Of a stretch of 64,000 nucleotides of DNA, positions 1 to 64,000 are shown piece after piece; position 1 is the first letter of the stretch; each line of letters begins with the position of its first letter. Below the pieces are notes generated by a model. The model was not told the DNA's origin. It made no database searches and worked only from the letters and a program-made list of their open reading frames with translations. The stretch is from assembly GCF_900215435.1 (NCBI RefSeq), contig NZ_OCMY01000003.1, positions 62,001-126,000 of the forward strand. Direction: 5' to 3'. The translations under genes and the position numbers were made by a program. Origin of the DNA: Candidatus Pantoea floridensis (GTDB lineage: Bacteria > Pseudomonadota > Gammaproteobacteria > Enterobacterales > Enterobacteriaceae).

Positions 1-1
1 G

Positions 2-838
2 GCTAAAGAGCTGACCGATCTGGCAGCGTCAAGCAAAGGCATCAACGGCAGTGTCTTTAACTATCGCCGCATTCCCGCCATTTCTATGATTAAGGAACTG
101 ATTGAGCGGGGAGAAATCGGCACACCTACTCACCTGCTGGTTCAGTATCAGTGCGGTTACGCCGCCGATCCGCTGCTGCCACATAGCTGGCGCTACACGG
201 AGAGTCGGGCAGGCGGTGGTGCGCTGCACGATATTGGCGCGCATGCGATCGATATTGCCCGCTTCCTCTGCGGTGAGATCACCGAAATTGTGGGCGCGAC
301 AACCGACACCTTTATCAAACAGCGTTATCTGCCGCTGACCGCGAACGCCGGACACAGCCACGTTACCCTCAGCGATAAGACAGAGGAAGTTGATACCGAT
401 GACATTAGCTCCTGCGTCATGCGCTTTGACAGCGGCTGCCAGGGCCTGTTTTCTGCCAGTCGCGTGACGGTAGGAATGGGGAATACCCTTTCATTCACGC
501 TCACGGGAAGCAAAGGAACGGTGCTGTTCAATTCTGAACGTCCGGGCGAATTCAGTATTGCGCGCGCCTCGGTGGAAAAGGGCGCTTTCATTACTCAGGC
601 AAACAATCCTTCATTCCCTTATCTCAGCGACATGATCCCGGTACCACACGACGGCGTCGCGATTGGTTACGCCGAGGGGTTTGGCTTCATGATTGCCGAA
701 TTCATGCAGGCTGTTGCGCAGAATCAACCTTACAGCAAAGGCAGCTTTGCCGATGGCCTTGCGGTCGCGCTGGTGCTGGAAGCCATTCAACACGCTGCCC
801 GCGATCGTCGTCCGGTAGCCATCAACACGCTCAAATAA
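2..838 (+). CDS. Gfo/Idh/MocA-family oxidoreductase, 5'-truncated by window edge
   Basis: The reading frame is open from base 2, so the N-terminal Rossmann half lies outside the window. What remains is about 278 residues of the C-terminal alpha/beta domain, including a GGGALHDIGAHAIDIARF segment in which the aspartate and histidine match the usual catalytic-site motif of this family. These enzymes are NAD(P)-dependent sugar or inositol dehydrogenases. The gene ends 11 nt before a second family member (850) and lies upstream of a sugar ABC importer, so a role in inositol-type sugar oxidation is inferred. The exact substrate cannot be read from the fragment. Confidence 0.85.
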   Translation, partial: AKELTDLAASSKGINGSVFNYRRIPAISMIKELIERGEIGTPTHLLVQYQCGYAADPLLPHSWRYTESRAGGGALHDIGAHAIDIARFLCGEITEIVGATTDTFIKQRYLPLTANAGHSHVTLSDKTEEVDTDDISSCVMRFDSGCQGLFSASRVTVGMGNTLSFTLTGSKGTVLFNSERPGEFSIARASVEKGAFITQANNPSFPYLSDMIPVPHDGVAIGYAEGFGFMIAEFMQAVAQNQPYSKGSFADGLAVALVLEAIQHAARDRRPVAINTLK

Positions 839-849
839 AGGAGTTCCTC

Positions 850-1836
850 ATGTTTAACGTAGCCCTTTTTGGTGCCGGACGTATTGGACAGATCCATGCC
901 GGCAACATTGCAGCTCACCCGGATTGTAAGCTGGTTCGCGTGGTTGACGTCTATCAGCCAGCAGCAGAAGCGCTCGCTGAAAAGTATGGCGCACAGGCCA
1001 GTACGCTTGAGGATGCTCTTAAGGACAGCAGCGTTAATCTCGTCGCAATCTGCAGCGCGACAGACACGCATGCCGACCTGATCGAAGCCGCCGCCCGCGC
1101 GGGTAAAGCCATTTTCTGCGAAAAACCGGTCGATTTAAGCCTTGAGCGTGTGGAGCGCTGCCTTGCCACCGTGCGTGAAGCGGGTGTACCACTGATGGTG
1201 GGCTTCAACCGCCGCTTTGATCCCAGCATGGCCGGACTTCAGCAGGCGCTGGCGGGGGGCGAGATAGGTGAACTTGAGCTGGTGACCATCAGCTCCCGCG
1301 ATCCGGGTGCGCCATCGCCGGAATATGTCAAAACATCCGGCGGTCTGTTCCGCGACATGACCATCCACGATTTTGACATGGCGCGCTGGCTGCTACAGGA
1401 AGAGCCGGTCACCGTGTTTGCCAGCGCCGCTGCGCTGATTGACCCACAGATTAAAGCACTCGGTGACGTGGACACGGCGGTGATCACCCTGACCTGCGCC
1501 AGTGGAAAAATGGCAGTGATCACTAACAGCCGTCGCGCAAGCTATGGCTATGACCAGCGCATTGAGGTGCACGGCAGTAAAGGCATGCTCTCTGTGGCCA
1601 ACCATCCCGAGAGCAGCCTTATCAAATCGGTGGCAGAAGGCGTGGTGGCGCAGAAGCCTATGCACTTCTTCCTGCAGCGCTACGGCGATGCCTACCGTCT
1701 GGAGCTGGCAGGACTGGTTGAACATCTGAAAACCAAATCAGCTATCCAGCCCTCGGGTGAGGACGGTCTGCAGGCGCTGCGCCTGGCCGACGCCGCGCTT
1801 GAGTCGCTGAAAACCGGCGCAGCGGTGCAGCTATGA
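850..1836 (+). CDS. iolG: Inositol 2-dehydrogenase-like (Gfo/Idh/MocA family)
   Basis: This 328-residue protein starts with a Rossmann dinucleotide-binding motif (GAGRIGQIHAGN, residues 8-19). It has the family EKP motif (CEKPVDLS, near residue 95) and the catalytic-type segment MTIHDFDMARWL near residue 170. The length fits IolG, which oxidises myo-inositol to scyllo-inosose with NAD in the cytoplasm. The start follows an AGGAG-type ribosome site, and the stop overlaps the next gene by 4 nt, indicating one transcript. The substrate is inferred from similarity and the neighbouring transporter; scyllo-inositol or another cyclitol is possible. Confidence 0.8.
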   Translation: MFNVALFGAGRIGQIHAGNIAAHPDCKLVRVVDVYQPAAEALAEKYGAQASTLEDALKDSSVNLVAICSATDTHADLIEAAARAGKAIFCEKPVDLSLERVERCLATVREAGVPLMVGFNRRFDPSMAGLQQALAGGEIGELELVTISSRDPGAPSPEYVKTSGGLFRDMTIHDFDMARWLLQEEPVTVFASAAALIDPQIKALGDVDTAVITLTCASGKMAVITNSRRASYGYDQRIEVHGSKGMLSVANHPESSLIKSVAEGVVAQKPMHFFLQRYGDAYRLELAGLVEHLKTKSAIQPSGEDGLQALRLADAALESLKTGAAVQL

Positions 1837-2798
1837 AAGTCGGCATGGTGACGGACAGCCTGGGTCATCTCAGCCAGGACGACATGTTGCGCGCTGCGGC
1901 AGAACTCGGACTGAGCCATGTCGAATTCTGCTGCGGAAACTGGTCTTCAGCGCCTCATCTTGACCTCAGGGCATTGCTGTCCAGTGCAGATGCGCGCCGG
2001 AATTTTCTGGCGAAGGTGAGCGATCACGGGCTGAGCATTTCAGCCCTGAATGCCAGCGGTAACCCTCTTCATCCGGGCGCCAGCGGTAAAGAGCATGAAG
2101 CCTGCGCCGATGCCACGCTGGAGCTGGCGGGATTACTCGGTATCGACAGAGTGGTGATGATGTCGGGGCTGCCGGGCGGCCCCGGCGATCAGTGGCCTAA
2201 CTGGATAACCGTGGCGTGGCCGCCTTTCTGCGGGCAGATCCTCGACTATCAGTGGAATGAAGTGGCGATCCCGTGGTGGAAAGAGCGGGTCAAACTGGCT
2301 AACCGTCACGGTGTCAGCCGCCTCTGCATTGAGTTTCACGGCGGGCAGCTGGTTTACAACGTGCCGAGTTTCTGGCGTCTACGCGAAGCAGTGGGTGAAA
2401 CCGTCGGAGTGAACTTCGATCCGAGTCATCTGATCTGGATGGGAGCCGACCCGCTCGCCTGTATCCATGAGCTGGGTGACGCGATCTATCACGTTCACGC
2501 CAAGGATACCTGGGTTAATCACCGGCAGACGGCGCTGACCACGCGGTTAGAAAATCTTCACGGCAGTAAAAACCGGGAACGGGCGTGGAACTACGTCACG
2601 CTGGGATACGGTCAGGATGAGCAGTGGTGGAAACAGTTCTGTTATCACCTGCGTCAGGTGGGCTATGACGATGTGCTGAGTATTGAACATGAGGACGCCA
2701 TCATGGCGCGCGACGAAGGCGTGCTGAAATCAGTTTCGCTGCTAAAACGCTGTCTGGCGGATGCTGCTTCAGATTATACGCTGCCTGATATCGGCTGA
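1833..2798 (+). CDS. Sugar phosphate isomerase/epimerase-like TIM-barrel protein
   Basis: This 321-residue protein belongs to the xylose-isomerase-like TIM-barrel family (AP_endonuc_2 fold). Metal-ligand-type residues are visible in IEFHGG (near 170), NFDPSHLIW (near 200), HVHAKDT (near 225) and SIEHED near the C-terminus. Relatives include IolE/IolI-type inosose dehydratases and isomerases. It overlaps the upstream dehydrogenase by ATGA and probably acts on its product. No further gene of the inositol pathway (iolB, iolC, iolD) is in the window, so the reaction remains inferred. Confidence 0.78.
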   Translation: MKVGMVTDSLGHLSQDDMLRAAAELGLSHVEFCCGNWSSAPHLDLRALLSSADARRNFLAKVSDHGLSISALNASGNPLHPGASGKEHEACADATLELAGLLGIDRVVMMSGLPGGPGDQWPNWITVAWPPFCGQILDYQWNEVAIPWWKERVKLANRHGVSRLCIEFHGGQLVYNVPSFWRLREAVGETVGVNFDPSHLIWMGADPLACIHELGDAIYHVHAKDTWVNHRQTALTTRLENLHGSKNRERAWNYVTLGYGQDEQWWKQFCYHLRQVGYDDVLSIEHEDAIMARDEGVLKSVSLLKRCLADAASDYTLPDIG

Positions 2799-2816
2799 TT
2801 CTTTGACGTAAAAACA

Positions 2817-2834
2817 GGGCCACCCTGGTGGCCC
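2817..2834. terminator. Intercistronic hairpin
   Basis: Two perfect 8-bp arms (GGGCCACC and GGTGGCCC) flank a CT loop between the isomerase stop and the binding-protein gene. There is no T-run, so it looks like an mRNA-stabilising or partial-termination hairpin that lets the binding protein be expressed at a different level from the enzymes. Confidence 0.55.
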
Positions 2835-2864
2835 AATAATAAACTCACGAAAGAAGAGAACATC

Positions 2865-3800
2865 ATGCGTAACCCTACAAAAAAACTGATTACCCTGCTG
2901 TGCATGTTGCCCCTCTCAGGCTCGCTCTTCGCTGCCACACCTCAGATTGGCGTAGCGATGTCTGCCTTTGATGACAACTGGCTGACGATTCTGCGAAGTG
3001 CCATTGCCGATGAAGCCAAAAAAGAAGGTGCGGCCGTTCAGATGGAAGACGGCAAAAATGAGGTGGGCACCCAGCTCAACCAGATCCAGAACTTCGCCGC
3101 TTCCAGCCTGCAGGCAATTATCGTTAATCCTGTCGACAGTACCGCGGTGCAATCTATTACTGATGAAGCAAAAGAAGCCGATATCCCGCTGGTTTACGTG
3201 AACCGTGAGCCGGCCAATATCGCGATGCTCCCTGATAATCAGGCGTTCGTGGGTTCCAGCGAAATCGAAGGCGGTACGCTTCAGGGCAAAGAAGTCTGCC
3301 GCCTGCTGAACGGCAAAGGCAATGTACTGATCATGCAGGGCGACCTGGCACAGCAGTCCGCCGTACTCCGCACCCAGGCCGTTGAGGACGTATTCAAAAA
3401 AGCGCCCTGCGATGGCATCAAAGTCGTGGACAAGCAGGTTGCGAAATGGACGCGTACCGGCGGCAACAACCTGATGACGAACTGGCTCTCAACCAACCTT
3501 AAGTTTGATGCCGTTGTGGCGAACAACGATGAGATGGCGCTGGGTGCCATTCAGGCTCTTCACGCCTCCAACCGGGATATGAAGACGGTGGTGGTCGCCG
3601 GTATTGATGCCACAGTGGACGCACTGAACGCTATGAAAGCGGGCGATCTTGACGTCACCGTCTTCCAGGACGCCACGGCACAGGGGCGTGAGGCAATGGT
3701 GACCGCGATGAAACTGGTGAAAGGTGAAAAGGTGCCAAAGCGCGTACTAATCCCTTATCAGCTGGTAACGCCGGCGAATATGAACCAGTTTATGAAATAA
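2865..3800 (+). CDS. Sugar ABC transporter periplasmic binding protein (inositol/ribose type)
   Basis: The 311-residue protein has a cleavable signal peptide (charged MRNPTKK, then a hydrophobic core ending at SLFA-ATPQ near residue 23). A type I periplasmic-binding domain follows, recognisable from [30 protein letters not shown] and [15 protein letters not shown]. It would capture a sugar or cyclitol in the periplasm and deliver it to the ATPase and permease encoded next. The arrangement binding protein-ATPase-permease, downstream of an IolG-like gene, resembles known inositol importers (IbpA/IatA/IatP). The ligand is inferred. Confidence 0.88.
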
Positions 3801-3813
3801 CCGGGAGGCGCTT

Positions 3814-5355
3814 ATGACTACCCTGATATCACCCGTGCGCCCTAAGGGCGCACCAGTTCCAACACCGGACTGGAACTATGTGCTGGAGGTTGAACAGGTG
3901 CGCAAAGCCTTTCCCGGCGTTGTTGCGCTTGATGATGTTTCACTGAAAATCAAACCCGGTTCCGTTCATGCCCTGATGGGCGAAAACGGCGCGGGAAAAT
4001 CTACGCTGATGAAGATTATTTCTGGCATGTATCAGCCCGATAGTGGCTGTATCCGTTTGCGTGGAGAAGAGATTGTTCTGACAAGCCCGCTTGCTGCACA
4101 GCAGGCGGGTATCGCAATGATCCATCAAGAGTTGTTACTGATGAACTCTATGACGGTGGCGGAAAACATCTGGATACGCCGTGAACCGCGCAATAGGTTT
4201 GGGCTTATCGATCATGATGCGATGCACGAGCAGACAGATGCATTGCTCTCGCGGTTGAAACTGGACCTTGATCCGGAGTCCCTTATCAGTGAGCTCTCCA
4301 TGGCGAGTCGGCAAATGGTTGAAATTGCCAAAGCCGTTTCTTTAGATGCAGACGTGTTGATCATGGATGAGTCCACATCCTCCATAACTGAAACCGAAGT
4401 GGCGCACCTGTTTAATATCATCCGTGACCTGCGCGACAGTGGTATTGGCATTGTTTACATCACGCACAAAATGAACGAGCTGTATGAAATTGCGGATGAA
4501 TTTACCGTCTTTCGCGACGGTAAGTACGTCGGCACGCATGACGCGAGCAGCGTGACGCGTGAAGAAATCATCAAAATGATGGTGGGGCGCGAAATCACAC
4601 AGCTGTTTCCCAAAGAAGACGTGCCGATGGGGGACGTGGCGCTGAGCGTCGAAGGCCTCACGCTTGATGGCGTATTCCAGGACGTCTCGTTCGATTTGCG
4701 CGCCGGTGAAATTCTGGGATTCGCAGGGTTGGTGGGCTCAGGACGTTCCAATGTGGCAGAGACCCTGTTTGGCGTCACGCCAGCAACCGCAGGCACAATT
4801 GCGCTGTCCGGCAAGAAAATGGTGATGTCGTCAGCTTACAAGGCGATCAGGCACGGCATGGCAATGCTCACTGAAGATCGTAAGGAGACTGGCTGTTTTC
4901 TGGCGCTGGATATCCAGGAAAACATGCAGATCGCGGCAATACATGAAAACTACTGCCATAGCGGCATTGTTGATGAAGCCAGGCTTGAGGCGGACTGTAA
5001 TGATATCTGCCAGAAGTTGCGCGTTAAAACGCCCAATATGCACGAGTGCATTGAGAATCTTTCAGGTGGAAATCAGCAGAAGGTACTGATATGTCGCTGG
5101 CTGCTGACTAAGCCCCGCATCCTTATCCTTGATGAACCCACCAGAGGTATAGATGTTGGCGCTAAGTCCGAGATTCACCGGCTGATTGTTGAGCTGGCAC
5201 GACAGGGCGTAGCCATCATTCTGATTTCATCAGAACTCCCGGAAGTGCTCGGCATGAGCGATCGCATCCTTGTCATGCATGAGGGCAGGGTAACCGGCAT
5301 CGTTGACGCAGCAACAGCCGATCAGACATCCATCATGAGTCTGGCGGCTCATTAA
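3814..5355 (+). CDS. Sugar ABC transporter ATP-binding protein (duplicated ATPase)
   Basis: The 513-residue protein carries two ABC modules in tandem, as in RbsA/XylG/MglA. Module 1 has Walker [10 protein letters not shown] (near residue 57), signature [15 protein letters not shown] and Walker B VLIMDEST. Module 2 has a degenerate Walker A (GLVGSGRS) but an intact LSGGNQQKV signature and LILDEPTRG Walker B. A weakened site in one half is usual for this family. It energises sugar uptake at the inner membrane with the permease that starts 17 nt downstream. Confidence 0.92.
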
Positions 5356-5372
5356 CGGCAAGTGAGGAAATT

Positions 5373-6410
5373 ATGACCATGTCATCCACAGATAACATTC
5401 AGCCTGCTCCGGCAAGGCGGAAAAAGCGCCTGCCAACCGAAGTCAGTATTTTTCTGGTTTTTCTGGGTATCGCCGCGCTTTTTGAAATTGCAGGATGGAT
5501 TGTTGTCGGCCAGAGCTTCCTGTTCAATCTGCACCGTTTGCAGATTATTATTTTACAGGTTGCCGTCATTGGCATCATCGCCGTAGGTGTAACGCTGGTG
5601 ATCATCACCGGCGGTATTGACCTTTCCTCCGGATCGGTTGTTGCCGTCAGCGCGATGATAGCCGCAACTTTCGCCCAAAGTTCTCTCTGGCCCAGGGTGT
5701 TTTATCCCGGCATGACAGACCTTCCGTTTTTTGTTCCGCTGGGCGTGGGGTTGATTATTGGTGCCGCTGCAGGACTGGTAAACGGCCTGCTTATCAGCCT
5801 CACTAAAATACCGCCGTTCATTGCCACGTTGGGCATGATGGTTGCAGCTCGCGGTGTCGCAAACTGGTATACAGAAGGCAGCCCGGTCTCAGGCTTCACT
5901 GAGGGCTTTGCCTGGCTGGGTAACGGAATGGGACGATGGGCACCGGTGGTCATTTTCATTGTTGTCGCGCTGCTGTTCCATCTCATCATGCGCTATACCC
6001 GCTTTGGCAAATTTACCTATGCCATAGGCGCCAACCTGCCGGCCGCACGCGCGTCAGGGATTAACATCGAACGTCACCTGATTAAAATTTACGTCATTGC
6101 AGGTCTTCTGGCCGGGCTGGCAGCGATGGTGGCGATTGCACGCATCAAAACTGCACAGGCTGGTATGGGCATGATGTACGAGCTGGATGCGATTGCCGCT
6201 GCTGTTATTGGTGGGGTATCTCTTTCGGGTGGTCGTGGACGTATTCTTGGCACAGTTATTGGCGCCCTGATTTTAGGCGTAATGATGTCCGGATTTACCT
6301 TCCTGCGCGTGGATGCGTACTATCAGGACATCATCAAAGGCATAATCATCGTACTGGCCGTTGTTGTCGACCAGTATCGTCAGTCTCGTCGGGTCAAAAA
6401 GAAAAGTTAG
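5373..6410 (+). CDS. Sugar ABC transporter permease (BPD_transp_2 family)
   Basis: This 345-residue very hydrophobic protein has many predicted membrane spans from about residue 25 to 335. It contains the family's conserved ITGGIDLSSGSVVA segment (near 85) and the AIAAAVIGGVSLSGGRG segment (near 270), as in RbsC-type permeases. It forms the membrane channel of the importer. It is the last gene of the run and is followed by a strong terminator. Confidence 0.92.
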   Translation: MTMSSTDNIQPAPARRKKRLPTEVSIFLVFLGIAALFEIAGWIVVGQSFLFNLHRLQIIILQVAVIGIIAVGVTLVIITGGIDLSSGSVVAVSAMIAATFAQSSLWPRVFYPGMTDLPFFVPLGVGLIIGAAAGLVNGLLISLTKIPPFIATLGMMVAARGVANWYTEGSPVSGFTEGFAWLGNGMGRWAPVVIFIVVALLFHLIMRYTRFGKFTYAIGANLPAARASGINIERHLIKIYVIAGLLAGLAAMVAIARIKTAQAGMGMMYELDAIAAAVIGGVSLSGGRGRILGTVIGALILGVMMSGFTFLRVDAYYQDIIKGIIIVLAVVVDQYRQSRRVKKKS

Positions 6411-6440
6411 CCACCTCAGAGTGGCAATGTAGAGTCGGTT

Positions 6441-6466
6441 GGCGCTCCTCTGGGGGCGCTTTTTTT
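6441..6466 (+). terminator. Rho-independent terminator after the sugar importer operon
   Basis: A GC-rich stem (GGCGCTCC paired with GGGGCGC, one G-T wobble) with a short loop is followed by seven T residues, 30 nt after the permease stop. It should end the inositol/ABC transcript. Confidence 0.8.
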
Positions 6467-6522
6467 CAATTACCACCCCCGAACCTGTCCCCAAAATAGT
6501 GGCCAGAGATTGTTGTCAGCAA

Positions 6523-6590
6523 CGTCCGCTTTTGGCACAGAACGGACAGATACTCAGATACGTGTCCGCTATAAGCAGTCTGCGGACATT
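6523..6590. repeat. Dispersed GTCCGC palindrome, two adjacent copies
   Basis: Two imperfect palindromes with GTCCGCT arms answered by GCGGACA or CGGACA lie at about 6523-6549 and 6562-6590. The same motif recurs at 18133, 19262, 52510, 54231, 56321 and 57998, always between genes. The rest of the 6471-6838 interval holds only this pair, the hairpin at 6629 and no convincing gene. Confidence 0.7.
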
Positions 6591-6628
6591 GCTAACATCG
6601 CAATGTATTAATTTTTTTCGGAAAAAAT

Positions 6629-6676
6629 GCTTAACTGGCCCCCATTAACCTTTGTGTTAATGAGGGCCAGTTAAGT
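6629..6676. repeat. 21-bp inverted repeat with 6-nt loop
   Basis: Arms at 6629-6649 and 6656-6676 match at 19 of 21 positions around the loop CTTTGT, with a GGCC-containing core. It could fold into a very stable hairpin between the converging sugar-importer and SDR operons. It may be a bidirectional terminator or the remnant of a mobile element end; I do not recognise it. Confidence 0.65.
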
Positions 6677-6838
6677 AAAGATTGAATCTTCAAGCCGATG
6701 TCCATAAATGCGCGCACTACGAAAATCGAGCACGATCATCATAGGGCCACCATTTATGGCGATCGTAGAATGATTAACTGGCAGGCGGTTTGCCTATTTT
6801 TTCCTGCTTTAATGACTCTCTATACGCGCGTTATGATC

Positions 6839-7627
6839 TTAAACCGCGTCGATCATCCCACCATCAACCCGCATTATGCTGCCCGTGATATAACTGGCCT
6901 GCTGGCTGGCGAGGAAGGCGGCAGCAGCGCCGTACTCATGCGGAAGGCCATAGCGTCCAGCCGGAATACCCTGACGACTCTTCTCCGCAATGGCATCGGT
7001 GGTACTGTTTTCGCGTTTAGCTTTGATGGCATCCAACTGGCTAACGCGATCGGTGGCAATACGTCCCGGCACCAGCACATTCACTGTGACGCCTTGCGCC
7101 GCCACTTCGTTGGCCAGCGTTTTGGACCAACCTAGCAGGCTCATGCGTAGCGCGTTGGACAAGGCCAGATTGGCAATCGGCGCAATCACGCCAGAGGACG
7201 TTGAGGTGATGATGCGGCCCCAGCCGCGTTCACGCATGCCCGGCAATACTTTGTCGGTTAACTGCATCAACGATGCCACCATCAATGAGAAATGTTGTTG
7301 CCAGACCGTACTGTCGGTGCCCGCTGCCGTGGCCGGGGGAGGGCCGCCCGAGTTATTCACCAGAATATCCACGTCACCCCAATGCTTGGTGATATCCGCT
7401 AAGACTGCCTCGAAGGTGTCGGGCTGCGCTAAATCCAACGGCCAGGCATGCGCTTTACCACCTGCGGACTGAATCATCGCCACAGTGGCGAGCAGCTTTT
7501 CCTGATTGCGACCGGTTATCGCGACTTTGACTCCCTCCTGTGCCAGTGACAGCGCCATTGCCTGTCCTAAACCACTGCCAGCACCACACACCAATGCTAC
7601 TCGACCACTAATTTGCAAATCCATCAT
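6839..7627 (-). CDS. SDR-family oxidoreductase with non-canonical active site
   Basis: The protein is about 262 residues, with an NAD(P)-binding Rossmann motif (VCGAGSGLGQAMA, near residue 11), NNSGGPP (near 90) and a C-terminal YITGSIMRVDGGM tail typical of short-chain dehydrogenases. Where the family has Tyr-x3-Lys, this protein reads LALSNALRMSLLGWSKTLA, so the catalytic Tyr and Lys are not evident. Adjacent ATG codons follow AGGAGA: 7627 (spacing 2) or 7624 (spacing 5, more likely). It lies downstream of the GntR-type regulator on the same strand and probably belongs to the catabolic cluster. Its substrate is unknown. Confidence 0.85.
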   Translation of the reverse strand: MMDLQISGRVALVCGAGSGLGQAMALSLAQEGVKVAITGRNQEKLLATVAMIQSAGGKAHAWPLDLAQPDTFEAVLADITKHWGDVDILVNNSGGPPPATAAGTDSTVWQQHFSLMVASLMQLTDKVLPGMRERGWGRIITSTSSGVIAPIANLALSNALRMSLLGWSKTLANEVAAQGVTVNVLVPGRIATDRVSQLDAIKAKRENSTTDAIAEKSRQGIPAGRYGLPHEYGAAAAFLASQQASYITGSIMRVDGGMIDAV

Positions 7628-7677
7628 GTTCTCCTGAATTGTATTTTCAGAGTCTGAATGTGCAAAATCGGTGCCGA

Positions 7678-8574
7678 CTATGCACCTGCTTTGCGAATTT
7701 GCACCAGGTCGTAGGCACATTGCAAATGCGCACGCATCAAATCCGCCGCCTGCTGCGCTTTGTTATCGCGCAGTGCATCAAGAATGGCAACATGCTCTTC
7801 ACACCACTCATTTACCCGGCGCTTATTATGATAGCTGCCGAACTCCAGCAGGCGACGCAGGCGGTTTTGCTGCTGGATAGCCTGGAGCACGAACAGGTTA
7901 CCGCTGGCTTCGGCCAGTAGCTCATGGAACGAGGCATCGGTTTCAAAGATCTCGCGGGCGGGCACCTGGGTGATATCCGCATGGGTGATTAAACGCAGGT
8001 GCTGCGCGCGCAGGCGTTTCAGCAAGGCGCGATCCACGCGCAGCTGCGGGCTGAGCAGAGCGGCGGGTTCAATCATCAGGCGGAAACCATAACTGTTGCG
8101 CAGCGCGACATCGCTGTTCAGCGTCTGCTGAAATCGCCAGCCATGCCCGGCGTTGCGGGCAATAAGTCCATCCTCTGACAGCTTCACCAACGCGCGCGTT
8201 AGCACGCCGCGATCCACCTCATATCGCAGGCTGATCTCGGTCTGGGTAAAGGATTCCGGCAACAGGCCAGCGATATGATCGCGTACCAGTAATTCATACA
8301 GCGTCTGGTCACTGCTCTGTGGTGGTTCAATCGCCAGCTGCTGCAGCTCCTCAACGCTCTTGAGCAGGTAGAAACCCTGATTGGGCCGGGCTTCCACCGC
8401 GCCGAGACGGGTTAACTCTTTCAGTCCGGCACGCACAGGCGTGCGGGAAACGCCTAGGGCATCGGCCAGATATTGCTCACGTAAATGATGACCTGGATCG
8501 AATCTTGCTTCGTATATTAGGTCAAGCAGTTGTCGTGCGATACGGCGACCGCTGGCAGAAGCGTCAGGCTGCAT
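7678..8574 (-). CDS. GntR-family transcriptional regulator with two winged-helix domains and FCD domain
   Basis: This 298-residue protein begins with a GntR winged helix (RIARQLLDLIYE...GVSRTPVRAGLKELTRLGAVE, residues 10-70). A second winged-helix-like segment follows (TLYELLVRDHIAGLLPE...RYEVDRGVLTRALVKLSEDGLIA, about 95-150). The C-terminal half is an all-helical FCD ligand-binding domain with metal/ligand-type positions in FHELLAEASGN and EEHVAILDALR. The start at 8574 is preceded by AGGAAA about 10 nt upstream. It diverges from the ABC importer and likely controls the whole cluster. Two DNA-binding units in one GntR protein are unusual. Confidence 0.88.
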   Translation of the reverse strand: MQPDASASGRRIARQLLDLIYEARFDPGHHLREQYLADALGVSRTPVRAGLKELTRLGAVEARPNQGFYLLKSVEELQQLAIEPPQSSDQTLYELLVRDHIAGLLPESFTQTEISLRYEVDRGVLTRALVKLSEDGLIARNAGHGWRFQQTLNSDVALRNSYGFRLMIEPAALLSPQLRVDRALLKRLRAQHLRLITHADITQVPAREIFETDASFHELLAEASGNLFVLQAIQQQNRLRRLLEFGSYHNKRRVNEWCEEHVAILDALRDNKAQQAADLMRAHLQCAYDLVQIRKAGA

Positions 8575-8593
8575 AGAAATGGGTTTCCTGAAG

Positions 8594-8622
8594 TGTATTA
8601 TTGTGAACAAGACATACAATAA
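8594..8622. promoter_or_regulatory. Candidate operator in front of the GntR-type regulator
   Basis: TGTAT (8594-8598) and ATACA (8614-8618) form an inverted repeat separated by exactly 15 nt. A nested inverted repeat TTATTGT-N11-ACAATAA spans 8598-8622, with TTGT-GA-ACAA at its centre. The same TGTAT-N15-ATACA arrangement occurs at 16476-16500, suggesting autoregulation plus control of the distal genes by the GntR protein. Confidence 0.5.
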
Positions 8623-8718
8623 CATACCGGTCAGGTTGCCGCGATATAAAGCAAACACTGCACAGAGACTGTGCATGATGCACCAGGAAGAGACGTTTTG
8701 TTGTATTTATAATTGTAC

Positions 8719-8733
8719 TTTGTGACTCACAAA
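8719..8733. promoter_or_regulatory. Candidate operator before the amino-acid ABC importer
   Basis: TTTGTGA-C-TCACAAA is a perfect palindrome with 7-bp arms, ending 32 nt before the binding-protein start codon. It shares the TTGTGA core with the palindrome at 8601. It is a plausible binding site for the divergent GntR regulator or another repressor. Confidence 0.45.
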
Positions 8734-8765
8734 AACCAATTTTAAACGTTAGCCAGGAGAAATTT

Positions 8766-9578
8766 ATGTTCAGCACTTCTATTAAAACACTACGCCTGTT
8801 GGGATGGATGTCGACGCTGGCGGTGATGCCTTTCGCCAGCCAGGCGGCTATCGGTGATGTGGCCCCCGGTAAACTCACCTATGGCACCGCCGCCACCTTT
8901 ATGCCGTTCGAGTTCGTCAAAGACGGCAAGCTCACCGGTTTCGATATCGATCTGATTACTGCGCTCAGCAAGTCGCTGGAACTGCAACCCGCGCCGCTGC
9001 CGATGGAGTTTAAAGGGTTGATCCCGGCGCTTCAGGGCAAGCGCCTCGACATCATCAACTCCGCGATGTACGTCAACCCAACCCGTGCCGAGCAGGTGGA
9101 TTTTGTGCCGTACCTGAAAATCGGCAGCCGAGTGGTGGTACGCAAGGGCAACCCGGCGGGGATCACCGGACGTGACCTGTCTCTGTGCGGCAAAAACATC
9201 GCGGTGACACTGGGCGGTATTGAGGAGAGCCAGGCGCGCGTGGACAACAAACACTGTGTCGATGCTAAGAAGCCCGCCATTAATGTGATGACATTCCCGG
9301 CCGCCACCGATTCTGCGGTGGCCGTGGCGCAGGGTCGCGCTGATGCGGAGTTCCTGTCTACGCCGGGCACGGTCGCGCTGTTTAGCGAAAAGCCAGGCGT
9401 ATTTGAAGCAGCAGGCGAAGAGTTCGAAGCGGACACCCACATCGCTTTCGCGGTGCGTAAAGGCGATACCGAGACCAAAGCGCAGCTGGAGAAAGGGCTG
9501 CAAAAACTGGTGAAAGACGGCACCTATAAGCAACTGATTGAGAAATGGAACTTCCCGGACTCCGTTGCCATTTTCTAA
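8766..9578 (+). CDS. Amino-acid ABC transporter substrate-binding protein (SBP_bac_3)
   Basis: The 270-residue protein has an N-terminal signal peptide ending around FASQAA (residue 28). A type II solute-binding domain follows, with YGTAATFMPFEF, GFDIDLITALSK, GLIPALQGKRLDIINSAMY and a C-terminal LQKLVKDGTYKQLIEKW. This is the polar amino-acid binding family (HisJ/FliY type). An AGGAGA site precedes the ATG. It would collect the cluster's substrate in the periplasm and pass it to the permease 20 nt downstream. The ligand is not deducible. Confidence 0.9.
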   Translation: MFSTSIKTLRLLGWMSTLAVMPFASQAAIGDVAPGKLTYGTAATFMPFEFVKDGKLTGFDIDLITALSKSLELQPAPLPMEFKGLIPALQGKRLDIINSAMYVNPTRAEQVDFVPYLKIGSRVVVRKGNPAGITGRDLSLCGKNIAVTLGGIEESQARVDNKHCVDAKKPAINVMTFPAATDSAVAVAQGRADAEFLSTPGTVALFSEKPGVFEAAGEEFEADTHIAFAVRKGDTETKAQLEKGLQKLVKDGTYKQLIEKWNFPDSVAIF

Positions 9579-9598
9579 CCCGTTGACCGGAGAAAGCT

Positions 9599-10333
9599 AT
9601 GTCGATCGATTTAATGTGGCAGTACTTCCTCTCACCTGAGTTCATCAAAGGTGCGTGGATGACGCTGTTAATTACCCTGTGTTCACTGTTGTGTGGCGTG
9701 GTGCTGGGGCTGGTGCTGGCGTTGTTGCAGGAAGCACCGTTCCGGGCGGGCAAGGCGCTGGCATTTTTCTATCTGTGGCTGTTTCGTGGCACGCCAGTGC
9801 TGTTCCAGATCATCTTTGTCTACAACGTGCTGCCAGGTTTCGGCCTGCGTTTCTCCGCGTTTACCTGTGCTGTGCTGGCGCTCTCACTGAATGAGGGCGC
9901 CTACATGGCGGAGATCCTGCGTTCAGGGCTGCAGGCGGTTAAAAGCGGCCAGCGGACGGCGGGGATGGCACTGGGCATGACCAATGCGCAGATCATGCGC
10001 AAGATAGTGTTGCCGCAGGCGGCGCGCATCGTGCTGCCGCCGATGGGCAACCAGATGATCAGTATGCTGAAGTCGAGCGCGCTGGTGTCGGTAATTGCCG
10101 TGCAGGAACTCTTGCTGGTGGCCAACCAGACCGCCAGCGCGAGCTTCCGCTACTTTGAAGCGCTGTGCGCCGCCGGGATTTACTACCTGCTCCTCACCAG
10201 CCTGTTCATGATTTTCCAGTCATGGTTAGAGCGCGTGCTTGATCCTAAACAGCGCCGCAGCAAGCAGCAAAAAGCCCTGGCACGCAAAACCACGCCGGCG
10301 AAAACCGGCAAAACCGTTGGAGGTGTGTCATGA
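9599..10333 (+). CDS. Polar amino-acid ABC transporter permease
   Basis: A 244-residue integral membrane protein of the HisM/GlnP type. It shows the conserved EAA-loop-like stretch GMTNAQIMRKIVLPQAARI (about residue 125), preceded by EGAYMAEILRSGLQAV, and four to five predicted membrane spans. It overlaps the ATPase gene by 4 nt (ATGA), so the two are translationally coupled. It forms the inner-membrane channel of the importer. Confidence 0.92.
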   Translation: MSIDLMWQYFLSPEFIKGAWMTLLITLCSLLCGVVLGLVLALLQEAPFRAGKALAFFYLWLFRGTPVLFQIIFVYNVLPGFGLRFSAFTCAVLALSLNEGAYMAEILRSGLQAVKSGQRTAGMALGMTNAQIMRKIVLPQAARIVLPPMGNQMISMLKSSALVSVIAVQELLLVANQTASASFRYFEALCAAGIYYLLLTSLFMIFQSWLERVLDPKQRRSKQQKALARKTTPAKTGKTVGGVS

Positions 10334-11076
10334 GCCATCAGACTAAACCCTTGCTGGAGATGATTGGTATCGACAAAACCTTCGGCAAACAACAGGTACT
10401 CAAAAACTGTTCGCTCAGCGTGCAGCGCGGTGAAACCGTGGTGCTGATTGGCCCCTCGGGATCGGGCAAATCGACCCTGCTGCGCTGCGTCAACATGCTG
10501 TCACCTGCCGATAGCGGCGATGTGTTCTTTACCCGCCAGAACATCACGCGCGGTGAAGTGCCGCCGCATCAGTTACGGCAGCGCATTGGCATGGTGTTCC
10601 AGAACTACGAGCTGTTCTCGCATCTCACCGCCGCGGAAAACATCATGCTGGCGCCGATGACGGTGCTGGGCATCAACCGCATTGAGGCACGCAAGCAGGC
10701 CGAAGCGCTGCTGGCAAAAGTGCACATCCACGAACGGGCCGATCACTTCCCCGATGAACTATCCGGCGGCCAGCAGCAGCGCGTGGCGATTGCTCGTGCG
10801 CTGGCGATGAAACCGGAACTGATGCTGTATGACGAACCCACTTCGGCGCTCGATCCCGAGATGATCCGCGAAGTGCTGGACGTGATGGCGGAACTCAGCG
10901 CCGAAGGCATGACCAGCATGGTGGTGACGCACGAAATGGGCTTCGCGCGCCGCGCAGCCAACCAGATTTTGTTTATGGAAGAGGGCGAGATTCTGGCGCG
11001 CGCCAGCGCCGATGATTTCTTTACCGGTCAGGTCAGCGAACGCGCCAGGCGCTTCCTCGACCAGATCCTTCATTAA
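10330..11076 (+). CDS. Polar amino-acid ABC transporter ATP-binding protein
   Basis: A 248-residue ABC ATPase with Walker A GPSGSGKST (near residue 40), Q-loop VFQNYELF, signature LSGGQQQRVAIARAL and Walker B LMLYDEPTSALDPE. It has the usual length and layout of GlnQ/HisP proteins and completes the binding protein-permease-ATPase set. Confidence 0.94.
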   Translation: MSHQTKPLLEMIGIDKTFGKQQVLKNCSLSVQRGETVVLIGPSGSGKSTLLRCVNMLSPADSGDVFFTRQNITRGEVPPHQLRQRIGMVFQNYELFSHLTAAENIMLAPMTVLGINRIEARKQAEALLAKVHIHERADHFPDELSGGQQQRVAIARALAMKPELMLYDEPTSALDPEMIREVLDVMAELSAEGMTSMVVTHEMGFARRAANQILFMEEGEILARASADDFFTGQVSERARRFLDQILH

Positions 11077-11089
11077 TTGCGGAGTGAAT

Positions 11090-12265
11090 ATGAGCCTTTA
11101 TCAGGTAGACAGCGTGCGCATGAAGCGCGATTTAGCCGCGCTGGTGGCAATCAATACGGAAAACCCACCCGGCCAGGAGCGTGAAGCCGCCGAATGCGTG
11201 GCGGGCTGGTTGCGTGCTGTGGGTTTCGATTTGTCATTCAGCGAATACGCGCCGGGGCGCACCAACGTCATTGCGTTGTTGAAAAACGGTGCCGGTCCTT
11301 GTTTTGCCTTCAACACCCATCTCGACACTGTCCCGGCTGGCAGCAGCTGGAGCAGCGATGCCTTCACTCTGACCGAGCGCGACGGCAAGCTCTACGGACG
11401 CGGCGCGTGTGATGCTAAAGGGCCGCTGGTGGCGATGGTGGAAGCGCTGCGACTGCTGGCCGCCAACCGTCAGCACTGGTCTGGCACGCTAATGGGCGTG
11501 TTCACCGCAGATGAAGAGGTCGCGAGTGAGGGCGCGAAGTTCTACGTCAAAGACGCCCCGCCAGCGATTGATTTCGCGGTGATTGGTGAACCGACCTCCA
11601 ACGCCACCTTCTCAGCGCACAAAGGCAGCCTGCGCCCGCGCGTCAAAGTTAAAGGAGTGACGGCGCACTCGGGTACTCCCGAACTCGGCGTTAACGCCAT
11701 CTACCAGTCGGCCAAACTGTTGGGGCTGATTGAAGAAGCGCATCAGCAGCAGGTGCGATGCCGCTGCCACGCGATGGTGGGCAACGCCAGCCTGACGGTG
11801 ACGCGTATCCACGGTGGTCACGCTGACAACGTGGTGCCAGACAGCTGCGAACTACTGCTCGATCGCCGCATGGTGCCCGGTGAAAGCGAAGAAGCGGTGA
11901 AAGCGGAACTACAAAAGTTGCTCGAGCACGCCAACGTATCGGCTGGGATTGAAGCGGAGATTGTTGCCTGGCAGGCCACCACCGGCGGCGCAACGGAAAC
12001 CGACAGCAACGAAGCGATTGTGCAGCACAGCCTGGCGGCCTGCCGTCGTCATGGTCAGCCAGAAGCGGGGCCGTTTGGCTTCCAGGGCGGCTGCGATTTG
12101 GTGCACTTCCGTGCGCTGGGTGCCAAAGGCGTGGTGATTGGCCCTGGCAGCTTGGCGGTGGCGCACAAGCCTGATGAGTTTGTGCCGGTAGAAGAGTTTA
12201 TTGCTGCGGCATCTATTTACCTCGACGTGGCGCTGGCAATGCTGCCGCTGGAGTCTGCGCTGTGA
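11090..12265 (+). CDS. M20-family amidohydrolase/deacylase (ArgE/DapE type)
   Basis: This 391-residue zinc-hydrolase-like protein has metal-ligand motifs of family M20: NTHLDTVPAG (His), YGRGACDAKGP (Asp), FTADEEVAS (Glu-Glu), VIGEPTS, and a C-terminal GPGSLAVAHKPDEF histidine. The start at 11090 follows a GGAG site and sits 14 nt after the ATPase stop. Family members remove acyl or peptide groups from amino acids in the cytoplasm. Beside an enolase-superfamily gene it could deacylate an N-acyl amino acid, which is inference. It overlaps the next gene by 4 nt. Confidence 0.88.
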   Translation: MSLYQVDSVRMKRDLAALVAINTENPPGQEREAAECVAGWLRAVGFDLSFSEYAPGRTNVIALLKNGAGPCFAFNTHLDTVPAGSSWSSDAFTLTERDGKLYGRGACDAKGPLVAMVEALRLLAANRQHWSGTLMGVFTADEEVASEGAKFYVKDAPPAIDFAVIGEPTSNATFSAHKGSLRPRVKVKGVTAHSGTPELGVNAIYQSAKLLGLIEEAHQQQVRCRCHAMVGNASLTVTRIHGGHADNVVPDSCELLLDRRMVPGESEEAVKAELQKLLEHANVSAGIEAEIVAWQATTGGATETDSNEAIVQHSLAACRRHGQPEAGPFGFQGGCDLVHFRALGAKGVVIGPGSLAVAHKPDEFVPVEEFIAAASIYLDVALAMLPLESAL

Positions 12266-13332
12266 AGATCACCCTGTGGCGCGGCGAACTGCACTATGCG
12301 GGCGTCACCCTGCACACTGCCGCCTCCGGTGCCATAAACGCGCTGGATACGCTGTGGCTTCAACTGGACGACGCCATTGGCGAAGTGCGTCTGAACATCA
12401 GTTACCTGCACGGCTACAGCGCGAAGCAGGTGTTACAGGATGTCACCCGCGCGCTATCAGAGTGGAGCAGCAACGATGACGCCCAAACCTTATTAAACCG
12501 AACTGCCGCCGATGCCGGTCTGCTGGCACCGACGCGCATGCTGCTGGATATGGCGCTACACGATCTGCTGGCGAAAAGGGCAAAGCAATCTTTGGCGCAG
12601 TGGCTGGGAGCCGCACCTTGTGCTGCATCGTTCGCCACCAATCAAACCCTGTTCTGGGGCAGTGAAGCCCAGATGCTGCAACAGGCGCAAGGCTACGTAG
12701 AGCGTGGCTTTATCCAATTAAAACTGCGCACCGGCGTGGCGGATATCGCCACCGATCTGGCGCGGCTGCAACGGCTGCGCGCCGAGTTTGGAGCCGATAT
12801 TTCCCTGGCGATAGACGTTAACGGCCAGTGGACGCTGGAGCAGGCACAGCGCGCTTTCCCGACGCTGCGTGAACTCGATTTAAGCTACGTCGAGCAGCCG
12901 CTGGCGGTGAGCGATGACGCGCAACTCGGCCAGCTCTCTACCTTCGGTGTGCCAATCATGCTGGATGAGAGCCTCAACAGTGCGGCGGCGATTGACCGCT
13001 TAATTGCGGCGGACGGGGCGCTGTGGGGCCACCTCAAGCTGGTCAAACTGGGTGGTATTGCACCGACGCTGGCGGCTGCGCGTCATCTGCAGGCCGCTGG
13101 CGTGCCCTTCATGATCGGCCAGATGAACGAAGGCCACGCGGCGACGGCGGCGGCACTGCAACTGTGTCGCGTGCTGCAACCGGAGTATGCCGAACTCTAT
13201 GGCGCCGATGGCCTGACAGATGATCCCGTCAGCGGTTTGCACTATCAACACGGCAGCGTGCAAGTAACGGATTCTTACGGCCTGGGCGTGCAGTTCGATG
13301 CCACCCGCGCCACTTTCCTCAAGGAGTTTTAG
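12262..13332 (+). CDS. Enolase-superfamily enzyme (muconate-lactonizing/dipeptide-epimerase/NSAR-like)
   Basis: The 356-residue protein shows the enolase-superfamily barrel: QLKLRTG (near residue 155, where family members usually have Lys-x-Lys), AIDVNGQW (Asp ligand), YVEQPL (Glu), MLDES (Asp) and LKLVKLGG (second catalytic Lys). The position usually held by the second Lys of the KxK motif is Arg here. Family members catalyse racemisation, epimerisation or syn-elimination of carboxylates. Next to an M20 hydrolase, an N-acyl-amino-acid or dipeptide racemase is a reasonable guess. It overlaps both neighbours, so it is operonic. Confidence 0.82.
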   Translation: MKITLWRGELHYAGVTLHTAASGAINALDTLWLQLDDAIGEVRLNISYLHGYSAKQVLQDVTRALSEWSSNDDAQTLLNRTAADAGLLAPTRMLLDMALHDLLAKRAKQSLAQWLGAAPCAASFATNQTLFWGSEAQMLQQAQGYVERGFIQLKLRTGVADIATDLARLQRLRAEFGADISLAIDVNGQWTLEQAQRAFPTLRELDLSYVEQPLAVSDDAQLGQLSTFGVPIMLDESLNSAAAIDRLIAADGALWGHLKLVKLGGIAPTLAAARHLQAAGVPFMIGQMNEGHAATAAALQLCRVLQPEYAELYGADGLTDDPVSGLHYQHGSVQVTDSYGLGVQFDATRATFLKEF

Positions 13333-13334
13333 TG

Positions 13335-14504
13335 ATGCAACAGCTCAATAATGTGATTCAGGGCAGCGAATCTGCTTTTGCTGCAGAAGAGTACGCCAGC
13401 CGCATCCAGCGCACGCGCGAACGCTTAAACGCGGCCGGTGTGGACGTGATGATTGTCACCGGGCCAGAAAATATTTTCTGGTTAACCGGCCAGCAAACCC
13501 CCGGTTATTACACCTTCCAGGCGCTGCTGCTGCCGGTAGAAGGGGAGCCGGTGTTTGTGATCCGCCAGCTCGAATATTTCAACTTTATCGCCAACACCTT
13601 TATCTCCGACGCGGCCATTTATCAGGATGGCGATAACCCGGTGGACTTCCTGTTCGCCGTGTTGCAACAGCGCGGCTGGCTCAATAAACGAATCGGGCTG
13701 GATAAACGCGGCTGGTTCCTGCCGATTGCGGTGTATGAGGCGCTGCAAAGCAAGCTCGGCACCATCGCGGATACCGCGGGAGTGATCGAACCGCTGCGCG
13801 CCATCAAGTCGGCGGCGGAGGTGGAAAAAATTGCCACGGCGGCACGCTATGTTGATGCGGGTATGGAGGCCGGAATGGCGGCGGTACGCGCGGGGGCGGA
13901 TGAGAACGCCCTGGTCTCGGCGATGATGGGCGCGGCGATTGCCGCCGGTTCTGAGTATGTCGGGATGGAGCCGCTGGTCTCCAGTGGCCCGCGCAGCGGC
14001 GTGCCGCACGGCACCTGGCGTCGTAGGGTGATCAAAGATAACGATCCGGTGTTCCTCGAAATGGCCGCAGCGCACGATCGCTACCATGCGGCGCTGATGC
14101 GCTCGGCGTGGATTGGCCGCCCACCGGCTATCGCGCTGGAGATGGAGAAAGTGTGCCAGGAAGCCCTGCAGGCGGCACTGGATGCGATTCGTCCGGGCGC
14201 GACCTGTGCCGATCCGCACATCGCCTGTCAGAAAGTGATCGATCGCGCGGGCTTTACCGACAACTTCAAAAAGCGTACCGGCTACTCGATCGGCGTCTCG
14301 TTCGCGCCGGACTGGGGCGAAGGCGGCCTTCTCAGCCTGTACAGCGGCGTCACCACTGAACTCCAGCCAGGGATGACCTTTCATATTCCCCCGGCGCTGC
14401 GCATCTACGGTGAATTCACCGTGGGCGTGAGCGAAACCGTGGTGGTGACTGAATCCGGCTACCGTCAGCTCGGCTCGCTGGCGCGTCCATTAACTCTGCT
14501 GTAA
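13335..14504 (+). CDS. M24-family (creatinase/Xaa-Pro peptidase-like) hydrolase
   Basis: A protein of about 389 residues with the creatinase N-terminal domain (residues 20-150: VMIVTGPENIFWLTG, VIRQLEYFNF) and a pita-bread M24 domain. The usual metallopeptidase Asp-Asp-His-Glu-Glu set is not obvious: the segments read VFLEMAAAHDRY, RTGYSIGVSFAPDWGEG and FTVGVSETVVVTE. This resembles non-peptidase members such as creatinase or ectoine hydrolase (DoeA/EutD). The ATG at 13335 sits 9 nt after AAGGAG; a GTG at 13332 in the same frame is possible. Substrate unknown. Confidence 0.83.
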   Translation: MQQLNNVIQGSESAFAAEEYASRIQRTRERLNAAGVDVMIVTGPENIFWLTGQQTPGYYTFQALLLPVEGEPVFVIRQLEYFNFIANTFISDAAIYQDGDNPVDFLFAVLQQRGWLNKRIGLDKRGWFLPIAVYEALQSKLGTIADTAGVIEPLRAIKSAAEVEKIATAARYVDAGMEAGMAAVRAGADENALVSAMMGAAIAAGSEYVGMEPLVSSGPRSGVPHGTWRRRVIKDNDPVFLEMAAAHDRYHAALMRSAWIGRPPAIALEMEKVCQEALQAALDAIRPGATCADPHIACQKVIDRAGFTDNFKKRTGYSIGVSFAPDWGEGGLLSLYSGVTTELQPGMTFHIPPALRIYGEFTVGVSETVVVTESGYRQLGSLARPLTLL

Positions 14505-14513
14505 GGAACTGTT

Positions 14514-15437
14514 ATGAAAGATATTATCGAATGTCGTGAACGCCTGCGTGGCATTTTCAACATCACCGTCACGCCCTTTACCCCCGCGGGCGGGATCGAT
14601 TTTCCTGCGCTGCGTGAAAACATTGAGCGCGTCATTGGCCTGGGTTATGACGGCCTGTTGATTGGTGGCACCTACGGAGAATTCCCGGTGATGTCACTGG
14701 CGGAACGCCGTGAACTCTTTGCCAACGTGATGGAATGCGTACAGGACCGCGTGGCGGTGATGCTGTGTAGCGCGGCGTCGGACCCGCGTGAAGCGCGTGA
14801 ACTGACTGAAATGGCAGGAGAGTTGGGTGGTCTGCCGATGGTCACCGCGCCGTTTGTCAGTGAAATCACTGACGAGCAAATTTTCAGCTATTTCCAGGAG
14901 GTGGCACCGTTGTCGCGTACCGGGATTCTGGTTTACAACGCGCCGGGCATCGGTATCACACTGTCGCCTGCGTTGCTGGAGCGTCTGGCCGATATTCCTG
15001 GCGTGGTCGGTATCAAACAGGGTGATTTGAACCCCACGGCGATTGACCAGATTGCTAACCGCCTGCGCGGCAAGCTGCGTCTGTTCTGCGCTTCGGACCT
15101 CGCTTTCCTCGGGCCGATGATGGCCGGATTCGACGGCATCAGCACCACCAACAGCGGAGCGCTGCCAGAGCTGGTATTGGCCACCTTCCGGGCGCTGGAA
15201 AAGGGTGATGCGGCTACAGCGCGTGACCTGCATCAGCTGTGGTTTGATTACCGCACCCTGGCGCGTCAGCACGGTCAACCCCAGCTGGTGAAGGCGGCGA
15301 TGGCGCTGCGAGGCTTTAACGGCGGCACGGTGCGCGCCCCGTTGAAACCGATCTCAGAATCGGCACTGGCGGCGCTGACCAGCGTGATGCACAAGCTGGC
15401 CAGCGACAGCCGCACCGGCGTTATGCTGTCACGTTAA
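14514..15437 (+). CDS. Dihydrodipicolinate-synthase/N-acetylneuraminate-lyase family aldolase
   Basis: A 307-residue class I aldolase barrel with GGTYGEFPVMS (GxxGE motif, near residue 45), LVYNAPG (YNxP motif with the catalytic Tyr, about 140) and VGIKQGD (Schiff-base Lys, about 165). All key residues are present. Such enzymes cleave or form 2-oxo acids. It follows the M24 gene by 9 nt and converges with the next gene, overlapping it by 17 nt. In this cluster it may release pyruvate from the degraded compound, which is inference. Confidence 0.86.
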   Translation: MKDIIECRERLRGIFNITVTPFTPAGGIDFPALRENIERVIGLGYDGLLIGGTYGEFPVMSLAERRELFANVMECVQDRVAVMLCSAASDPREARELTEMAGELGGLPMVTAPFVSEITDEQIFSYFQEVAPLSRTGILVYNAPGIGITLSPALLERLADIPGVVGIKQGDLNPTAIDQIANRLRGKLRLFCASDLAFLGPMMAGFDGISTTNSGALPELVLATFRALEKGDAATARDLHQLWFDYRTLARQHGQPQLVKAAMALRGFNGGTVRAPLKPISESALAALTSVMHKLASDSRTGVMLSR

Positions 15438-16443
15438 TCACCGCTTGCAGGAAGGCGGTGAACAACGGGTGTGGGGCATCAGGACGTGACATCAGTTCGG
15501 GATGACCCTGCACCCCCAGCCAGAAGGGATGCGAGGCGCTGCGAATCGCTTCGACGATAGCGTCGGTTTGCACCGTTACGTCAATGCCGCCCGCTTGCAG
15601 TTGCGGCAGTAGGCGCGGATTAAAGCAGTAGCGATGGTTATAAGGCATGCGGTCATAAGGTGCGGCAGCCGGATAGGCAAACAGGCCGCAGCGGTGGCGC
15701 AGATCGTCAAAGCGCACAAAGCTGTGCAGCGGCGCGTCAGGTGCCACCTCGGCGAGCATGGCGTTTTCATAGCCAGTGGCTTGTTGCACCACTGCCGTAC
15801 ACATGCTCTGCATGCCAAGACACAATCCGAGTGTTGGGATGTCACGCTGCAGCGTGGCTTTGGCCACCGCGATTTGCCCGAGCACCGCAGCCATCGACGA
15901 ACCGCCTGGCAGCACCACGCCGTGCAGACCGTCCAGCTCATGCAGATCTGCGCAGAGTTCAGCAGGAGGCAGTAAGCAGACATCCAGCGCGACCCCTAGC
16001 TGCCGCGCCCCCGCTTGCAGTGACATCAGGTTCGCCGGGTAGCTGTCGCGCTGATCGCGCTCGCGCCCCATCAGACCGATGCGCAGCGTGCGCTCACCCG
16101 TGGCTGCGGTCTCCCGAAACAAAGGCAGATCGCGACTAAAGCGGCGATCTCCTTTGAGGTTGGCGATACGTGATGCATCGGCGGCTGCCAGCACGATCAC
16201 CGCGTCTTGCAAAGGCAGCTGACTGACATCAGTGACTTCATGTTGCAGTGTATCGCTGAGGAACAGGCCGCTGGTGACGCAGTAGCCCGCCGCCGCCACG
16301 TGCTGATGGCTGTCGGGATACTCGTCACTGAAGTTGGGGCGTAGGCTCCATAACGGCAGCGACTGTTGATTCGCCAACAGGCTGGCGGCGACACCGAACT
16401 GCGCCGGGTTGTGGGCATCATCAAGAATGAAGAGAAGTGACAC
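15421..16443 (-). CDS. CTP-synthase-like class I glutamine amidotransferase
   Basis: The 340-residue protein has a C-terminal GATase: TLGLCLGMQSMC (catalytic Cys, near residue 205), YNHRYCFNPRLLPQL (like the HRYEVN segment of CTP synthase) and GVQGHPELMS (His-Glu of the triad). Residues 1-150 form a separate region without the CTP-synthase ATP domain. It starts with GTG, with AGGAA 8 nt upstream. Divergence from an aminotransferase inside a catabolic cluster suggests it handles or makes an amide of the pathway compound. Function unknown. Confidence 0.78.
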   Translation of the reverse strand: MSLLFILDDAHNPAQFGVAASLLANQQSLPLWSLRPNFSDEYPDSHQHVAAAGYCVTSGLFLSDTLQHEVTDVSQLPLQDAVIVLAAADASRIANLKGDRRFSRDLPLFRETAATGERTLRIGLMGRERDQRDSYPANLMSLQAGARQLGVALDVCLLPPAELCADLHELDGLHGVVLPGGSSMAAVLGQIAVAKATLQRDIPTLGLCLGMQSMCTAVVQQATGYENAMLAEVAPDAPLHSFVRFDDLRHRCGLFAYPAAAPYDRMPYNHRYCFNPRLLPQLQAGGIDVTVQTDAIVEAIRSASHPFWLGVQGHPELMSRPDAPHPLFTAFLQAVINVTA

Positions 16444-16474
16444 AGTAAATTTCCTGTTGTTGTTGGGTGGTTAC

Positions 16475-16501
16475 TTGTATTAGTTGAAACAATATATACA
16501 A
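16475..16501. promoter_or_regulatory. Candidate operator in the amidotransferase/aminotransferase divergent promoter
   Basis: TTGTAT (16475-16480) and ATACAA (16496-16501) are a perfect inverted repeat with a 15-nt spacer, identical in spacing to the repeat at 8594-8618. It lies just before the AGAGGA ribosome site of the aminotransferase gene and so could block its transcription. Confidence 0.5.
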
Positions 16502-16511
16502 AAGAGGATTT

Positions 16512-17720
16512 ATGAACAGTCAGCAACTGGCCCGACGTATGCAGCGTGTCCGCCCGTCGCCCACCGCCACCATTTCCGACCAGGTGCGCGCCCTGGAAGC
16601 GGCAGGCAATGCAGTGATTAACCTGGGAGAAGGGGAACTGGATTTTGCCACGCCCGCCAATATCAGCTACGCCGGGATTGCCGCCATCGTGCAGCAGCAA
16701 ACCAAATACACCGCAGTCTCAGGTACCAGCGAACTGAAACAGGCGATTTCCAATAAGTTTGCGCGTGATAATCAGCTCAGTTTTAACCCGCAGGAGATCA
16801 TTGCGGGCAGCGGAGCCAAGCAGTTGATTTTCAACGCGCTGCTCGCCACGCTGGATGCCGGACAGGAAGTGATCATCCCCGCGCCGTACTGGGTTTCCTA
16901 TCCCGATATGGTGACGCTGGCTGAAGGGGAGCCGGTAATTGTGCCGTGCCATGAGCAGCAGGGCTGGAAGTTGCAACCTCAAGACTTAGCTGCAGCACTG
17001 ACGCCCGCCACTCGTTGGGTGATCCTCAACTCGCCCGGCAATCCTACCGGGGCCGTCTACAGCGCACAGGAGTTACAAGCGCTGGCCAATGTGCTGTCCG
17101 GACATCCTCAGGTGCTGATTATGGCGGATGATATCTACGAACCGCTGCGTTATGACAACACACCGTTCAGCACCTTCGCGCAGGTGGCACCGCAGCTTGC
17201 CGACCGCACCTTGACTATCAACGGCGTCTCCAAAAGTCACGCCATGACCGGCTGGCGACTGGGTTACGCGGCGGGTCCGGCATGGCTGATCAATGCCATG
17301 CAAATCTTACAATCGCAGAGCACCTCAAACCCGAGCAGCATTTCGCAGGCGGCAGCGGTGGTGGCGTTGCAGCAGCCCGCAACATTTTTGGCGGAGTGGA
17401 TTGCGGTGCTCGATCGCCGTCGCCAGCAGGTACTGGAGACTATCGCCGCCAGCAATGGCTTGAGCGCTAGCGCACCGCAAGGGGCATTTTATATCTTTGC
17501 CAACTGCACCGCGCTGATTGGCCGCAGCACGCCTCAAGGTGAAGTGTTGGCCAATGATAAAGCCGTCGCCAGCTGGCTGTTGCAGGATGCCCAGGTGGCG
17601 CTACTGCACGGTTCAGCGTTTGGCACACCGGGTTATCTGCGTATTGCTTATGCGGTGGAGGATGGTCTGCTGAGAGAGGCGTGCCAGCGCTTAAAAGCCT
17701 CTTTATCGAAGTTATCGTAG
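16512..17720 (+). CDS. Class I/II PLP-dependent aminotransferase (aspartate-aminotransferase fold)
   Basis: The 402-residue protein has the fold-type I pattern: YTAVSGTSELKQAIS, PYWVSYPDMV, ILNSPGNPTGAVYS (Asn), MADDIYEPLRY (Asp/Tyr for PLP) and INGVSKSHAMTGWRLGY with the Schiff-base Lys near residue 240. It resembles AspC-type enzymes acting on aspartate-, aromatic- or keto-acid-type substrates. It would transfer the amino group of the cluster's substrate or product. It reads away from the amidotransferase gene. Confidence 0.9.
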   Translation: MNSQQLARRMQRVRPSPTATISDQVRALEAAGNAVINLGEGELDFATPANISYAGIAAIVQQQTKYTAVSGTSELKQAISNKFARDNQLSFNPQEIIAGSGAKQLIFNALLATLDAGQEVIIPAPYWVSYPDMVTLAEGEPVIVPCHEQQGWKLQPQDLAAALTPATRWVILNSPGNPTGAVYSAQELQALANVLSGHPQVLIMADDIYEPLRYDNTPFSTFAQVAPQLADRTLTINGVSKSHAMTGWRLGYAAGPAWLINAMQILQSQSTSNPSSISQAAAVVALQQPATFLAEWIAVLDRRRQQVLETIAASNGLSASAPQGAFYIFANCTALIGRSTPQGEVLANDKAVASWLLQDAQVALLHGSAFGTPGYLRIAYAVEDGLLREACQRLKASLSKLS

Positions 17721-17730
17721 CGTTCTCGTA

Positions 17731-17752
17731 GGGGCAGCCTTCGGGCCGCCCC
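17731..17752 (+). terminator. Hairpin after the aminotransferase gene
   Basis: GGGGC-A-GCC, TTC loop, GGC-C-GCCCC forms a stem 10 nt after the stop codon. Only a weak T-run follows, so termination efficiency is uncertain. Confidence 0.5.
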
Positions 17753-17799
17753 TTGCCGCCGATCACTAATCATATCGCCTGTGGTCAGCCCCTACCCGC

Positions 17800-18030
17800 G
17801 CAAAATTCTATTATGCGGTTGCACCGGAACCCACAGTAACAGAGCTTTTTCGCGCCAATAATCCGGAGGAAACTGCGGGGGAGCAGCGATGTCTCAATGG
17901 CGTGCCAATGAAACGATTTGGTTAGCCGGATGAGATTGCGGCAACTATCGCAGTTCTTATGTCTGAGGATGCGGCGTTGATTACAGCTCAGACGCTATAT
18001 ATGTGGATGGCGGTGCATTAAGAGGAAACT
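17800..18030 (+). pseudogene. 3' fragment of an SDR oxidoreductase gene
   Basis: Translating from 17800 gives a recognisable SDR C-terminal end: YAVAPEPTVTELFRANNPEE, then PMKRFG, an in-frame TAG, then PDEIAATIAVLMSEDAALI and TAQTLY. A frameshift follows, after which VDGGA continues in another frame. The N-terminal two thirds are absent. Nothing else is visible between 17753 and 18348 except the palindrome at 18133. Confidence 0.75.
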
Positions 18031-18132
18031 GAATTTTCTGAACAGGCAAATAATGAAGGGGGGCTTTATTTGCCCCTCAACAGTACCTGTGAGTTTTCTA
18101 AATGAATGTCTCCTAATGGCACGAAGCGGTAA

Positions 18133-18160
18133 GGTCCGCTATGAGCAATAAGCGGACATT
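18133..18160. repeat. Dispersed GTCCGC palindrome
   Basis: GGTCCGCTATGAGC followed by AATAAGCGGACATT is a copy of the intergenic palindrome described at 6523. It lies between a decayed SDR fragment and an orphan membrane protein gene. Confidence 0.7.
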
Positions 18161-18348
18161 CGTAATTGAGTCGCCATGGATCTTGCTAACCATACCGTGT
18201 ATATCTACTGGGAACAGGTGATATTTAACAAATTGTGCATTTTAGTACTCATGCTTTGGTTTAATGAACATATTATAATAAATCGCCGTCAGAGTGTTAG
18301 GTATGCAGAACAGGATCAGTATTGATGATTAGCGAACCGGTAGAGGGA

Positions 18349-19128
18349 CTAGGTACAATCATCTTTTTTCTGAGTAGACATTTTTAATGGCGGGCCTAGC
18401 CACCTAGCGATTAACCAGTCATGATGCAGATGCCCATCTTTTGAAAAAAGATCCTTTCCCTGTGATAGTTTAAAGTTGAAGGTATGTTTATCACTGTTTT
18501 CGCCAGTAAAAAGGTTGGCAACAACTTCAGTGTGGGCGCCATAATAGTTTTCAAAAATCTTATTAAGGTAGTCAACATAAAATGTTTCATGTATCCCAAT
18601 AGGATCGTCTAAGAATAAATGTATCTGACTTACAGGAAGGAGATCCATAAGGTTGTGCAAATTTTCAAGCCGGATTGCACCGCCTATCTCAATTTCTACG
18701 GTATCGCCAGGTCTAATAGCCAGTGGAGTATTCACGTTAGCATCTGCACCGAATACACATTTCCCTTGTGAACCAGCTTTACCTTTCCCTGAATACATAC
18801 CGCCCACTATGTCTGCATCGGCGCTAATTAACATAAGCGGCTCCTTGCCATAGTTCCTGACAGTTAGAATAAGAAAAGCATCATCAACGGAATGTCTCAC
18901 TAAAGGCGATATTCTGAAAGGTTGAAGGCGAGCGTTGATAACTTTTAGCGGTTCAGGACGGAATACATTAGATATCATGCTCCAGCTATCATGTATAGCG
19001 TTAATGCCAGTTGCAATCGCAACTGTAACTACCGCGCTAGGAACAACATATTTAATCCACTTTGTTTTGAAAAAATAAAGTAGATTGTTAGAAAAATTAT
19101 TACGCAAAAATTTTTCCTTAACTTGCAT
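18349..19128 (-). CDS. Hypothetical protein with one N-terminal membrane anchor
   Basis: A 259-residue protein I do not recognise. Residues 1-24 are basic and aromatic, and residues 25-45 (around YVVPSAVVTVAIATGI) form one hydrophobic span. The remainder looks like a soluble beta-rich domain, with LAIRPGDTVEIEIGGAIRL near the middle. The C-terminal domain probably faces the periplasm (inference). The gene is visibly more AT-rich than the catabolic clusters, and it sits among gene remnants, so recent acquisition is likely. No partner gene is adjacent. Confidence 0.6.
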   Translation of the reverse strand: MQVKEKFLRNNFSNNLLYFFKTKWIKYVVPSAVVTVAIATGINAIHDSWSMISNVFRPEPLKVINARLQPFRISPLVRHSVDDAFLILTVRNYGKEPLMLISADADIVGGMYSGKGKAGSQGKCVFGADANVNTPLAIRPGDTVEIEIGGAIRLENLHNLMDLLPVSQIHLFLDDPIGIHETFYVDYLNKIFENYYGAHTEVVANLFTGENSDKHTFNFKLSQGKDLFSKDGHLHHDWLIARWLGPPLKMSTQKKDDCT

Positions 19129-19211
19129 TTCTAAATAGCATATCTACATGGTCTCATACACGCTAAAAAAATAAAATATTAATCGCCCCTGATTCTTGGA
19201 GGACCAAAATC

Positions 19212-19364
19212 ATGAGCGAAAACCTTAAGTCAGACCTGAAGACAGCTCCTATTGTTTGCAACGTCCGCTTCTTGCACAGAGCGGACATTGATGGCATTAG
19301 ATGTATGAGAGTGCCATTGTCATACTGGACACAATCGTCATTCTGTCCAGACTATGCAGATTGA
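19212..19364 (+). CDS. Possible 50-codon reading frame containing a dispersed palindrome
   Basis: An ATG preceded by GGAGG (about 10 nt upstream) opens a short frame starting MSENLKSDLKTAPIV. It reads straight through the palindrome at 19262-19289, so its C-terminal part is probably not native. It may be the start of a gene truncated when the repeat arrived. The good ribosome site is the main support. Confidence 0.25.
   Translation: MSENLKSDLKTAPIVCNVRFLHRADIDGIRCMRVPLSYWTQSSFCPDYAD
19262..19289. repeat. Dispersed GTCCGC palindrome
   Basis: CGTCCGCTTCTTGCACAG followed by AGCGGACATT is a further copy of the motif described at 6523. It lies 65 nt before the broken acetyltransferase gene. Confidence 0.72.
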
Positions 19365-19833
19365 AATCACTGGAAGAATCATGGACATCCCACTAACAAA
19401 CGTCACCCCGGACAACCTAGGATTTGCAGAGTTAAGATCGCAGAGCATGGCTGAAGGATTTAACATGTTACGCCGACTGGAAGATAACTGGCTTAGCGGA
19501 CAGAACCGCTTTGATAAACCCGGAGAAAAACTAATTGGGGCTTCTGTAGATGGATTAATAGTTGGCGTTTGTGGACTCAACATCGACCCATTTACGCTAA
19601 AAACTGGCATCGGACGTCTGCGACATCTCTATGTAGACTCAGGATGGAGAAAAAGGCAGGTTGGTAGTGTCCTGCTCAGTGAGATACTTAAGGATTCTGG
19701 CCACTGACTTGATTTTATCAACACAAACGCGCCTCCATCGGCATTCACTTTCTATGAACGAGCTGGTTTTGTTGCTTTAACTGGCGTAGAAAAAGTCACG
19801 CACCATCTATGCCTCAGAGACTCAGTGCGTTGA
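19354..19833 (+). pseudogene. GNAT-family N-acetyltransferase gene interrupted by one nonsense codon
   Basis: The frame encodes about 118 residues with a GNAT-like core (LIVGVCGLNID, RLRHLYVDSGWRKRQVGSVLL), then hits TGA at 19705-19707. The same frame continues as LDFINTNAPPSAF, TFYERAGFVALTG and so on to a second stop at 19831-19833. FYERAGF is the characteristic GNAT C-terminal motif. A single TGG-to-TGA type change would explain the break. An alternative start at 19381 is possible. Function, if read through, would be acyl-CoA-dependent acetylation of an unknown amine. Confidence 0.8.
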
Positions 19834-20179
19834 TACAGTCACGTCCTGAATAGACCGCATATTCTGTCCAGTGAACCACTTTTCAGGAACGTCTGCCGAG
19901 ATACAGCCCTGACCTAACCAAACCGAACCACTTTCAGGAAAATCAGAACCAATACAGTTAATTCTGTGCATCCCTGGACAAACTGCGTTTCTGACCAGGA
20001 ATGCAGAACGGAAACTGAAACATCTTCAATAAATCAAAGGGACTGACTGGCAGCTTTGAGCGAGAAGCGAATATGGGAGTTTGAGTGGTGTTTGACCATC
20101 AATCTCATCACATTCATGACCTACACCCCGTTCATTAACACACCGCGATCTTAGTAATGTCTTCATAAGCCATATGATG

Positions 20180-20656
20180 ACATCCTCATGACGCACCTCC
20201 CGCTTGCAGCAGCCGTTCCGGCTGCGCCGCGGTCGCGCCGTGTCCGGCGCTCTCACCATCCCGGCTATAACACCAACTGCGATCGCCGGGATGTAAGGCG
20301 CAATGCCGTTTCGCGCTGCCGCGCTTCCCGCCATTGCGACGACCCCTGCCGAATTATTCCCGGATCCATTTCACCGTTTAAGTACCTCTCGCCGGGGCTG
20401 ATACAAGCACAACCCGCTTTGCTGTCCATGGGACGGCAGGCCTTTCGCAGCAAATATTTCCCGGCCATTCCGCAGGCTCCATTAGACCGGAAAATTTTTC
20501 CCGCTCACCCCCGGACATCTGCACCGGGCCATGCTCGTTTACGCCCTCGCGGCGAAGGTTCTCAAACGGGTGAAGGTCATACCAAGGGAACAGTCAGGCA
20601 GGTTCCGCAAAAACGTCAACACCGCGGCTCCCGTAACTCAACGGGTGATGGGCTAA
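20180..20656 (+). repeat. Divergent leading-region repeat unit R0, upstream of the ParB-like gene
   Basis: This hairpin-rich stretch includes GCAGCAGCCG/CGGCTGC and a 9-bp CATCCCGGC/GCCGGGATG pair. Near its end it contains AAAACGTCAACACC, the same DNA that encodes the shared QNVNT residues in repeats R1-R4. A frame from 20531 to 20656 would include KNVNTAAP. It is therefore a diverged member of the repeat family at 23628, 26420, 28206 and 31016. The 19834-20180 stretch before it holds no gene I can support. Confidence 0.5.
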
Positions 20657-20739
20657 AAGGCAAGGGCAGTAATCAGGTGCCCTGTATGAGCGCTAACTTC
20701 GCAGGGCAGGCAGTCATCAATAAATAAGGGATATCAGCA

Positions 20740-22725
20740 ATGTCAGCAGCCGATGTTAAAACAGTGAACGATAAGAAAGCCACCGTTAAGAAAACCAGCG
20801 CAGCGGAGAAAGCCGCACTAAAACTCGCTCTCGATGCAGCAGGAATGGAATTTGTTCCGCTGTCCGATCTTGTTAAATCTCCGCTTAACGCACGTTCGCT
20901 CCCATATCCGGTTGAAAGCGTTCGTGGGCTGGCCAACACCATTGAAGCCATCGGTCTGCTGCACAACCTGGTGGTACATACTCTTCCTGACGGGAAATCC
21001 GGCGTAGCAGCTGGCGGTCGCCGCCTGACCGCGATGCAGCTGCTGTGCAGTGAGCAGCGCCTTAGCGAGGACCATCCCGTTGCAGTTAAGCGTGTTTCTG
21101 AGGAACTGGCGCTGATTGCCACGGTGGCGGAAAACGAGCAGCGCGTGGCAATGCATCCTGCTGAACAGATCCACGGTTTCAGTAAGCTGGCAGCCCAGGG
21201 TAATACCGCATCACAAATCGGTGCAGAACTTGGTTTCAGTGCCCGCCATGTTCAGCGCATGCTTAAGCTGACCAATCTGGCACCCTCACTGCTTACACTG
21301 CTGGCAGAAGACAAGCTTAATGTTGAGCAATGTCAGGCTCTTTGCCTTGAAGACGATCAGGTTCGCCAGGTTGAGGTATTTGAGAGTGTATGTGCCAGCT
21401 GGTCACATGCTCCCGCTCACGCACTCAAAACGCGCATCATTGATACGGAAATCAGCCTTACCAGCCCGCTTTTTGAGTTCGTTGGTCGTGAGGATTATGA
21501 AGTGGCAGGCGGCGTGGTGCGTGAAGATCTTTTCAGTCAGCAGGAAGGCGAGGGTACGGCTGAACGTGCACTGACTGAGCGCCTTGCTCTGGAAAATCTC
21601 AGTAATGCCGCGCGTGAAATTGAACAGCGCGAAGGCTGGGCGTGGAGTATGGGGCGTTTATTAGAGGTCAGTCATTACGGTGAAGATGGTAAGTTTTACG
21701 TTATTGCTGACGAACCTGAATCAGTCTACACCAAAGAAGAATCTGCACGACTCGATGAGCTGCAGGATAAATACAACGAAATTAATGAGCCGGGCCCAGA
21801 GCTGGATGCCGTTGAAGCTGAAATTAATGCAATTGAACAGGCCGCAGGAGCCCGGGCATGGACTGATGAAATGAAAATTAATGCGAGTGTAGTGGTCAGT
21901 CTCCATTATGGCGAAATTACCATTCAGCGCGGCGTACGCCGTAAAGCTGACCTGACTGAAACCCCAGAAACTGAAATGTCTGGCAGCATCTTCGGTCATC
22001 GCGATCCGGACGTAGCTGAAGGCGTGAGCCTGCCTCAGCTAACAAAAATGTCCTCAGAGCGGACACTTGCCGTACAGGCAGCGCTGATGCAGCAGCCTGA
22101 AAAAGCCGTGGCGCTCATGGTCTGGCGTCTGTGTTCACAAGTCTTCTCTCGTAGTTGGGGGATTCAGCATCCATTCAGCATAAACATAACCGTATCTCAT
22201 TCATCACTTACTGCTGATGCGCCGACAGGAAAAGATGGCGCGGCATTTATTGCGCTAATGCAGGAGAGAGCTCGCCTCGAGGCGCTACTTCCGGAAGGGT
22301 GGGAGCAGGACTTCACCACGTTCTTCGCCCTTGAGGGCGGCGTGTTGATGTCACTGATGGCCTACTGCACCGCCTGCTCTGTGAACGGTGTTCAAACTCG
22401 CGAATGCCAGCGCACTTCAACCAGCAAGCTGAATACGCTGGAAACCGCTATTGGTTTCCATCTGCGTGACTGGTGGCATCCGACTCGTAAAAACTTCTTC
22501 GCAGACATGAAGCACGCGCAGATAGTTGCGGTGCTTAAAGATGCTGGCCTGACTGGCGCTGCTTCTGATGCTGAAAAAATGAAGAAGGGAGATGCTGCTG
22601 ATCTCGCTGAGGCTCATTTCCAGAATACCCGATGGGTACCTGACTGGATGAAAGCCCCTGAGCAAAAAACGACTGTGCTGGCAGATATCACACCTGACAC
22701 TGATGGGCCCGCGCACGCGGCCTGA
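20740..22725 (+). CDS. ParB/Srx-domain protein of the plasmid leading region (YubM-like)
   Basis: The 661-residue protein has an N-terminal ParB/sulfiredoxin-type nuclease domain at about residues 30-130 (LVKSPLNARS, AAGGRRLTAMQLL, VAENEQRVAMHPAEQ). A helix-turn-helix follows near 150-185 (TASQIGAELGFSARHVQRML). The long C-terminal part is uncharacterised and rich in acidic residues. Size and architecture resemble the ParB-like YubM proteins of F-like plasmid leading regions rather than true partition ParB (300-350 residues). No parA is nearby, so a partition role is unlikely. Confidence 0.85.
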   Translation: MSAADVKTVNDKKATVKKTSAAEKAALKLALDAAGMEFVPLSDLVKSPLNARSLPYPVESVRGLANTIEAIGLLHNLVVHTLPDGKSGVAAGGRRLTAMQLLCSEQRLSEDHPVAVKRVSEELALIATVAENEQRVAMHPAEQIHGFSKLAAQGNTASQIGAELGFSARHVQRMLKLTNLAPSLLTLLAEDKLNVEQCQALCLEDDQVRQVEVFESVCASWSHAPAHALKTRIIDTEISLTSPLFEFVGREDYEVAGGVVREDLFSQQEGEGTAERALTERLALENLSNAAREIEQREGWAWSMGRLLEVSHYGEDGKFYVIADEPESVYTKEESARLDELQDKYNEINEPGPELDAVEAEINAIEQAAGARAWTDEMKINASVVVSLHYGEITIQRGVRRKADLTETPETEMSGSIFGHRDPDVAEGVSLPQLTKMSSERTLAVQAALMQQPEKAVALMVWRLCSQVFSRSWGIQHPFSINITVSHSSLTADAPTGKDGAAFIALMQERARLEALLPEGWEQDFTTFFALEGGVLMSLMAYCTACSVNGVQTRECQRTSTSKLNTLETAIGFHLRDWWHPTRKNFFADMKHAQIVAVLKDAGLTGAASDAEKMKKGDAADLAEAHFQNTRWVPDWMKAPEQKTTVLADITPDTDGPAHAA

Positions 22726-22763
22726 TAAGGAGTGCCGCCCTGCGGGGCGGCAGAAAGGACACA

Positions 22764-22853
22764 ATGATGAATCAGAACATCATATGGTGCGATGGTCAGC
22801 TGCAGGAGACAAAGGATGTTGGTTATCCACAGAAACGGGGGATAAAGGTGTGA
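22764..22853 (+). CDS. Possible 29-residue peptide
   Basis: Two adjacent ATG codons follow AGAAAGGAC. The frame reads MMNQNIIWCDGQLQETKDVG and stops 10 codons later. It lies directly after the ParB-like gene and may be a genuine small gene or a remnant of a leading-region gene. There are no recognisable motifs. Confidence 0.3.
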   Translation: MMNQNIIWCDGQLQETKDVGYPQKRGIKV

Positions 22854-22919
22854 GTAATGGACAGAAACATCTGAACGTCCAATGTGGCGCAGGGATTAAA
22901 CGAGGGGCGTAAAAAAGGT

Positions 22920-22967
22920 CACAGTCGCTCTCAGGAATACTTCTGATACTGCGGGAAAGCGACTGTG
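22920..22967. terminator. 10-bp inverted repeat between the ParB-like and lipoprotein genes
   Basis: CACAGTCGCT (22920-22929) and AGCGACTGTG (22958-22967) are perfectly complementary around a 28-nt loop. The element sits between convergent genes, so a terminator or RNA-stabilising role is plausible; no T-run adjoins it. Confidence 0.4.
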
Positions 22968-22979
22968 GTACGCAAAGTT

Positions 22980-23531
22980 CTACTCATTTCCCCAGGTATG
23001 CCGACAGATTCTGGTGCTATCCCAGCTGGGCTGGGCAGGCTGGGGAAATTCGCTGATGACTTTCTGTGGATCGGTATTACTGGTAATCACATAATCATTC
23101 GGGATTTCGTGTACGCCGCGATCAACAGCAAAATAATAACGTTTTCCTGACTGAGGTATAAAAGGCAGCTTCTTTATGACCTGGACAGTGGAAAAGGGGC
23201 CTAAAGGGTAAAATTGTTTTTTGGTGTTATAGATCTGTTGAACGGCTAAAAGTTTACCGGGCTGAATCTTGAGGGTGAAAATTCTTCTGCTCGAGTCAAA
23301 CATATTGGGCCTGACTGTGTAGATCTCAATTCTGTCGTAGCATTCTCCTTTATTTTCATAATAAAGAAGGGTAACAATTCCGGCTACTTCCTCCTGTTGA
23401 ATGACCAGGGTAGCAGCATCTGAACCGGTGTAATCTTTGTGCTGTCGCGGCAACAGGTTTGAGCATCCTGAAAGGATTAAGGCTGAAGTAAGAACAGCCA
23501 GGGACAGTGAATTGTTAAAAAATGACGGCAT
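22980..23531 (-). CDS. Putative lipoprotein, unknown function
   Basis: The 183-residue protein has a signal peptide with a lipobox (ALILSGCSN; Cys near residue 23) and then a predicted exported domain. I recognise no family. It contains two tyrosine-rich beta-type stretches (VTLLYYENKGECYDRIEIYTV and KRYYFAVDRGVHEIP). It would be lipid-anchored in the cell envelope. It is the only minus-strand gene in a long run of plus-strand leading-region genes. Confidence 0.65.
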   Translation of the reverse strand: MPSFFNNSLSLAVLTSALILSGCSNLLPRQHKDYTGSDAATLVIQQEEVAGIVTLLYYENKGECYDRIEIYTVRPNMFDSSRRIFTLKIQPGKLLAVQQIYNTKKQFYPLGPFSTVQVIKKLPFIPQSGKRYYFAVDRGVHEIPNDYVITSNTDPQKVISEFPQPAQPSWDSTRICRHTWGNE

Positions 23532-23627
23532 GTCTGTTATCTCCCTAAAGTTGACGTCAGCTGTTATCGGCAGACAACCAGAAATCCTTTATCTCCAGGT
23601 TTTAAAAGAAGCAGACCAGCGTAACGA

Positions 23628-24163
23628 TATGGCCCCCTCCGGCTTCCCGGCAAGCCGGGGCGTCGAGCCCGACTGCGCTAACCGGCAAAGCCGGTAAGCT
23701 CCGCCGAACCGCCCTTGGCGTTTCGGGCCTGGCGGCTAGGGTCTGATGGCAATGGCCAAATCAACCCCTGCAGCGGGCTTTCGCCCGCGCGTACACTGGC
23801 CACGCAGGACGTGGCCGCTGAGGCCCGGACCGGCAAAGCCGTCCGGGGTGCGTTCCTGCTCATCTCCATACCGGCAGCCCATGTTCCGGCGGTTCTTCGC
23901 GGAGGGCTGGTCGTAGCACCGCCGGGACGCCCGCCCGCAAGAGTTCGCTTCGCCGTTCCCCGCCCGTTCGCACTCGCCTGCGGCTCGCTTGTGCTGCGGC
24001 CTGCGGTGACGCTCGTGCGTTCGTGCACCCGTCGTTGCTCCTTTGCCCTTCGCCGCGATGAACTCACCGAAACATGGTTTCAGCAACCGACAACAGGAGA
24101 ACCAGCATGAACACACAGAACGTCAACACCGCCGCTTCTGAATCTTCCGAAACATGGGTAAAC
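23628..24163 (+). repeat. Leading-region direct repeat R1 (about 0.54 kb)
   Basis: The unit begins TATGGCCCCCTCCGGC, contains hairpins (GGCTTCCCGGCAAGCC; GCGGGC-TTTC-GCCCGC at 23773-23788; GGACCGGCAAAGCCGTCC) and ends inside the first codons of the next gene. It is nearly identical by eye to 31016-31546 over the last 340 nt and clearly related to 26420 and 28206. It has no convincing gene of its own. The conserved boundary at about codon 19 of the downstream gene is striking. Confidence 0.85.
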
Positions 24164-24511
24164 CCGGCTTTTTACTCTGCAACGGAGGGGGTTTTTAGCG
24201 GCTTCCCCGTGAGTGCTGAAGACGATCACAACTACTGGTTGCGTCGTGAGCAGGCGGCAGTCAGTGCACCGAAGGAAATTGATGTACACCGCTACCACGA
24301 TGCGCTTGGGCTGATGTACCCACGCTGCTGGGCAACAAGTGAAAACGGAGAATATGAGAGTTTCATGCTCGATGAGATGTACTGCGGGCGCGTGACGGAA
24401 ATTTTTGCACGCATAGGGGGATGTTATTACCGGCTGCGCGATTACAGCCATCTGAACCATGCGCAGATTATGACGCACGTTAAGGAGGAACTTGCTCAGA
24501 AGCAGAAATGA
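24107..24511 (+). CDS. DUF1419-like plasmid protein with shared N-terminal tag
   Basis: A 134-residue protein beginning MNTQNVNTAASESSETWV, a sequence shared with the unrelated gene at 31490. The rest (HRYHDALGLMYPRCW, EYESFMLDEMYCGRVTEIFARIGG, YYRLRDYSHLNHAQIM) resembles DUF1419 proteins of enterobacterial plasmids, as far as I can judge by memory. The start at 24107 follows CAGGAG. Function unknown. It is the first gene after repeat R1. Confidence 0.7.
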   Translation: MNTQNVNTAASESSETWVNPAFYSATEGVFSGFPVSAEDDHNYWLRREQAAVSAPKEIDVHRYHDALGLMYPRCWATSENGEYESFMLDEMYCGRVTEIFARIGGCYYRLRDYSHLNHAQIMTHVKEELAQKQK

Positions 24512-24516
24512 AAAAA

Positions 24517-24532
24517 GCAGGCATAAGCCTGC
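24517..24532 (+). terminator. Attenuator-like hairpin
   Basis: GCAGGC-ATAA-GCCTGC immediately follows the stop of the DUF1419-like gene and a run of A residues. Similar GCAGG hairpins follow stop codons at 27504 and 29196, before the next small gene each time. Confidence 0.6.
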
Positions 24533-24600
24533 TTCATTCCCGCCAGGTAAACGCTCGCAACGTCACCCTGGCTACCATCAAACTTAATGGAGATCTAACC

Positions 24601-24747
24601 ATGAAATTCGACCCGGTGATCGTGTCACAGGCGGAATCTTTTGTAAATGCCCTTCGTAATGGAAAACGCGCCCGCGTTCCAGCCCTGAAGCTGGAGCACT
24701 GGCAGCAGTTTATGACGAAGGTCTACGCTGGCCATGGCCTCGCGTGA
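24601..24747 (+). CDS. Small plasmid protein (48 residues), paralogue of the one at 29278
   Basis: The protein begins MKFDPVIVSQAESFVNAL and contains ARVPALKLEHWQQFM. It aligns end to end with the 49-residue product at 29278 (MNFDPQIVAQAQAFVKGF, VRVPKMTFSSWPCFM), which shows that this short frame is real and duplicated. AGGAGA-like bases (GGAGATC) lie 8-10 nt upstream. Function unknown. Confidence 0.7.
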   Translation: MKFDPVIVSQAESFVNALRNGKRARVPALKLEHWQQFMTKVYAGHGLA

Positions 24748-24794
24748 TGTGAAACGTGCCGCCCCGGAGGGGCGGCAATTAAAAGGATAAATTC

Positions 24795-25607
24795 ATGTCA
24801 CAGTTGAGCTTTGCCGAATTTTTTGATCAGTCAAAAGACCGCCTGCCGTCTACTGCTCCGGTATCTTTGGCTCCGGTGCCTGCCGTTGTTCCACGGATGA
24901 TGAGTCTTGACGCCTCGCGGCGACAATTTATCCGCGTGTTCAGGGATACGGGCAATCACCTTCGCCGCTGGGATGTGTTCAGCGATTTCATTACGCTATG
25001 CGCCAGCGAGCTGGATATCGCCCGGATACGATCGCCTGAAAGTATGGATCGGTGTCGCAAAATCTGCGATCGCTACAGCGCTGCCGATATCCAAAACATG
25101 CACGAGCTGTTCCAGTTGATGGTTTGTGCACTGGAGGCAGAATTTCACGATTTTCTGGGGGCGATTTTTATGGAGCTGGAGCTGGGCGACGATCGGCGCG
25201 GCCAGTATTTTACCCCGTATTGCGTGCAATCGATGATGGCGCGAATGCTGATGCCTGGCGTGAAAGAGACCATTGAACGAGAGGGATTTTTTACATTGTC
25301 TGAACCCACCTGTGGGGCGGGAGGAATTGTTATCGCCTATGCCGAATGTATGCTTGAGTCAGGGCTTAACCCTTCTATGCAGATGTTTGTCAGTTGCATC
25401 GATATCGATCCAATTGCGGCGGATATGGCATTTATTCAGCTTTCTCTGCTGGGTATTGCCGCCGAGGTAACCACAGGCAACACGCTTACATTGCAGTTAA
25501 GTCGGGTTCGTTACACACCCGTTTATTACCTTAACGACTTTGAAGAGCGGTTGTCTGCTCAGCGCCGGGTCAAAGCAATGCGGGATTTTATCCAGCGTAT
25601 CAGTTAA
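24795..25607 (+). CDS. Orphan N6-adenine DNA methylase-like protein lacking motif IV
   Basis: The 270-residue protein has GQYFTPYCVQSMM (near residue 135) and SEPTCGAGGIVIAYAE (SAM-binding motif I, near 165), as in HsdM/Eco57I-type methylases, and then DIDPIAADMAFIQLSLLGI. After GNTL the catalytic NPPY/F motif expected of N6-adenine methylases is missing: the sequence runs LSRVRYTPVYYLNDF to the end. No restriction subunit is adjacent. It may be an inactive or modified methylase used in plasmid establishment, which is inference. Confidence 0.8.
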   Translation: MSQLSFAEFFDQSKDRLPSTAPVSLAPVPAVVPRMMSLDASRRQFIRVFRDTGNHLRRWDVFSDFITLCASELDIARIRSPESMDRCRKICDRYSAADIQNMHELFQLMVCALEAEFHDFLGAIFMELELGDDRRGQYFTPYCVQSMMARMLMPGVKETIEREGFFTLSEPTCGAGGIVIAYAECMLESGLNPSMQMFVSCIDIDPIAADMAFIQLSLLGIAAEVTTGNTLTLQLSRVRYTPVYYLNDFEERLSAQRRVKAMRDFIQRIS

Positions 25608-25693
25608 AGAAGCCTGATAAGAGGCTCTCGGGCGGCTATATGCCGCCCATGCCTCAGCTGGCTGAATCGGGCATTAAATAACATCCGAAGAGT

Positions 25694-25739
25694 GTTTCGC
25701 AATGAGAAACATGTGATATACTGTTTCTCGAAACGAAAC
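25694..25739. promoter_or_regulatory. Twin operators of the HigBA-type toxin-antitoxin operon
   Basis: Two copies of GTTTC-N7-GAAAC lie at 25694-25710 and 25723-25739, with centres 29 bp apart, between the methylase and toxin genes. GATATACT between them is a likely -10 region. Paired palindromes over a promoter are typical antitoxin-binding sites. Confidence 0.7.
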
Positions 25740-25752
25740 ACGGAGGCAGGGC

Positions 25753-26034
25753 GTGATTAAAAGCTGGAAGCATAAGGGGCTGCAAAAGCTCTTTGAAAAA
25801 GGCGATATCAGTGGCGTACAGGCACAGGATGCCGAACGTATCCGCATGCGGTTGCTTGTTATTGATGAAGCGATCTCAACGGATGAATTCAGAAACTATC
25901 CGGGGTTCCGTTTCCACCCCCTGAAAGGTGACCGCAGAAACCTGTTTTCAATCACTGTCAGGGCAAACTGGCGTATTACGTTCGAATTCACGGACGGCGA
26001 CGCATACATTCTCAACCTGGAGGACTATCACTGA
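25753..26034 (+). CDS. higB: HigB-type toxin (RelE superfamily)
   Basis: This 93-residue protein matches plasmid-maintenance killer proteins: KSWKHKGLQKLFEKG at the N-terminus, FRFHPLKGDRRNLFSITV in the middle and NWRITFEF near the C-terminus. Such toxins cleave mRNA on the ribosome. The toxin gene precedes the antitoxin gene, as is characteristic of HigBA, and overlaps it by one base. Confidence 0.88.
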   Translation: MIKSWKHKGLQKLFEKGDISGVQAQDAERIRMRLLVIDEAISTDEFRNYPGFRFHPLKGDRRNLFSITVRANWRITFEFTDGDAYILNLEDYH

Positions 26035-26357
26035 TGGCTATGTACAATCCCCCGCATCCGGGCGGTCTGATCACCGAGTATATGGAAGATAACAACATCG
26101 GCCTGCGTGTCCTGGCTAAAGAACTGGGCGTATCGGCACCGGCGCTTAGCAAGGTTGCGAACGGCAAGGCGTCTGTCAGTCCGGAAATGGCTGTACGTCT
26201 TGAGGCGGGGCTGGGGATCGCTGCGCGCCTGTGGTTATCGATGCAGGCTGCCTGTGATTTGTATAAGGCCCGGGAGTCCACCGATGTTTCCGGTGTGCCA
26301 CTGCATCCGGGTATGCAGGGAGTGGCGCGGGATGCGCAGACCGGCAAAGGTGCATAA
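26034..26357 (+). CDS. higA: HigA-type antitoxin
   Basis: A 107-residue helix-turn-helix protein of the XRE/HigA type (NPPHPGGLITEYMEDNNIG, VLAKELGVSAPALSKVANGK, SPEMAVRLEAGLG). It would neutralise HigB and repress the operon through the paired palindromes at 25694-25739. The start overlaps the toxin stop (TGATG). The C-terminus is slightly longer than usual for the family. Confidence 0.88.
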   Translation: MAMYNPPHPGGLITEYMEDNNIGLRVLAKELGVSAPALSKVANGKASVSPEMAVRLEAGLGIAARLWLSMQAACDLYKARESTDVSGVPLHPGMQGVARDAQTGKGA

Positions 26358-26419
26358 CTGCTGCGACTGCTCATTGCACCGGCCGAAAACAAGGCAGGCA
26401 CAACTGCATTTAACTCCTG

Positions 26420-26935
26420 CTGGCCCCCTTCGGCTTCCCGGCAAGCCGGGTCGTCGAGCCCGACTGCGCTAACCGGCAAAGCCGTTAAGCTCCGCCGAAC
26501 CGCCCGTGGCGTTTCGGGCCTGACGGCTAGGGTCTGATGGCAACGACCAAATAACTCCGCCTGCAGCGGGCTTTCGCCCGCGCGTTCACTGGCCACGTAA
26601 GACGTGGCCGCTGAGGCCCGGTACGGTAGAGCCGTCCGGGGCTGTGACCTGTTCATCTCTGTCATGCCTGATGCTCTTCTGAGTTTCCCTGCCGCGCAGA
26701 AATCTGCCATACGCGCGTCATCACGCCAGGGTCGCAAGCTAAACGCTTGCACCCGGTCCCTTCGGGCTGCGGCCTTGTCGTTTCCCCTTGCGTTCTTCCG
26801 CCCGCACGACAGTTCTGCTTTTCGCGGCGAGGAATCTCAAAGAATCATCATTTTCATCCCAACTGGAGTAGCAACATGTCACAGCAAAACGTCAACACCT
26901 CGGCTCAGTCAACTCAAGAATCATCATCGGAAATG
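26420..26935 (+). repeat. Leading-region direct repeat R2
   Basis: The first 225 nt (TGGCCCCCTTCGGCTTCCCG and following, including GCGGGC-TTTC-GCCCGC) match R1, R3 and R4 closely. The remainder has diverged but still ends in ATG and codons for QNVNT. It lies between higA and the RadC gene, with no other gene in it. Confidence 0.75.
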
Positions 26936-26998
26936 CCTGGAAGCAATGTTCACTTTTTCAGTCAGCTTCACGTAGCGATGCGCACGGGAACTTTGTGA
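26876..26998 (+). CDS. 40-residue tagged leader ORF overlapping radC
   Basis: The frame begins MSQQNVNTSAQSTQESSSEM, a version of the MNTQNVN tag found after R1, R3 and R4, and follows a GGAG ribosome site. It ends at TGA (26996-26998), overlapping the RadC start by 4 nt (ATGA). It may act as a translational leader, or it may be the original N-terminus of RadC separated by a frameshift. Confidence 0.5.
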   Translation: MSQQNVNTSAQSTQESSSEMPGSNVHFFSQLHVAMRTGTL

Positions 26999-27450
26999 TG
27001 GCGTCGGCAGCGCAGGTCCTGGCTGAGGCAATGCGCGCTATTGATGTTCGCTATCCCACTGGTACCATCTTCGAATCCTCTGAGGTATCAGGAGAGTTCT
27101 TCAGGGCAAAACTTGCCGGTCGCGATAGAGAGGTTTTTGCCGTGGCGTTTCTCAATAATCAAAATCAGCTGATTGCTTACGAAGAGATTTTTGCTGGAAG
27201 CGTGAATAGCGTCGAAGTCCATCCACGAGAGATTGTCCGTGCGGCGATGCGTCTTAATGCAGCTGCGGTGATCCTGAGCCATAACCACCCATCATTCACA
27301 CCAAAACCATCTAAAGCAGACAACACCATTACGGTACGGATTAAAGATGCATTACAGCTGGTCGAAGTGCGGCTTCTGGATCACATCATTGTTGCAGGCA
27401 ATGAAACAACATCGCTGGCCCAACTTGGGCACATCAATAATCGGGGCTGA
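26995..27450 (+). CDS. radC: RadC-family JAB-domain protein (YeeS/YkfG-like)
   Basis: The 151-residue MPN/JAB metalloprotease-like domain contains FLNNQNQLIAYEEIFAG (about 50-65) and the zinc motif SHNHPSFTPKPSKAD (about 98-112; His-x-His plus Asp), followed by LVEVRLLDHIIV. These are hallmarks of plasmid- and prophage-borne RadC proteins, whose role in DNA repair or plasmid biology is unsettled. Translation is probably coupled to the upstream tagged ORF. Confidence 0.88.
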   Translation: MMASAAQVLAEAMRAIDVRYPTGTIFESSEVSGEFFRAKLAGRDREVFAVAFLNNQNQLIAYEEIFAGSVNSVEVHPREIVRAAMRLNAAAVILSHNHPSFTPKPSKADNTITVRIKDALQLVEVRLLDHIIVAGNETTSLAQLGHINNRG

Positions 27451-27503
27451 CCGGATGCAGAGTTAAAAGTAGTACGCCAGCTCCACATAACACATAAAAA
27501 AAA

Positions 27504-27521
27504 GCAGGGTATGAACCCTGC
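27504..27521 (+). terminator. Hairpin downstream of radC
   Basis: GCAGGGT-ATGA-ACCCTGC follows a run of A residues 54 nt after the radC stop. It is similar to the hairpins at 24517 and 29196. Confidence 0.6.
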
Positions 27522-27594
27522 CTGCCCCCGCTCCCGACTTCCGCGACGAAATCAGGGCTTCACAGAACCATTGATTAACATAGAGTAAATCAAC

Positions 27595-27969
27595 ATGTCT
27601 TCAGCACAGACTTTATCAATCGATAATTACACAGTAAACCCTGCCTTAACCGATACCCGCGAACCGGTGCGCATGGAAACAATCGAGGCGATTGCTGAGA
27701 TGGCAAAAGGCACGGAACGGCCTGTACTGATATGGGGTAACACCGATCGGGCAATAACGGCTGCGGAGGCGCTATGGGTTTTTGCAAAGCGCACCGGGCT
27801 GGATAGTAAAAATGAAGACGCATTTACGTCAGTGCAGGACCTGATTGCAAATCTCATGCACCTTTGTGAGCAGGAAGGCATTACGGGTGGCGAGGTAACA
27901 TTTTCAGCCCTGGTCAGCATGGCGGAAATGCATTATCTCTCTGAGCTGGATGAAAAAGTCGTTTTCTAA
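27595..27969 (+). CDS. Hypothetical plasmid protein (124 residues)
   Basis: The middle section reads ERPVLIWGNTDRAITAAEAL and LCEQEGITGGEVTFSALVS. It loosely recalls DUF1380-type leading-region proteins, but I cannot confirm that. It is acidic, with no signal peptide or membrane segment. It lies between radC and repeat R3 on the same strand. Confidence 0.6.
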   Translation: MSSAQTLSIDNYTVNPALTDTREPVRMETIEAIAEMAKGTERPVLIWGNTDRAITAAEALWVFAKRTGLDSKNEDAFTSVQDLIANLMHLCEQEGITGGEVTFSALVSMAEMHYLSELDEKVVF

Positions 27970-28047
27970 AGACAGGGCCGGTAAAGGCCCTGCGTATTCA
28001 ATTGCGCACGATTAACATACTGGTGGCGTGCAGGGCAGGGATAAGCC

Positions 28048-28061
28048 GGCGCTGACGCGCC
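28048..28061 (+). repeat. Upstream hairpin of repeat unit R3
   Basis: GGCGC-TGAC-GCGCC is preceded by GGGCAGGGAT. Equivalent hairpins with compensated bases, GGTGC-TGAC-GCACC at 30873 and GGTGC-TGGC-GCACC at 32579, precede R4 and R5. This marks a conserved module about 150 nt before the main repeat. The rest of 27970-28205 has no gene I can support. Confidence 0.6.
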
Positions 28062-28205
28062 AGCCATCTCCCTTTGCCTGTATCTGCTGTCTCAGGTGCT
28101 ACGGATCCTGTTACTGCCTTGTTCTTGCCGGCAGCTGGTCTTCGCATGCCGTTTACGCTTGTGCCTTCGTTACTGATTCATCTTCTGCAACAAGATCAAT
28201 TCCGC

Positions 28206-28735
28206 TATGGCCCCCTCCGGCCTCCCGGCAAGCCGGGGCGTCGAGCCCGACTGCGCTAACCGGCAAAGCCGATAAGCTCCGCCGAAGCGCCCGGGGCGTT
28301 TCGGGCCTGACGGCTAGGGTCTGATGTCTGAGGTCAACCCCTGCAGCGGGCTTTCGCCCGCGCGTTCACTGGCCACGTAAGACGTGGCCGCTGAGGCCCG
28401 GACCGGCAAAGCCGTCCGGGGTGTGTTCATGCCGTTTTCGTGCGCGGCGGCCCTGTTCCGGTCAGTCCAGGCGCGGAGGGCTGGTCGTAGCACCGCCGGG
28501 ACACCCGTCCGCAAGAGTTCGCTTCGCCGTTCCTCGTCCGTTCGCACTCGCCTGTGGCTCGCTTGCGCTGCGGCCTGCGGTGACGCTCGTGCGTTCGTGC
28601 GCCCGTCGTTGCTCCTTTGCCCTTCGCCGCGACTGGATCGACCGAAACATGACAAACCACCTCAGCAGGAGAAATGCCATGAACACACACAACGTCAACG
28701 TCAAAACCGCCACGCCAGAATCTCCCAAAACATGG
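28206..28735 (+). repeat. Leading-region direct repeat R3
   Basis: This unit starts TATGGCCCCCTCCGGCC and ends within the codons for a tagged mini-ORF at 28679. It is very similar to R1 and R4, including the GCGGGC-TTTC-GCCCGC hairpin and the segment GCTCGTGCGTTCGTGC. Long open frames across it are by-products of its high GC content. Confidence 0.85.
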
Positions 28736-28774
28736 GGGGCGGGTCATGCGATCTATTTGGCGGACGTGTACTGA
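28679..28774 (+). CDS. 31-residue tagged mini-ORF after repeat R3
   Basis: The frame reads MNTHNVNVKTATPESPKTWG and stops after a further 11 codons. It begins with the same tag as the genes at 24107 and 31490 and has an AGGAGA site upstream. The downstream gene starts 48 nt later with its own AUG, so this looks like a tag whose original body was lost or a leader peptide. Confidence 0.5.
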   Translation: MNTHNVNVKTATPESPKTWGAGHAIYLADVY

Positions 28775-28822
28775 GACCAGCGGCGAAAAAGCACTGAATA
28801 CTGACAACGGGAGAAAGACAGG

Positions 28823-29191
28823 ATGAAAAAACAGCATACCGGTGCCGCTCAGGCGGGCGTTCAGACAGAAATCCCCGGGCTGACGCCGGGCCTTGCAGAG
28901 AGTCTTGCGGCGCTGACCGAGCTGGGTAAGCACCGTCTCAGCGCCAGCGAAGAACACGAATTTTTACGGTTCACGCTGCACGACATGGCGCAGCAGGTGG
29001 CCGACACCGTACAGGGCAACGCGCTGCCGCTGTCGTCGTTTCGCGCGTGGATCGTGGCGAGTCATATCGTGCACGCACAGTTTGGCAGCCGGGGAGAGGT
29101 GGTTTGGGGGCGCGCCAGCAGCAGTCTGGCGGCGAGACTTAACGACATCAGCGCCGGGCTGTCGCCGGACACCGGCAAACAGCAGGCGTAA
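28823..29191 (+). CDS. Hypothetical plasmid protein (122 residues)
   Basis: An alpha-helical protein without recognisable motifs (LTPGLAESLAALTELGKHRL, DMAQQVADTVQGNALPL). GGGAGAAAGACAGG precedes the ATG. It is followed by a GCAGG hairpin and a small MNFDP protein, the same order as after the DUF1419-like gene, suggesting a duplicated gene block. Confidence 0.6.
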   Translation: MKKQHTGAAQAGVQTEIPGLTPGLAESLAALTELGKHRLSASEEHEFLRFTLHDMAQQVADTVQGNALPLSSFRAWIVASHIVHAQFGSRGEVVWGRASSSLAARLNDISAGLSPDTGKQQA

Positions 29192-29195
29192 AAAA

Positions 29196-29213
29196 GGCAG
29201 GGTTGCCCCTGCC
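29196..29213 (+). terminator. Hairpin after the 28823 gene
   Basis: GGCAGGG-TTGC-CCCTGCC follows the stop codon and an A-run, in the same position as the hairpins at 24517 and 27504. Confidence 0.6.
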
Positions 29214-29277
29214 ATCTTCACGGTCGCCAGTTAGCGCCTGGCGGCCACATCAAAACCAAAAAGCTCAGGAGAGTTAT

Positions 29278-29427
29278 ATGAATTTTGACCCGCAAATCGT
29301 CGCACAGGCACAGGCGTTTGTAAAAGGCTTTAACAGTGGTCGCGGCGTACGCGTCCCGAAAATGACGTTCAGCAGCTGGCCATGCTTTATGCGCGCCGTG
29401 CGTCAGCAGATGGAGAGTCAGCCATGA
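29278..29427 (+). CDS. Small plasmid protein (49 residues), paralogue of the one at 24601
   Basis: It begins MNFDPQIVAQAQAFVKGF and contains RVPKMTFSSWPCFM, matching the product at 24601 along its length. CAGGAGAG precedes the ATG. A 12-codon frame (29424-29462) overlaps its stop by ATGA and leads to the next gene. Function unknown. Confidence 0.7.
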   Translation: MNFDPQIVAQAQAFVKGFNSGRGVRVPKMTFSSWPCFMRAVRQQMESQP

Positions 29428-29458
29428 GCCACCTCAGCAATGAGACAGTGCAGATGGC

Positions 29459-29989
29459 ATGACGCCCGTTGCGCAGGAGGACATCGTCCGCGTGCTGGGC
29501 GCATACTGTCTTATCCGCCTCGATAACGGCGCTGAATCTTTCTGGCACCACGGGCATTACGTGTGCGCAGCGGACAGCGCAACCGGTGATCAGTGCGTGG
29601 CCGATGTGGCTCGCCTTGCCGCACGAGCCGGGGGCCAGTCGCTGCGGCACGCTGAGCTACCGGTGCCGGATGGTGACTGGTGCTGGAACGATATTGTCAA
29701 ACGGCTGGCGCGCAGCGCGCTTACCGAAACGGTCCGCGCCTCCGGCATCGTAACGGGCAGTATGACGCCGCAGGGGCGGTGCGTACACTTCTGCGATCAC
29801 CCACTGCTGAGCGGCGTAAATGACAACCTGTGGTTTCCGGTTGGTCACAATGAAAGCTGGTTTGAAGCCGTTGAGCGCATCCTCATTCTTAACGGGCTGG
29901 CAGAAAATCTGGTAAACCTGTCGCCGCTGCGCGAAGGCGGCGGCTATTCCGACTGGAAAGCAACCTGGAATCGACGGGTTATTATCTGA
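29459..29989 (+). CDS. Hypothetical plasmid protein (176 residues)
   Basis: The protein contains several Trp- and Cys-bearing stretches (GDWCWNDIVKRLA, FCDHPLLSGVNDNLWFPVG, NESWFEAVERILI) but no family I recognise. There is no signal peptide or membrane segment. It is preceded by a 12-codon overlapping frame and GCGCAGGAGG-like bases lie inside the frame, so the exact start is uncertain. Confidence 0.55.
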   Translation: MTPVAQEDIVRVLGAYCLIRLDNGAESFWHHGHYVCAADSATGDQCVADVARLAARAGGQSLRHAELPVPDGDWCWNDIVKRLARSALTETVRASGIVTGSMTPQGRCVHFCDHPLLSGVNDNLWFPVGHNESWFEAVERILILNGLAENLVNLSPLREGGGYSDWKATWNRRVII

Positions 29990-30119
29990 AGAAAAGCGGG
30001 ACCCGGCACCAGTCTGGTGCCGGGCATGATAACGAAACGGGGGTGACAGCGCCCCGCTGAATCAGAGCGATACCTGAGACCATCAGGACAGTGCCGGGAA
30101 CAGCTACAGTAAGTTATTG

Positions 30120-30159
30120 TTAGCATATATGCTAAGTTGGTCTTTGTGCTAACTTAGCA
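30120..30159. promoter_or_regulatory. Operators of the RelE/XRE toxin-antitoxin pair
   Basis: A perfect 16-bp palindrome TTAGCATATATGCTAA (30120-30135) is followed by TGCTAA-C-TTAGCA (30147-30159). Both share TTAGCA half-sites and lie 35-75 nt before the toxin gene, so they are likely antitoxin-binding sites. Confidence 0.7.
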
Positions 30160-30193
30160 TTATTGCTATTATTACGTTCACGGAGGAGATAAA

Positions 30194-30514
30194 TTGTTTA
30201 ACGTAAAACTGCACGACGATGCCGGTAACGAACTGGAAGCCTTACCCGCAGAGATTGCCGCCAAAATGCTGCGCCTGCTGGAGAAGCTGGAAAAAAATCC
30301 CCGTTCTCTGAGAGAGCCGCACTGCAAGCCGCTCGGTAACGGCCTGTTTGAAGTACGCACGATGGGCGGTGATATCGCACGCGGATTATGGGTCTATCAG
30401 ACCGGTCAGAATATCTTCGTGTTGCGTATCTTCATCAAGAAAACACCTAAAACGCCACCGGCAGAGATTGATCTGGCGTGGCGCAGACTGGAGGACATGA
30501 TCAATGGCGCATAA
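30194..30514 (+). CDS. RelE/HigB-like toxin (phage Gp49-type)
   Basis: The 106-residue protein has the features of Gp49-type toxins: LEALPAEIAAKMLRLLEKLEKNP, PHCKPLGNGLFEVRTMG and NIFVLRIFIKKTPKTPP. The start is TTG at 30194, with GGAGG 8 nt upstream; no ATG fits better. It overlaps the antitoxin gene by 11 nt. It probably cleaves mRNA at the ribosome. Confidence 0.83.
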   Translation: MFNVKLHDDAGNELEALPAEIAAKMLRLLEKLEKNPRSLREPHCKPLGNGLFEVRTMGGDIARGLWVYQTGQNIFVLRIFIKKTPKTPPAEIDLAWRRLEDMINGA

Positions 30515-30785
30515 AACCCTGGCAGAGATGAAAGCCAGACTGATGCAGAGCGAAGATTTCAGGGCAGCCTACGAGGCCGAGGCCCGGAAAGAGCGTCTTC
30601 AGGAGCTGCTGGCTGAATGGCGCAGCCATGCCGGGCTGAACAGCGCGGATGTGGCTGCCAGAATGGGCATTGCACCTTCCACGCTGTCCCGCATGGAAAA
30701 AAATATCACATCGGCCAGCGTCGAAAACCTGTCCCGATATGCACGCGCGTGCGGTGTGAACGCGGCGACGATTTTTTTCGGTTAA
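30504..30785 (+). CDS. XRE-family antitoxin
   Basis: The 93-residue protein has a C-terminal helix-turn-helix (AGLNSADVAARMGIAPSTLSRMEK, about 50-73) and an N-terminal helical arm, as expected for antitoxins of Gp49-like toxins. It would bind the TTAGCA palindromes upstream and repress the operon. Confidence 0.85.
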   Translation: MAHKTLAEMKARLMQSEDFRAAYEAEARKERLQELLAEWRSHAGLNSADVAARMGIAPSTLSRMEKNITSASVENLSRYARACGVNAATIFFG

Positions 30786-30870
30786 CCTGGTTTAACGTGC
30801 CGGGAAGGGCACCAGCGCCCTTTCTGGCTGAGGGCAGTAAAAGACCGGTAGCCCTGCGGGCAGGTCAGAA

Positions 30871-30888
30871 CCGGTGCTGACGCACCGG
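30871..30888 (+). repeat. Upstream hairpin of repeat unit R4
   Basis: CCGGTGC-TGAC-GCACCGG has a 7-bp stem and is preceded by CCCTGCGGGCAGG. It is equivalent to the hairpin at 28048, with the middle pair changed from C-G to T-A. The rest of 30786-31015 has no gene. Confidence 0.6.
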
Positions 30889-31015
30889 CCCTCTACCTAC
30901 ACCTGTCCGGTCATCCCCTGCTGCATCCATCCTTACGATATCAGTTATCCCACCGGCTGTCGGGGCTGAGCCCCTGCCATTTCTGTTATCCAGACTGATT
31001 CTGCCACTGCCAGGG

Positions 31016-31546
31016 TATGGCCCCCTTCGGCTTCCCGGCAAGCCGGGTCGTCGAGCCCGACTGCGCTAACCGGCAAAGCCGGTAAGCTCCGCCGAACCGC
31101 CCGTGGCGTTTCGGGCCTGACGGCTAGGGTCTGATGTCTGAGGTCAACCCCTGCAACCGGCTTGCGCCGGTGCGTTCACTGGCCACGTAAGACGTTGCCG
31201 CTGAGGCCCGGACCGGCAAAGCCGTCCGGGGTGCGTTCCTGCTCACCTCCATACCGGCAGCCCATGTTCCGGCGGTTCTTCGCGGAGGGCTGGTCGTAGC
31301 ACCGCCGGGACGCCCGCCCGCAAGAGTTTGCTTCGCCGTTCCTCGCCCGTTCGCACTCGCCTGCGGCTCGCTTGCGCTGCGGCCTGCGGTGACGCTCGTG
31401 CGTTCGTGCACCCGTCGTTGCTCCTTTGCCCTTCGCCGCGATGAACTCACCGAAACATGGTTTCAGCAACCGACAACAGGAGAACCAGCATGAACACACA
31501 GAACGTCAACACCGCCGCTTCTGAATCTTCCGAAACATGGGTAAAA
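31016..31546 (+). repeat. Leading-region direct repeat R4
   Basis: This unit begins TATGGCCCCCTTCGGC and is nearly identical to R1 from about 31200 to its end inside codon 19 of the next gene. Its internal hairpin reads ACCGGC-TTGC-GCCGGT (31156-31171) where R1-R3 have GCGGGC-TTTC-GCCCGC, so two base pairs changed on both sides of the stem. Confidence 0.85.
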
Positions 31547-32416
31547 ACGCCTGAATCCGTCTATTTCACGCGGAAGATTGCTGCGCTGGCCGACCTTGCC
31601 CGCCTGGAAGGCGAGATGATGGCTTTCTTTGCGTTAGAGCGGCTTGGCATCGGGGGTGAGGATTTACGCGAGGATGTCCCGATGATTGCGCAGGACAGGA
31701 TCGAGATGCTGGCAGCAATGGGTGCCATCAGCTCACCGGCCGTGTATGAATTGGTGTGCGCAGCAGATGAGCTGATAACCGAGCTGGATCCGACCTTATA
31801 CCCCATAGTGCTGCCAACACAGGAGGAATACAAGGCTGCGTCGGCATCCCGGAAGGCGCAGTGTCTGACACAAATTCAGGAAACCATGAAACCCTTTAGC
31901 GTCGAGATGTGGGGGGAAAAGGTTTATCCGGACGAATTTTCACTGGATAAAACTTACTGGACGGACAGTAGCATTCATCTGGGCCGAGCCTGGACTGTGG
32001 CGCAGGCGCTTGAACTTGCCAAAGCGGCATGGCTTAAGGATGAGTGGAATTCGCGCGAGGAGGGCGTTGACTACTTTGATGAGAATTTTGGCCGCGATAC
32101 GGGACCGATCAGCTTCCGTCCAATCCGCATTGTTATCAGCGACGAAAAAAACAAGACGGTTCTGACAGGGGACCCGGCCGACCTCAGCTGGCATGCGGAT
32201 ATTACTGGCCCGGAAGAAAAGGCCCGCATCCGGGCGGCACAGGATGAAATGCTTAAAAAAGCGCGAGCTGAAAGCTACTGGTGTAACTATGAAACCGCGC
32301 GTCAGCTGCGCAGTAAAGTGAAGGATATGAGCAGGACAATTGTGGATGAAGCCTGGCAGGAGCACCCGGAAGTCATCGCGGCGATAGCGGCCTTTATTCA
32401 TCCTGCACCTGTATAG
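31490..32416 (+). CDS. Hypothetical protein (308 residues) with shared N-terminal tag
   Basis: It begins MNTQNVNTAASESSETWV, identical to the DUF1419-like gene at 24107, and then continues with an unrelated acidic, helical sequence (ALADLARLEGEMMAFFALERLG, WTVAQALELAKAAWLKDEW). I recognise no domain. CAGGAG precedes the start at 31490. A strong terminator follows, so it ends this transcription unit. Confidence 0.65.
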   Translation: MNTQNVNTAASESSETWVKTPESVYFTRKIAALADLARLEGEMMAFFALERLGIGGEDLREDVPMIAQDRIEMLAAMGAISSPAVYELVCAADELITELDPTLYPIVLPTQEEYKAASASRKAQCLTQIQETMKPFSVEMWGEKVYPDEFSLDKTYWTDSSIHLGRAWTVAQALELAKAAWLKDEWNSREEGVDYFDENFGRDTGPISFRPIRIVISDEKNKTVLTGDPADLSWHADITGPEEKARIRAAQDEMLKKARAESYWCNYETARQLRSKVKDMSRTIVDEAWQEHPEVIAAIAAFIHPAPV

Positions 32417-32477
32417 TCTGGCGGGGGCGAGGCGCTGCTGAGTATGAATCAGGTTGCCCAGCGCAATGAGTGAACGG

Positions 32478-32499
32478 AGCCCCGCAGGGGGCTTTTTTT
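32478..32499 (+). terminator. Rho-independent terminator
   Basis: AGCCCC-GCAG-GGGGCT is followed by seven T residues, 62 nt after the 308-residue protein gene. Confidence 0.85.
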
Positions 32500-32575
32500 G
32501 TTACCGGCAGGCGGTATGTGGCAGAGCAGGACCTTTACGCTCCGGCAAAGAGGGCAGCCCTGCGGGCAGGACGTT

Positions 32576-32595
32576 ACCGGTGCTGGCGCACCGGT
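32576..32595 (+). repeat. Upstream hairpin of truncated repeat R5
   Basis: ACCGGTGC-TGGC-GCACCGGT has an 8-bp stem, preceded by GCCCTGCGGGCAGG. It is the R5 counterpart of the hairpins at 28048 and 30871. Confidence 0.6.
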
Positions 32596-32736
32596 CATCT
32601 CCCTTCGCCTGTGATGTCAGTCACCCGGGCACTGTTTCATATTCTGGCCAGTATTCCTGATGCTGAAACTGCTCACGTAATGGTTGTCTCGCTATTTATC
32701 AGGGGGCGCAATCAGTGCCAGGCGTATCAAACCTCT

Positions 32737-32806
32737 TATGTCCCCCTTCGGCTCCTGCCCTGGCGGCCAGTCGTCGAGCCCGACTGCGCTAACCGGCAAA
32801 GCCGGT
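32737..32806 (+). repeat. Truncated leading-region repeat R5
   Basis: Only about 70 nt of the repeat remain (TATGTCCCCCTTCGGC, then GTCGTCGAGCCCGACTGCGC and GGCAAAGCCGG) before the sequence passes into a DsbA-like fragment. It marks a rearrangement junction. Confidence 0.7.
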
Positions 32807-32841
32807 ATCCGGAGTCGACACTGGCCTCACACCGGGGCCTG

Positions 32842-33174
32842 AGTATTTACCGTCATCAGGGAGCAGATGCGTATATGACGTATCACAACGGGATTTACCG
32901 GACGGGGCATAACGAAGGCAAACTCACAGCAGAAGATATCGAAACGGTTGCCACGACGTCGGGCGCCGCCGCCGTTTCTGACGATGATAACGTTACATCC
33001 GATCATCTGATCGAAAACAACGATGCGCTCGCGGAAATGCTGGGTCTGACGGGGACGCCGGGAATTATCATAATGCCCGTCGAAAATGCCACGGCAGACA
33101 ACACCACGGTGCTTCCGGGAGTGGTCAGCGAGCAGGTGATGCAGCAGGCAATCGCCCGGGCCGCGGGCGGATAA
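32842..33174 (+). pseudogene. C-terminal fragment of a DsbA/ScsC-type thiol oxidoreductase
   Basis: From about 32842 the frame reads ADAYMTYHNGIYRTG, LTAEDIETVATTSG, NNDALAEMLGLTGTPGIII and TTVLPGVVSEQVMQQAI. This matches the helical insert and cis-Pro loop (GTPGI) of DsbA-family proteins, but the N-terminal part with the CxxC active site is absent. The frame is open back to 32470 through repeat R5, yet that part has no family features. It is probably a remnant joined to R5. Confidence 0.7.
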
Positions 33175-33179
33175 AAAAA

Positions 33180-33198
33180 TCCCGGCTCAGGGCCGGGA
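33180..33198. terminator. Terminator hairpin after the DsbA remnant
   Basis: TCCCGGC-TCAGG-GCCGGGA is flanked by a run of seven A on the left, so it would act as a terminator mainly for minus-strand transcripts. No gene is recognised between 33199 and 33766; an IncFII copB-like gene was looked for and not seen. Confidence 0.6.
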
Positions 33199-33766
33199 AA
33201 ATAGATTCATGAATTATTTACCGCGAGCGAGTCGCCAGCAGTAACACGGGTATCGGCTAACCCGCCAGAACCTTTACCCCTCTGACGCCCATGACGCTCA
33301 GGCTGTTCGTTCCTCGCGCTGCTGCGGTACGCCTCAGCCTGCCCGGTCTGCCCGTCGCTATACAGAGTGACCATTAACGAACATCACTACCGGCAATAAC
33401 GTTTTGTCCGCCAGTCTTCCCTTCAAACCTGCTTGAGTGTCCCGCCAGACGCCGGATTTGGATTAAGTCAGCCGAAAAGGTGAATGAGATCACGGGAAAA
33501 GGTATCGGTGAACTTTTTTTATCCATACGATTCGTGCCACGCGCAATCTGTGCTGGATTTAAGCGGTTGAGATGAGTATTCTTTTCAGAATTCGCCGGGC
33601 GGCGATCTTTTTTTGATCCTTATCCGAGTACTGTGGTGGTCGACGATGAGGATATGCGAAAAACCTGTGGCCGGACATGCGCGGCGCGGGGAAGAACAAA
33701 CCGGATGGGACGTATCCGTAAAAACGTCCAGGGTACGGAGCTCGGCTTTCACCGGTCTCTGAATGC

Positions 33767-33843
33767 AAAAACCCCCCGAAATCTGTCATCAACTTGGCGG
33801 AAGGCGGCAGAGGTCAGGGGGTCCAAAAGCAGGCGCTAGCCTG
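33767..33843 (-). ncRNA. copA: CopA-like antisense RNA controlling repA
   Basis: On the minus strand a TATAAT -10 box (33855-33850) has TTGTCT 16 nt upstream as -35. The predicted transcript runs left to a terminator: an ACCCCC/GGGGGT stem (33772-33822) followed by a T-run (33771-33767). The predicted length of about 77 nt and the position just upstream of the leader peptide match IncFII CopA/Inc RNA. Its central stem-loop presents the TTCCGCCAAG region as a likely kissing loop. Ends are inferred from the promoter and terminator. Confidence 0.7.
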
Positions 33844-33859
33844 TCAAGGATTATAACGC

Positions 33860-33913
33860 ATGCAGTTCATAAGACAACCCCTGTCCGCCATAAGTTCGGG
33901 ACAGGGTGAATGA
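33860..33913 (+). CDS. tap: RepA leader peptide (Tap-like)
   Basis: A 17-residue frame, MQFIRQPLSAISSGQGE, follows AAGGA and overlaps the repA GTG start by 8 nt. In IncFII plasmids translation of such a leader is needed for repA translation and is blocked by CopA RNA. Position and overlap match that mechanism. Confidence 0.75.
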   Translation: MQFIRQPLSAISSGQGE

Positions 33914-34841
33914 CCAGATTTTAATCGGGTTAAACGGCCCGACTCTCAAAAACGATGGACGCCATCGCGGCGATCACTCCGTCGCCTGTAAGTGCTCAAA
34001 TCCGGAATGGTTTGCACCCCAGAGCTATCGCCCGTTGCCGGGAGAGTTCGGTCATGCCATGCGCAGACTTGTACTGAAGGACAAGGCCACCGGGCAGCTT
34101 CGCCTGCGCCAGCGCCTGTCGCGCAATCCCTATTTTGTCAGGCTGCGTCATGCAGCCGGACGCGATCGCGACTTCCGGCCGGAGCGACGCGCGCTTATCG
34201 ACGCTCTTATACCGCTGCTGATCCAGCGCGCCGACATGGCCACCTGGGTGGTTACGATGAACGTTGGCTGTCTGGCCGCCGAACTCAGTCCGAAAGACGG
34301 GAATGGTGACGTCATTCCAGCCACCCGGGTTGAACCGAGCCGGCTGTCGCGACTGCTGCCGGAACTGGAGCGCTTCGGGCTGATTGAGCTCCCCGACCTG
34401 GAGTGGGACCCGGTAGAAGAGTACTGGATGCCGCGTCATATCGTACTGACCGATCGCTTCTGGCAACTGTGCGGCGTCAACATGGACAAGCTTTACGTGC
34501 AGCGTAATCAGCGTCTTGAGGCGGAAGCGGAAGGCATCATTGAACCGGGCACTCACGATTCGGTGCGCGCCGCGCGCCAGCGCTGGTATGAGAACATGCG
34601 TATGGCCACCTTACTGAAGCGACGCGAAAAAGCGGTCAGAGAGAAGCGCCGTAAAAAGCTGGGCAAGCTTCCGCTCGATGAGCGCCGCGGTGCCATGGCC
34701 AGCTGGCTTATCCGGACCCTGCCTAATCATGAGCTGATGAATACCGACGCTGAGGGCTTTGACCGCCTGGTGTGGCAGTGCCTGAACCAGCTGGAGCTCG
34801 GTCTCGGCTACGAGCCCGCCCCTCCCGACGTCGTTCACTGA
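33906..34841 (+). CDS. repA: IncFII-family replication initiator RepA
   Basis: The 311-residue protein resembles RepA of IncFII-type plasmids: CKCSNPEWFAPQSYRPLPGEFGHAMRRL, SRNPYFVRLRHAAGRDRDFRPERRALI, and a very basic stretch RREKAVREKRRKKLGK near residue 240. It binds the downstream origin and starts plasmid replication. It starts with GTG inside the leader peptide, so expression depends on translational coupling and is limited by the antisense RNA. Confidence 0.92.
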   Translation: MNDQILIGLNGPTLKNDGRHRGDHSVACKCSNPEWFAPQSYRPLPGEFGHAMRRLVLKDKATGQLRLRQRLSRNPYFVRLRHAAGRDRDFRPERRALIDALIPLLIQRADMATWVVTMNVGCLAAELSPKDGNGDVIPATRVEPSRLSRLLPELERFGLIELPDLEWDPVEEYWMPRHIVLTDRFWQLCGVNMDKLYVQRNQRLEAEAEGIIEPGTHDSVRAARQRWYENMRMATLLKRREKAVREKRRKKLGKLPLDERRGAMASWLIRTLPNHELMNTDAEGFDRLVWQCLNQLELGLGYEPAPPDVVH

Positions 34842-34982
34842 CGTTCCCCCCTGACTTTAACCGCCTTGACTGGCGGTAAAGGCGTTTGTGCTGCGCGTAA
34901 AGGCCGGCTTATCTGTCTGACATCACGTCACATTTCCCAGAAAATTTTCCCCGTGCGCACCGTTCTGTGATCGCAGATTTTT

Positions 34983-35131
34983 TTATCCACACTTACCCGC
35001 AATCAGAAAGTTGAATATACCCGCAAACGCCCCTTCAATTACCCGCAAAACATTCCTGACTTACGTCAGAAAGAAATATTCAGAAAGATAAATAAGGTGT
35101 TCATGCCGGCATTCTGCGGGGATAAATAAGG
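34983..35131. other. Plasmid replication origin region
   Basis: About 140 nt after repA lies a perfect DnaA box TTATCCACA (34983-34991). Three direct TACCCGCAA repeats follow at 34994, 35018 and 35040 (spacings 24 and 22), and then two GATAAATAAGG repeats (35087, 35121) in AT-rich DNA. This layout fits an IncFII-type oriR with RepA-binding repeats. The 35132-35648 stretch has GC-rich hairpins (for example CCCGCTAAAGCGGG near 35158) and no gene. Confidence 0.75.
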
Positions 35132-35648
35132 CCTTCGCTTGAGAATTTTAAAGTAGCTCCCGCTAAAGCGGGCCCCGGAAAGTCAGATTAGTTACAACAA
35201 TCATAGTCCTTCAATAATCAGAAACCGTGCAGTCCTGATAACCTGCGCCCCTCCAGGCCAGACCTGCGCCGGATCTGAAACCCGGTTGCCCCCACTGACC
35301 AGCCGCCGCCGCCCGGCCCGAAGGGCCGGAACTGCAGTGGCTGATAATTGGATGCTGTAACTAAAACAGTTCAGTCGCGTCAGGTTCAGAGCCCTGCTGT
35401 TTCGTTCTTTCGTCTGCGACCATCAGACTGATTAGCTGGTGACAGGCCGCTGCTTAAACGGCGTCTGACAGGGAAGGGTTGGGCTTTTGCCATCATCGGC
35501 CCTGTAACCGGCTCCGCCGGGTTGACGGCGCCAGCTGGCATCAGGGCCGTCCTGAACGGTTTCTGGCGCCTCCATGCCGCTCACGCGGCATTCACAGGAC
35601 AGGCTGCGCACTGCTCGCCCGTCCGGCTGTGTCTGAGAGGTATGTGCT

Positions 35649-35897
35649 GTGCAGAAGACTGAACTGAACCACCGGGACCCGGAGAAGGTATACACCATGA
35701 TCGGCGCCGTGGTCATGGCGATGGCCAGCGACGATCTTGAAACCACGCGGCTGCGTATTGCCGGATTCATCCGCAAAGAGCTGGCCAGAGTGGACGTATG
35801 GTCGCCGGAGATGAAAACGCTCATGCAGGGCGCGATCGGGACGCTGGTAGTCTATCCTGAACAGGACATCGTGGAGGGGCATCGCGACGGCGATTAA
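35649..35897 (+). CDS. Small hypothetical protein (82 residues)
   Basis: It starts with GTG after GAGAGG. The segment EKVYTMIGAVVMAMASDDLETTRLRIAGFI resembles the layout of the small protein at 62234-62431 (EDIYAVIGTVVARLL), so it may be a distant member of the YmgA/AriR-like small regulator group. Low certainty on function. Confidence 0.5.
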   Translation: MQKTELNHRDPEKVYTMIGAVVMAMASDDLETTRLRIAGFIRKELARVDVWSPEMKTLMQGAIGTLVVYPEQDIVEGHRDGD

Positions 35898-35980
35898 GGG
35901 TTCTGTGAGGGCGGCGGATGTCATAAAATGCCGGATTTAAGGGCCACTTTTTACCTGGTTCTGCATGAAGGACACCGCTT

Positions 35981-36583
35981 ATGGATAACGACAATCTGAA
36001 CGTCAGTCACCTGGCGTGGTGCGGGCTGATTGCGCTGCACACTGCCCGCCGCGACGGGATCGCGACCTCCCCCGCGCAGGATAACCTGTTTCTGACCCGC
36101 TGGCTGGCCAACGCTGAAAAGCAGCGCCGCTTTCCCCGGGAGCTTGCCAGCGATATCAGCTGGCTGCTGAAAGAAGGGCGGGAAAAGGGACTGCGCGCCG
36201 ACCTGCCCGGCAAGCTCGACTACCTGTGGCGCGCCGGCAACGGCAACCTGCAGGGGCAGAATGACCTGTTCCGGCTGCAGCACGCCCTGCACGCGGTGAA
36301 GCTGACCGGGTGGATTTATATGGTGCTGGCAGCGAGCGAATGGAGCGGCCGCCGGCAGCTGCGCCTGAGCCCTACTGTATCTGGGATTTACCTGAACCGC
36401 CACGCGCTCGACGTCGGCTTTGACGAGCACGGCCGCCAGCGCATCCCCCTGCCCGCGCGCATCACCGGCGAGCTGCCCGCGCTCGATAAACTGCTGCAGC
36501 GATCGGGCTGGCGCCGGGAAGTGGCCAGAAGTGCGGATGAACATCTGCACCTCCTCCTCGCGGACGGATTCCGGGCAGCATGA
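35981..36583 (+). CDS. Hypothetical plasmid protein (200 residues)
   Basis: A basic, soluble protein without familiar motifs, with stretches such as FPRELASDISWLLKEGREKG and FRLQHALHAVKLTGWIYMVLA. It lies downstream of the replicon on the same strand. Dense G+C and lack of a competing frame with protein-like composition support it as a gene. Function unknown. Confidence 0.6.
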   Translation: MDNDNLNVSHLAWCGLIALHTARRDGIATSPAQDNLFLTRWLANAEKQRRFPRELASDISWLLKEGREKGLRADLPGKLDYLWRAGNGNLQGQNDLFRLQHALHAVKLTGWIYMVLAASEWSGRRQLRLSPTVSGIYLNRHALDVGFDEHGRQRIPLPARITGELPALDKLLQRSGWRREVARSADEHLHLLLADGFRAA

Positions 36584-36678
36584 GGTCCGAACAGCAATGG
36601 TCACGGACGTTACAGGCTACAGTGCACCTCCGCGCCGGCTCAGGTTCCGGTACGGCGCGGCCAGACTAACAAATTGTC

Positions 36679-37426
36679 TCAGCTCACTACTGAAACAGCG
36701 CTGTCAGATAACCGGTATTCTGGGGTGACAATAATTTCCCACTCGCGCGTATACATGGACGGAAGCCTACCCCCAAGCACCATAACGGCAGGCGTCAGCC
36801 ATGTTAACAGCCAGGGAAACAGCAATGGCAGATCGCGCCGCACAGTGCAGCACATGCCGGCAGCCGTGAGCTGTTCAGTCAGCGGCTCCCGAAACCGACT
36901 GTTTGAGAGCAGGTGCGAGCGTAAAATCAGCGGTCGGGACAGCGTGCAGGGCTTATCTAAAACAAACTCAGCCATTTTGCCAACCCACTTGTGCATTGGC
37001 CTGCTATTGATATCAACAGTAAGCTTTATACCCACGTACCGGCCGGGCCGGTAGGCGGCACGACAGAATAGCCAGTACAGTACAGAATCTGCAGGATCCG
37101 TAGTAAACGGTTTATCAGTCCACTTATTTATTAATCTGCATGTCCGGAAACCCGTTAAGCAAAGGAGGAACACACCAGGAGGAGTTACAGCCGGGACAAT
37201 TAATGCGGCAATGGACCGATAAGAAACAGATGATAAGCTGACCATCAATATAAGGCTGAGAAATACAGACCACATAATCTTAACGTTACGTCTGAGAGTT
37301 GCTTTACTTATCCTTTCCAGTCCCTCTGCGCTGAGACGCTTCGAAACAATGGCTTCGCTGCTTGTTATCATCTTACCTGGTATAGGCTGCTCTTTTTTCA
37401 TTTCAGTATTAGTCTCAATGCATGAT
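36679..37426 (-). pseudogene. 3' part of a membrane-protein gene split by the IS3-like element
   Basis: The frame has hydrophobic spans around VFLSLILMVSLSSVSY and IVPAVTPPGVFLLCL, then a soluble tail. It continues upstream without a stop, in frame, to the element's left end at 37427 (SCIETNTEMKKEQ). With the element and one TGAT removed it joins the frame at 39714-40088 (...LDKPS-SCIETNTE...), giving about 370 residues. It could still be translated from ATG 37401 as a 240-residue protein. Family unknown. Confidence 0.7.
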
Positions 37427-37475
37427 TGAACTGCACCCCAAAAGTTGGACACCCGACTGATTAAGGTGCAGCTCA

Positions 37476-38829
37476 GTGAGCAATCCAAAGTTTTCCCTCG
37501 AATTACGGCTCGCCGTCGTCACGCATTATCTCAACAGCAGCGATGGCTATCGTGAGACAGCCACCCGTTTTGGCGTAGGTCGCACAGCGGTTCGCCGCTG
37601 GATTTCCGCATGGCAGCAGCACGGTATTGACGGGCTGACCTGGAAAACTGCTGATTACACGCCAGAATTCCGGCTGAAGGTTGTCCGCGCCGTCATCGAT
37701 GATAAACTTTCGCTCCGCGATGCCACCGCTAAATTTAACCTTTCCGGTGAGAGTACCGTTTACCAGTGGGTTAAGCGCTTTCAGGCGTCCGGGGCCGGGG
37801 CGCTCTCCGGTATAAAAAGCGGAAGACCGAAAAAGCCGGAACCCATGCATAAGGACATCAACTCCCCGTCAGCACCGCGCGATAATTCTCCTGATGCTAA
37901 GGCCGAACTGCGCTACCTTCGCGCTGAAGTCGCCTGGCTTAAAAGAGCCGAAGGGCTTGATGGCGGTAAATTTCAGCGCCGGAAAGTCCTTATTATTCAG
38001 GAACTGCGCAGGGAGCACGGGCTGAATGACCTGCTGAGGGCGGTTGGCATGGCGAGAAGCACGTTCTACCATAATCTCAGCGCACTCAGGAAAGCTGATA
38101 AGCACCAGACGCTGAAAGAACGAATCTTTGATATTTATCACCACCATAAGGGTCGGTACGGTTATCGCCGTATTACGCTGGCGCTCCGGCGCGGTGGTTG
38201 CCCCATTAATCACAAGACGGTTCAGCGCCTGATGGGCGAGCTGTCGCTCCGCGCCGTTATCCGCGTCAGAAAATACCGCTCATGGAAAGGTCAGGTGGGG
38301 AAAATCGCCCCTAACCGCCTGCAACGCGACTTCACGGCCAGCAGCGCCAACAAAAAATGGGTGAGTGACGGAGTTCGCGGTTAACGGCGAAAAGCTATAC
38401 CTCTCCCCGGTGATTGACGCCTTCAACAGCGAGGTTATCGCATACAGCCTGTCTGAAAGGCCCGTGATGGCGCTGGTTGATACGATGCTGGATAAAGCAT
38501 TTACGCGGCTGACGCCGGGGGATGCACCCGTGCTGCACACTGACCAGGGCTGGCAGTACCAGATGACGGCCTATCAGGACAGGCTCCGGGCAGCAGGCGT
38601 GGTACAGAGCATGTCGAGAAAGGGCAACTGCCTTGATAACGCAATGGCTGAAAGTTTTTTCGGCACGCTCAAATCCGAATGCTTCTATCTGGAAGAATTT
38701 AACAGCATTCCTGCGCTGAGAGAGGCCATTGACGCCTATATCCACTACTACAACCATGAGCGAATCAGCCTGCGGCTGAACGGCCTCAGCCCTGTTGAAT
38801 TCAGGTTACTGCATCTGAAAGCAGCATGA
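37476..38829 (+). pseudogene. IS3-family transposase, frameshifted
   Basis: The first part (to 38384) has two helix-turn-helix regions (TATRFGVGRTAVRRWISAW, TAKFNLSGESTVYQWVKRF) and the OrfB start (LLRAVGMARSTFYHNL), all in one frame. At KWVSD the frame breaks where relatives read WVTDVTEF. The other frame resumes at 38365 (TEFAVNGEKLYLSPVIDAF, HTDQGWQYQ, NCLDNAMAESFFGTLKSE), carrying the second Asp and the Glu of the DDE triad. A 5-nt deletion explains it. This is not at the usual OrfA/OrfB slippage site, so the enzyme is probably inactive. Confidence 0.85.
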
Positions 38830-38847
38830 CTAGGGAGCGTATGTCAT

Positions 38848-38976
38848 ATGAACGGTTTCTCCCCGCATCAGTTTTCACACAGCCTGAGCGAGGAGTGGGC
38901 GTCGCCGCATTCAGTTGTTGATCACGATGAGATCTGTGGGACAGCAGTGGTCAATATGGGGATTTTGATTGAATGA
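38848..38976 (+). CDS. Possible 42-residue protein inside the IS3-like element
   Basis: The frame reads MNGFSPHQFSHSLSEEW and continues with SPHSVVDHDEICGTAVVN, a protein-like composition, between the transposase and the isochorismatase gene. There is no strong ribosome site. It may be a remnant of the region brought in with the isochorismatase gene. Confidence 0.3.
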   Translation: MNGFSPHQFSHSLSEEWASPHSVVDHDEICGTAVVNMGILIE

Positions 38977-39026
38977 TTAAACTGGATACGTAATGATATA
39001 ATTTTAGGGATAAAGGGTTTTATATC

Positions 39027-39557
39027 ATGCAGGCGTTAATCATCATTGATTTGCAGAAAGCGTTATGTAATCAGGAACCTTTGCCATTTAATATTCAGCA
39101 GATTATTAGTAATATCAATGAGCTGCTTTGCCACGCGATAGAACGTAACTATCCGGTTATTTTTGTACAACATGAAGCATCGTTTATTCCTGTTGGCGAA
39201 GAAGGATGGAAAATTCTTGATGAACTTTCCGTCCCAGATAAGGCAATTTTTATCAGTAAAACCACCGCTAACGCTTTTCTACAAACAAAACTAAACGCTA
39301 GCCTTAACGACCTAAAAGTGAATCATTTACTGGTTTGTGGTTATGCTTCAGAATTTTGTATCGATACCACTATACGTGCTGCGGCTGCTTTGGGTTATGA
39401 CATCACGCTTATCAGTGATGCCCATACAACTCACAGCAAGCCCCATGCCAGCGCTGAGGCCATAATATTGCATGAAAACGCCACGCTACCAGAGTTAACC
39501 AGCTTTAATGTAAAAATCGATGTTGCAGCCTCCAGAGAAATACTGACCTTGAAGTAA
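39027..39557 (+). CDS. Isochorismatase-family cysteine hydrolase
   Basis: The 176-residue protein has the family triad: Asp in LIIIDLQKALC (residue 8), Lys in ISKTTANAF (about 78) and Cys in GYASEFCIDTTIRAAAALG (about 112). Relatives hydrolyse isochorismate, nicotinamide or other amides. The gene is clearly more AT-rich than the plasmid around it and sits between the ends of the IS3-like element, suggesting transfer as cargo. Substrate unknown. Confidence 0.88.
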   Translation: MQALIIIDLQKALCNQEPLPFNIQQIISNINELLCHAIERNYPVIFVQHEASFIPVGEEGWKILDELSVPDKAIFISKTTANAFLQTKLNASLNDLKVNHLLVCGYASEFCIDTTIRAAAALGYDITLISDAHTTHSKPHASAEAIILHENATLPELTSFNVKIDVAASREILTLK

Positions 39558-39713
39558 GGTTGAATAAAACCATTTTGAATAATTCTCTGTAAAGCATTTT
39601 GGCTGCTCAAAGCAATAAGGTTCTGTTAAAGCCCCCCGACCAATCTATACCAAGTTGGGCGAGAGGGCACCCCACTCCGATGATCCAGTGTCCAACATTC
39701 CGGGGTCAGTTCA

Positions 39714-40088
39714 TGATGAGGGCTTATCTAAATAAATTGTCTGCACAACTTTGCCTGGCAGGCAAGACGCTGAGTATTCGTTATCAGAGGACTGAGACAT
39801 CATCTGCGCATAGGCTGCATAATCTTCAGAAGCCTGCTGCCGCCAGCGGCGGACCGGTGCCTGACGTTCAGCTCGCACCCTGTATCCGCAGCAACGCTCC
39901 CTGGCTGAACGGGTAAGTGTCTCCTGAACCCACGTCCAGAATGCGCGACCGGTGTGCGGCGTCACGCTATAGCCAGCCTTTTTCATGATTTTACGGGCGG
40001 CGTTTTCACTCCAGTTGCGGATGAGAGAAAATGCGCCGTTAATATCGCCACGAGACGTCATTAAATTAATTTCATGGAATTCATTCAT
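39714..40088 (-). pseudogene. 5' part of the gene split by the IS3-like element
   Basis: From ATG 40088 (GGGAGG 7 nt upstream) the frame encodes 125 residues with no family I recognise (MTSRGDINGAFSLIRNWSEN, HTGRAFWTWVQETL). Its present stop codon (39711-39713) belongs to the element's right end. Across the target site the frame continues in the 36679-37426 segment. The intact gene would have encoded a soluble N-terminus and a membrane C-terminal half. Confidence 0.7.
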
Positions 40089-40243
40089 ATTAGACCCTCC
40101 CTGATACAGTATTATTATCGGACGTAATAGATGAAAGTTTAGGCTTTATTCAGCATTAATACGGCAGAAAAAGACGAAACCGTTTAACTGAACAATCAGC
40201 GGGTGATAAAATATCCAGAATTATTCCACAGGGCTATTTTACT

Positions 40244-40768
40244 TTGTTCAAATATACTTTGGTAGCGATGACATTATTAACGTGCTGCTATATGCCTTAT
40301 GCATCTGCGGCGGTAATAGCCGGATTTTCGCCGGGCGGCACGGCGCTGAGCCTTATTCTGCAGTTCACCCGCACCGCGCGTATCAGTGCTGACGTGGCGG
40401 CCTATGACTTCACCAGCCGACCGGTGGCACAGGAGCTGTCGGCGGCCGTGGCGCGTGGGGTAACAGTGAGGCTGGTTGCGGATGAAAAGAAAAGCCGCGA
40501 CCGCTGGTCGCTCGTCAGCGAGCTGGCATGCTCGGGTGTTCAGGTTCGCATCAATAGCACGTACAGCATCATGCACAATAAGTTCATAGTGGCGGATGGC
40601 AACGCGGTAGAAACGGGATCCTTTAATTACACGTTTTCTGCTGAAAAAAGAAATGCAGAAAACGCGCTAGTTATCACGGGCGAGCCGGAAACGGCCGGCC
40701 TATACCAGGCAGAATTTAACCGCTTATGGAGTGAGTCCGTACCTCTGACGTGCGCAAGGCAAAGCTAA
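40244..40768 (+). CDS. Secreted phospholipase-D-family endonuclease (Nuc-like)
   Basis: The 174-residue protein has a signal peptide ending near ASAA (residue 23) and one HKD motif (MHNKFIVADGNAVETGSFNYT; His, Lys, Asp and GS), as in the dimeric plasmid nuclease Nuc of pKM101. It probably degrades nucleic acid in the periplasm. It starts with TTG at 40244; ATG at 40268 would give a shorter signal peptide. Such nucleases are common cargo of conjugative plasmids. Confidence 0.87.
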   Translation: MFKYTLVAMTLLTCCYMPYASAAVIAGFSPGGTALSLILQFTRTARISADVAAYDFTSRPVAQELSAAVARGVTVRLVADEKKSRDRWSLVSELACSGVQVRINSTYSIMHNKFIVADGNAVETGSFNYTFSAEKRNAENALVITGEPETAGLYQAEFNRLWSESVPLTCARQS

Positions 40769-40778
40769 ATTAATCCTA

Positions 40779-41447
40779 CTACTTATCGGGCTCAACCAGC
40801 TCTTTGCCCTGGTTATGTATGTTCCCAACCTTCTTACTTACGGGATGCCATGTAAATTCCTGCTCCGGGACAGCTGCATCATGTGCAATTTCTTCCGCCC
40901 GCTGCGGCGAAGTGTCATTACTCAGCCATTCACGAACGGCGTCCGCAGTGATCACCAACGGCCGGCGATCGTGAATATCGACCATCCCCTTGTTGCTCGA
41001 TGAGGTCACGGTAACGAACCCTTCTTTACCGTGATCCTGTCCGAAAGGTTGTCTGCCAATCGCCGCAAAGAAGAGTGGCTGCTCTTTACGATGGTAGATA
41101 TAAAACGGCTGTTTTTTTCCGTCTTCTTTCTTCCATTCGAACCAGCCGTTGGCTGGCACGATGGCGCGACCATGGTTCCACAGCGGCTTAAACATGCGCC
41201 CGCTCGCGGCCGTTTCGCCCCGTGCGTTTATGAGGGGCTGTTTGTCCCACCATTCCGGGCCATAGCCCCAGTAAACCGGGTCGAAATGCAGCGCATGCTC
41301 ACGTTCGCTGAGCAACAGCACCTTCGTGCCGGGCGCAACGTTAAACCTGCCGATGGGGTCAGGATCAAATGTAAGTTCGTCAGGTTTCAGGCCCAGCGAT
41401 TCGAAATATTCATCACGGCTGCTGTACTGCGCAAATCGTCCGCACAT
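40779..41447 (-). CDS. yedK: SRAP-family abasic-site protein (YedK/HMCES-like)
   Basis: The 222-residue protein begins Met-Cys-Gly-Arg-Phe. The Cys2, exposed after Met removal, is the catalytic residue that cross-links to abasic sites in single-stranded DNA, which fixes the ATG at 41447 (AGGAGG 5 nt upstream) as the start. Other family landmarks are RFNVAPGTKV, LINARGETA, RAIVPANGWFEWKK and VDIHDRRPLVI. It shields abasic ssDNA during replication, a sensible function during plasmid transfer. Confidence 0.93.
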   Translation of the reverse strand: MCGRFAQYSSRDEYFESLGLKPDELTFDPDPIGRFNVAPGTKVLLLSEREHALHFDPVYWGYGPEWWDKQPLINARGETAASGRMFKPLWNHGRAIVPANGWFEWKKEDGKKQPFYIYHRKEQPLFFAAIGRQPFGQDHGKEGFVTVTSSSNKGMVDIHDRRPLVITADAVREWLSNDTSPQRAEEIAHDAAVPEQEFTWHPVSKKVGNIHNQGKELVEPDK

Positions 41448-41469
41448 AGGCACCTCCTGCTGTAAGGAT

Positions 41470-41706
41470 AACGTATCAGCGCGGCATGCTCACGACGGGT
41501 ATTTTCTCTCTTGCCGTATTCTGGCAGCACGGTGATATCATGGATGGCGAGCTGTCTGGCGATAAAATACCGGACGCCGGAAGGAATATGATTCATACCG
41601 GTGAGAAAGGTGCCCAGAAAACGCACGCACCCTATCTGCAGGGCAATTCCCAGACGATTGTGATCGCCCGGGCTTTTGCCGATAACAGAGATGGCAGTAC
41701 ATGCCG
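41470..41706 (-). pseudogene. Fragment of a Tn3-family transposase
   Basis: The minus strand encodes ISVIGKSPGDHNRLGIALQI, GCVRFLGTFLTG and VLPEYGKRENTRREHAALIR, typical of the N-terminal (DUF4158-like) domain of Tn3-family TnpA. It lacks both ends: the frame runs into the yedK ribosome site on one side and fades at about 41706 on the other. It indicates past Tn3-type insertion or deletion here. Confidence 0.7.
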
Positions 41707-41748
41707 TGCTGAAATGCGGGCCTTTAAATCAGTAGAATATAGTTCATT

Positions 41749-41783
41749 TATAATGCATTTGCATTGCACAATGCAGGTGCATT
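41749..41783. promoter_or_regulatory. Nested inverted repeats upstream of prlF
   Basis: AATGCA (41752-41757) pairs with TGCATT (41778-41783), and an inner GCATT-GCAC-AATGC spans 41761-41774. TATAAT at 41749-41754 overlaps the left arm. They sit 190 nt before prlF and could be the autoregulatory site of the antitoxin. No gene is seen in the remaining 41784-41973 stretch. Confidence 0.45.
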
Positions 41784-41973
41784 ACAATCCTGTTACTCAC
41801 TCGAGCAAGCGCATTGACAGCATCGATGTGATTTAACCTGATGAGGCAAAACCCCAGCGGCCTGGCGAGCCGGCAACTCTGTAGCCCTGGAGTTCTGGGT
41901 AATTATGAAACGTTCCCGGCGAACTGACCAATCGCCCCCCTGAGAGGGGAAGTGGAGAAAAAGAGGTAATGCA

Positions 41974-42315
41974 ATGGCGACTCAAATTAACTTAGCGGAT
42001 GTGTCTCTGCGTGCTGAGTCTCGGCTCACAGAACGCAGTCAGACAACGATTCCGGCAGCAATTCGCGATGCTTTGCATCTGAAGCCAGGGGAGTACATCG
42101 AATACACCCTGCTTTCAGGCGGTAAAGTCATCATGTCACGAAAGCAAGAAGAACAGGACGATCCAATCGTATCGCAGTTTCTGACTTTTCTGGAAAACGA
42201 CATGAAGAACAACCCGCAGAATATTCACCAGGTGCCAGTAGCATTCTGGGCGGGTATCAATGCTCTCACTGCCGGAGTGGAAGTCGACTTAGACGAACCG
42301 CTTACTGATGACTAA
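41974..42315 (+). CDS. prlF: PrlF-type antitoxin (SohA)
   Basis: The 113-residue protein has a swapped-hairpin AbrB-type DNA-binding domain (RAESRLTERSQTTIPAAIRDALHLKPGEYIEY) followed by a toxin-binding tail (PIVSQFLTFLENDM). It pairs with the YhaV-like gene starting 17 nt downstream. PrlF neutralises YhaV and represses the operon. Confidence 0.88.
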   Translation: MATQINLADVSLRAESRLTERSQTTIPAAIRDALHLKPGEYIEYTLLSGGKVIMSRKQEEQDDPIVSQFLTFLENDMKNNPQNIHQVPVAFWAGINALTAGVEVDLDEPLTDD

Positions 42316-42332
42316 ACAGCAAGAGAGATAGC

Positions 42333-42713
42333 ATGGAAGTTTTAGTGCTGAATGGCTGGAAGATCTATTTTCATTCCTGCTTTTTAGAGCAGATGGGTTC
42401 AATTGCGCAAGCCGTAGCGGATCTGAAAACGGCCAAGCCTCAGGAATACCAGCGTAAAAAAGAGACAAAGCTCCTGCGGGCTATTGAACGCGTTATTGAG
42501 GAACGTATCGCGGCAGATCCGCTACATGTACAGTTCCGGCAGGGTGATACACCTGGCGATACCTACAAGCACTGGTTCCGTGCAAAGTTTCTGGAACCGT
42601 TTCGCCTGTTTTATCGCTGCAGTGATGAACACAAAACTATAGTCATAGGCTGGGTGAATGGATTTGATACCCTACGCGAGCGGAGAAATTACGTTACGCC
42701 TGCGGCCTTTTAA
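42333..42713 (+). CDS. yhaV: YhaV-type toxin, short C-terminus
   Basis: A 126-residue RelE-like toxin with NGWKIYFHSCFLEQ, EYQRKKETKLLRAIERVIEE, HWFRAKFLEPFRLFYRCSDEHKTIVIGWVN and FDTLRER. E. coli YhaV is about 154 residues; this product stops about 25 residues earlier, after NYVTPAAF, so the tail may be truncated. It would be a ribosome-dependent mRNase if active. Confidence 0.85.
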   Translation: MEVLVLNGWKIYFHSCFLEQMGSIAQAVADLKTAKPQEYQRKKETKLLRAIERVIEERIAADPLHVQFRQGDTPGDTYKHWFRAKFLEPFRLFYRCSDEHKTIVIGWVNGFDTLRERRNYVTPAAF

Positions 42714-42899
42714 GCGATCGGATAATGCACGGTTTTTTATCGACTAACAGGCAGGTCTCCTGCGCGGAAGCAGATTTATGGCCAGACATATCACCGCCGG
42801 TGACGAAAGCAGCCCTTAGGCGGGCTGCCCAGACTTAGCGTGGAGTGATTGCGTCTCCGCTGCCGAAGAAGACTTTTAAATTGCAGCAATCTTTCATCG

Positions 42900-43163
42900 T
42901 CAGCCAGGATTAGACTTTTCTTCCCCGGTGATTCGCCGCACATCCTGCTTATAATTGAACTCTTTCAGCCACTGCCTCAGCTGTTCTTCGGTTTTCTGAG
43001 CGCTCCGCTCATCATATTCGCGGCAAAGAAAAAGGCGACAGGAGTATTTAACCCTGTCGATTGCATAAAGTTCGTGAGAAGCGAAGTATTTTACGGTGGT
43101 GATTTCAGAAAAGCGGAGATGTGGCCACTGGCTCAAAACGTGTTCAAATTGTTCTTTGTTCAT
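42900..43163 (-). CDS. Hypothetical protein (87 residues)
   Basis: The protein starts MNKEQFEHVLSQWPHLRF and has a charged helical C-terminus (EEQLRQWLKEFNYKQ). AGGATGG-type bases precede the start. The composition is protein-like and the opposite-strand frame is not, but I recognise no family. It stands alone between the YhaV gene and a decayed stretch. Confidence 0.5.
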   Translation of the reverse strand: MNKEQFEHVLSQWPHLRFSEITTVKYFASHELYAIDRVKYSCRLFLCREYDERSAQKTEEQLRQWLKEFNYKQDVRRITGEEKSNPG

Positions 43164-43374
43164 ACAGCCATCCTTTTTTATCGTCCGGAAAAATCCTCTC
43201 CCAGGTCAGGTTTCTGGCCCTGTATTTTCCGCAGCATAGAACAGCCTTAACTTCCGTTTTTGGGAGCTCTGTTTTCTTTTTGTCATATTTCTTTAACAAA
43301 AGGTGTGCGGGGCAGACGGCCGCAGCTCACAGCTTTATTTAGGGATTAAATTCAGTAAGATATGGTTTTAGAAG

Positions 43375-43503
43375 TCAGACTGGTATAACTCTGAATCTGC
43401 AGCTGCAGCCGTTAAGAAAGACAATGCACGAGTTGCCCAGGAACATGGACATCTCTTGTTTACAGCACATGTGTACGTTTACGCCTTCGCGATAGAAGCG
43501 TGA
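43375..43503 (+). other. Decayed coding-looking stretch in a gene-poor interval
   Basis: Between 43164 and 43881 there is no convincing gene. One segment (43375-43503) translates to DWYNSESAAAAVKKDNARVAQ and then EHGHLLFTAHVYVYAF, which looks protein-like but lacks a start. An 88-codon frame at 43653-43919 has unconvincing composition. The interval is probably made of gene remnants. Confidence 0.35.
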
Positions 43504-43881
43504 GGATCATTATGGCAATCATCCAAAAACCGATTTTCCCGCAAGTATCTCTGGTACTTCACTGGTTTTCTTAATAAATACTTTTTAGCTGTTCTGATTT
43601 TTCACGGGTACTCCGGCTTCGGAAGGATGATGTCCCGGGGAGACGCTAAATAATGGGCTTTGAAAAAAGCTATACAGTCAGGTTCGCTGGCAAAAGGGGC
43701 ACACAGGAATGCGCGGCTGATCTTCGCACTAAAAAATCTGAGCATTGGCAGCGATGGCTTAAGACCTGCCTGTGTTTGGTGCCAGAGGAGGGCGGCAACC
43801 TAACCAGCCAGAAAAACTTTCTTCACGGAATAATATTGTCGACAGCAGTATTACTCCGTCAAAAAACGGTGGGAGTTGTGC

Positions 43882-44130
43882 TTAAGTACCGCGATAAGTT
43901 GAGTAGCCAAACTGGCTAAGCAGCAGTGGAATATGATAGTGCTGATCGGCTTTATCCAGGGTGAATATCACCGGAATTTCCGGGAAGAATGTTGGCTCAC
44001 CGCTTTTTTTGTAATAGTCGCCGGTTTTGAAATGACACGATAAATCCCCCTCTGAGTTGCCTGACCAGTAGGATAAAGCTCTGAAATGCGCCCTTGTGCG
44101 TTGGTGGTTCCTTCTGCCAGTTTTGACCAC
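43882..44130 (-). pseudogene. 5-hydroxyisourate hydrolase fragment with frameshift
   Basis: The C-terminal part reads [20 protein letters not shown], then [19 protein letters not shown], the signature end of transthyretin-like HIUase (tail YRG-S/T). Upstream the frame loses similarity, while another frame encodes [18 protein letters not shown], showing a frameshift near 44030. The N-terminal third is absent. The intact enzyme acts in urate degradation. Confidence 0.8.
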
Positions 44131-44401
44131 TAATTACTTTTTTTCTATTTTATGATGAAAAGAATAGGGCGGGAGGCTCATTTTTTCATACTGGAATTCT
44201 TAAGTCCGCTGTGTGCCATGGCGGAGAGAAGTAATAACAGATGTTATTCCGAATATAATGTTGATGAACCAGCGTTGATAACCTGGATATACCTCTTGAT
44301 GCGTTCTTCTTACGTGCATCACAATCTCTTTCTAAATTCATATCACGCAAAAACAATAGGATTTATTATTTTTCTAACCACAGTCATCAATAAGGCCATC
44401 C

Positions 44402-45097
44402 ATGAACAGCACAGTATACGATGCTTTCCGCTGCCTGAACTTACTTGCGACTGCGACTCGTCCGCATGGAATTCGTGAAATGGGACGGGAGCTTGGGCTG
44501 GATTCAGCTAAGGTTACTCGATTGATACAGACCTTGTTGACGCTGGATATGGTACAGCGTGATGCCAACCGCAAATACAGTTTAGGTATCGGTATCCACC
44601 GCTTATCGGCTCACGCAATTCACAATTCGGCCTTTTACAATGCGGTAATGGATTTACTGGAAGAGAGCGGAAATCACGCCATCTCCCTCGTAATCGGAGT
44701 GCTAAGTGGAAATAAAGTGGTCTATTTGATTCATACCCGTGGCGGAAAAAGTATTGCGCGGGCTTTGGGCAATTATGAGTCCTACCCGGTCCACGATTCG
44801 GTGATCGGCATTAAGCTTCTATCAGCGATGAGCGACGAAGAGATTATCAGCCAGATTGGTATCCACGATTATCTACTGCTGAGAAATGATATTAACGAGT
44901 CACGCCGGCATCAGGTGTTTGCCAAAGATTTTGGTGCGGGCGATTACCGCCTGGCATGTAATATTCCCGGCATGCAGGCAGCGATCGCACTGTCGAATAT
45001 CAGCAGTGAAAAAATGGATATTGAAAGCTTACGTTTGTACCTGACGTCGGCAGCGAAAAAAATCAGCGGAGAATCAGTGCCGATGCTGCAGCAGTAA
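44402..45097 (+). CDS. IclR-family transcriptional regulator
   Basis: The 231-residue protein has an N-terminal winged helix (FRCLNLLATATRPHGIREMGRELGLDSAKVTRLIQTL) and a C-terminal IclR effector domain (VVYLIHTRGGKSIARALGNYESYPVHDSVIGIKLLSAMSD, AGDYRLACNIPG). It converges with, and overlaps by 24 nt, a sugar-acid catabolic operon that it probably controls. The effector would be the sugar acid or a KDG-type intermediate. Confidence 0.88.
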   Translation: MNSTVYDAFRCLNLLATATRPHGIREMGRELGLDSAKVTRLIQTLLTLDMVQRDANRKYSLGIGIHRLSAHAIHNSAFYNAVMDLLEESGNHAISLVIGVLSGNKVVYLIHTRGGKSIARALGNYESYPVHDSVIGIKLLSAMSDEEIISQIGIHDYLLLRNDINESRRHQVFAKDFGAGDYRLACNIPGMQAAIALSNISSEKMDIESLRLYLTSAAKKISGESVPMLQQ

Positions 45098-45670
45098 CTT
45101 GCAACGTTCTGCGGTTACGTCCACGCGCTGGCCAGTTCTATACAGCGCGGAACCGAGCCCCACACTGTCGTAATAATGCAGGAATTCAGCTGAATTCTCC
45201 ACACCTACCCCACCCACGGCTGAAGAGCTGACGGGCTGAGAGAGTGGACCTTTCACCAGTTGAGGGTAATTTGCCGGCAGCGCACAGGCCGGAAAAACCT
45301 TCATCACATCCACTCCCAGATCGATTGCAGTAAATATTTCACTCGGCGAAAACACCCCCGCGTACACTACAAGTCTATGCAGTTTAGCCTGCGCAATCAC
45401 AGCCGGGTTCAGATTAGGAGTCAAAATAAAATCCGCAGCGGCGGCAAAACTGCGCTGAACCTGATCTGCTGTAGTGACCATTCCCACGCCAAGCTGGATA
45501 TCATTCCCAAAGCGCTGGCGAACTTGTTGCAGACTGTTTTCCCAGCTGGGTGAGTTGGTCGTGATTTCTATACGTTTAATGCCATGCTCAACTAAACAGG
45601 CAATTTGTGGCACTGCGTCTTCTGGCGTAATCCCGCGGAGGATAGCGATGATTGGGTGATTATCCGCCAT
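45074..45670 (-). CDS. dgoA: 2-dehydro-3-deoxy-6-phosphogalactonate aldolase
   Basis: The 198-residue KDPG/KDPGal aldolase starts MADNHPIIAILRGITPEDAV. It shows GIKRIEITTNSP, GVGMVTTADQV, FILTPNLNP, GVDVMKVFPA (Schiff-base Lys in MKVFP) and GGVGVENSAEFL. It cleaves the phosphorylated keto-deoxy sugar acid to pyruvate and glyceraldehyde 3-phosphate. The start at 45670 overlaps the kinase stop by 11 nt; 45685 is an alternative. Confidence 0.9.
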   Translation of the reverse strand: MADNHPIIAILRGITPEDAVPQIACLVEHGIKRIEITTNSPSWENSLQQVRQRFGNDIQLGVGMVTTADQVQRSFAAAADFILTPNLNPAVIAQAKLHRLVVYAGVFSPSEIFTAIDLGVDVMKVFPACALPANYPQLVKGPLSQPVSSSAVGGVGVENSAEFLHYYDSVGLGSALYRTGQRVDVTAERCKLLLQHRH

Positions 45671-46556
45671 AACTAAACACCCCATTTAATCCGGCTATTA
45701 TTGCGTCTTCGGCAGCTAAAAGCTCATAACGACGATGCAAAATCTCACATGCCAGCTGGTAACGTGGCAAAAGGATTTCATTACCAATAATGCACACCGT
45801 TTTATCGCCACCGGGATGCCCGCATGCAACTTCGTATCCAATGAGCATTCCGGAAAGCCAGGAAGCGGCCGCTTCCTGTGACAGAGCACCAAGAATGTAA
45901 CGGCCCCGGCAGCGAAATAGTTCCGTCACGAGTTCAACTTTTTCATGCACCACTGATAGCGCCGTTTCGACCCCCGCCTGAAAAGCGGCAGGTGAGTCAA
46001 CCTGCTCCGGCAAGCCTTTACCCACCACGGAGTGATTGAGTAACAAATGATAAAGCTCGCCGGTCATCAAGGTCTGCATCCCTGTGACCTGCTGCTGCGA
46101 GCGCTCAACCTTCAGCCATTTACTGTGGGTGCCGACGGCGGCGAATGTGGCGGCATCAGAAAGCGTAAGCGCACCCGCCAGCTGCATCTCTTCACCCCGG
46201 CAGATCTCATTGACTCGTTTATCGCAAATGCCGGGCCGTAAGGTCAGCGGATTTAGCAAGATACCCGGCAATTCCATGCCTTTACCTAGTAGTTGCGAAA
46301 AACTAAGGGGCATATCGAGATAGCCGGCGTCAGCAATACCGATATTGCTGCCAATCATGCCGCAGAGCAGCACGGGTATTTGTTCATCGTAAGCATCTTC
46401 CAGCCGATGCAACTGCTGCTTTAAAATCTCAGGCAACGCTGAGCGCTGGCACTTGCCGACGCCGCAACTGTCTTGTACCGATTTGATCACTACGCCATCA
46501 CGCACGCTAAGTGCGCGAAAGTTGCTGGTACCCCAATCCACCGCTATATAGTTCAT
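45660..46556 (-). CDS. dgoK: 2-dehydro-3-deoxygalactonokinase
   Basis: The 298-residue DgoK-family kinase has IAVDWGTSNFRAL (phosphate loop 1) at the N-terminus, then LCGMIGSNIGIADAGYLDMP, FAAVGTHSKWLKVE and LMTGELYHLL. It phosphorylates 2-keto-3-deoxy-galactonate with ATP. It overlaps both neighbours, so it is part of one operon. Confidence 0.92.
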   Translation of the reverse strand: MNYIAVDWGTSNFRALSVRDGVVIKSVQDSCGVGKCQRSALPEILKQQLHRLEDAYDEQIPVLLCGMIGSNIGIADAGYLDMPLSFSQLLGKGMELPGILLNPLTLRPGICDKRVNEICRGEEMQLAGALTLSDAATFAAVGTHSKWLKVERSQQQVTGMQTLMTGELYHLLLNHSVVGKGLPEQVDSPAAFQAGVETALSVVHEKVELVTELFRCRGRYILGALSQEAAASWLSGMLIGYEVACGHPGGDKTVCIIGNEILLPRYQLACEILHRRYELLAAEDAIIAGLNGVFSYGG

Positions 46557-47449
46557 GGACGTCCTCCCAACACGGCGAGAGGCAGGAAATCCGTGATCTC
46601 TTTCAATTCCCGACGCGTGTCATCATCCAGACTTTTAGCCGGCTCACGGACATAGTCACTGGCAAAGATCCCTGCCTGATTCAGCACTGTTTTATGTATG
46701 GCTACCCCGATTCCCGGCTGAACTCCATAGCGCAGGAAAGGTAGATAGCGATAAAACAACGCCTGCGCTTCCTGACGATCTTGCTGCCATGCAGCCAGGA
46801 TGGCATTAATCACGTCAGGGAATTCGCAAGCAGGCATGGTGCCCGTTACACCACGGCATAACTCTTCAAACAGGAAACCCGCGTTCAAGCCTCCGAACAG
46901 GCCTACGCCATCTCCAACCTCCTGTTTTAACGCAGTTATTTTCAGCGTCGTCGGCGGTTGTTCCACTTTGATATACCTGATAGTAGGAAAGTCCTGACAC
47001 AAACGCGCCAGCATCGATACGGGAATGTTAACGCCCGTCATCAGAGGCGCGTCCTGAATCATGATTTCGATTTCGCAGGCCTGGCATATGTCTCGCCAGA
47101 AGTGATAGATCTCTTCCGGACCGGGCTTAACGACCGAAGGCGGATTGACCATTGCCACCTGAGCCCCCCAGTGATGCACCCTGTTGATCTCTTCAATGGC
47201 AACAGCGGATGAAGCACCGCCAGCTGCAGCCACCAGCGGTAAATCTCCCACCAGCCTTTTGACGCAAAAGAACAGATCCTGCTTTTCTTCCTGCGTTAAG
47301 GCGTAGCCTTCGGAAGCATTGCCAAATAAGGCCAGGCCATCAATGCCTTGTTGCAGCAGAAATTTCACCAATCGTTCAATGGATGCCAAATCCAGCTGGC
47401 CCTGCTCATCAAATGCCGTGGCAAGAATCGGTACATTACCTTTTAACAT
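46553..47449 (-). CDS. DapA/NAL-family aldolase or dehydratase with altered YNxP motif
   Basis: The 298-residue barrel has GNASEGYAL (GxxxE type) and YIKVEQPP with the Schiff-base Lys near residue 165. The usual YNxP motif reads MIQDAPL, so the catalytic Tyr is replaced. Members with this change include keto-deoxy sugar acid dehydratases and aldolases. Within an operon that already has DgoA, it may process a different sugar acid or provide a non-phosphorylated branch. Overlaps dgoK by 4 nt. Confidence 0.83.
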   Translation of the reverse strand: MLKGNVPILATAFDEQGQLDLASIERLVKFLLQQGIDGLALFGNASEGYALTQEEKQDLFFCVKRLVGDLPLVAAAGGASSAVAIEEINRVHHWGAQVAMVNPPSVVKPGPEEIYHFWRDICQACEIEIMIQDAPLMTGVNIPVSMLARLCQDFPTIRYIKVEQPPTTLKITALKQEVGDGVGLFGGLNAGFLFEELCRGVTGTMPACEFPDVINAILAAWQQDRQEAQALFYRYLPFLRYGVQPGIGVAIHKTVLNQAGIFASDYVREPAKSLDDDTRRELKEITDFLPLAVLGGRP

Positions 47450-48606
47450 GCTGCCTCCATCACTACGTCGCGCACGCGATCTTCATCGATTTCAATGCCT
47501 AACCCTGCACCCTGCGGCAGATGATACTCACCGCGTTCACAAATAAGTGGCTGCTTAAGCAGTTGATTCGCGATATTAAATACTGGCGGCTGATATTCGA
47601 GCATAAACAGGTTGGGTATGGCGGCGGCAACATGGATTGACGCGGCGATGCAAGGTCCTAAACCTACGCTTAAATGCGGTGCCACGCGTAAATTCCATGT
47701 CTCGGCCAGCGATACGATATGCATCAGCTCGCTAATGCCGGTTCTGCCGACGTCGGGTTGCAGGATGTCTGCAGCGCGCTGTTCAATCACCGCTTTGAAT
47801 TGATAACGCGTACGCTCGGTTTCACCTAACGCAATGCTCACCGCGCTTTTGGCACGTAATTCGCGATGGCCGGCGATATCTTCTGGCAGCAGTGGTGCTT
47901 CAAGAAAGCCGACGCCCAGCGCATGCAGTTGCGCTGCTAAATCGGTAGCCTCTGCCACGCTGTAATTCCAGTGCGCATCAATGAAGACTTGCGCCTCATT
48001 GCCGAGCACTGCACGAATGGCGCGAATATTTTCAACATCTTCCCGCACGCCGTAGCCCAGGGCTAACTTAACGGCATTAAAGCCTTTATCCTGCCATTGC
48101 CTGGCGAGGCGGCAGCGGCTTTCAATGTCGGGCTCAGGCAAACCCGAGACATAGCAAGGAATCACATCGCGGAAGGCGCCGCCAAGCAGTTGATGGACCG
48201 GAAGACCCAGAATTTTTCCCTTGAGATCCCACAACGCGATATCCACACCAGCAATAGCGTCGATATGATAACCTCCGGTATGTCCACGATCGCGCATCGA
48301 GTCATACATCCTTGAGTTGAGCACGCCTCCAGAGAATGGAGATTCCCCGATCAATAATGGCGCAAACAGCTGCTTAATCAGTTCCGCGATCACCTGAGGC
48401 ACCACCGGCGCCAGCGCTTCTCCCCACCCGACATGCCCTTCGCTACTGGTAATTTTCACCAGGCAGGTTTCCATCTTGCGTGAGTAGACGCAGCGGTATT
48501 CTGGACGATAGTAATAATCCGGGCCGGTCCCGTCCGACTTACCGCCAAGGTAAGCATGTTCCGGAGTGATTTTGAGTGGGAAACACTCCACTTTCGTTAT
48601 GTGCAT
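47443..48606 (-). CDS. Enolase-superfamily sugar acid dehydratase
   Basis: This 387-residue protein is of the mandelate-racemase type: FNAVKLALGYG (catalytic Lys region, about 190), VFIDAHWNYSVAEA (Asp ligand), GFLEAPLLPED (Glu), ALGETERTRY (Glu), VAPHLSVGLG (catalytic His) and FMLEYQPP. Such enzymes dehydrate aldonic or aldaric acids to keto-deoxy acids. It would feed DgoK/DgoA. The start is ATG 48606, 17 nt after the transporter stop. Exact acid not deducible. Confidence 0.85.
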   Translation of the reverse strand: MHITKVECFPLKITPEHAYLGGKSDGTGPDYYYRPEYRCVYSRKMETCLVKITSSEGHVGWGEALAPVVPQVIAELIKQLFAPLLIGESPFSGGVLNSRMYDSMRDRGHTGGYHIDAIAGVDIALWDLKGKILGLPVHQLLGGAFRDVIPCYVSGLPEPDIESRCRLARQWQDKGFNAVKLALGYGVREDVENIRAIRAVLGNEAQVFIDAHWNYSVAEATDLAAQLHALGVGFLEAPLLPEDIAGHRELRAKSAVSIALGETERTRYQFKAVIEQRAADILQPDVGRTGISELMHIVSLAETWNLRVAPHLSVGLGPCIAASIHVAAAIPNLFMLEYQPPVFNIANQLLKQPLICERGEYHLPQGAGLGIEIDEDRVRDVVMEAAC

Positions 48607-48623
48607 AAAGGCTCCAGTTTCCG

Positions 48624-49946
48624 TTAATCCAACACTTTTCCGGCAGTTTCTTTGGCAAACCACACTGCAATGAATGAAATTAGCGCGGTGATCATCACGT
48701 ACCAGGCGGGTGATAGTGGATCTCCCGTTAAGGTAATCAGACTGGCGGATGCCAGGGGTGTAACACCGCCAAACACCGCCACAGTCAGGTTGTAGGACAT
48801 CGCGATGCCGCCATAGCGAATCGCCGTCGGGAACAGTTCGACCATTGCAGCGCCACAGCCGCCATTAAATAGCGCAACACACACACCTAATACACTCATT
48901 GCCGCGATAGAGCTGCCTACCGATCCCTGTGTCATTAGCAGCATGGCGGGATAGGTCAACAGGATGAAACCAGCGCACGCCACCAGCATCAGCGGCCGTC
49001 GTCCCCATTTATCGGACAGGTAGCCTGTGATTGGCATGCAAATGGCGACGCTCAGTAAGCCCAGCGTGGTGATGAGATATGAGTCGGTACGGGTGTAGTG
49101 CAGATGCGTAGACAAATAGCCGGGCATAAAGGATTGCAGCACCCAGCTACTGACCGCTTTGATCACGACGAAGCCGGTGCAAAACAGCAACGCCGACAAT
49201 GAGGTTTTTAAGGCAGTACGCAGTGGCGATTTTTCGATTTTGCCGGTGGCTTTTAACTTGTGAAATTCAGCCGAATCTTCCATGTTGCGGCGCATATATA
49301 ACCCACCCAATCCGAGCGGTGCAGCAAGCAGGAAAGGAATGCGCCATCCCCAGTCGTTCATTGCCGTCTCACCCAACCAATAGGTCAACAGCAGCACCAG
49401 GCCAGAGCCGCAAACAAACGCCATGAAACTGAAGTTCTCACTCCAGCAGGTAAGCGTTGCGCGACGATGTGGATCAGCACTCTCTGCCAGATAAGTGATT
49501 ACCCCGGAGCTTTCGCCACCTGCGGCGAAGCCTTGTACTAATCGAGTCATCACCAGCAGCACTGGTGCGATAATGCCAATCTGATGCCAGGTCGGCAGAA
49601 TGCCCATTACAAATGTGGATATTGAGGTGATGACAATTACCGTCACCAATACTTTGCGTCGTCCCAGACGATCGCCCATGGAACCAAAAAAGAAGCCGCC
49701 CAGCGGACGCATTAAAAAGCCGGATCCAAATACAGCAAAAGACTTCAGAAGTGCGGTAGCAGGGTCGGAACTGACAAAGAAGTTGCTGGCAATAATCGCC
49801 GCCAAGGTGCCGTATAAGCCAAAATCGAACCACTCGATAAAATGACCAATCCCGGCTGCCATCATTATTTTGGCAGTTCGCTTTGGCGGATTACTGGTTT
49901 TTGTCGCCACGTACTCACCGCCATACTGACGGGTTGAATTTTCCAT
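48624..49946 (-). CDS. MFS transporter, metabolite:H+ symporter type
   Basis: A 440-residue, 12-span transporter with GHFIEWFDFGLYG in span 1, GSMGDRLGRRKVLV (loop 2-3 motif), RLVQGFAAGGESSG and SDKWGRRPLML. These match the MHS group (KgtP/ShiA/ProP-like). It likely imports the sugar acid degraded by the following genes. The start at 49946 has GGAGG 5 nt upstream. It is the first gene of the operon. Confidence 0.9.
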   Translation of the reverse strand: MENSTRQYGGEYVATKTSNPPKRTAKIMMAAGIGHFIEWFDFGLYGTLAAIIASNFFVSSDPATALLKSFAVFGSGFLMRPLGGFFFGSMGDRLGRRKVLVTVIVITSISTFVMGILPTWHQIGIIAPVLLVMTRLVQGFAAGGESSGVITYLAESADPHRRATLTCWSENFSFMAFVCGSGLVLLLTYWLGETAMNDWGWRIPFLLAAPLGLGGLYMRRNMEDSAEFHKLKATGKIEKSPLRTALKTSLSALLFCTGFVVIKAVSSWVLQSFMPGYLSTHLHYTRTDSYLITTLGLLSVAICMPITGYLSDKWGRRPLMLVACAGFILLTYPAMLLMTQGSVGSSIAAMSVLGVCVALFNGGCGAAMVELFPTAIRYGGIAMSYNLTVAVFGGVTPLASASLITLTGDPLSPAWYVMITALISFIAVWFAKETAGKVLD

Positions 49947-50079
49947 ACGACCTCCAGAAGTTAAATGTCGCGCCACAGGGGACGCGTCATGTCTTGGAAG
50001 TTAGCGTATGAATTTTGATGGGATGTTGCGCTGACGATAAGAGATAGCGTGAAGCTAATCAAAGAACAAATCCGCCAAT

Positions 50080-50098
50080 TGCTTCACATAGTGAAGCA
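50080..50098. promoter_or_regulatory. Candidate IclR-type operator upstream of the sugar-acid operon
   Basis: TGCTTCAC-ATA-GTGAAGCA is a palindrome with perfect 8-bp arms, 134 nt before the MFS start. An additional half-site CGTGAAGCTAA lies at 50048-50058. It is a plausible binding site of the convergent IclR regulator. The rest of 49947-50283 has no gene. Confidence 0.5.
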
Positions 50099-50283
50099 GA
50101 GAATTGTTCCCTAACAATGCGCTGAGTTAAAGCCGGCATTATAGTGATGATTTTTAGTCATTACTCGGAAAACCAAAGCTTTGCCTATGCTGCCAATGGC
50201 TTTTTTATAAGGCCTATATGTAATGTAAGCCCACCCAAAACCCTTTTTCTAATAAACTCTGGCAGTATCACTTTGTTTTTCTG

Positions 50284-51186
50284 TCAGCCCGCTATCCCTT
50301 CCAGCGTGACCGATGCCCCGCCGCAAACAATGACAAGTACATTATCTGCAGCGTTAAACCTGATTTTGTGGTCATATAAAATTGAGAGTGACACTCCGCA
50401 CGCCGGCTCGGTGAGCACGCGATGGTCATCAAGAAAGCGCCGGCAGGCCTTCAACGCTTCCTGGTCGGAAACCAGCATACTTCTGACATCCAGCCGACTG
50501 GCCACATTGAAAACATTTTCGCACACCTGGCTTGCGGCCAGCGTCGTGGCTATACCGCTGACCTTATCAAGACGGACCAGCTTGCCGGCATTAAGCGAGG
50601 CGTGAAGAGATGCCGTACCCTGGGTTTCAACGGCGTAAACCGGAATATGACCAAGCTGATGATTCTCCAGGCCCTGAGCGATACCGGAAAGCATGCTCCC
50701 GCCGCCAACGGAAAGAATAACCGCATCAGGCGTTAACCCTTCGCTGATGATCTCATCCACGATTGTGCTGATGCCTTCCCACAAAAGTGGATGATCAAAG
50801 GGATGTACACAGATAATGTCATCCGTCGCCAGTGACAAAGCGTAGTCGTTCGCCTCGCTCCATACTTTCCCGTGCACAATAAGCTTGGCACCCTCCTGCT
50901 CAATAAGCTGTTTTGCCCTGTCTGACGTGCTTTCCGGCACAACGACAGTGACCGGCAGCCCTAGTTTGCGCCCGCAATGAGCCACCGCTATGCCTGCATT
51001 GCCGCCAGATGAACTGATGAATGCTGTTGCACCCCTTTCAGCGTAATGCCGACAGATGTTCTCTGCACTTCTGAGCTTGAACGATCCCGTCGGCTGGGAA
51101 GATTCCATTTTAAGCCAGACATGACATCCGCTATGCTGGCTTAAGGGCAGTGAATGTATAAGAGGAGTCCGGATACTTATTCCCAT
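50284..51186 (-). CDS. PLP-dependent threonine/serine dehydratase-like enzyme
   Basis: The 300-residue fold-type II PLP protein has KMESSQPTGSFKLRSAEN (Schiff-base Lys, residue 37), SSSGGNAGIAVAH, the phosphate loop VGGGSMLSGIAQG (about 165) and a C-terminal VIVCGGASVTLEG. It resembles serine/threonine dehydratases, shorter than biosynthetic IlvA because it lacks an ACT domain. It deaminates a hydroxy amino acid to a keto acid and ammonia. It stands alone, with no operon partner. Confidence 0.87.
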   Translation of the reverse strand: MGISIRTPLIHSLPLSQHSGCHVWLKMESSQPTGSFKLRSAENICRHYAERGATAFISSSGGNAGIAVAHCGRKLGLPVTVVVPESTSDRAKQLIEQEGAKLIVHGKVWSEANDYALSLATDDIICVHPFDHPLLWEGISTIVDEIISEGLTPDAVILSVGGGSMLSGIAQGLENHQLGHIPVYAVETQGTASLHASLNAGKLVRLDKVSGIATTLAASQVCENVFNVASRLDVRSMLVSDQEALKACRRFLDDHRVLTEPACGVSLSILYDHKIRFNAADNVLVIVCGGASVTLEGIAG

Positions 51187-51278
51187 GCGTTTGATCCTTA
51201 TAATTTTTTATGCCTGATAAATGAAAGGCGTTTCAGGCTGAGAGACATATTTATCATAACGGGTAAGATCATAAAGGC

Positions 51279-51431
51279 ATGGATACAACGGCTAATGAAA
51301 GTGCCGGTTACAATTCCGTCCAGATAAGACTAATGTACGACCGTTTTCGCTCATGGCTGCCCCTGAGTCCAATTGAGGATGAACGTATTTGCCAAATTAA
51401 ACTGGCACAAATGGTTCAGAGCGGAGCATAA
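51279..51431 (+). CDS. Small protein (50 residues) upstream of the UmuD'-like gene
   Basis: The frame starts MDTTANESAGYNSVQIRLMY, has SWLPLSPIEDERICQ in the middle, and stops 2 nt before the next ATG, an operon-like spacing. AAAGG precedes the start. Mutagenesis operons on plasmids sometimes begin with a small gene (impC in impCAB), but I see no clear sequence likeness. No LexA box was recognised upstream. Confidence 0.45.
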   Translation: MDTTANESAGYNSVQIRLMYDRFRSWLPLSPIEDERICQIKLAQMVQSGA

Positions 51432-51433
51432 CA

Positions 51434-51787
51434 ATGGCTTTTCAGAGTCCGGCACAGAACTACGTTGAGACGCGTCTGAATCTAGGCGATCTCGTTCATC
51501 TGTCTTTAAATTCAACCTATCTCACGCCCAGCAACAGCGACTATCCTCAAGCAGGTATCGTCAGGGGATCCATACTGGCAATCGATCGGCCGCTGACACC
51601 CATACACGGCCAGCTTATCGTCGCTAAGGTTGAAGGTGAACTGACGCTGCGCCGTCTGCTGCTTAACCCGGTACCCGCTCTGCAGGCGCTGGATATGGAC
51701 GAAACCGTAACACTACTCGATGCTAACCAGACGCTTCCCGTCTGGGGCGTGGTCGCATCTCAGCGTGCCGGCCGGCAAAACGTCTAA
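51434..51787 (+). CDS. UmuD'-like (HumD-type) protein without cleavage arm
   Basis: The 117-residue protein begins MAFQSPAQNYVETRLNLGDL, which corresponds to UmuD just after its self-cleavage site. It therefore encodes the processed form directly, as phage P1 HumD does. The Lys of the UmuD Ser-Lys dyad (VKKL region) is Arg here (TLRRLLL), and the Ser segment reads PSNSDYPQAG. Cleavage is not needed in such a protein. No umuC-like polymerase gene follows; an integrase fragment does. Confidence 0.8.
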   Translation: MAFQSPAQNYVETRLNLGDLVHLSLNSTYLTPSNSDYPQAGIVRGSILAIDRPLTPIHGQLIVAKVEGELTLRRLLLNPVPALQALDMDETVTLLDANQTLPVWGVVASQRAGRQNV

Positions 51788-52508
51788 AGCTTTTGTTAAG
51801 CCGGTCTCGTCTGTTGTGAAAAAATATGTCGATATCTGGTTCAGTGAGCGTCCTCAGGAGCAGGCAGCACTTACGGATGAACGCACCGGTGAAAAAGTTC
51901 GTTATCTGTTTCAGAACCGGGGGAAAGCGGTGGGAAGGAACATAGTAAATCACATTGTCATTCCGCTTCTCTGCGCCAGAGCGGGAATGCCTGCAGAAGA
52001 TTTACGTGGTCCCATTACAAGCCACCGTGGCCGTGCTTCTGCCATTACAGCACTGGCCACTGCTCCCGGGGGCATGTCTTTACATGAGCTGATGCAGTGG
52101 TCAGGTCACTCATCCGCACAGTCGACAATGCATTATATCCGCATCCGCCCGACTCAGCTGGCCGCCTCGTTCGTAAAAGCAGACTGGGTCACCCACATGA
52201 TAAGCGTGCTGATTGACCACGATCCGGAAGCCGCGAGTCTGACCGGCCCCGCGACGTATTATTACCTGGGTGACTCATACTGTACGAACCCCTTCTGGAG
52301 CAGCTGCCAGCACCGGATGGCTTGTATTGGCTGCGATTTTAACCTGCTTAAACAGAGTGCGCGCGGGCTGGTACTGGAAAGCAAAGCCTCTGTCAGACGT
52401 TACCTTGAAGTAGTTCCGCTCACACCCGATGAGAGAGCCATCGTTGAACAGGACGCAGAGAAAATTGAACAGGCTCTTAAAAGGTTGTCCCTTAAACCCG
52501 AAGGTTAA
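51760..52508 (+). pseudogene. C-terminal fragment of a tyrosine recombinase/integrase
   Basis: The frame encodes GPITSHRGRASAITALA (His-x-x-Arg) and LHELMQWSGHSSAQSTMHYIR (His and the Tyr nucleophile), the C-terminal catalytic boxes of phage-type integrases, followed by a Cys-containing tail. The N-terminal DNA-binding domain and the first catalytic Arg are missing. The 5' end fuses into the UmuD'-like gene in another frame. It is probably a relic of an integrated element. Confidence 0.75.
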
Positions 52509-52509
52509 A

Positions 52510-52539
52510 ACGGACCGCTTGTGCCAGAAGCGGATGTTA
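52510..52539. repeat. Dispersed GTCCGC-type palindrome, degenerate
   Basis: ACGGACCGCTTGTGCCAG then AAGCGGATGTT, starting just after the integrase stop codon, is a slightly degenerate copy of the element at 6523. Confidence 0.6.
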
Positions 52540-52547
52540 AGCAGATT

Positions 52548-53447
52548 TTAGATTTCATATTTTCCAGCTAAACCAGTCCTGTTATGCAAACTTTCTAATA
52601 ACACTTGAACCGCAGGTGACGACCTTCCACCTGATGAGCAAACCAGACCAAACTCCCTGTAAACAGAAGGTACTAGCGGTGTCACATATAATCCATGCAG
52701 CTCACCGGGCAAAGCTGACTGAGGAATAAGTGCGATACCCATTTCTTCCCGCACTAAAAGGCAGGCACTGACCCAGTCATGGACCGTCAAGCGCACATCA
52801 GACAGCTGAAGACCTGCCTGTTCCACCAAGCTTTTTGCATTAACTGCGCAACCGCCAGTAGCAAGGATAAATGTATGACTTACAAGGTCTTCAAGCTTAA
52901 TGCCATGCAATGCGGCTTTACGGACCAGAGTATGACCCGCAGGCAGAACTGCGACCCATTCATCTTTCCCTAATATAAAATCTGCGCGTCCCTGAAGAGG
53001 GTTCATGACGACGCCAAGATCAACCGTATCCGCCACCAGCCATCCTTCAACTTCCTCATCAGTTCCTTCCAGTACAACCACTTCAATACCCGGATGGAGG
53101 CGTCTGAATTCCCTGAGCAGCCCGGGTAGAAATGTCGATGTTACAGATGGGAAACTGGCAAGGCGGACACGCCCGCCCCGAAGGCCACGACTCTCCTCAG
53201 AAAGCCTTTGAATTGCGGCCAGCTGCGCAAGCATAAGTCTTGCATATCCTGTTACTTCCTCTCCCAGCGCAGTGATGCTGATGTTGCGCCGCTCCCGTAC
53301 AAACACCTGAATTCCCAGCAAAGCTTCTAACTGAGCGACAGCCTGACTGGCACCCGACTGTGTCATTCCAACCCGCTCAGCAGCACGCGTGAAGTTGCCT
53401 GAGTCGGCTACGGCAACTAGCAGGCGCCAGTGTAAAAGATTCATCAT
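52548..53447 (-). CDS. LysR-family transcriptional regulator
   Basis: The 299-residue protein has an N-terminal winged helix (LLVAVADSGNFTRAAERVGMTQSGASQAVAQLEALLGIQVFVR) and a periplasmic-binding-like effector domain. It is transcribed away from the glutathione transferase gene at 53567 and likely regulates it, as is usual for divergent LysR pairs. Two adjacent start codons (53447 and 53444). Confidence 0.9.
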   Translation of the reverse strand: MMNLLHWRLLVAVADSGNFTRAAERVGMTQSGASQAVAQLEALLGIQVFVRERRNISITALGEEVTGYARLMLAQLAAIQRLSEESRGLRGGRVRLASFPSVTSTFLPGLLREFRRLHPGIEVVVLEGTDEEVEGWLVADTVDLGVVMNPLQGRADFILGKDEWVAVLPAGHTLVRKAALHGIKLEDLVSHTFILATGGCAVNAKSLVEQAGLQLSDVRLTVHDWVSACLLVREEMGIALIPQSALPGELHGLYVTPLVPSVYREFGLVCSSGGRSSPAVQVLLESLHNRTGLAGKYEI

Positions 53448-53478
53448 GATTATAAGTAGCTCAGCTAATAGTCAGGTT

Positions 53479-53491
53479 ATTAATCATTAAT
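53479..53491. promoter_or_regulatory. Candidate LysR binding site
   Basis: ATTAAT-C-ATTAAT, a perfect 13-bp palindrome, lies in the 119-bp gap between the divergent LysR and glutathione transferase genes, a usual location for a LysR box. Confidence 0.45.
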
Positions 53492-53566
53492 TTTACATTG
53501 TAACGGGTATTGAGCACTGTGTGTTCAGCCACCGCAATACTCTTCACATGCTTTAACGGAGAAATA

Positions 53567-54178
53567 ATGAAACTTTACTACGCGCCGAATACCTGCTCAC
53601 TTTCCCCACACATTGTACTGCGTGAACTTGAGCTGGAATTTGAACTGGTAAAAGTCGACAACAGGAGCAAGCGGACTTCTGACGGACGCGATTTTCTGAC
53701 TATCAACCCTAAAGGTTATGTAGCAGCCCTCGAACTGGAAGACGGGAAAATGCTGACTGAGGGACCGGCCATCGTGCAGTTTCTGGCTGATTTAAAACCT
53801 GAGAGAACGCTGGCACCGCCAGCGGGAAGCTGGGAGAGGGTGCGCCTGCAGGAATGGCTGAACTTCATCACCAGTGAAATACACGCTGGTTCAGCTCTCC
53901 TCTTTAACTCCCAATTGCCAGAAGAGGTCAAATCGCTTTTACGTGAGAAGCTGTTCAGGCGCTTTGATCTGCTTGAGAACACACTCTCCGAAAAAAACTT
54001 TCTGACTGGTGCCTTTTTCACTGTTGCGGATGCTTACCTTTATACCGTACTGGGATGGTGTAGATATTTCGCTATTGAGCTGAAAAACTGGCCTGCGTTG
54101 ACGGCCTACATTGCACGAATTGATGAACGCCCCGCAGTGCAGGCTGCATTAATTGCCGAGGCATCTTGTCAAGGCTGA
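53567..54178 (+). CDS. gst: Glutathione S-transferase (GstA-like)
   Basis: The 203-residue protein begins MKLYYAPNTCSLSPHIVL (Tyr and Cys near the glutathione site, as in beta-class bacterial GSTs). It has NPKGYVAALELEDGKMLTEGPAIVQFLADL (cis-Pro thioredoxin part) and a helical C-terminal domain (FFTVADAYLYTVLGW). It conjugates glutathione to electrophiles in the cytoplasm. The start is set by AACGGAGA upstream of ATG 53567. Confidence 0.92.
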   Translation: MKLYYAPNTCSLSPHIVLRELELEFELVKVDNRSKRTSDGRDFLTINPKGYVAALELEDGKMLTEGPAIVQFLADLKPERTLAPPAGSWERVRLQEWLNFITSEIHAGSALLFNSQLPEEVKSLLREKLFRRFDLLENTLSEKNFLTGAFFTVADAYLYTVLGWCRYFAIELKNWPALTAYIARIDERPAVQAALIAEASCQG

Positions 54179-54230
54179 GCCACATAAATCTCAGTCTGCT
54201 TTGTTCACAGATGCTCTTACCTTTCAGCCG

Positions 54231-54257
54231 TGTCCGCTCTGTGCCAAAAGTGGGCAC
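54231..54257. repeat. Dispersed GTCCGC-type palindrome, degenerate
   Basis: TGTCCGCTCTGTGCC then AAAAGTGGGCACT is a degenerate copy of the intergenic palindrome, located between the convergent gst and TauE/SafE genes. Confidence 0.55.
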
Positions 54258-54375
54258 TACCAGCATGATTCAACCTTAAATATTACGGTCAACTTTTTTA
54301 TATAATCCTGGCGGTTATTAACCACAATTAGCTTAGTTGCCGAGAAATGGTCAACATTGTCCGTTTGCACCAGAA

Positions 54376-55107
54376 TTATTTTTCATGCAAGGCGGCATAC
54401 AAAAACCCTGCCCCGGCAATCATGAGTATGCCGTCAGTCAGAAATGAAAAATGTGTCGCAGTTAATCTTTGTACCAAAGCTTTACTGCTGAGGGTGCCAA
54501 GCATTATGCCGCCACCAACGAATAGTCCTATCAGTGCAACATGTAGTGAAAGAGCCCCCTGGAAGCCAAAAGTACTGACTTTACTCGTGTACAGAAGAAG
54601 TGCGCTCGCTGCTTCCGTGCCAATAAACGCCCCACCACTCAACCCATATGCTGTAAAAATGGGCACACTCACCGGGCCTGTTGATAGCACCAGACCGGTC
54701 AGAAAACCGACTAATCCCCCACATAATCCCAGCTGCTTTATCGAAAGCGACCAGCAGTTATTTTTCAGACTCCGCCTGAGCACAATCATGATTCCAAAAA
54801 AAATGCCTAATGCACAGTCTATCGTCCAGGAGGGCAGAGAAAGCAGCACATGAGCGCCCACTGAAGCTGCGGGCACGCCAGGCAAGGTATAGACCAACGT
54901 AGCGCGCCAATCGATCTCACGCCACCAAGCCCCCATACGTGCGATATTACCAAGAATAGCGGCTATCGCCATAATCGGTATTGCCTCTTTGGGCCCGAAC
55001 GCGCTGACCATCAGAGGCAGCAAAAGTAAAGATGAGCCTGTACCCACTATGCCACTCAATACTCCAGCAAGAATCGCAATTAAGGCTACACAGATATAGA
55101 TTTCCAT
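54376..55107 (-). CDS. TauE/SafE-family (TSUP) membrane permease
   Basis: The 243-residue hydrophobic protein has about eight spans and the family patterns GVLSGIVGTGSSLLLLP near the N-terminus and GFLTGLVLSTGPVSVPIF (about 140-157). Relatives export or import sulfonates, sulfite or other anions. It is separately transcribed and divergent from the LysR gene at 55207, which may regulate it. Confidence 0.88.
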   Translation of the reverse strand: MEIYICVALIAILAGVLSGIVGTGSSLLLLPLMVSAFGPKEAIPIMAIAAILGNIARMGAWWREIDWRATLVYTLPGVPAASVGAHVLLSLPSWTIDCALGIFFGIMIVLRRSLKNNCWSLSIKQLGLCGGLVGFLTGLVLSTGPVSVPIFTAYGLSGGAFIGTEAASALLLYTSKVSTFGFQGALSLHVALIGLFVGGGIMLGTLSSKALVQRLTATHFSFLTDGILMIAGAGFLYAALHEK

Positions 55108-55206
55108 AATTGCCCTGATTTATTACTTCAAAGCATGCATCTTACTTGGTGCCTTTAGCTCATAATATCGATTAATACTATCCACTTATGAGACTAAAGG
55201 TCACAG

Positions 55207-56100
55207 ATGAAAAAACGAAACTTACCTCCGTTAAATGCCTTAAGGCTGTTCGAGACGGCAGCACTCTCTGGCAGCCTGAGTGCCGCCGCCCGGGAATTAG
55301 GGATCACCCACGGTGCTGTCAGCCGCCAAATCAAATTGCTTGAAGAGTGGTTAGGGCAACCTTTATTCGAACGTCAAGGGCAACGCAGCGTCGCAGCCGA
55401 ACATGCTCGTGCATTTGCAGCGGAAATCAGTGCTGCTTTCGACATTATTAGCGATGCTTCAATTCGCTTCGGGAAAACACTAAATACAAGAGTCATAAGA
55501 GTAAATGCGCAGACAACTCTCGCGATGCACTGGCTGATACCTCGCTTGCCGGAGTTCCATAGCCAAAATCCCGACATTGAAGTCTCGGTGTCCACATCAA
55601 ACAGCTCGGAGGTAAAAGGACTGTCTGGCTTTGATGTTTTGATTCGAAGAGAGCCACTTGATAAACCCGAATGGCGTTATTTTGACAAGCGACCATTGTT
55701 CGAGGAACACCTCACTTTACTTGCTGCCCCGAAACTTTTATCCAACCTGCCGTTAGCGGGACCTGAAGACCTTTCCACACATGTGTTCGTCACATCACAC
55801 ACGCGAGTGGGGGAATGGGAAAGATGGATGAAAATAGCCAAAATCGAAGCTTTGCGTCCTCTGCGCTTTCAGCGCTTTGAACATAATTATATAAGTCTTC
55901 AGGCGGTCATTGATGGCATTGGAGTAGGCATTGGTGGACTGCCAACACTTGGGCATGATGTAAAAGAGAAAAGGCTTCTGGCCCCATTTCCGGTTGAGGT
56001 TAAGGGAAGCAAATACGTGGCTTTAATCGCACCCGATGTTGACAAGTCATTAGCATTAAATTTGTTTCTGGAATGGCTTGAACAAGAAGCATCTAGGTAA
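55207..56100 (+). CDS. LysR-family regulator (GcvA-like)
   Basis: A 297-residue protein of the GcvA subgroup (LPPLNALRLFETAALSGSLSAAARELGITHGAVSRQIKLLEEWLG; effector domain ending in LALNLFLEWLEQEA). It diverges from the TauE/SafE permease gene with a 99-nt gap, so control of that gene is a reasonable inference. Confidence 0.9.
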   Translation: MKKRNLPPLNALRLFETAALSGSLSAAARELGITHGAVSRQIKLLEEWLGQPLFERQGQRSVAAEHARAFAAEISAAFDIISDASIRFGKTLNTRVIRVNAQTTLAMHWLIPRLPEFHSQNPDIEVSVSTSNSSEVKGLSGFDVLIRREPLDKPEWRYFDKRPLFEEHLTLLAAPKLLSNLPLAGPEDLSTHVFVTSHTRVGEWERWMKIAKIEALRPLRFQRFEHNYISLQAVIDGIGVGIGGLPTLGHDVKEKRLLAPFPVEVKGSKYVALIAPDVDKSLALNLFLEWLEQEASR

Positions 56101-56280
56101 CGCCTCAACCGCCGGGGGGCTTAAATACTCTCCGGGATATTCAGGGACTGAAGGGAGGGAGGACAGGATCTGTGGTGTATTAAATGACGTGAAACCCGTT
56201 ATTACCGTTTCCACAGAAACTACCGGCTTTCTAATTCATTTACTTTAATGTATCAGTAACAGAGCTTTGCTTTGATTATT

Positions 56281-56347
56281 ATATCCGCTCTTCGCTCTTA
56301 GCGCACATAAGCCTTACGTCAGTCCGCTTCGTGCCAGAAGCGGACAT
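56281..56347. repeat. Dispersed GTCCGC palindromes, two adjacent copies
   Basis: A good copy (AGTCCGCTTCGTGCC then AGAAGCGGACATT, 56321-56347) is preceded by a degenerate copy (ATCCGCTCTTCGCTC then TTAGCGCACAT, 56282-56308). The rest of the 56101-56518 interval contains no gene I can support. Confidence 0.65.
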
Positions 56348-56518
56348 TGCGTATGAATTTACACTTCTATGTTGTCCCGCCTTTCAACTTATGAGTTTGG
56401 TGTTCATCGCTTATCCATGTCGTTGGCTTCGCTAACGCACAAGCATACTTCGGTGCCGACCGAAGCAGCATGCCTTCGTCATCATTAAACTGTCCGTAAA
56501 TTATCAACGGAGCGGACC

Positions 56519-56842
56519 ATGATTGCAGTACTTTTTGAGGCAGATGCCCTGCCAGAGGCTCAGGAAAGATATTTTCAGCTCGCTTCGGAGCTGAAGCCTC
56601 TCTTATCCGACACGCCCGGCTTTATTTCAATTGAGCGTTTCCAGAGCCTGACTACGCCCGGAAAGATTCTTTCTTTGTCGTGGTGGGAAGATGAGGAGTC
56701 TGTAGCCGGATGGAAGCGAAATGTGATGCATCAGGCCGCTCAGAAAGAAGGCAAGCAGTCGATTTTTTCATTCTACAGAATACGGGTAGCCAGCGTATTC
56801 CGTGATTACTCTTCTGATAAGGGAACAAATCAGCATGTATGA
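56519..56842 (+). CDS. Antibiotic-biosynthesis-monooxygenase (ABM) domain protein
   Basis: The 107-residue dimeric ferredoxin-like protein has MIAVLFEADALPEAQERYFQLASELKPLLSDTPGFISIERFQS and ILSLSWWEDEESVAGWKRNVMHQAAQKEG, typical of small ABM monooxygenases, often without cofactor. GGAGCGG precedes the ATG. It overlaps the next gene by 8 nt, so it is the first gene of a three-gene operon. Confidence 0.87.
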   Translation: MIAVLFEADALPEAQERYFQLASELKPLLSDTPGFISIERFQSLTTPGKILSLSWWEDEESVAGWKRNVMHQAAQKEGKQSIFSFYRIRVASVFRDYSSDKGTNQHV

Positions 56843-57227
56843 CATTCACGTTATTCTCAAAAACAGCCCGGGCTCACTTGGTTCACTGGGTAGTGTACTG
56901 GGTGAAAACGGAGTGGGACTTGAAGGCGGTGGCGTATTTACTGGATCTGAAGGCGCGCATGCACATTTCCTGGTTGAAGACGGCTTTAAAGCACGCAAGG
57001 TGTTGACTGAGGCTGGTTTTGACATCTGCAACGTGTGTCGGCCCCTGGTGAGGAAATTACCTCAGGAACGGCCCGGAGAGCTGGGAGAAATAGCTGACAC
57101 AATTGCCCGGAACGGCATCAATATTCTGGTACAGTACAGCGATCACAGTAACCGGCTCATTCTCATTACGGATGATGATGCCCGGGCAGCCGAAGTAACC
57201 CGAAAATGGGCAATACCTTCTGAATGA
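56835..57227 (+). CDS. ACT-domain-like protein
   Basis: A 130-residue protein with two regulatory ACT-like folds: MYDIHVILKNSPGSLGSLGSVLGENGVGLEGGG and RPGELGEIADTIARNGINILVQYSDHSN, each with the Pro-Gly-x-Leu pattern. Such proteins sense amino acids or act as partners of enzymes. The start at 56835 lies inside the ABM stop region, and its own stop overlaps the ArsR gene start (ATGA). Ligand unknown. Confidence 0.8.
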   Translation: MYDIHVILKNSPGSLGSLGSVLGENGVGLEGGGVFTGSEGAHAHFLVEDGFKARKVLTEAGFDICNVCRPLVRKLPQERPGELGEIADTIARNGINILVQYSDHSNRLILITDDDARAAEVTRKWAIPSE

Positions 57228-57934
57228 ACCTCGTTAAAACAAAGCGCGACAGTAAGCCAGATGATGTCCTTGAAACATCAATGGCAATGGTGGCTTCTGC
57301 GCTGTCTGACCCGTCAAGGGTAAGTATTCTGTGCGCCCTGATGGACGGGCGCGCATGGACAGCTACCGAACTTAGCGTAGTGGCTGACATAGCAGCCTCG
57401 ACAACCAGCGGGCATCTGAACCGGCTTCTCAGCAACGGTCTGGTCATTTGCCTGACGCAGGGGCGTCATCGCTATTACAGCCTTGCGGGCCATCATATCG
57501 CCGGACTGCTGGAAAACCTGATGGGAGTTTCCATGGGCACTTCCAAAGCCCCCATGTCCAGTACACCGGTCTATCTGCGTTACGCACGCACCTGCTATGA
57601 TCATCTGGCAGGCGAGCTTGCTGTCAATATTTATGAATTTATGCTGCAGGAAAAATGGCTTGAAGCAGATGGCTCGGAAGTGACATCAGCCGGAAAAATG
57701 CATTTTGAGAAAATGGGCGTTTTGCTTAACTCTCGCACACGACGCAAGCCCTGTTGCGGCTGTCTGGACTGGAGTGAAAGACGTTTCCATCTCGGCGGTG
57801 ACGCTGGCTCAGCCCTGTTTACACTTTTCCTGCAAAAAGAATGGGTAACGCGTGTAAAGGGATACCGTGAAGTGAACGTAACCGATTCAGGCCGGGTTGC
57901 AATATATCGGCTGTTTAAGCTTAAAATCGCCTGA
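57224..57934 (+). CDS. ArsR-family winged-helix regulator
   Basis: The 236-residue protein has an ArsR/SmtB winged helix at residues 20-100 (MVASALSDPSRVSILCALMDGRAWTATELSVVADIAASTTSGHLNRLL) and an extra C-terminal domain with CCGCLDWSERRFHLGGDAGSALFT. The CCxC in that domain could bind metal or thiol. It probably controls its own operon with the ABM and ACT genes. It is longer than classical ArsR proteins (about 110 residues). Confidence 0.87.
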   Translation: MNLVKTKRDSKPDDVLETSMAMVASALSDPSRVSILCALMDGRAWTATELSVVADIAASTTSGHLNRLLSNGLVICLTQGRHRYYSLAGHHIAGLLENLMGVSMGTSKAPMSSTPVYLRYARTCYDHLAGELAVNIYEFMLQEKWLEADGSEVTSAGKMHFEKMGVLLNSRTRRKPCCGCLDWSERRFHLGGDAGSALFTLFLQKEWVTRVKGYREVNVTDSGRVAIYRLFKLKIA

Positions 57935-57997
57935 TCTTAAGTCATATACCGGTTGATTTGTTCGGGTGACCCAAGGTGCTTTTATTTTACGTAAAAG

Positions 57998-58024
57998 GTC
58001 CGCTTCTTGCTCATAGTGGACATT
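57998..58024. repeat. Dispersed GTCCGC palindrome
   Basis: GTCCGCTTCTTGCTCAT then AGTGGACATT is another copy of the element at 6523, located after the ArsR gene. The 58025-58213 stretch shows no gene. Confidence 0.62.
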
Positions 58025-58213
58025 AGCCTGACGTTTGTCATCAAAAGCTGACTAACTGCTATGCTCTGAACACGATTAATCCCTCTGTGCGACGGGGTCA
58101 TGCTACACAGGTACAGCAGAAACAAAGGCGCAATTCAGGTGGTAGCCCTTCTGAATCACCGGAAGGTACCCGGCGCCGTAACTTTTACTGAAGTATGAAG
58201 AGGCGCTGCCGAG

Positions 58214-58486
58214 GTGGAGGTGGACATGCTGTGGATGGAAAAGAGTCTTTATCTCAGGATTGAAGAGCTACCGGGCGGCACGCGGCCATTGCCGCTGCTC
58301 AGCGGGTTCAGCCTCACCACGGCCTTCCGGGCGCTGGGGTGCTTTAACCCGTCGGAAACGTCTGACGCCTATTTAATTCTTTCCAACGACCGTGACGAAG
58401 TCTGGTTTATCTGTAACCGCCATTTGCGGACCGTGTATTTACTGCGGGGTAGCAACCGCTCTCTTCTTTCGACGGACATTCCTTAA
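58214..58486 (+). CDS. Hypothetical protein (90 residues or 86 from ATG 58226)
   Basis: The protein reads MLWMEKSLYLRIEELPGG, FNPSETSDAYLILSNDRDEV and WFICNRHLRTVYLLRG. A GAGGTGGAGG stretch serves as ribosome site for the ATG at 58226. I recognise no family. It faces the YcgZ-like gene at 58517 end to end. Confidence 0.5.
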   Translation: MEVDMLWMEKSLYLRIEELPGGTRPLPLLSGFSLTTAFRALGCFNPSETSDAYLILSNDRDEVWFICNRHLRTVYLLRGSNRSLLSTDIP

Positions 58487-58516
58487 CCGGTCCCCCGCCG
58501 GCACTTCGCTCCGGAC

Positions 58517-58756
58517 TCAGCGATTAAACAGCATCCGGAGCAGCGCCGTCAGGTGTGCCGCCTCGGCCTCATCGGCGGTACAGTCCAGGCGAGCAATTAG
58601 CTTAAGGCAAAGCGCTGTGCGCGTCAGGCGCCGCTCCTGACGCAGAATGTCGACGGTGATTCGCCCCAGCAGCGCAATCTGGCTGGGGTGGGTGACCTGG
58701 CTGAAGTAGCCGGTCAGCCCGGCATCTTTTTCCGGCGGTAGTCCGTCCTGTCGCAT
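58517..58756 (-). CDS. YcgZ-like small protein
   Basis: The 79-residue product (from ATG 58756) reads GLTGYFSQVTHPSQIALLGRITVDILR, RTALCLKLIARLDC and HLTALLRMLFN. It follows the pattern of E. coli YcgZ (YF...TQQ.TLG.IV.EIL...C.KLL.RLE...H...LI..LF) along its whole length. It is a paralogue of the protein at 60995. YcgZ acts with YmgA and AriR on Rcs signalling and biofilm traits in E. coli. In-frame starts at 58771 (ATG) or 58792 (TTG) cannot be excluded. Confidence 0.7.
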   Translation of the reverse strand: MRQDGLPPEKDAGLTGYFSQVTHPSQIALLGRITVDILRQERRLTRTALCLKLIARLDCTADEAEAAHLTALLRMLFNR

Positions 58757-58917
58757 GAAATACCCGTGCATAAAGAATGAGGTCGGGCGCAAAGTAACCG
58801 ATGTACCGGCGCGTGTACAGCATTAATCAGCCGGTGCACTATCCTCTAAACAGAACCACGAATTATTACTGACAATTCAGAGGGATAATCTTACGCTCCG
58901 GTTATCAGGGAGGCTCA

Positions 58918-59505
58918 TTGAAAAGAAAAACAACGGCGAACGACAGCATGCCCATTACCCTGCCCGATACCAGCTTCAGTCAGGTGCTGAACCCAGAAGA
59001 CACCAATCGGGCCGACACCCGCGCGTTTCTTTCCCGCAACGTGGAGCCGTTTACGCTGCCCGGATTTGTGACGCCGTTCGGCCACGCCCTCTGGCAGAAC
59101 AGAGCAGAGCGAGAGTTCAGGCTTATAACGCAGGAGCCAGAGCCGGAGACCGCGTATGCGGTAAGGCTTGAAGAAACCGAAGACTTTACTTCACCGGAGC
59201 GCGCCTGCATACAGGTGATGGTATGGCGCACCCGTCAGCCGCAGCACGAGGGGGCGGTGCACGGCCTGGCGCGCCGGTTCTTCTGCCATTTTCTGCATCG
59301 CTGGTCGATCATCATTACCGACAGCGCGCAGACAAATGCCGCAAAGGTGATGTGGGAGGGGATGATTGCCTGGGCGCTGCGCGACCCGGAGCACTACGTG
59401 TACGCGTGTGGGACGGGACGGGCAGTCGGGCTGCCTGCACCCGGTGCGCAGCTGGATGGCGTTCTGCGGCCACTGGGCCGCCTTCTGATGGGGCGCCGAG
59501 CCTGA
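58918..59505 (+). CDS. Hypothetical protein (195 residues)
   Basis: The start is TTG at 58918 with GGGAGG 5 nt upstream, or ATG at 58948. It contains LPGFVTPFGHALWQNRAEREFRLITQEPEPETAYAVRLEE and a C-terminal DPEHYVYACGTGRAVGLPAPG. There is no signal peptide or membrane segment and no family I recognise. The 59506-59816 interval after it contains no convincing gene. Confidence 0.55.
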   Translation: MKRKTTANDSMPITLPDTSFSQVLNPEDTNRADTRAFLSRNVEPFTLPGFVTPFGHALWQNRAEREFRLITQEPEPETAYAVRLEETEDFTSPERACIQVMVWRTRQPQHEGAVHGLARRFFCHFLHRWSIIITDSAQTNAAKVMWEGMIAWALRDPEHYVYACGTGRAVGLPAPGAQLDGVLRPLGRLLMGRRA

Positions 59506-59816
59506 AAGCCACCTGAGACGACTAATAGTCATCAGCACGCCCCCCCTGAACGCTGCGCAGAAATAATACGGATGCGGAACGGCGGGCCTGCATAACAGTT
59601 CTCCATCAGAGGGATGTTACGCGCCGTTCCACGCACTCGCTGAGTTCGCAAGCGCGGAGATTCAGCGGGCACGCAATTCAGATTCAGCCGTTCTGCAAAA
59701 CGTATCCGCCGTCGTATTCCCGTAATAAAAATGCTCTGAAGGCGGGCAGAATTGTGCACAGCTATCACACTTTAACTGCCTGATACACAGCACATCTATC
59801 ATCTGAGGGATACATC

Positions 59817-59999
59817 ATGACAACAGTAAGACGCGGTGGTGCGGGAAACTTTGCGGCCGACCCCGCACGCGCCTCCGAGGCGGGCAGCAAAGGCGGCGCT
59901 GCCAGCGGCGGCAACTTTAAACACTGCCCAGATCGCGCGCGAGAGGCTGGCCGTAAGGGGGGGCTTATCAGCCGCCGCGGTCCAAAACCTGAAATTTAG
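59817..59999 (+). CDS. KGG-repeat stress protein (YciG/Con-10 type)
   Basis: The 60-residue hydrophilic protein is built from KGG motifs: GGAGNFAADPARASEAGSKGG, GGNFKHCPDRAREAGRKGG. This is the Con-10/YciG family linked to general stress and stationary phase. TGAGGGA precedes the ATG. In enterobacteria yciG is part of the RpoS stress response, fitting its place beside other stress-linked small genes here. Confidence 0.88.
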   Translation: MTTVRRGGAGNFAADPARASEAGSKGGAASGGNFKHCPDRAREAGRKGGLISRRGPKPEI

Positions 60000-60013
60000 T
60001 TAAGTCATACAGA

Positions 60014-60046
60014 CGCGCACCGGTGATAATATTTATCCCGGCGCGC
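60014..60046 (+). terminator. Hairpin after the KGG protein gene
   Basis: CGCGCACCGG-TGATAA pairs with TTATCC-CGG-CGCGC around a short AT loop, 14 nt after the stop. The 60047-60461 stretch is AT-rich with a possible short frame (60079-60264) that I do not trust. It also contains a palindrome TAGTCC-TCTAAG-GGACTA (60406-60423) before the next gene. Confidence 0.55.
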
Positions 60047-60461
60047 TCAATTAGGAAATTAATACTACCTGATTTTATTTGATACCGGTGAAGATTAATC
60101 AACACGAATTATCGCATGATTTTTCTTATCCGCAGCGCATTTTAAAGACAATACCTTTCAGGCTCACCGGCTATGTTTTCAGTATCACGTTAGATCTTTG
60201 CCTGAAATTAAATCGCCTGTCCTCCCCGCCTCTCAAAATGAAAACGATTTCAGAGGGAAAATAAATTTTATTCAGTATTTTCCGAGATTTAACTCTAATA
60301 ACATGCCAGGCGCCTGAATTTTAAAATGTTTTTACCTCTCTGTAACTGAGTGCATTCCTGGCTGGCGAGATAGTGCGTTGAAAGTATTTATACGGAACCG
60401 GTTTTTAGTCCTCTAAGGGACTACACTGAAATACCGCAGTAAGGCTGAAGGAGAGAAATAC

Positions 60462-60716
60462 ATGCTTGATTATTATTATAACGAAAACCAGCTGATTATT
60501 GGCGAAGCTGCGATCCATCTGGCGCTAAATAATGCGGATATTACTGTTGACACGCTTGTAAGGGAGTTGGCTGGGATGGCTGCCGCCGAGGAAAATCCTG
60601 CGCGCTGCGTGCAGATAAGAGAGGCGAAACGCTGGGTCCGTGGGTTCATGCCAGCTTCAGGCAACCGGGACGAGCTGAGATGGGTTACCGGGGCGGGCCG
60701 CGGCTCGACGCACTGA
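60462..60716 (+). CDS. Small YmgA-like protein (84 residues)
   Basis: The protein reads ENQLIIGEAAIHLALNNADITVDTLVRELAGM, resembling the products at 61343 (VVLGEAVVALLSNEDSISANSLARQL) and 62501 (IMIGEAVTALLDEDVAISWAVLTDRL). The shared pattern is I-x-GEA-hydrophobic. GGAGAG precedes the ATG. I assign it loosely to the YmgA-type small regulators; function unknown. Confidence 0.6.
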   Translation: MLDYYYNENQLIIGEAAIHLALNNADITVDTLVRELAGMAAAEENPARCVQIREAKRWVRGFMPASGNRDELRWVTGAGRGSTH

Positions 60717-60725
60717 AGATTTTTT

Positions 60726-60757
60726 GTCCGTCCGGTTCAGACACCGGACGGGCTTTT
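60726..60757 (+). terminator. Rho-independent terminator
   Basis: CCGTCCGG and CCGGACGG, with an 8-nt loop, are followed by GCTTTTT, 10 nt after the preceding stop codon. Confidence 0.85.
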
Positions 60758-60901
60758 TCCCCGCCCCCAGACATGTAAGCTGGCCCCCGTTATTCTGAAT
60801 ATTGTACAACCTATTCGTTACCCCACTCATCATTCGCCCGCTGATACTTACGCAAATTATTGTTTATTAATAACTAGCACTTTTTGCACAAAAAGATAAG
60901 C

Positions 60902-60926
60902 TGTACAGCAACACAATCTCTGTACA
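60902..60926. promoter_or_regulatory. Candidate operator upstream of the ycgZ-like operon
   Basis: TGTACAG-N11-CTGTACA is a perfect inverted repeat 69 nt before the ycgZ start. In E. coli the corresponding operon is repressed by the MerR-like BluR, released by BluF in blue light. Whether this is a BluR-type site is inference; no bluR gene is in the window. Confidence 0.45.
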
Positions 60927-60994
60927 AGTTTGATTTGATTGTATAACTTTACGGTCAGACAGAGCCGACTATATTTTAACCAAAGAGGTTCACC

Positions 60995-61237
60995 ATGCGT
61001 CAGAACGTTACGAAATTCCCGGACACCGCGAACGATATTGCACAGTACTTCAGCAAAGCGTCGGCACCGACCCAGCAGGTAACCCTCGGACAGATTGTCG
61101 TCGAAATCCTGCGCGCGGGCAAGAACCTCAACCGCAAGGCCATTTGCACCAAGCTGCTGCGCCGCCTTGAGGTGTCTTCGACCCCTGAGGAAGAGCGTCA
61201 CTATCAGACCCTTATCGGCATGCTGTTTGACCGCTGA
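60995..61237 (+). CDS. ycgZ: YcgZ-like small connector protein
   Basis: The 80-residue protein reads DTANDIAQYFSKASAPTQQVTLGQIVVEILRAGKNLNRKAICTKLLRRLEVSSTPEEERHYQTLIGMLFDR. As I remember E. coli YcgZ, the two agree over almost the full length. AGAGG precedes the ATG. It is followed by YmgA-like and AriR-like genes in the same order as the E. coli ycgZ-ymgA-ariR operon, which influences Rcs phosphorelay output, colanic acid and biofilm. Confidence 0.87.
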   Translation: MRQNVTKFPDTANDIAQYFSKASAPTQQVTLGQIVVEILRAGKNLNRKAICTKLLRRLEVSSTPEEERHYQTLIGMLFDR

Positions 61238-61342
61238 GTTACCCCGCCGTAATGAAGCTTCGCCCGGAGCGCGCATTCAGGGCGGTCCGGAATGGCCGTC
61301 CTGCCACCCAGCCCGGAGGGGCACGATCCTGAAGAAGCGGGT

Positions 61343-61615
61343 ATGAACAACACAGATTTAAAACGCCTCGCCGACGTTGTGCTGGGCGAGGCCGTGGTCG
61401 CACTGCTGAGCAACGAAGACAGCATCAGCGCAAACAGCCTTGCGCGGCAACTCCGCATAATGCACAGCGGTGCGACAACCCCGGTGAAACGCGAAGCTTT
61501 AGCTATGGCGCTGGGCGAGGTGCAGACTGAGTTTATCCAGTCCCGTGAAAGCCGCGATGCAGCCGTGCTCGCGTTTGATGCCAGCACGACTCCGGACAGC
61601 GGTAGCAAGAAATAA
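61343..61615 (+). CDS. YmgA-position small protein (90 residues)
   Basis: It begins MNNTDLKRLADVVLGEAVVALL and has SANSLARQLRIMHSG and ALGEVQTEFIQSRESRDAA. Its place between ycgZ and ariR and its size fit YmgA, and it shares a GEA motif with the products at 60462 and 62501. Sequence likeness to E. coli YmgA itself is weak to my eye, so the symbol is withheld. Start 61343 is the first ATG after GAAGAAG. Confidence 0.7.
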   Translation: MNNTDLKRLADVVLGEAVVALLSNEDSISANSLARQLRIMHSGATTPVKREALAMALGEVQTEFIQSRESRDAAVLAFDASTTPDSGSKK

Positions 61616-61748
61616 AATGAAGGATGGATTTCCGTAAGCAGCGGAGAGTGGCAGGATGCCCGCAGGACGCGGCTACCGGAGGGTGGCCGTTTTTATTTCA
61701 GGCATTAGCCTGGTCACTTTTGCCCGCAGGGGCCTGACGGATAACACC

Positions 61749-62015
61749 ATGCAGCTCAACGAACAGCACACCTCCACTGAAGCCGACATCATTCATCACT
61801 TCCGCAGTAGTGGCGACGCACTGGCCGCCGAAACCGCCGTGCTGGACGCTGTCATCCGCGATATCGTTATCAGTGGTAAAAAGGTGACCAGCAAAGCGAT
61901 CATTCTTTACCTGATCGCCGAGCTTGAAAGCTCCTCAGACGTGGCCGAACTGGACGTGCTGCGCAGCGCGCTGGAAATAGTGGTGGGTAAAACGCCCGAC
62001 GACGAAAACTTCTGA
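61749..62015 (+). CDS. ariR: AriR/YmgB-like biofilm and acid-resistance regulator
   Basis: The 88-residue protein reads IIHHFRSSGDALAAETAVLDAVIRDIV, KAIILYLIAELESSSDVAELDVLRSALEIVV and TPDD, matching E. coli AriR (YmgB) closely (FRSSG...E..AVL, IIL.LI..LE..SD, LEIV, DD near the end). AriR is a small helical dimer affecting biofilm, acid resistance and Rcs signalling. It closes the ycgZ-type operon. An upstream in-frame start (61656) is unlikely because the family starts near here. Confidence 0.88.
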   Translation: MQLNEQHTSTEADIIHHFRSSGDALAAETAVLDAVIRDIVISGKKVTSKAIILYLIAELESSSDVAELDVLRSALEIVVGKTPDDENF

Positions 62016-62017
62016 GA

Positions 62018-62137
62018 TTAATTCTGCTGCGCAGCCAGCGCGGTATTCAGCGCTGGCTGAGAGTCAAATCCCCCCTGCGAAGCCCACACGGAGCAGCTGA
62101 CTGCGGCGGCGAGGGTTAGGGCAATCCAGACTTTCAC
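62018..62137 (-). CDS. Small exported peptide (39 residues)
   Basis: On the minus strand a GTG start (62137), with GGGAGG 5 nt upstream, opens MKVWIALTLAAAVSCSVWAS and continues QGGFDSQPALNTALAAQQN. It has a basic residue, a hydrophobic core and an Ala-x-Ala-like cleavage site (VWA-SQ), i.e. a complete signal peptide with a 20-residue mature part. It ends 2 nt from the convergent ariR stop. Function unknown; the strong ribosome site makes it credible. Confidence 0.55.
   Translation of the reverse strand: MKVWIALTLAAAVSCSVWASQGGFDSQPALNTALAAQQN
62033..62058. terminator. 9-bp perfect hairpin at the 3' end of the small exported peptide gene
   Basis: AGCCAGCGC and GCGCTGGCT flank an 8-nt loop, just downstream of ariR and inside the end of the convergent small gene. 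It may terminate or protect both transcripts; there is no T-run on the plus strand. Confidence 0.5.
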
Positions 62138-62233
62138 AGGCACCTCCCGGTTTAAGTGGTTTCACTTTCCTCAGTGTGGCACGTTACGGTTATTGCGCGA
62201 GGGAAATGCGTCATAACGAGATGAATCTGAAGG

Positions 62234-62431
62234 TCAGTGCATCTGCTGAGCCAGAAGTCTGAACGCGCGTTCGCAATTTTCGCGCATTGCGGCAGCGCTG
62301 GCCGACTCACCCATGCTGTGCAGGGCGCTGATGATTTCGTGCAGGGTGAGGTGCTGGTCCGGCTTAAGAAGGCGCGCCACGACCGTTCCGATAACGGCGT
62401 AGATATCTTCGGCGGTGGTGTCATCATTCAT
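62234..62431 (-). CDS. Small helical protein (65 residues), YmgA/AriR-like group
   Basis: The protein reads EDIYAVIGTVVARLLKPDQHLTLHEIISALHSMGE and RENCERAFRLLAQQM. It has the two-helix layout of the neighbouring small proteins and some likeness to the product at 35649. GGAGGT precedes the start on the minus strand. Function unknown. Confidence 0.62.
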   Translation of the reverse strand: MNDDTTAEDIYAVIGTVVARLLKPDQHLTLHEIISALHSMGESASAAAMRENCERAFRLLAQQMH

Positions 62432-62500
62432 ATGACCTCCGTCCGTAAGGTGGATAAGCGTACAGTATAACAGACAGGCACCGCGACAGCCCGGGTGACT

Positions 62501-62761
62501 TTAGTGAAGCTTCTGCGATGACAGATCGTCAGCGCTGGCGAACCCGGTCTTCTCACCGGCGCGAATGTGCATTTCCCGCCGGACCTCTTCGATAGCGCGC
62601 AGCCCCGCGCGAACCCGGTCTTCATCCGTTTCATGTTCAATCGCCGCGCGCAGGCGGTCTGTCAGGACTGCCCAGCTGATGGCCACGTCTTCATCCAGCA
62701 GCGCCGTTACGGCCTCGCCAATCATGATGTCGGCCATTTTTTCTTCAAAGTCATTTTTCAT
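62501..62761 (-). CDS. Small YmgA-like protein (86 residues)
   Basis: From ATG 62761 it reads MKNDFEEKMADIMIGEAVTALL, LTDRLRAAIEHETDEDRVRAG and EVRREMHIRAGEKT, resembling the 61343 product (VLGEAVVALL, ALGEVQTEFI). The frame is open upstream to 62956 with protein-like sequence (FYAGQITLLCPDQFCCGKL), so a longer product is possible. Confidence 0.65.
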   Translation of the reverse strand: MKNDFEEKMADIMIGEAVTALLDEDVAISWAVLTDRLRAAIEHETDEDRVRAGLRAIEEVRREMHIRAGEKTGFASADDLSSQKLH

Positions 62762-62921
62762 GGGGTTATCCGGCAGCAGGTTTCGGGCGCGGAGCTTACC
62801 ACAGCAGAACTGGTCCGGACATAAAAGGGTAATCTGTCCGGCATAAAACTTTTCCACTGCAGTGTAAATATCCGGCACGGTAACGCTGCCAGTGAGGGAG
62901 GTATCCTGCTCTGACGGTGCC

Positions 62922-63221
62922 TTACTCCTGCGCGGACATTTTCTTGCTGCGACCACGCTGCTTTGCTGCTGGCGATGCGGGTTCCGCCACCGTTAAGGCT
63001 TCTCCAGGCGGTACAGGCAGACGTCGCCGCGCGCCGCCAGGCTCGCCGGCCAGATCATGGCTCCCGTCCTCAACGTAAAGCTCGCCCAGCGGATGTACAA
63101 AGGCCCTGGGCGCACCCAGCGCGCGGCGCAGCTGCAGGGGTTCCTGCGCCATCGTCACGGCCCCAGGGTCATGATTTTCCGGATTACCGGCGACTTGAGT
63201 GAGCCTGTCTTCGTTAAGCAT
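62922..63221 (-). CDS. Hypothetical protein (99 residues)
   Basis: It starts MLNEDRLTQVAGNPENHDPG, contains FVHPLGELYVEDGSHDLAGE, and ends in a basic Ser/Lys-rich tail (KQRGRSKKMSAQE). I recognise no family. An ATG (MAQEP) 23 codons in is an alternative start. Its possible promoter region includes the G14/C14 tract at 63328. Confidence 0.45.
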   Translation of the reverse strand: MLNEDRLTQVAGNPENHDPGAVTMAQEPLQLRRALGAPRAFVHPLGELYVEDGSHDLAGEPGGARRRLPVPPGEALTVAEPASPAAKQRGRSKKMSAQE

Positions 63222-63327
63222 TGCTGCGTCTCATGTGCGTTAATACCTGTTGCACCGATAGTCTGCCGGCGGATTGCCGGATACCTCCCGCTGGCGCATG
63301 CTGAAGCTATCTCCGGCGCCGAAAAAA

Positions 63328-63341
63328 GGGGGGGGGGGGGG
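63328..63341. repeat. Homopolymer tract of 14 G
   Basis: Six A residues are followed by 14 uninterrupted G residues in the intergenic stretch between a minus-strand hypothetical gene and a plus-strand gene. Such tracts vary in length by slipped-strand pairing. Read errors in homopolymers are an equally plausible source of the exact length. Confidence 0.8.
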
Positions 63342-63457
63342 CTTTCGCAACCTTTACGCATATTGTTGTGCTGACCACTTGCAGAGTCTGCAACCAGCTC
63401 TACACTGGGCGGACCAGTGAAAAGAGAACCGGTTTTATAACAATAAAAGGAAAAAAA

Positions 63458-63760
63458 ATGATTTTAAGTGAGTTTATGCTGAAGGTGAACCGCTGGCCTC
63501 AGATGCATTTCACAGCAATTGAAAGCGAGCAGCGCGGTGCCGGCGTCGAGATTTACGCCATAGACTGCACAAACCAGACCAAAAGCCGGCTGCTGATTTA
63601 CCGCACTCCGGACGCGCAGCACGCGGCGGCCATGACGACGCATTTCCGCACCTGGCTTGAAAAGGCCAACCGCGGCAGAACGCTGCGGCAGGAAAAGGCT
63701 GAAGCGCCGGCGGCCGTTATTGCCGCGCAGCACCCGCCTCAGCGTGCCGCAGCCTGTTAA
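63458..63760 (+). CDS. Hypothetical protein (100 residues)
   Basis: The protein begins MILSEFMLKVNRWPQMHFTA and has GVEIYAIDCTNQTKSRLLIYR, then a helical Ala-rich tail. AAAAGGAAA precedes the ATG at 63458. I recognise no family. It converges on the bluF-like gene. Confidence 0.55.
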   Translation: MILSEFMLKVNRWPQMHFTAIESEQRGAGVEIYAIDCTNQTKSRLLIYRTPDAQHAAAMTTHFRTWLEKANRGRTLRQEKAEAPAAVIAAQHPPQRAAAC

Positions 63761-63797
63761 TCATCCGGGGCCTGCGGGCCCATTTCTGTCCCGTGCC

Positions 63798-64000
63798 TCA
63801 GACGGCTTCCCGTGTCTCCGGCCAGGCGACGGCCGCGCCTTCAGCGGTGAACAGAGCGCCCTGGAAATCAGTGACCCCCGCCGCCTCCAGCCACATCCAC
63901 TCCTCCGGCTGCTCAATGCCCGCCGCGATCACGTTAATTTCCAGCGCCGAACAGCAGCGCAGCACGGCGTGTACCACCGCCTGACGGGGGCCACTGCGGT
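63798..64000 (-). CDS. bluF: BluF-like degenerate EAL protein, C-terminal end only
   Basis: The 66 visible residues read SGPRQAVVHAVLRCCSALEI, NVIAAGIEQPEEWMWLEAAG and VTDFQGALFTAEGAA, ending AWPE plus six residues. As I remember E. coli BluF, its end has the same layout (SGPRQAII, CCTSLEIQV, EEWMWLESAGI, FQGDLF, AWPEKK). AAGIE in place of the active EAL-domain AEGVE fits BluF's non-catalytic EAL domain. BluF senses blue light and releases the repressor BluR from the ycgZ operon. The light-sensing domain would lie outside the window. Confidence 0.85.
   Translation of the reverse strand, partial: RSGPRQAVVHAVLRCCSALEINVIAAGIEQPEEWMWLEAAGVTDFQGALFTAEGAAVAWPETREAV

Follow-up and report, generated by a model that had tools for sequence, protein, structure and literature searches.

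Why do unrelated proteins in one stretch of plasmid DNA begin alike? The window analyzed here, 64,000 nucleotides of a Candidatus Pantoea floridensis contig (C3; NZ_OCMY01000003.1, positions 62,001 to 126,000), contains direct repeats, and the original prediction was that each supplies a regulatory region plus about 18 codons to the gene behind it.

Repeats, tag, and family

Comparison of the window with itself confirmed R1 to R4 as direct repeats in one orientation (Table 1). R1, R3, and R4 are 86 to 95% identical to one another across about 0.5 kb, with R1 and R4 at 95%. R2 resembles the other repeats in its first 220 to 240 nt (89 to 90%) and then again in the tag (72%). R0 had been called diverged and R5 truncated, and both descriptions stand; within the repeat set, R0 has a BLAST match to the R2 tail only (32 nt, 84%).

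The coding starts inside R1 to R4 do specify a common N-terminal tag. Allowing up to 3 mismatches, we counted 10 sites with the tag core in the window where 1.34 would be expected; five of these are the sites in R0 to R4. The tagged 40-aa open reading frame overlaps the start of a RadC-like one (26995 to 27450). The 134-aa tagged protein had been described as DUF1419-like, but it matched no Pfam family at E values up to 0.01. The 308-aa protein also lacked a Pfam match, and we dropped a known domain as the explanation for the tagged proteins. A tblastn search with the tag returned up to 608 plasmid records at E values up to 10, mostly annotated as hypothetical among the 60 matches listed. DNA like part of R3 occurs in at least 5,000 plasmid records, and 26 among the matches listed cover at least 80% of the R3 length.

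The original prediction likened the repeats to Frpo and ssi elements, and this analogy is backed by sequence homology. R0 is 68% identical to Frpo1 and Frpo2 of F over about 462 nt. The tails of R2 and R3 match Frpo1/2 over 43 and 46 nt (79% and 78%, respectively), and R3/R4 share a 56-nt segment (80%) with one of the Frpo-like repeats (ssi) of ColIb-P9. With R1, BLAST matched nothing in F and gave only a chance-level match in ColIb-P9 (E value, 0.08); R1 is linked to Frpo/ssi through R3 and R4.

A hidden Markov model (HMM) seeded with R0 to R4 and F Frpo1 defined a family of 130 copies sharing the same tail. In 107 (class B) the tag DNA carries a start codon; in the other 23 (class A), which include F Frpo1/2 and R0, there is no in-frame ATG, GTG, or TTG within 27 nt. 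The preceding genome scan, which yielded 104 stretches, used a pattern that fixed several tag bases and left third codon positions for Asn and Val partly or wholly open, and its many chance matches in unrelated bacteria were removed only at the HMM step. One gene was counted twice (L035 = L055), and the ends of loci truncate some copies. Locus L156, a class A copy, comes from a Streptomyces assembly, probably as a contaminant; L132 and L149 were found on a Pantoea contig of 5.2 Mb. The 101 tagged proteins fell into 18 groups by single linkage at an E value of 1e-3, a procedure that may merge or split groups. Homologues of tagged bodies also occur without the tag in several plasmids.

Table 1. 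Repeats, stem arms, and tagged genes (positions in the window)
Feature	Position	Strand	Detail
R0, Frpo-type element, class A	20180..20660	+	68% over ~462 nt to F Frpo1/Frpo2
R0 tag-equivalent DNA without start codon	from 20609	+	
ParB/YubM-like protein, 661 aa, behind R0	20740..22725	+	50% to F ParB-like protein; HTH_ParB
R1 repeat including tag codons	23628..24164	+	Sequence comparison
R1 upstream arm GTGCGTTCCTGCT, letters same as R4	23848..23860	+	11/13 pairs
R1 start-codon arm AGCATGAACACAC	24104..24116	+	Arm test
Tagged 134-aa protein behind R1, MNTQNVNTAAS	24107..24511	+	ATG 24107
R2 repeat, variant tag MSQQNVNTSAQ	26419..26930	+	Sequence comparison
R2 upstream arm GCTGTGACCTGTT, fits variant tag	26641..26653	+	12/13 pairs
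R2 start-codon arm AACATGTCACAGC	26873..26885	+	Stem alignment
Tagged 40-aa ORF behind R2, MSQQNVNTSAQ	26876..26998	+	ATG 26876
R3 repeat	28206..28740	+	Sequence comparison
R3 upstream arm GTGTGTTCATGCC	28421..28433	+	12/13 pairs
R3 start-codon arm GCCATGAACACAC	28676..28688	+	Stem alignment
Tagged 31-aa ORF behind R3, MNTHNVNVKTA	28679..28774	+	ATG 28679
R4 repeat	31016..31545	+	Sequence comparison
R4 upstream arm GTGCGTTCCTGCT	31231..31243	+	11/13 pairs plus one G·T on transferred strand
R4 start-codon arm AGCATGAACACAC	31487..31499	+	Stem alignment
Tagged 308-aa protein behind R4, MNTQNVNTAAS	31490..32416	+	ATG 31490
R5, truncated 5' module	32737..32807	+	82 to 86% over 70 to 72 nt to R1-R4

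Covariation between the start codon and an upstream arm

Among the class B copies, 95 of 107 were long enough for a stem alignment, and we thinned these to 49 representatives by shared 8-mers. In these, a 13-nt segment that spans the start codon is base-paired with an arm 195 to 261 nt upstream. We found that 95.0% of the 637 base-stem cells pair, compared with a shuffle mean of 77.7%, and none of 500 shuffles reached this value. Double changes occur at 10 of the 13 pairs (shuffle mean, 6.1; 1/500) and in 93 cells (shuffle mean, 23.5), statistics in which relatedness among copies remains. Stem covariation was 0.460, compared with 0.132 in shuffles and at most 0.150 when the arms were slid, and pairing was lost on sliding by 1 to 3 columns. 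RNAalifold, given the 49 transferred-strand sequences unprompted, recovered 12 of the 13 base-stem pairs.

These data bear on the idea that the repeats are mere recombination substrates that shuffle leading-region genes, their likeness reflecting recent exchange. Similar tags ahead of bodies from 18 groups would fit, as would the 95% identity of R1 and R4. Exchange alone, however, predicts neither the double changes nor the loss of pairing upon sliding, and we regard this explanation as highly improbable.

An arm test applied to single starts gave z > 3 for 59 of 97 tagged starts and for 3 of 93 untagged starts. The untagged control began as 95 starts (4 with z > 3), from which we removed a tagged one (L063:15036, z > 3) and one inside a tagged gene; 12 of the 130 copies had too little upstream sequence and were excluded. 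Only 4 of 21 class A copies gave z > 3. Taken singly, the window copies pair weakly, with z scores of 0.8 (R1), 2.0 (R2), 3.0 (R3), and -0.1 (R4). The variant tag of R2 forms 12 of 13 pairs with its own arm, versus 5 of 13 with the arms of R1, R3, and R4, and the R2 arm forms just 4 or 5 of 13 pairs with the tags of those repeats. The R3 arm pairs with the R1/R4 tags as well as with its own. The AACGTCAA core is strongly conserved and is not consistently paired in R1 to R4, so some other constraint acts on it.

Codons 2 and 3 of the tag vary, with compensating changes in the upstream arm. The original prediction took the tag for a conserved translation initiation region; a hairpin arm that overlaps the gene start fits these changes better. 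They also argue against the tag being a peptide signal under protein-level selection, such as one for secretion, stability, or folding. The codon analysis took in 103 of the 107 tags, in two groups (3 were classed as other, and 1 was too short). Over codons 5 to 9 of the 37 tags without an insert, pN/pS was about 1.05, which does not favor a peptide signal. Of 65 unique tags, 64 have GTC as codon 6, which supports the hairpin explanation. Neither does the retention of the tag DNA in class A, which has no start codon, or the existence of tagless homologues. Other observations do fit a peptide signal. The pN/pS ratio stayed under 1 when the whole tag was counted (0.67 and 0.77) and was 0.57 over codons 5 to 12 in the insert group, and the 6-nt insertion preserves the reading frame. 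Similar peptides are retained by tagged genes that follow separate Frpo-type copies, and MSTRNIHVNTA persists in the F gene behind Frpo1 although its codons have changed. Overall, we think that a peptide signal is unlikely to be the main explanation.

Strand bias, promoter signals, and gene direction

The stem alignment contains 49 non-Watson-Crick cells, of which 17 are G·T on the transferred strand, 1 is G·T on the coding strand, and 31 are neither. A second count, which located arms through the consensus, showed a weaker bias (34 transferred-strand versus 8 coding-strand cells; 12 versus 6 position types); it drops copies with an arm matching fewer than 9 of 13 consensus bases and tends to lose variant tags. 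The transferred strand had the lower energy in all 70 copies folded, with a median z score in class B of -6.6 against -4.2. The transferred-strand hairpin scored below -2 in every one of the 21 class A copies and in all but 2 of the 49 in class B, and 7 of these 49 missed an inner-stem z of 3. Window values were -3.5 (R0), -4.3 (R2), -3.5 (R3), and -2.4 (R4), with R1 outside the set. These z scores rest on 25 and 60 shuffles, and the complement had the lower one in 6 of 70 copies, including R2 and F Frpo1. Because of the G·T bias of 17 to 1 and the uniformly greater stability, we concluded that selection probably acts on single-stranded transferred DNA.

The pairing could instead act in mRNA, where long transcripts from an upstream double-strand promoter would hide the start codon and internally started transcripts without the 5' arm would be translated. 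Consistently with this, the start codon lies within the paired 13 nt in the 49 representatives, and in several copies (e.g., L096 and L165) the match reaches over the upstream GGAG. However, this model predicts tolerated G·T pairs on the coding strand, and both counts and the folding energies point to the transferred strand. No Rfam family reached its gathering score in positions 20000 to 33300, which also speaks against pairing in mRNA and led us to reject a known RNA family. We judge the mRNA model to be improbable.

An ordinary double-strand promoter array was also rejected, since positions 23500 to 33000 contain 1 sigma-70-like site, compared with 4.5 expected. By eye, no exact promoter boxes could be assigned on the hairpin, and we claim none. 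A crude motif test detected an AT-rich apex, of the type considered to bear promoter boxes, in R0 and in about half of the family (12 of 21 in class A and 25 of 49 in class B); R2, R3, and R4 had neither this apex nor a GTxCATTT-like motif, and R1 is judged from its 95% identity to R4. On contig C4, from the same genome, an AT-rich apex could be read directly in each of the two copies. Because the apex is missing, we file R1 to R4, on their sequence, as relatives of Frpo/ssi and not as Frpo promoters; their promoter activity, judged by analogy, is uncertain.

In relatives, the genes behind the elements face traM or a relaxase gene in 7 of 9 plasmid stretches (L059, L060, L061, L062, L063, L064, and L066), and the other two stretches do not reach such genes. 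As oriT is unannotated there, its side was judged from traM/relaxase gene order. PLSDB lists L060 to L063 as conjugative and L059, L064, and L066 as non-mobilizable. Contig C3 itself had no F-type tra gene, no match to TrwC or Relaxase, the two relaxase families searched, and no relative of six oriT-type regions. With R1 to R4 also lacking the apex, the predicted leading-region role on this plasmid is not supported. Contig C4 has a region resembling the pre-mobA region of L064 (19240 to 19328), and its repeats at 22.7 to 27.8 kb face that region.

Proposed explanation and comparison with known elements

We consider it likely that R0 to R4 belong to or descend from leading-region hairpin elements such as F Frpo and ColIb-P9 ssi, with the tag being a stem arm and the peptide mainly a by-product. 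On the transferred strand, each element is predicted to fold back as a long, imperfect hairpin. The base of the stem in the tagged class consists of the three bases 5' of the start codon, the start codon itself, codons 2 and 3, and one further base, the first of codon 4, paired with the upstream arm. According to this model, while the plasmid is still single-stranded the hairpin would serve RNA polymerase, which would transcribe into the gene in the direction of oriT. Since the first ~18 codons belong to the element, a gene that arrives behind it by recombination would retain them, and unrelated proteins would start alike because the hairpin arm extends into their first codons. The data show the stem and its covariation, the strand bias, the homology to Frpo/ssi, and the gene direction in relatives; by analogy with F, we infer that transcription may proceed from the single strand and that R1 to R4 may themselves be active. 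A further step is rather doubtful: the elements could be gene-capture and timing devices, in which the base arm doubles as the start and first codons, any incoming gene gains single-strand expression, and read-through mRNA made from the double-stranded plasmid contains both arms and hides its own start, limiting synthesis to the minutes of DNA entry.

The compensating changes and the strand bias are evolutionary evidence that plasmid DNA has a functional structure while it is single-stranded and being transferred. The model offers a simple reason for the alike beginnings of unrelated leading-region proteins and explains the tag, which might otherwise be taken for a protein domain. The tag and hairpin could also serve as a signature for finding the genes expressed first in the recipient.

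Among the titles and beginnings of abstracts listed by literature searches, nothing concerned the tag or Frpo covariation. Samuel et al. (2024; PMC11541004) described on a large scale, in the part of the article available, Frpo' and Frpo* candidates that, like the R family, are Frpo-like hairpins upstream of leading-region genes. Those candidates were detected by -35/-10/UP consensus, fold, and BLAST; our comparison is with their description in the text, and the main text contains neither "N-terminal" nor "repeat." The tag-region HMM gave no copy in a 50-kb stretch of ColIb-P9, whereas R3/R4 share the match noted above with one of its Frpo-like repeats, and in the two folded the transferred strand was again more stable. 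Unlike F Frpo1/2, R1 to R4 lack the AT-rich apex, and their tag DNA is a coding start; in F and R0 it has no start codon. F Frpo1/2 are reported to be transcribed as single-stranded DNA and to act early in the recipient (PMC9849209). R0, like F Frpo1/2, stands ahead of a ParB-like gene, and in the predicted transferred-strand fold of F, the DNA equivalent to the tag is paired with an arm lying about 254 to 289 nt upstream, much as the tag pairs upstream in our family.

Repeats, tag and the proteins behind them

We found by sequence comparison that R1 to R4 are direct repeats, as originally predicted, and that their 3' ends lie inside coding starts (table). R1, R3, and R4 share similarity over about 0.5 kb, and R2 resembles them in two places, the first 220 to 240 nt and the tag (the shared N-terminal start). 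The accounts of R5 as truncated and R0 as diverged also held: R5 is a remnant of 70 to 72 nt, and R0 is a distinct subtype with 68% identity over ~462 nt to Frpo1 and Frpo2, the single-strand promoters of plasmid F. The ParB/YubM-like gene that follows R0 encodes a product matching its F counterpart at 50%. Another family of repeats, at 63% and 79% to its reference copy, begins 169 to 184 nt upstream of R3, R4, and R5.

Features of the window, with the AACGTCAA core of each tag
Feature	Position	Product	Core
Tagged ORF behind R1	ATG 24107	134 aa	24119-24126
Tagged ORF behind R2	ATG 26876	40 aa	26888-26895
Tagged ORF behind R3	ATG 28679	31 aa	28691-28698
Tagged ORF behind R4	ATG 31490	308 aa	31502-31509
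40-aa ORF of R2 and overlapping RadC-like ORF	26876-27450		
Second repeat family, upstream of R3	28022-28088		
Second repeat family, upstream of R4	30847-30913		
Second repeat family, upstream of R5	32553-32619		
Small gene pair, RelE/Xre toxin-antitoxin-like by eye	25753-26357		
Small gene pair, RelE/Xre toxin-antitoxin-like by eye	30194-30785		

At least 5,000 plasmid records match part of R3, and 3,989 of the 5,000 listed are predicted to be conjugative. The 20-aa tag has matches in 608 records (E up to 10), and R4 was matched in 13 of 394 sampled genomes of the order, counting the window's own. We searched 151 sequences with an HMM seeded with R0 to R4 and Frpo1. This yielded 130 copies differing in sequence: 107 with an ATG in the tag DNA (class B) and 23, including Frpo1, Frpo2, and R0, with no in-frame ATG, GTG, or TTG within 27 nt (class A). 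A Streptomyces assembly contig contains one class A copy (L156, near 2581), probably as contamination. Two Klebsiella plasmids (L058, 17712-17840; L061, 23909-24040) carry a start-codon-less Frpo-type copy with a second, translated tag 81 nt later.

Of the class B copies, 101 encode at least 60 aa. Compared from residue 21 onward, these proteins form 18 groups, which bears out the prediction of one tag on unrelated proteins. Untagged homologues of tagged bodies, named from annotation, include a DUF905 protein and an antirestriction protein in F and ColIb-P9, a DUF3560 protein in pKpQIL, a DUF4942 protein in ColIb-P9, a JAB protein on an IncL/M plasmid, and a protein on contig C4 of the same genome. 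In L170, a single 187-aa protein joins the tag to a body that is RadC-like by eye; in the relatives L059 and L066, a RelE/Xre-type pair is annotated after an N-6 DNA methylase.

Pairing at the start codon

We compared the start region with DNA 130 to 330 nt upstream for local complementarity. Class B copies exceeded a z score of 3 in 59 of 97 cases, class A copies in 4 of 21, and untagged control starts (tagged start removed) in 3 of 93. We then aligned 49 representatives by sequence alone, so that arms were not picked by complementarity. Cells of a 13-pair stem were Watson-Crick in 588 of 637 cases, and 5,000 permutations reached a maximum of 496. The arm starts lie 195 to 261 nt apart (median, 240). 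On a second alignment, RNAalifold proposed 12 of the same 13 pairs on the transferred strand.

The stem covaries. Paired cells made up 95.0% (77.7% shuffled), double-change cells numbered 93 (23.5 shuffled), and 10 of 13 pairs had double changes (6.1 shuffled). Covariation was 0.460 versus 0.132 shuffled, and at most 0.150 on sliding by 1 to 3 columns. Compensating arms include ATGAACACAC with GTGTGTTCAT, ATGCACACAC with GTGTGTGCAT, AGGATG with CATCCT, and AGAATG with CATTCT; at one pair all four Watson-Crick types occur. Against its own arm, GCTGTGACCTGTT, the R2 variant AACATGTCACAGC makes 12 of 13 pairs; the arms of R1, R3, and R4 give it 5 of 13. Few parts of the element are as conserved as the AACGTCAA core, yet its pairing is inconsistent in R1 to R4.

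Wobbles favor the transferred strand. Among 49 non-Watson-Crick cells of the alignment-based set, 17 were G.T on that strand, 1 was G.T on the coding strand, and 31 were neither. A second count, over 51 distinct arm pairs with arms located by consensus, gave 34, 8, and 62 (12 versus 6 as distinct position-types); G.T cells are a minority of mismatches. Folding energy was lower on the transferred strand in 21/21 class A and 49/49 class B copies. Median z was -5.5 and -6.6 there and -3.8 and -4.2 on the complement, which had the lower z in 6 of 70 copies. Inner stems had z of >3 in 21/21 class A and 42/49 class B copies. This bias is probably the pattern left by selection on incoming single-stranded DNA.

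The tag might instead be selected as a peptide. Of 65 unique tags, 64 have GTC as codon 6. The pN/pS ratio was 1.05 for codons 5 to 9 (37 tags without an insert) and 0.57 for codons 5 to 12 (28 with the insert), with whole-tag values of 0.67 and 0.77; synonymous sites are therefore constrained equally to others in one group's core and less elsewhere. We consider a peptide signal improbable as the explanation of the tag, though the peptide may contribute. We favor, with fair confidence, a hairpin on the transferred strand that overlaps the gene start as the explanation of the tag; transcription from the single strand would follow by analogy. In tagged copies the outermost stem includes the start codon, and gene exchange behind the element would therefore leave the first codons in place.

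Transfer setting and state of the window copies

The genome comprises five contigs, and the window spans 62001-126000 of one of them, C3, which has 180,939 bases. Among 22 F transfer and 12 F leading-region proteins, the sole C3 match was the ParB-like protein. We found no TrwC-family relaxase in the whole genome, and Relaxase-family (PF03432) matches fell on C4 and C1. Regions presumed from gene order to contain oriT in six plasmids had no match on C3; that of L064 matched C4 at 19240-19328, and two R-type copies on C4 point to this oriT-like site. C3 therefore carries leading-region-type genes with no transfer system detected. We also examined plasmid records of Pantoea, Enterobacter, Klebsiella, Citrobacter, and Serratia and one IncL/M plasmid. 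Genes behind the elements face traM or a relaxase gene in 7 of 9 stretches, and the remaining 2 end short of any such gene. Gene direction in these seven stretches, judged from traM or relaxase genes, fits the predicted position relative to oriT, with no oriT-like region matched on C3 itself.

By a crude motif test, an AT-rich apex is present in 12/21 class A and 25/49 class B copies and was not found in R2, R3, or R4 (R1 is 95% identical to R4). A GC-rich stretch replaces it in the R3 and R4 alignment, and direct reading showed it kept in both C4 copies. Taken singly, the stems of R1, R2, R3, and R4 have z of 0.8, 2.0, 3.0, and -0.1. The window copies could be weak or altered, or could be in decay.

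Relation to F and ColIb-P9

In ColIb-P9 (L030), a short repeat (27574-27650 and 34634-34710; 86%) begins 153 to 180 nt upstream of two Frpo-like repeats. A 355-nt repeat (26108-26461 and 33744-34097; 96%), separate from these, lies directly upstream of an antirestriction gene and ardA and is possibly another leading-region control element.

Frpo and Frpo-like candidates have been reported at large scale (PMC11541004), and Frpo has been linked to PsiB plasmids (PMC12826799); the accessible parts of these papers mention neither the tag nor covariation. The F gene behind Frpo1 (by position, ygeA of PMC9849209) begins MSTRNIHVNTA and matches a tagged Enterobacter protein at 66% over 90 residues. 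PMC9849209 reports Frpo1 and Frpo2 as necessary for early expression of downstream genes. By analogy with F, the hairpin would give RNA polymerase a promoter-like DNA duplex ahead of second-strand synthesis.
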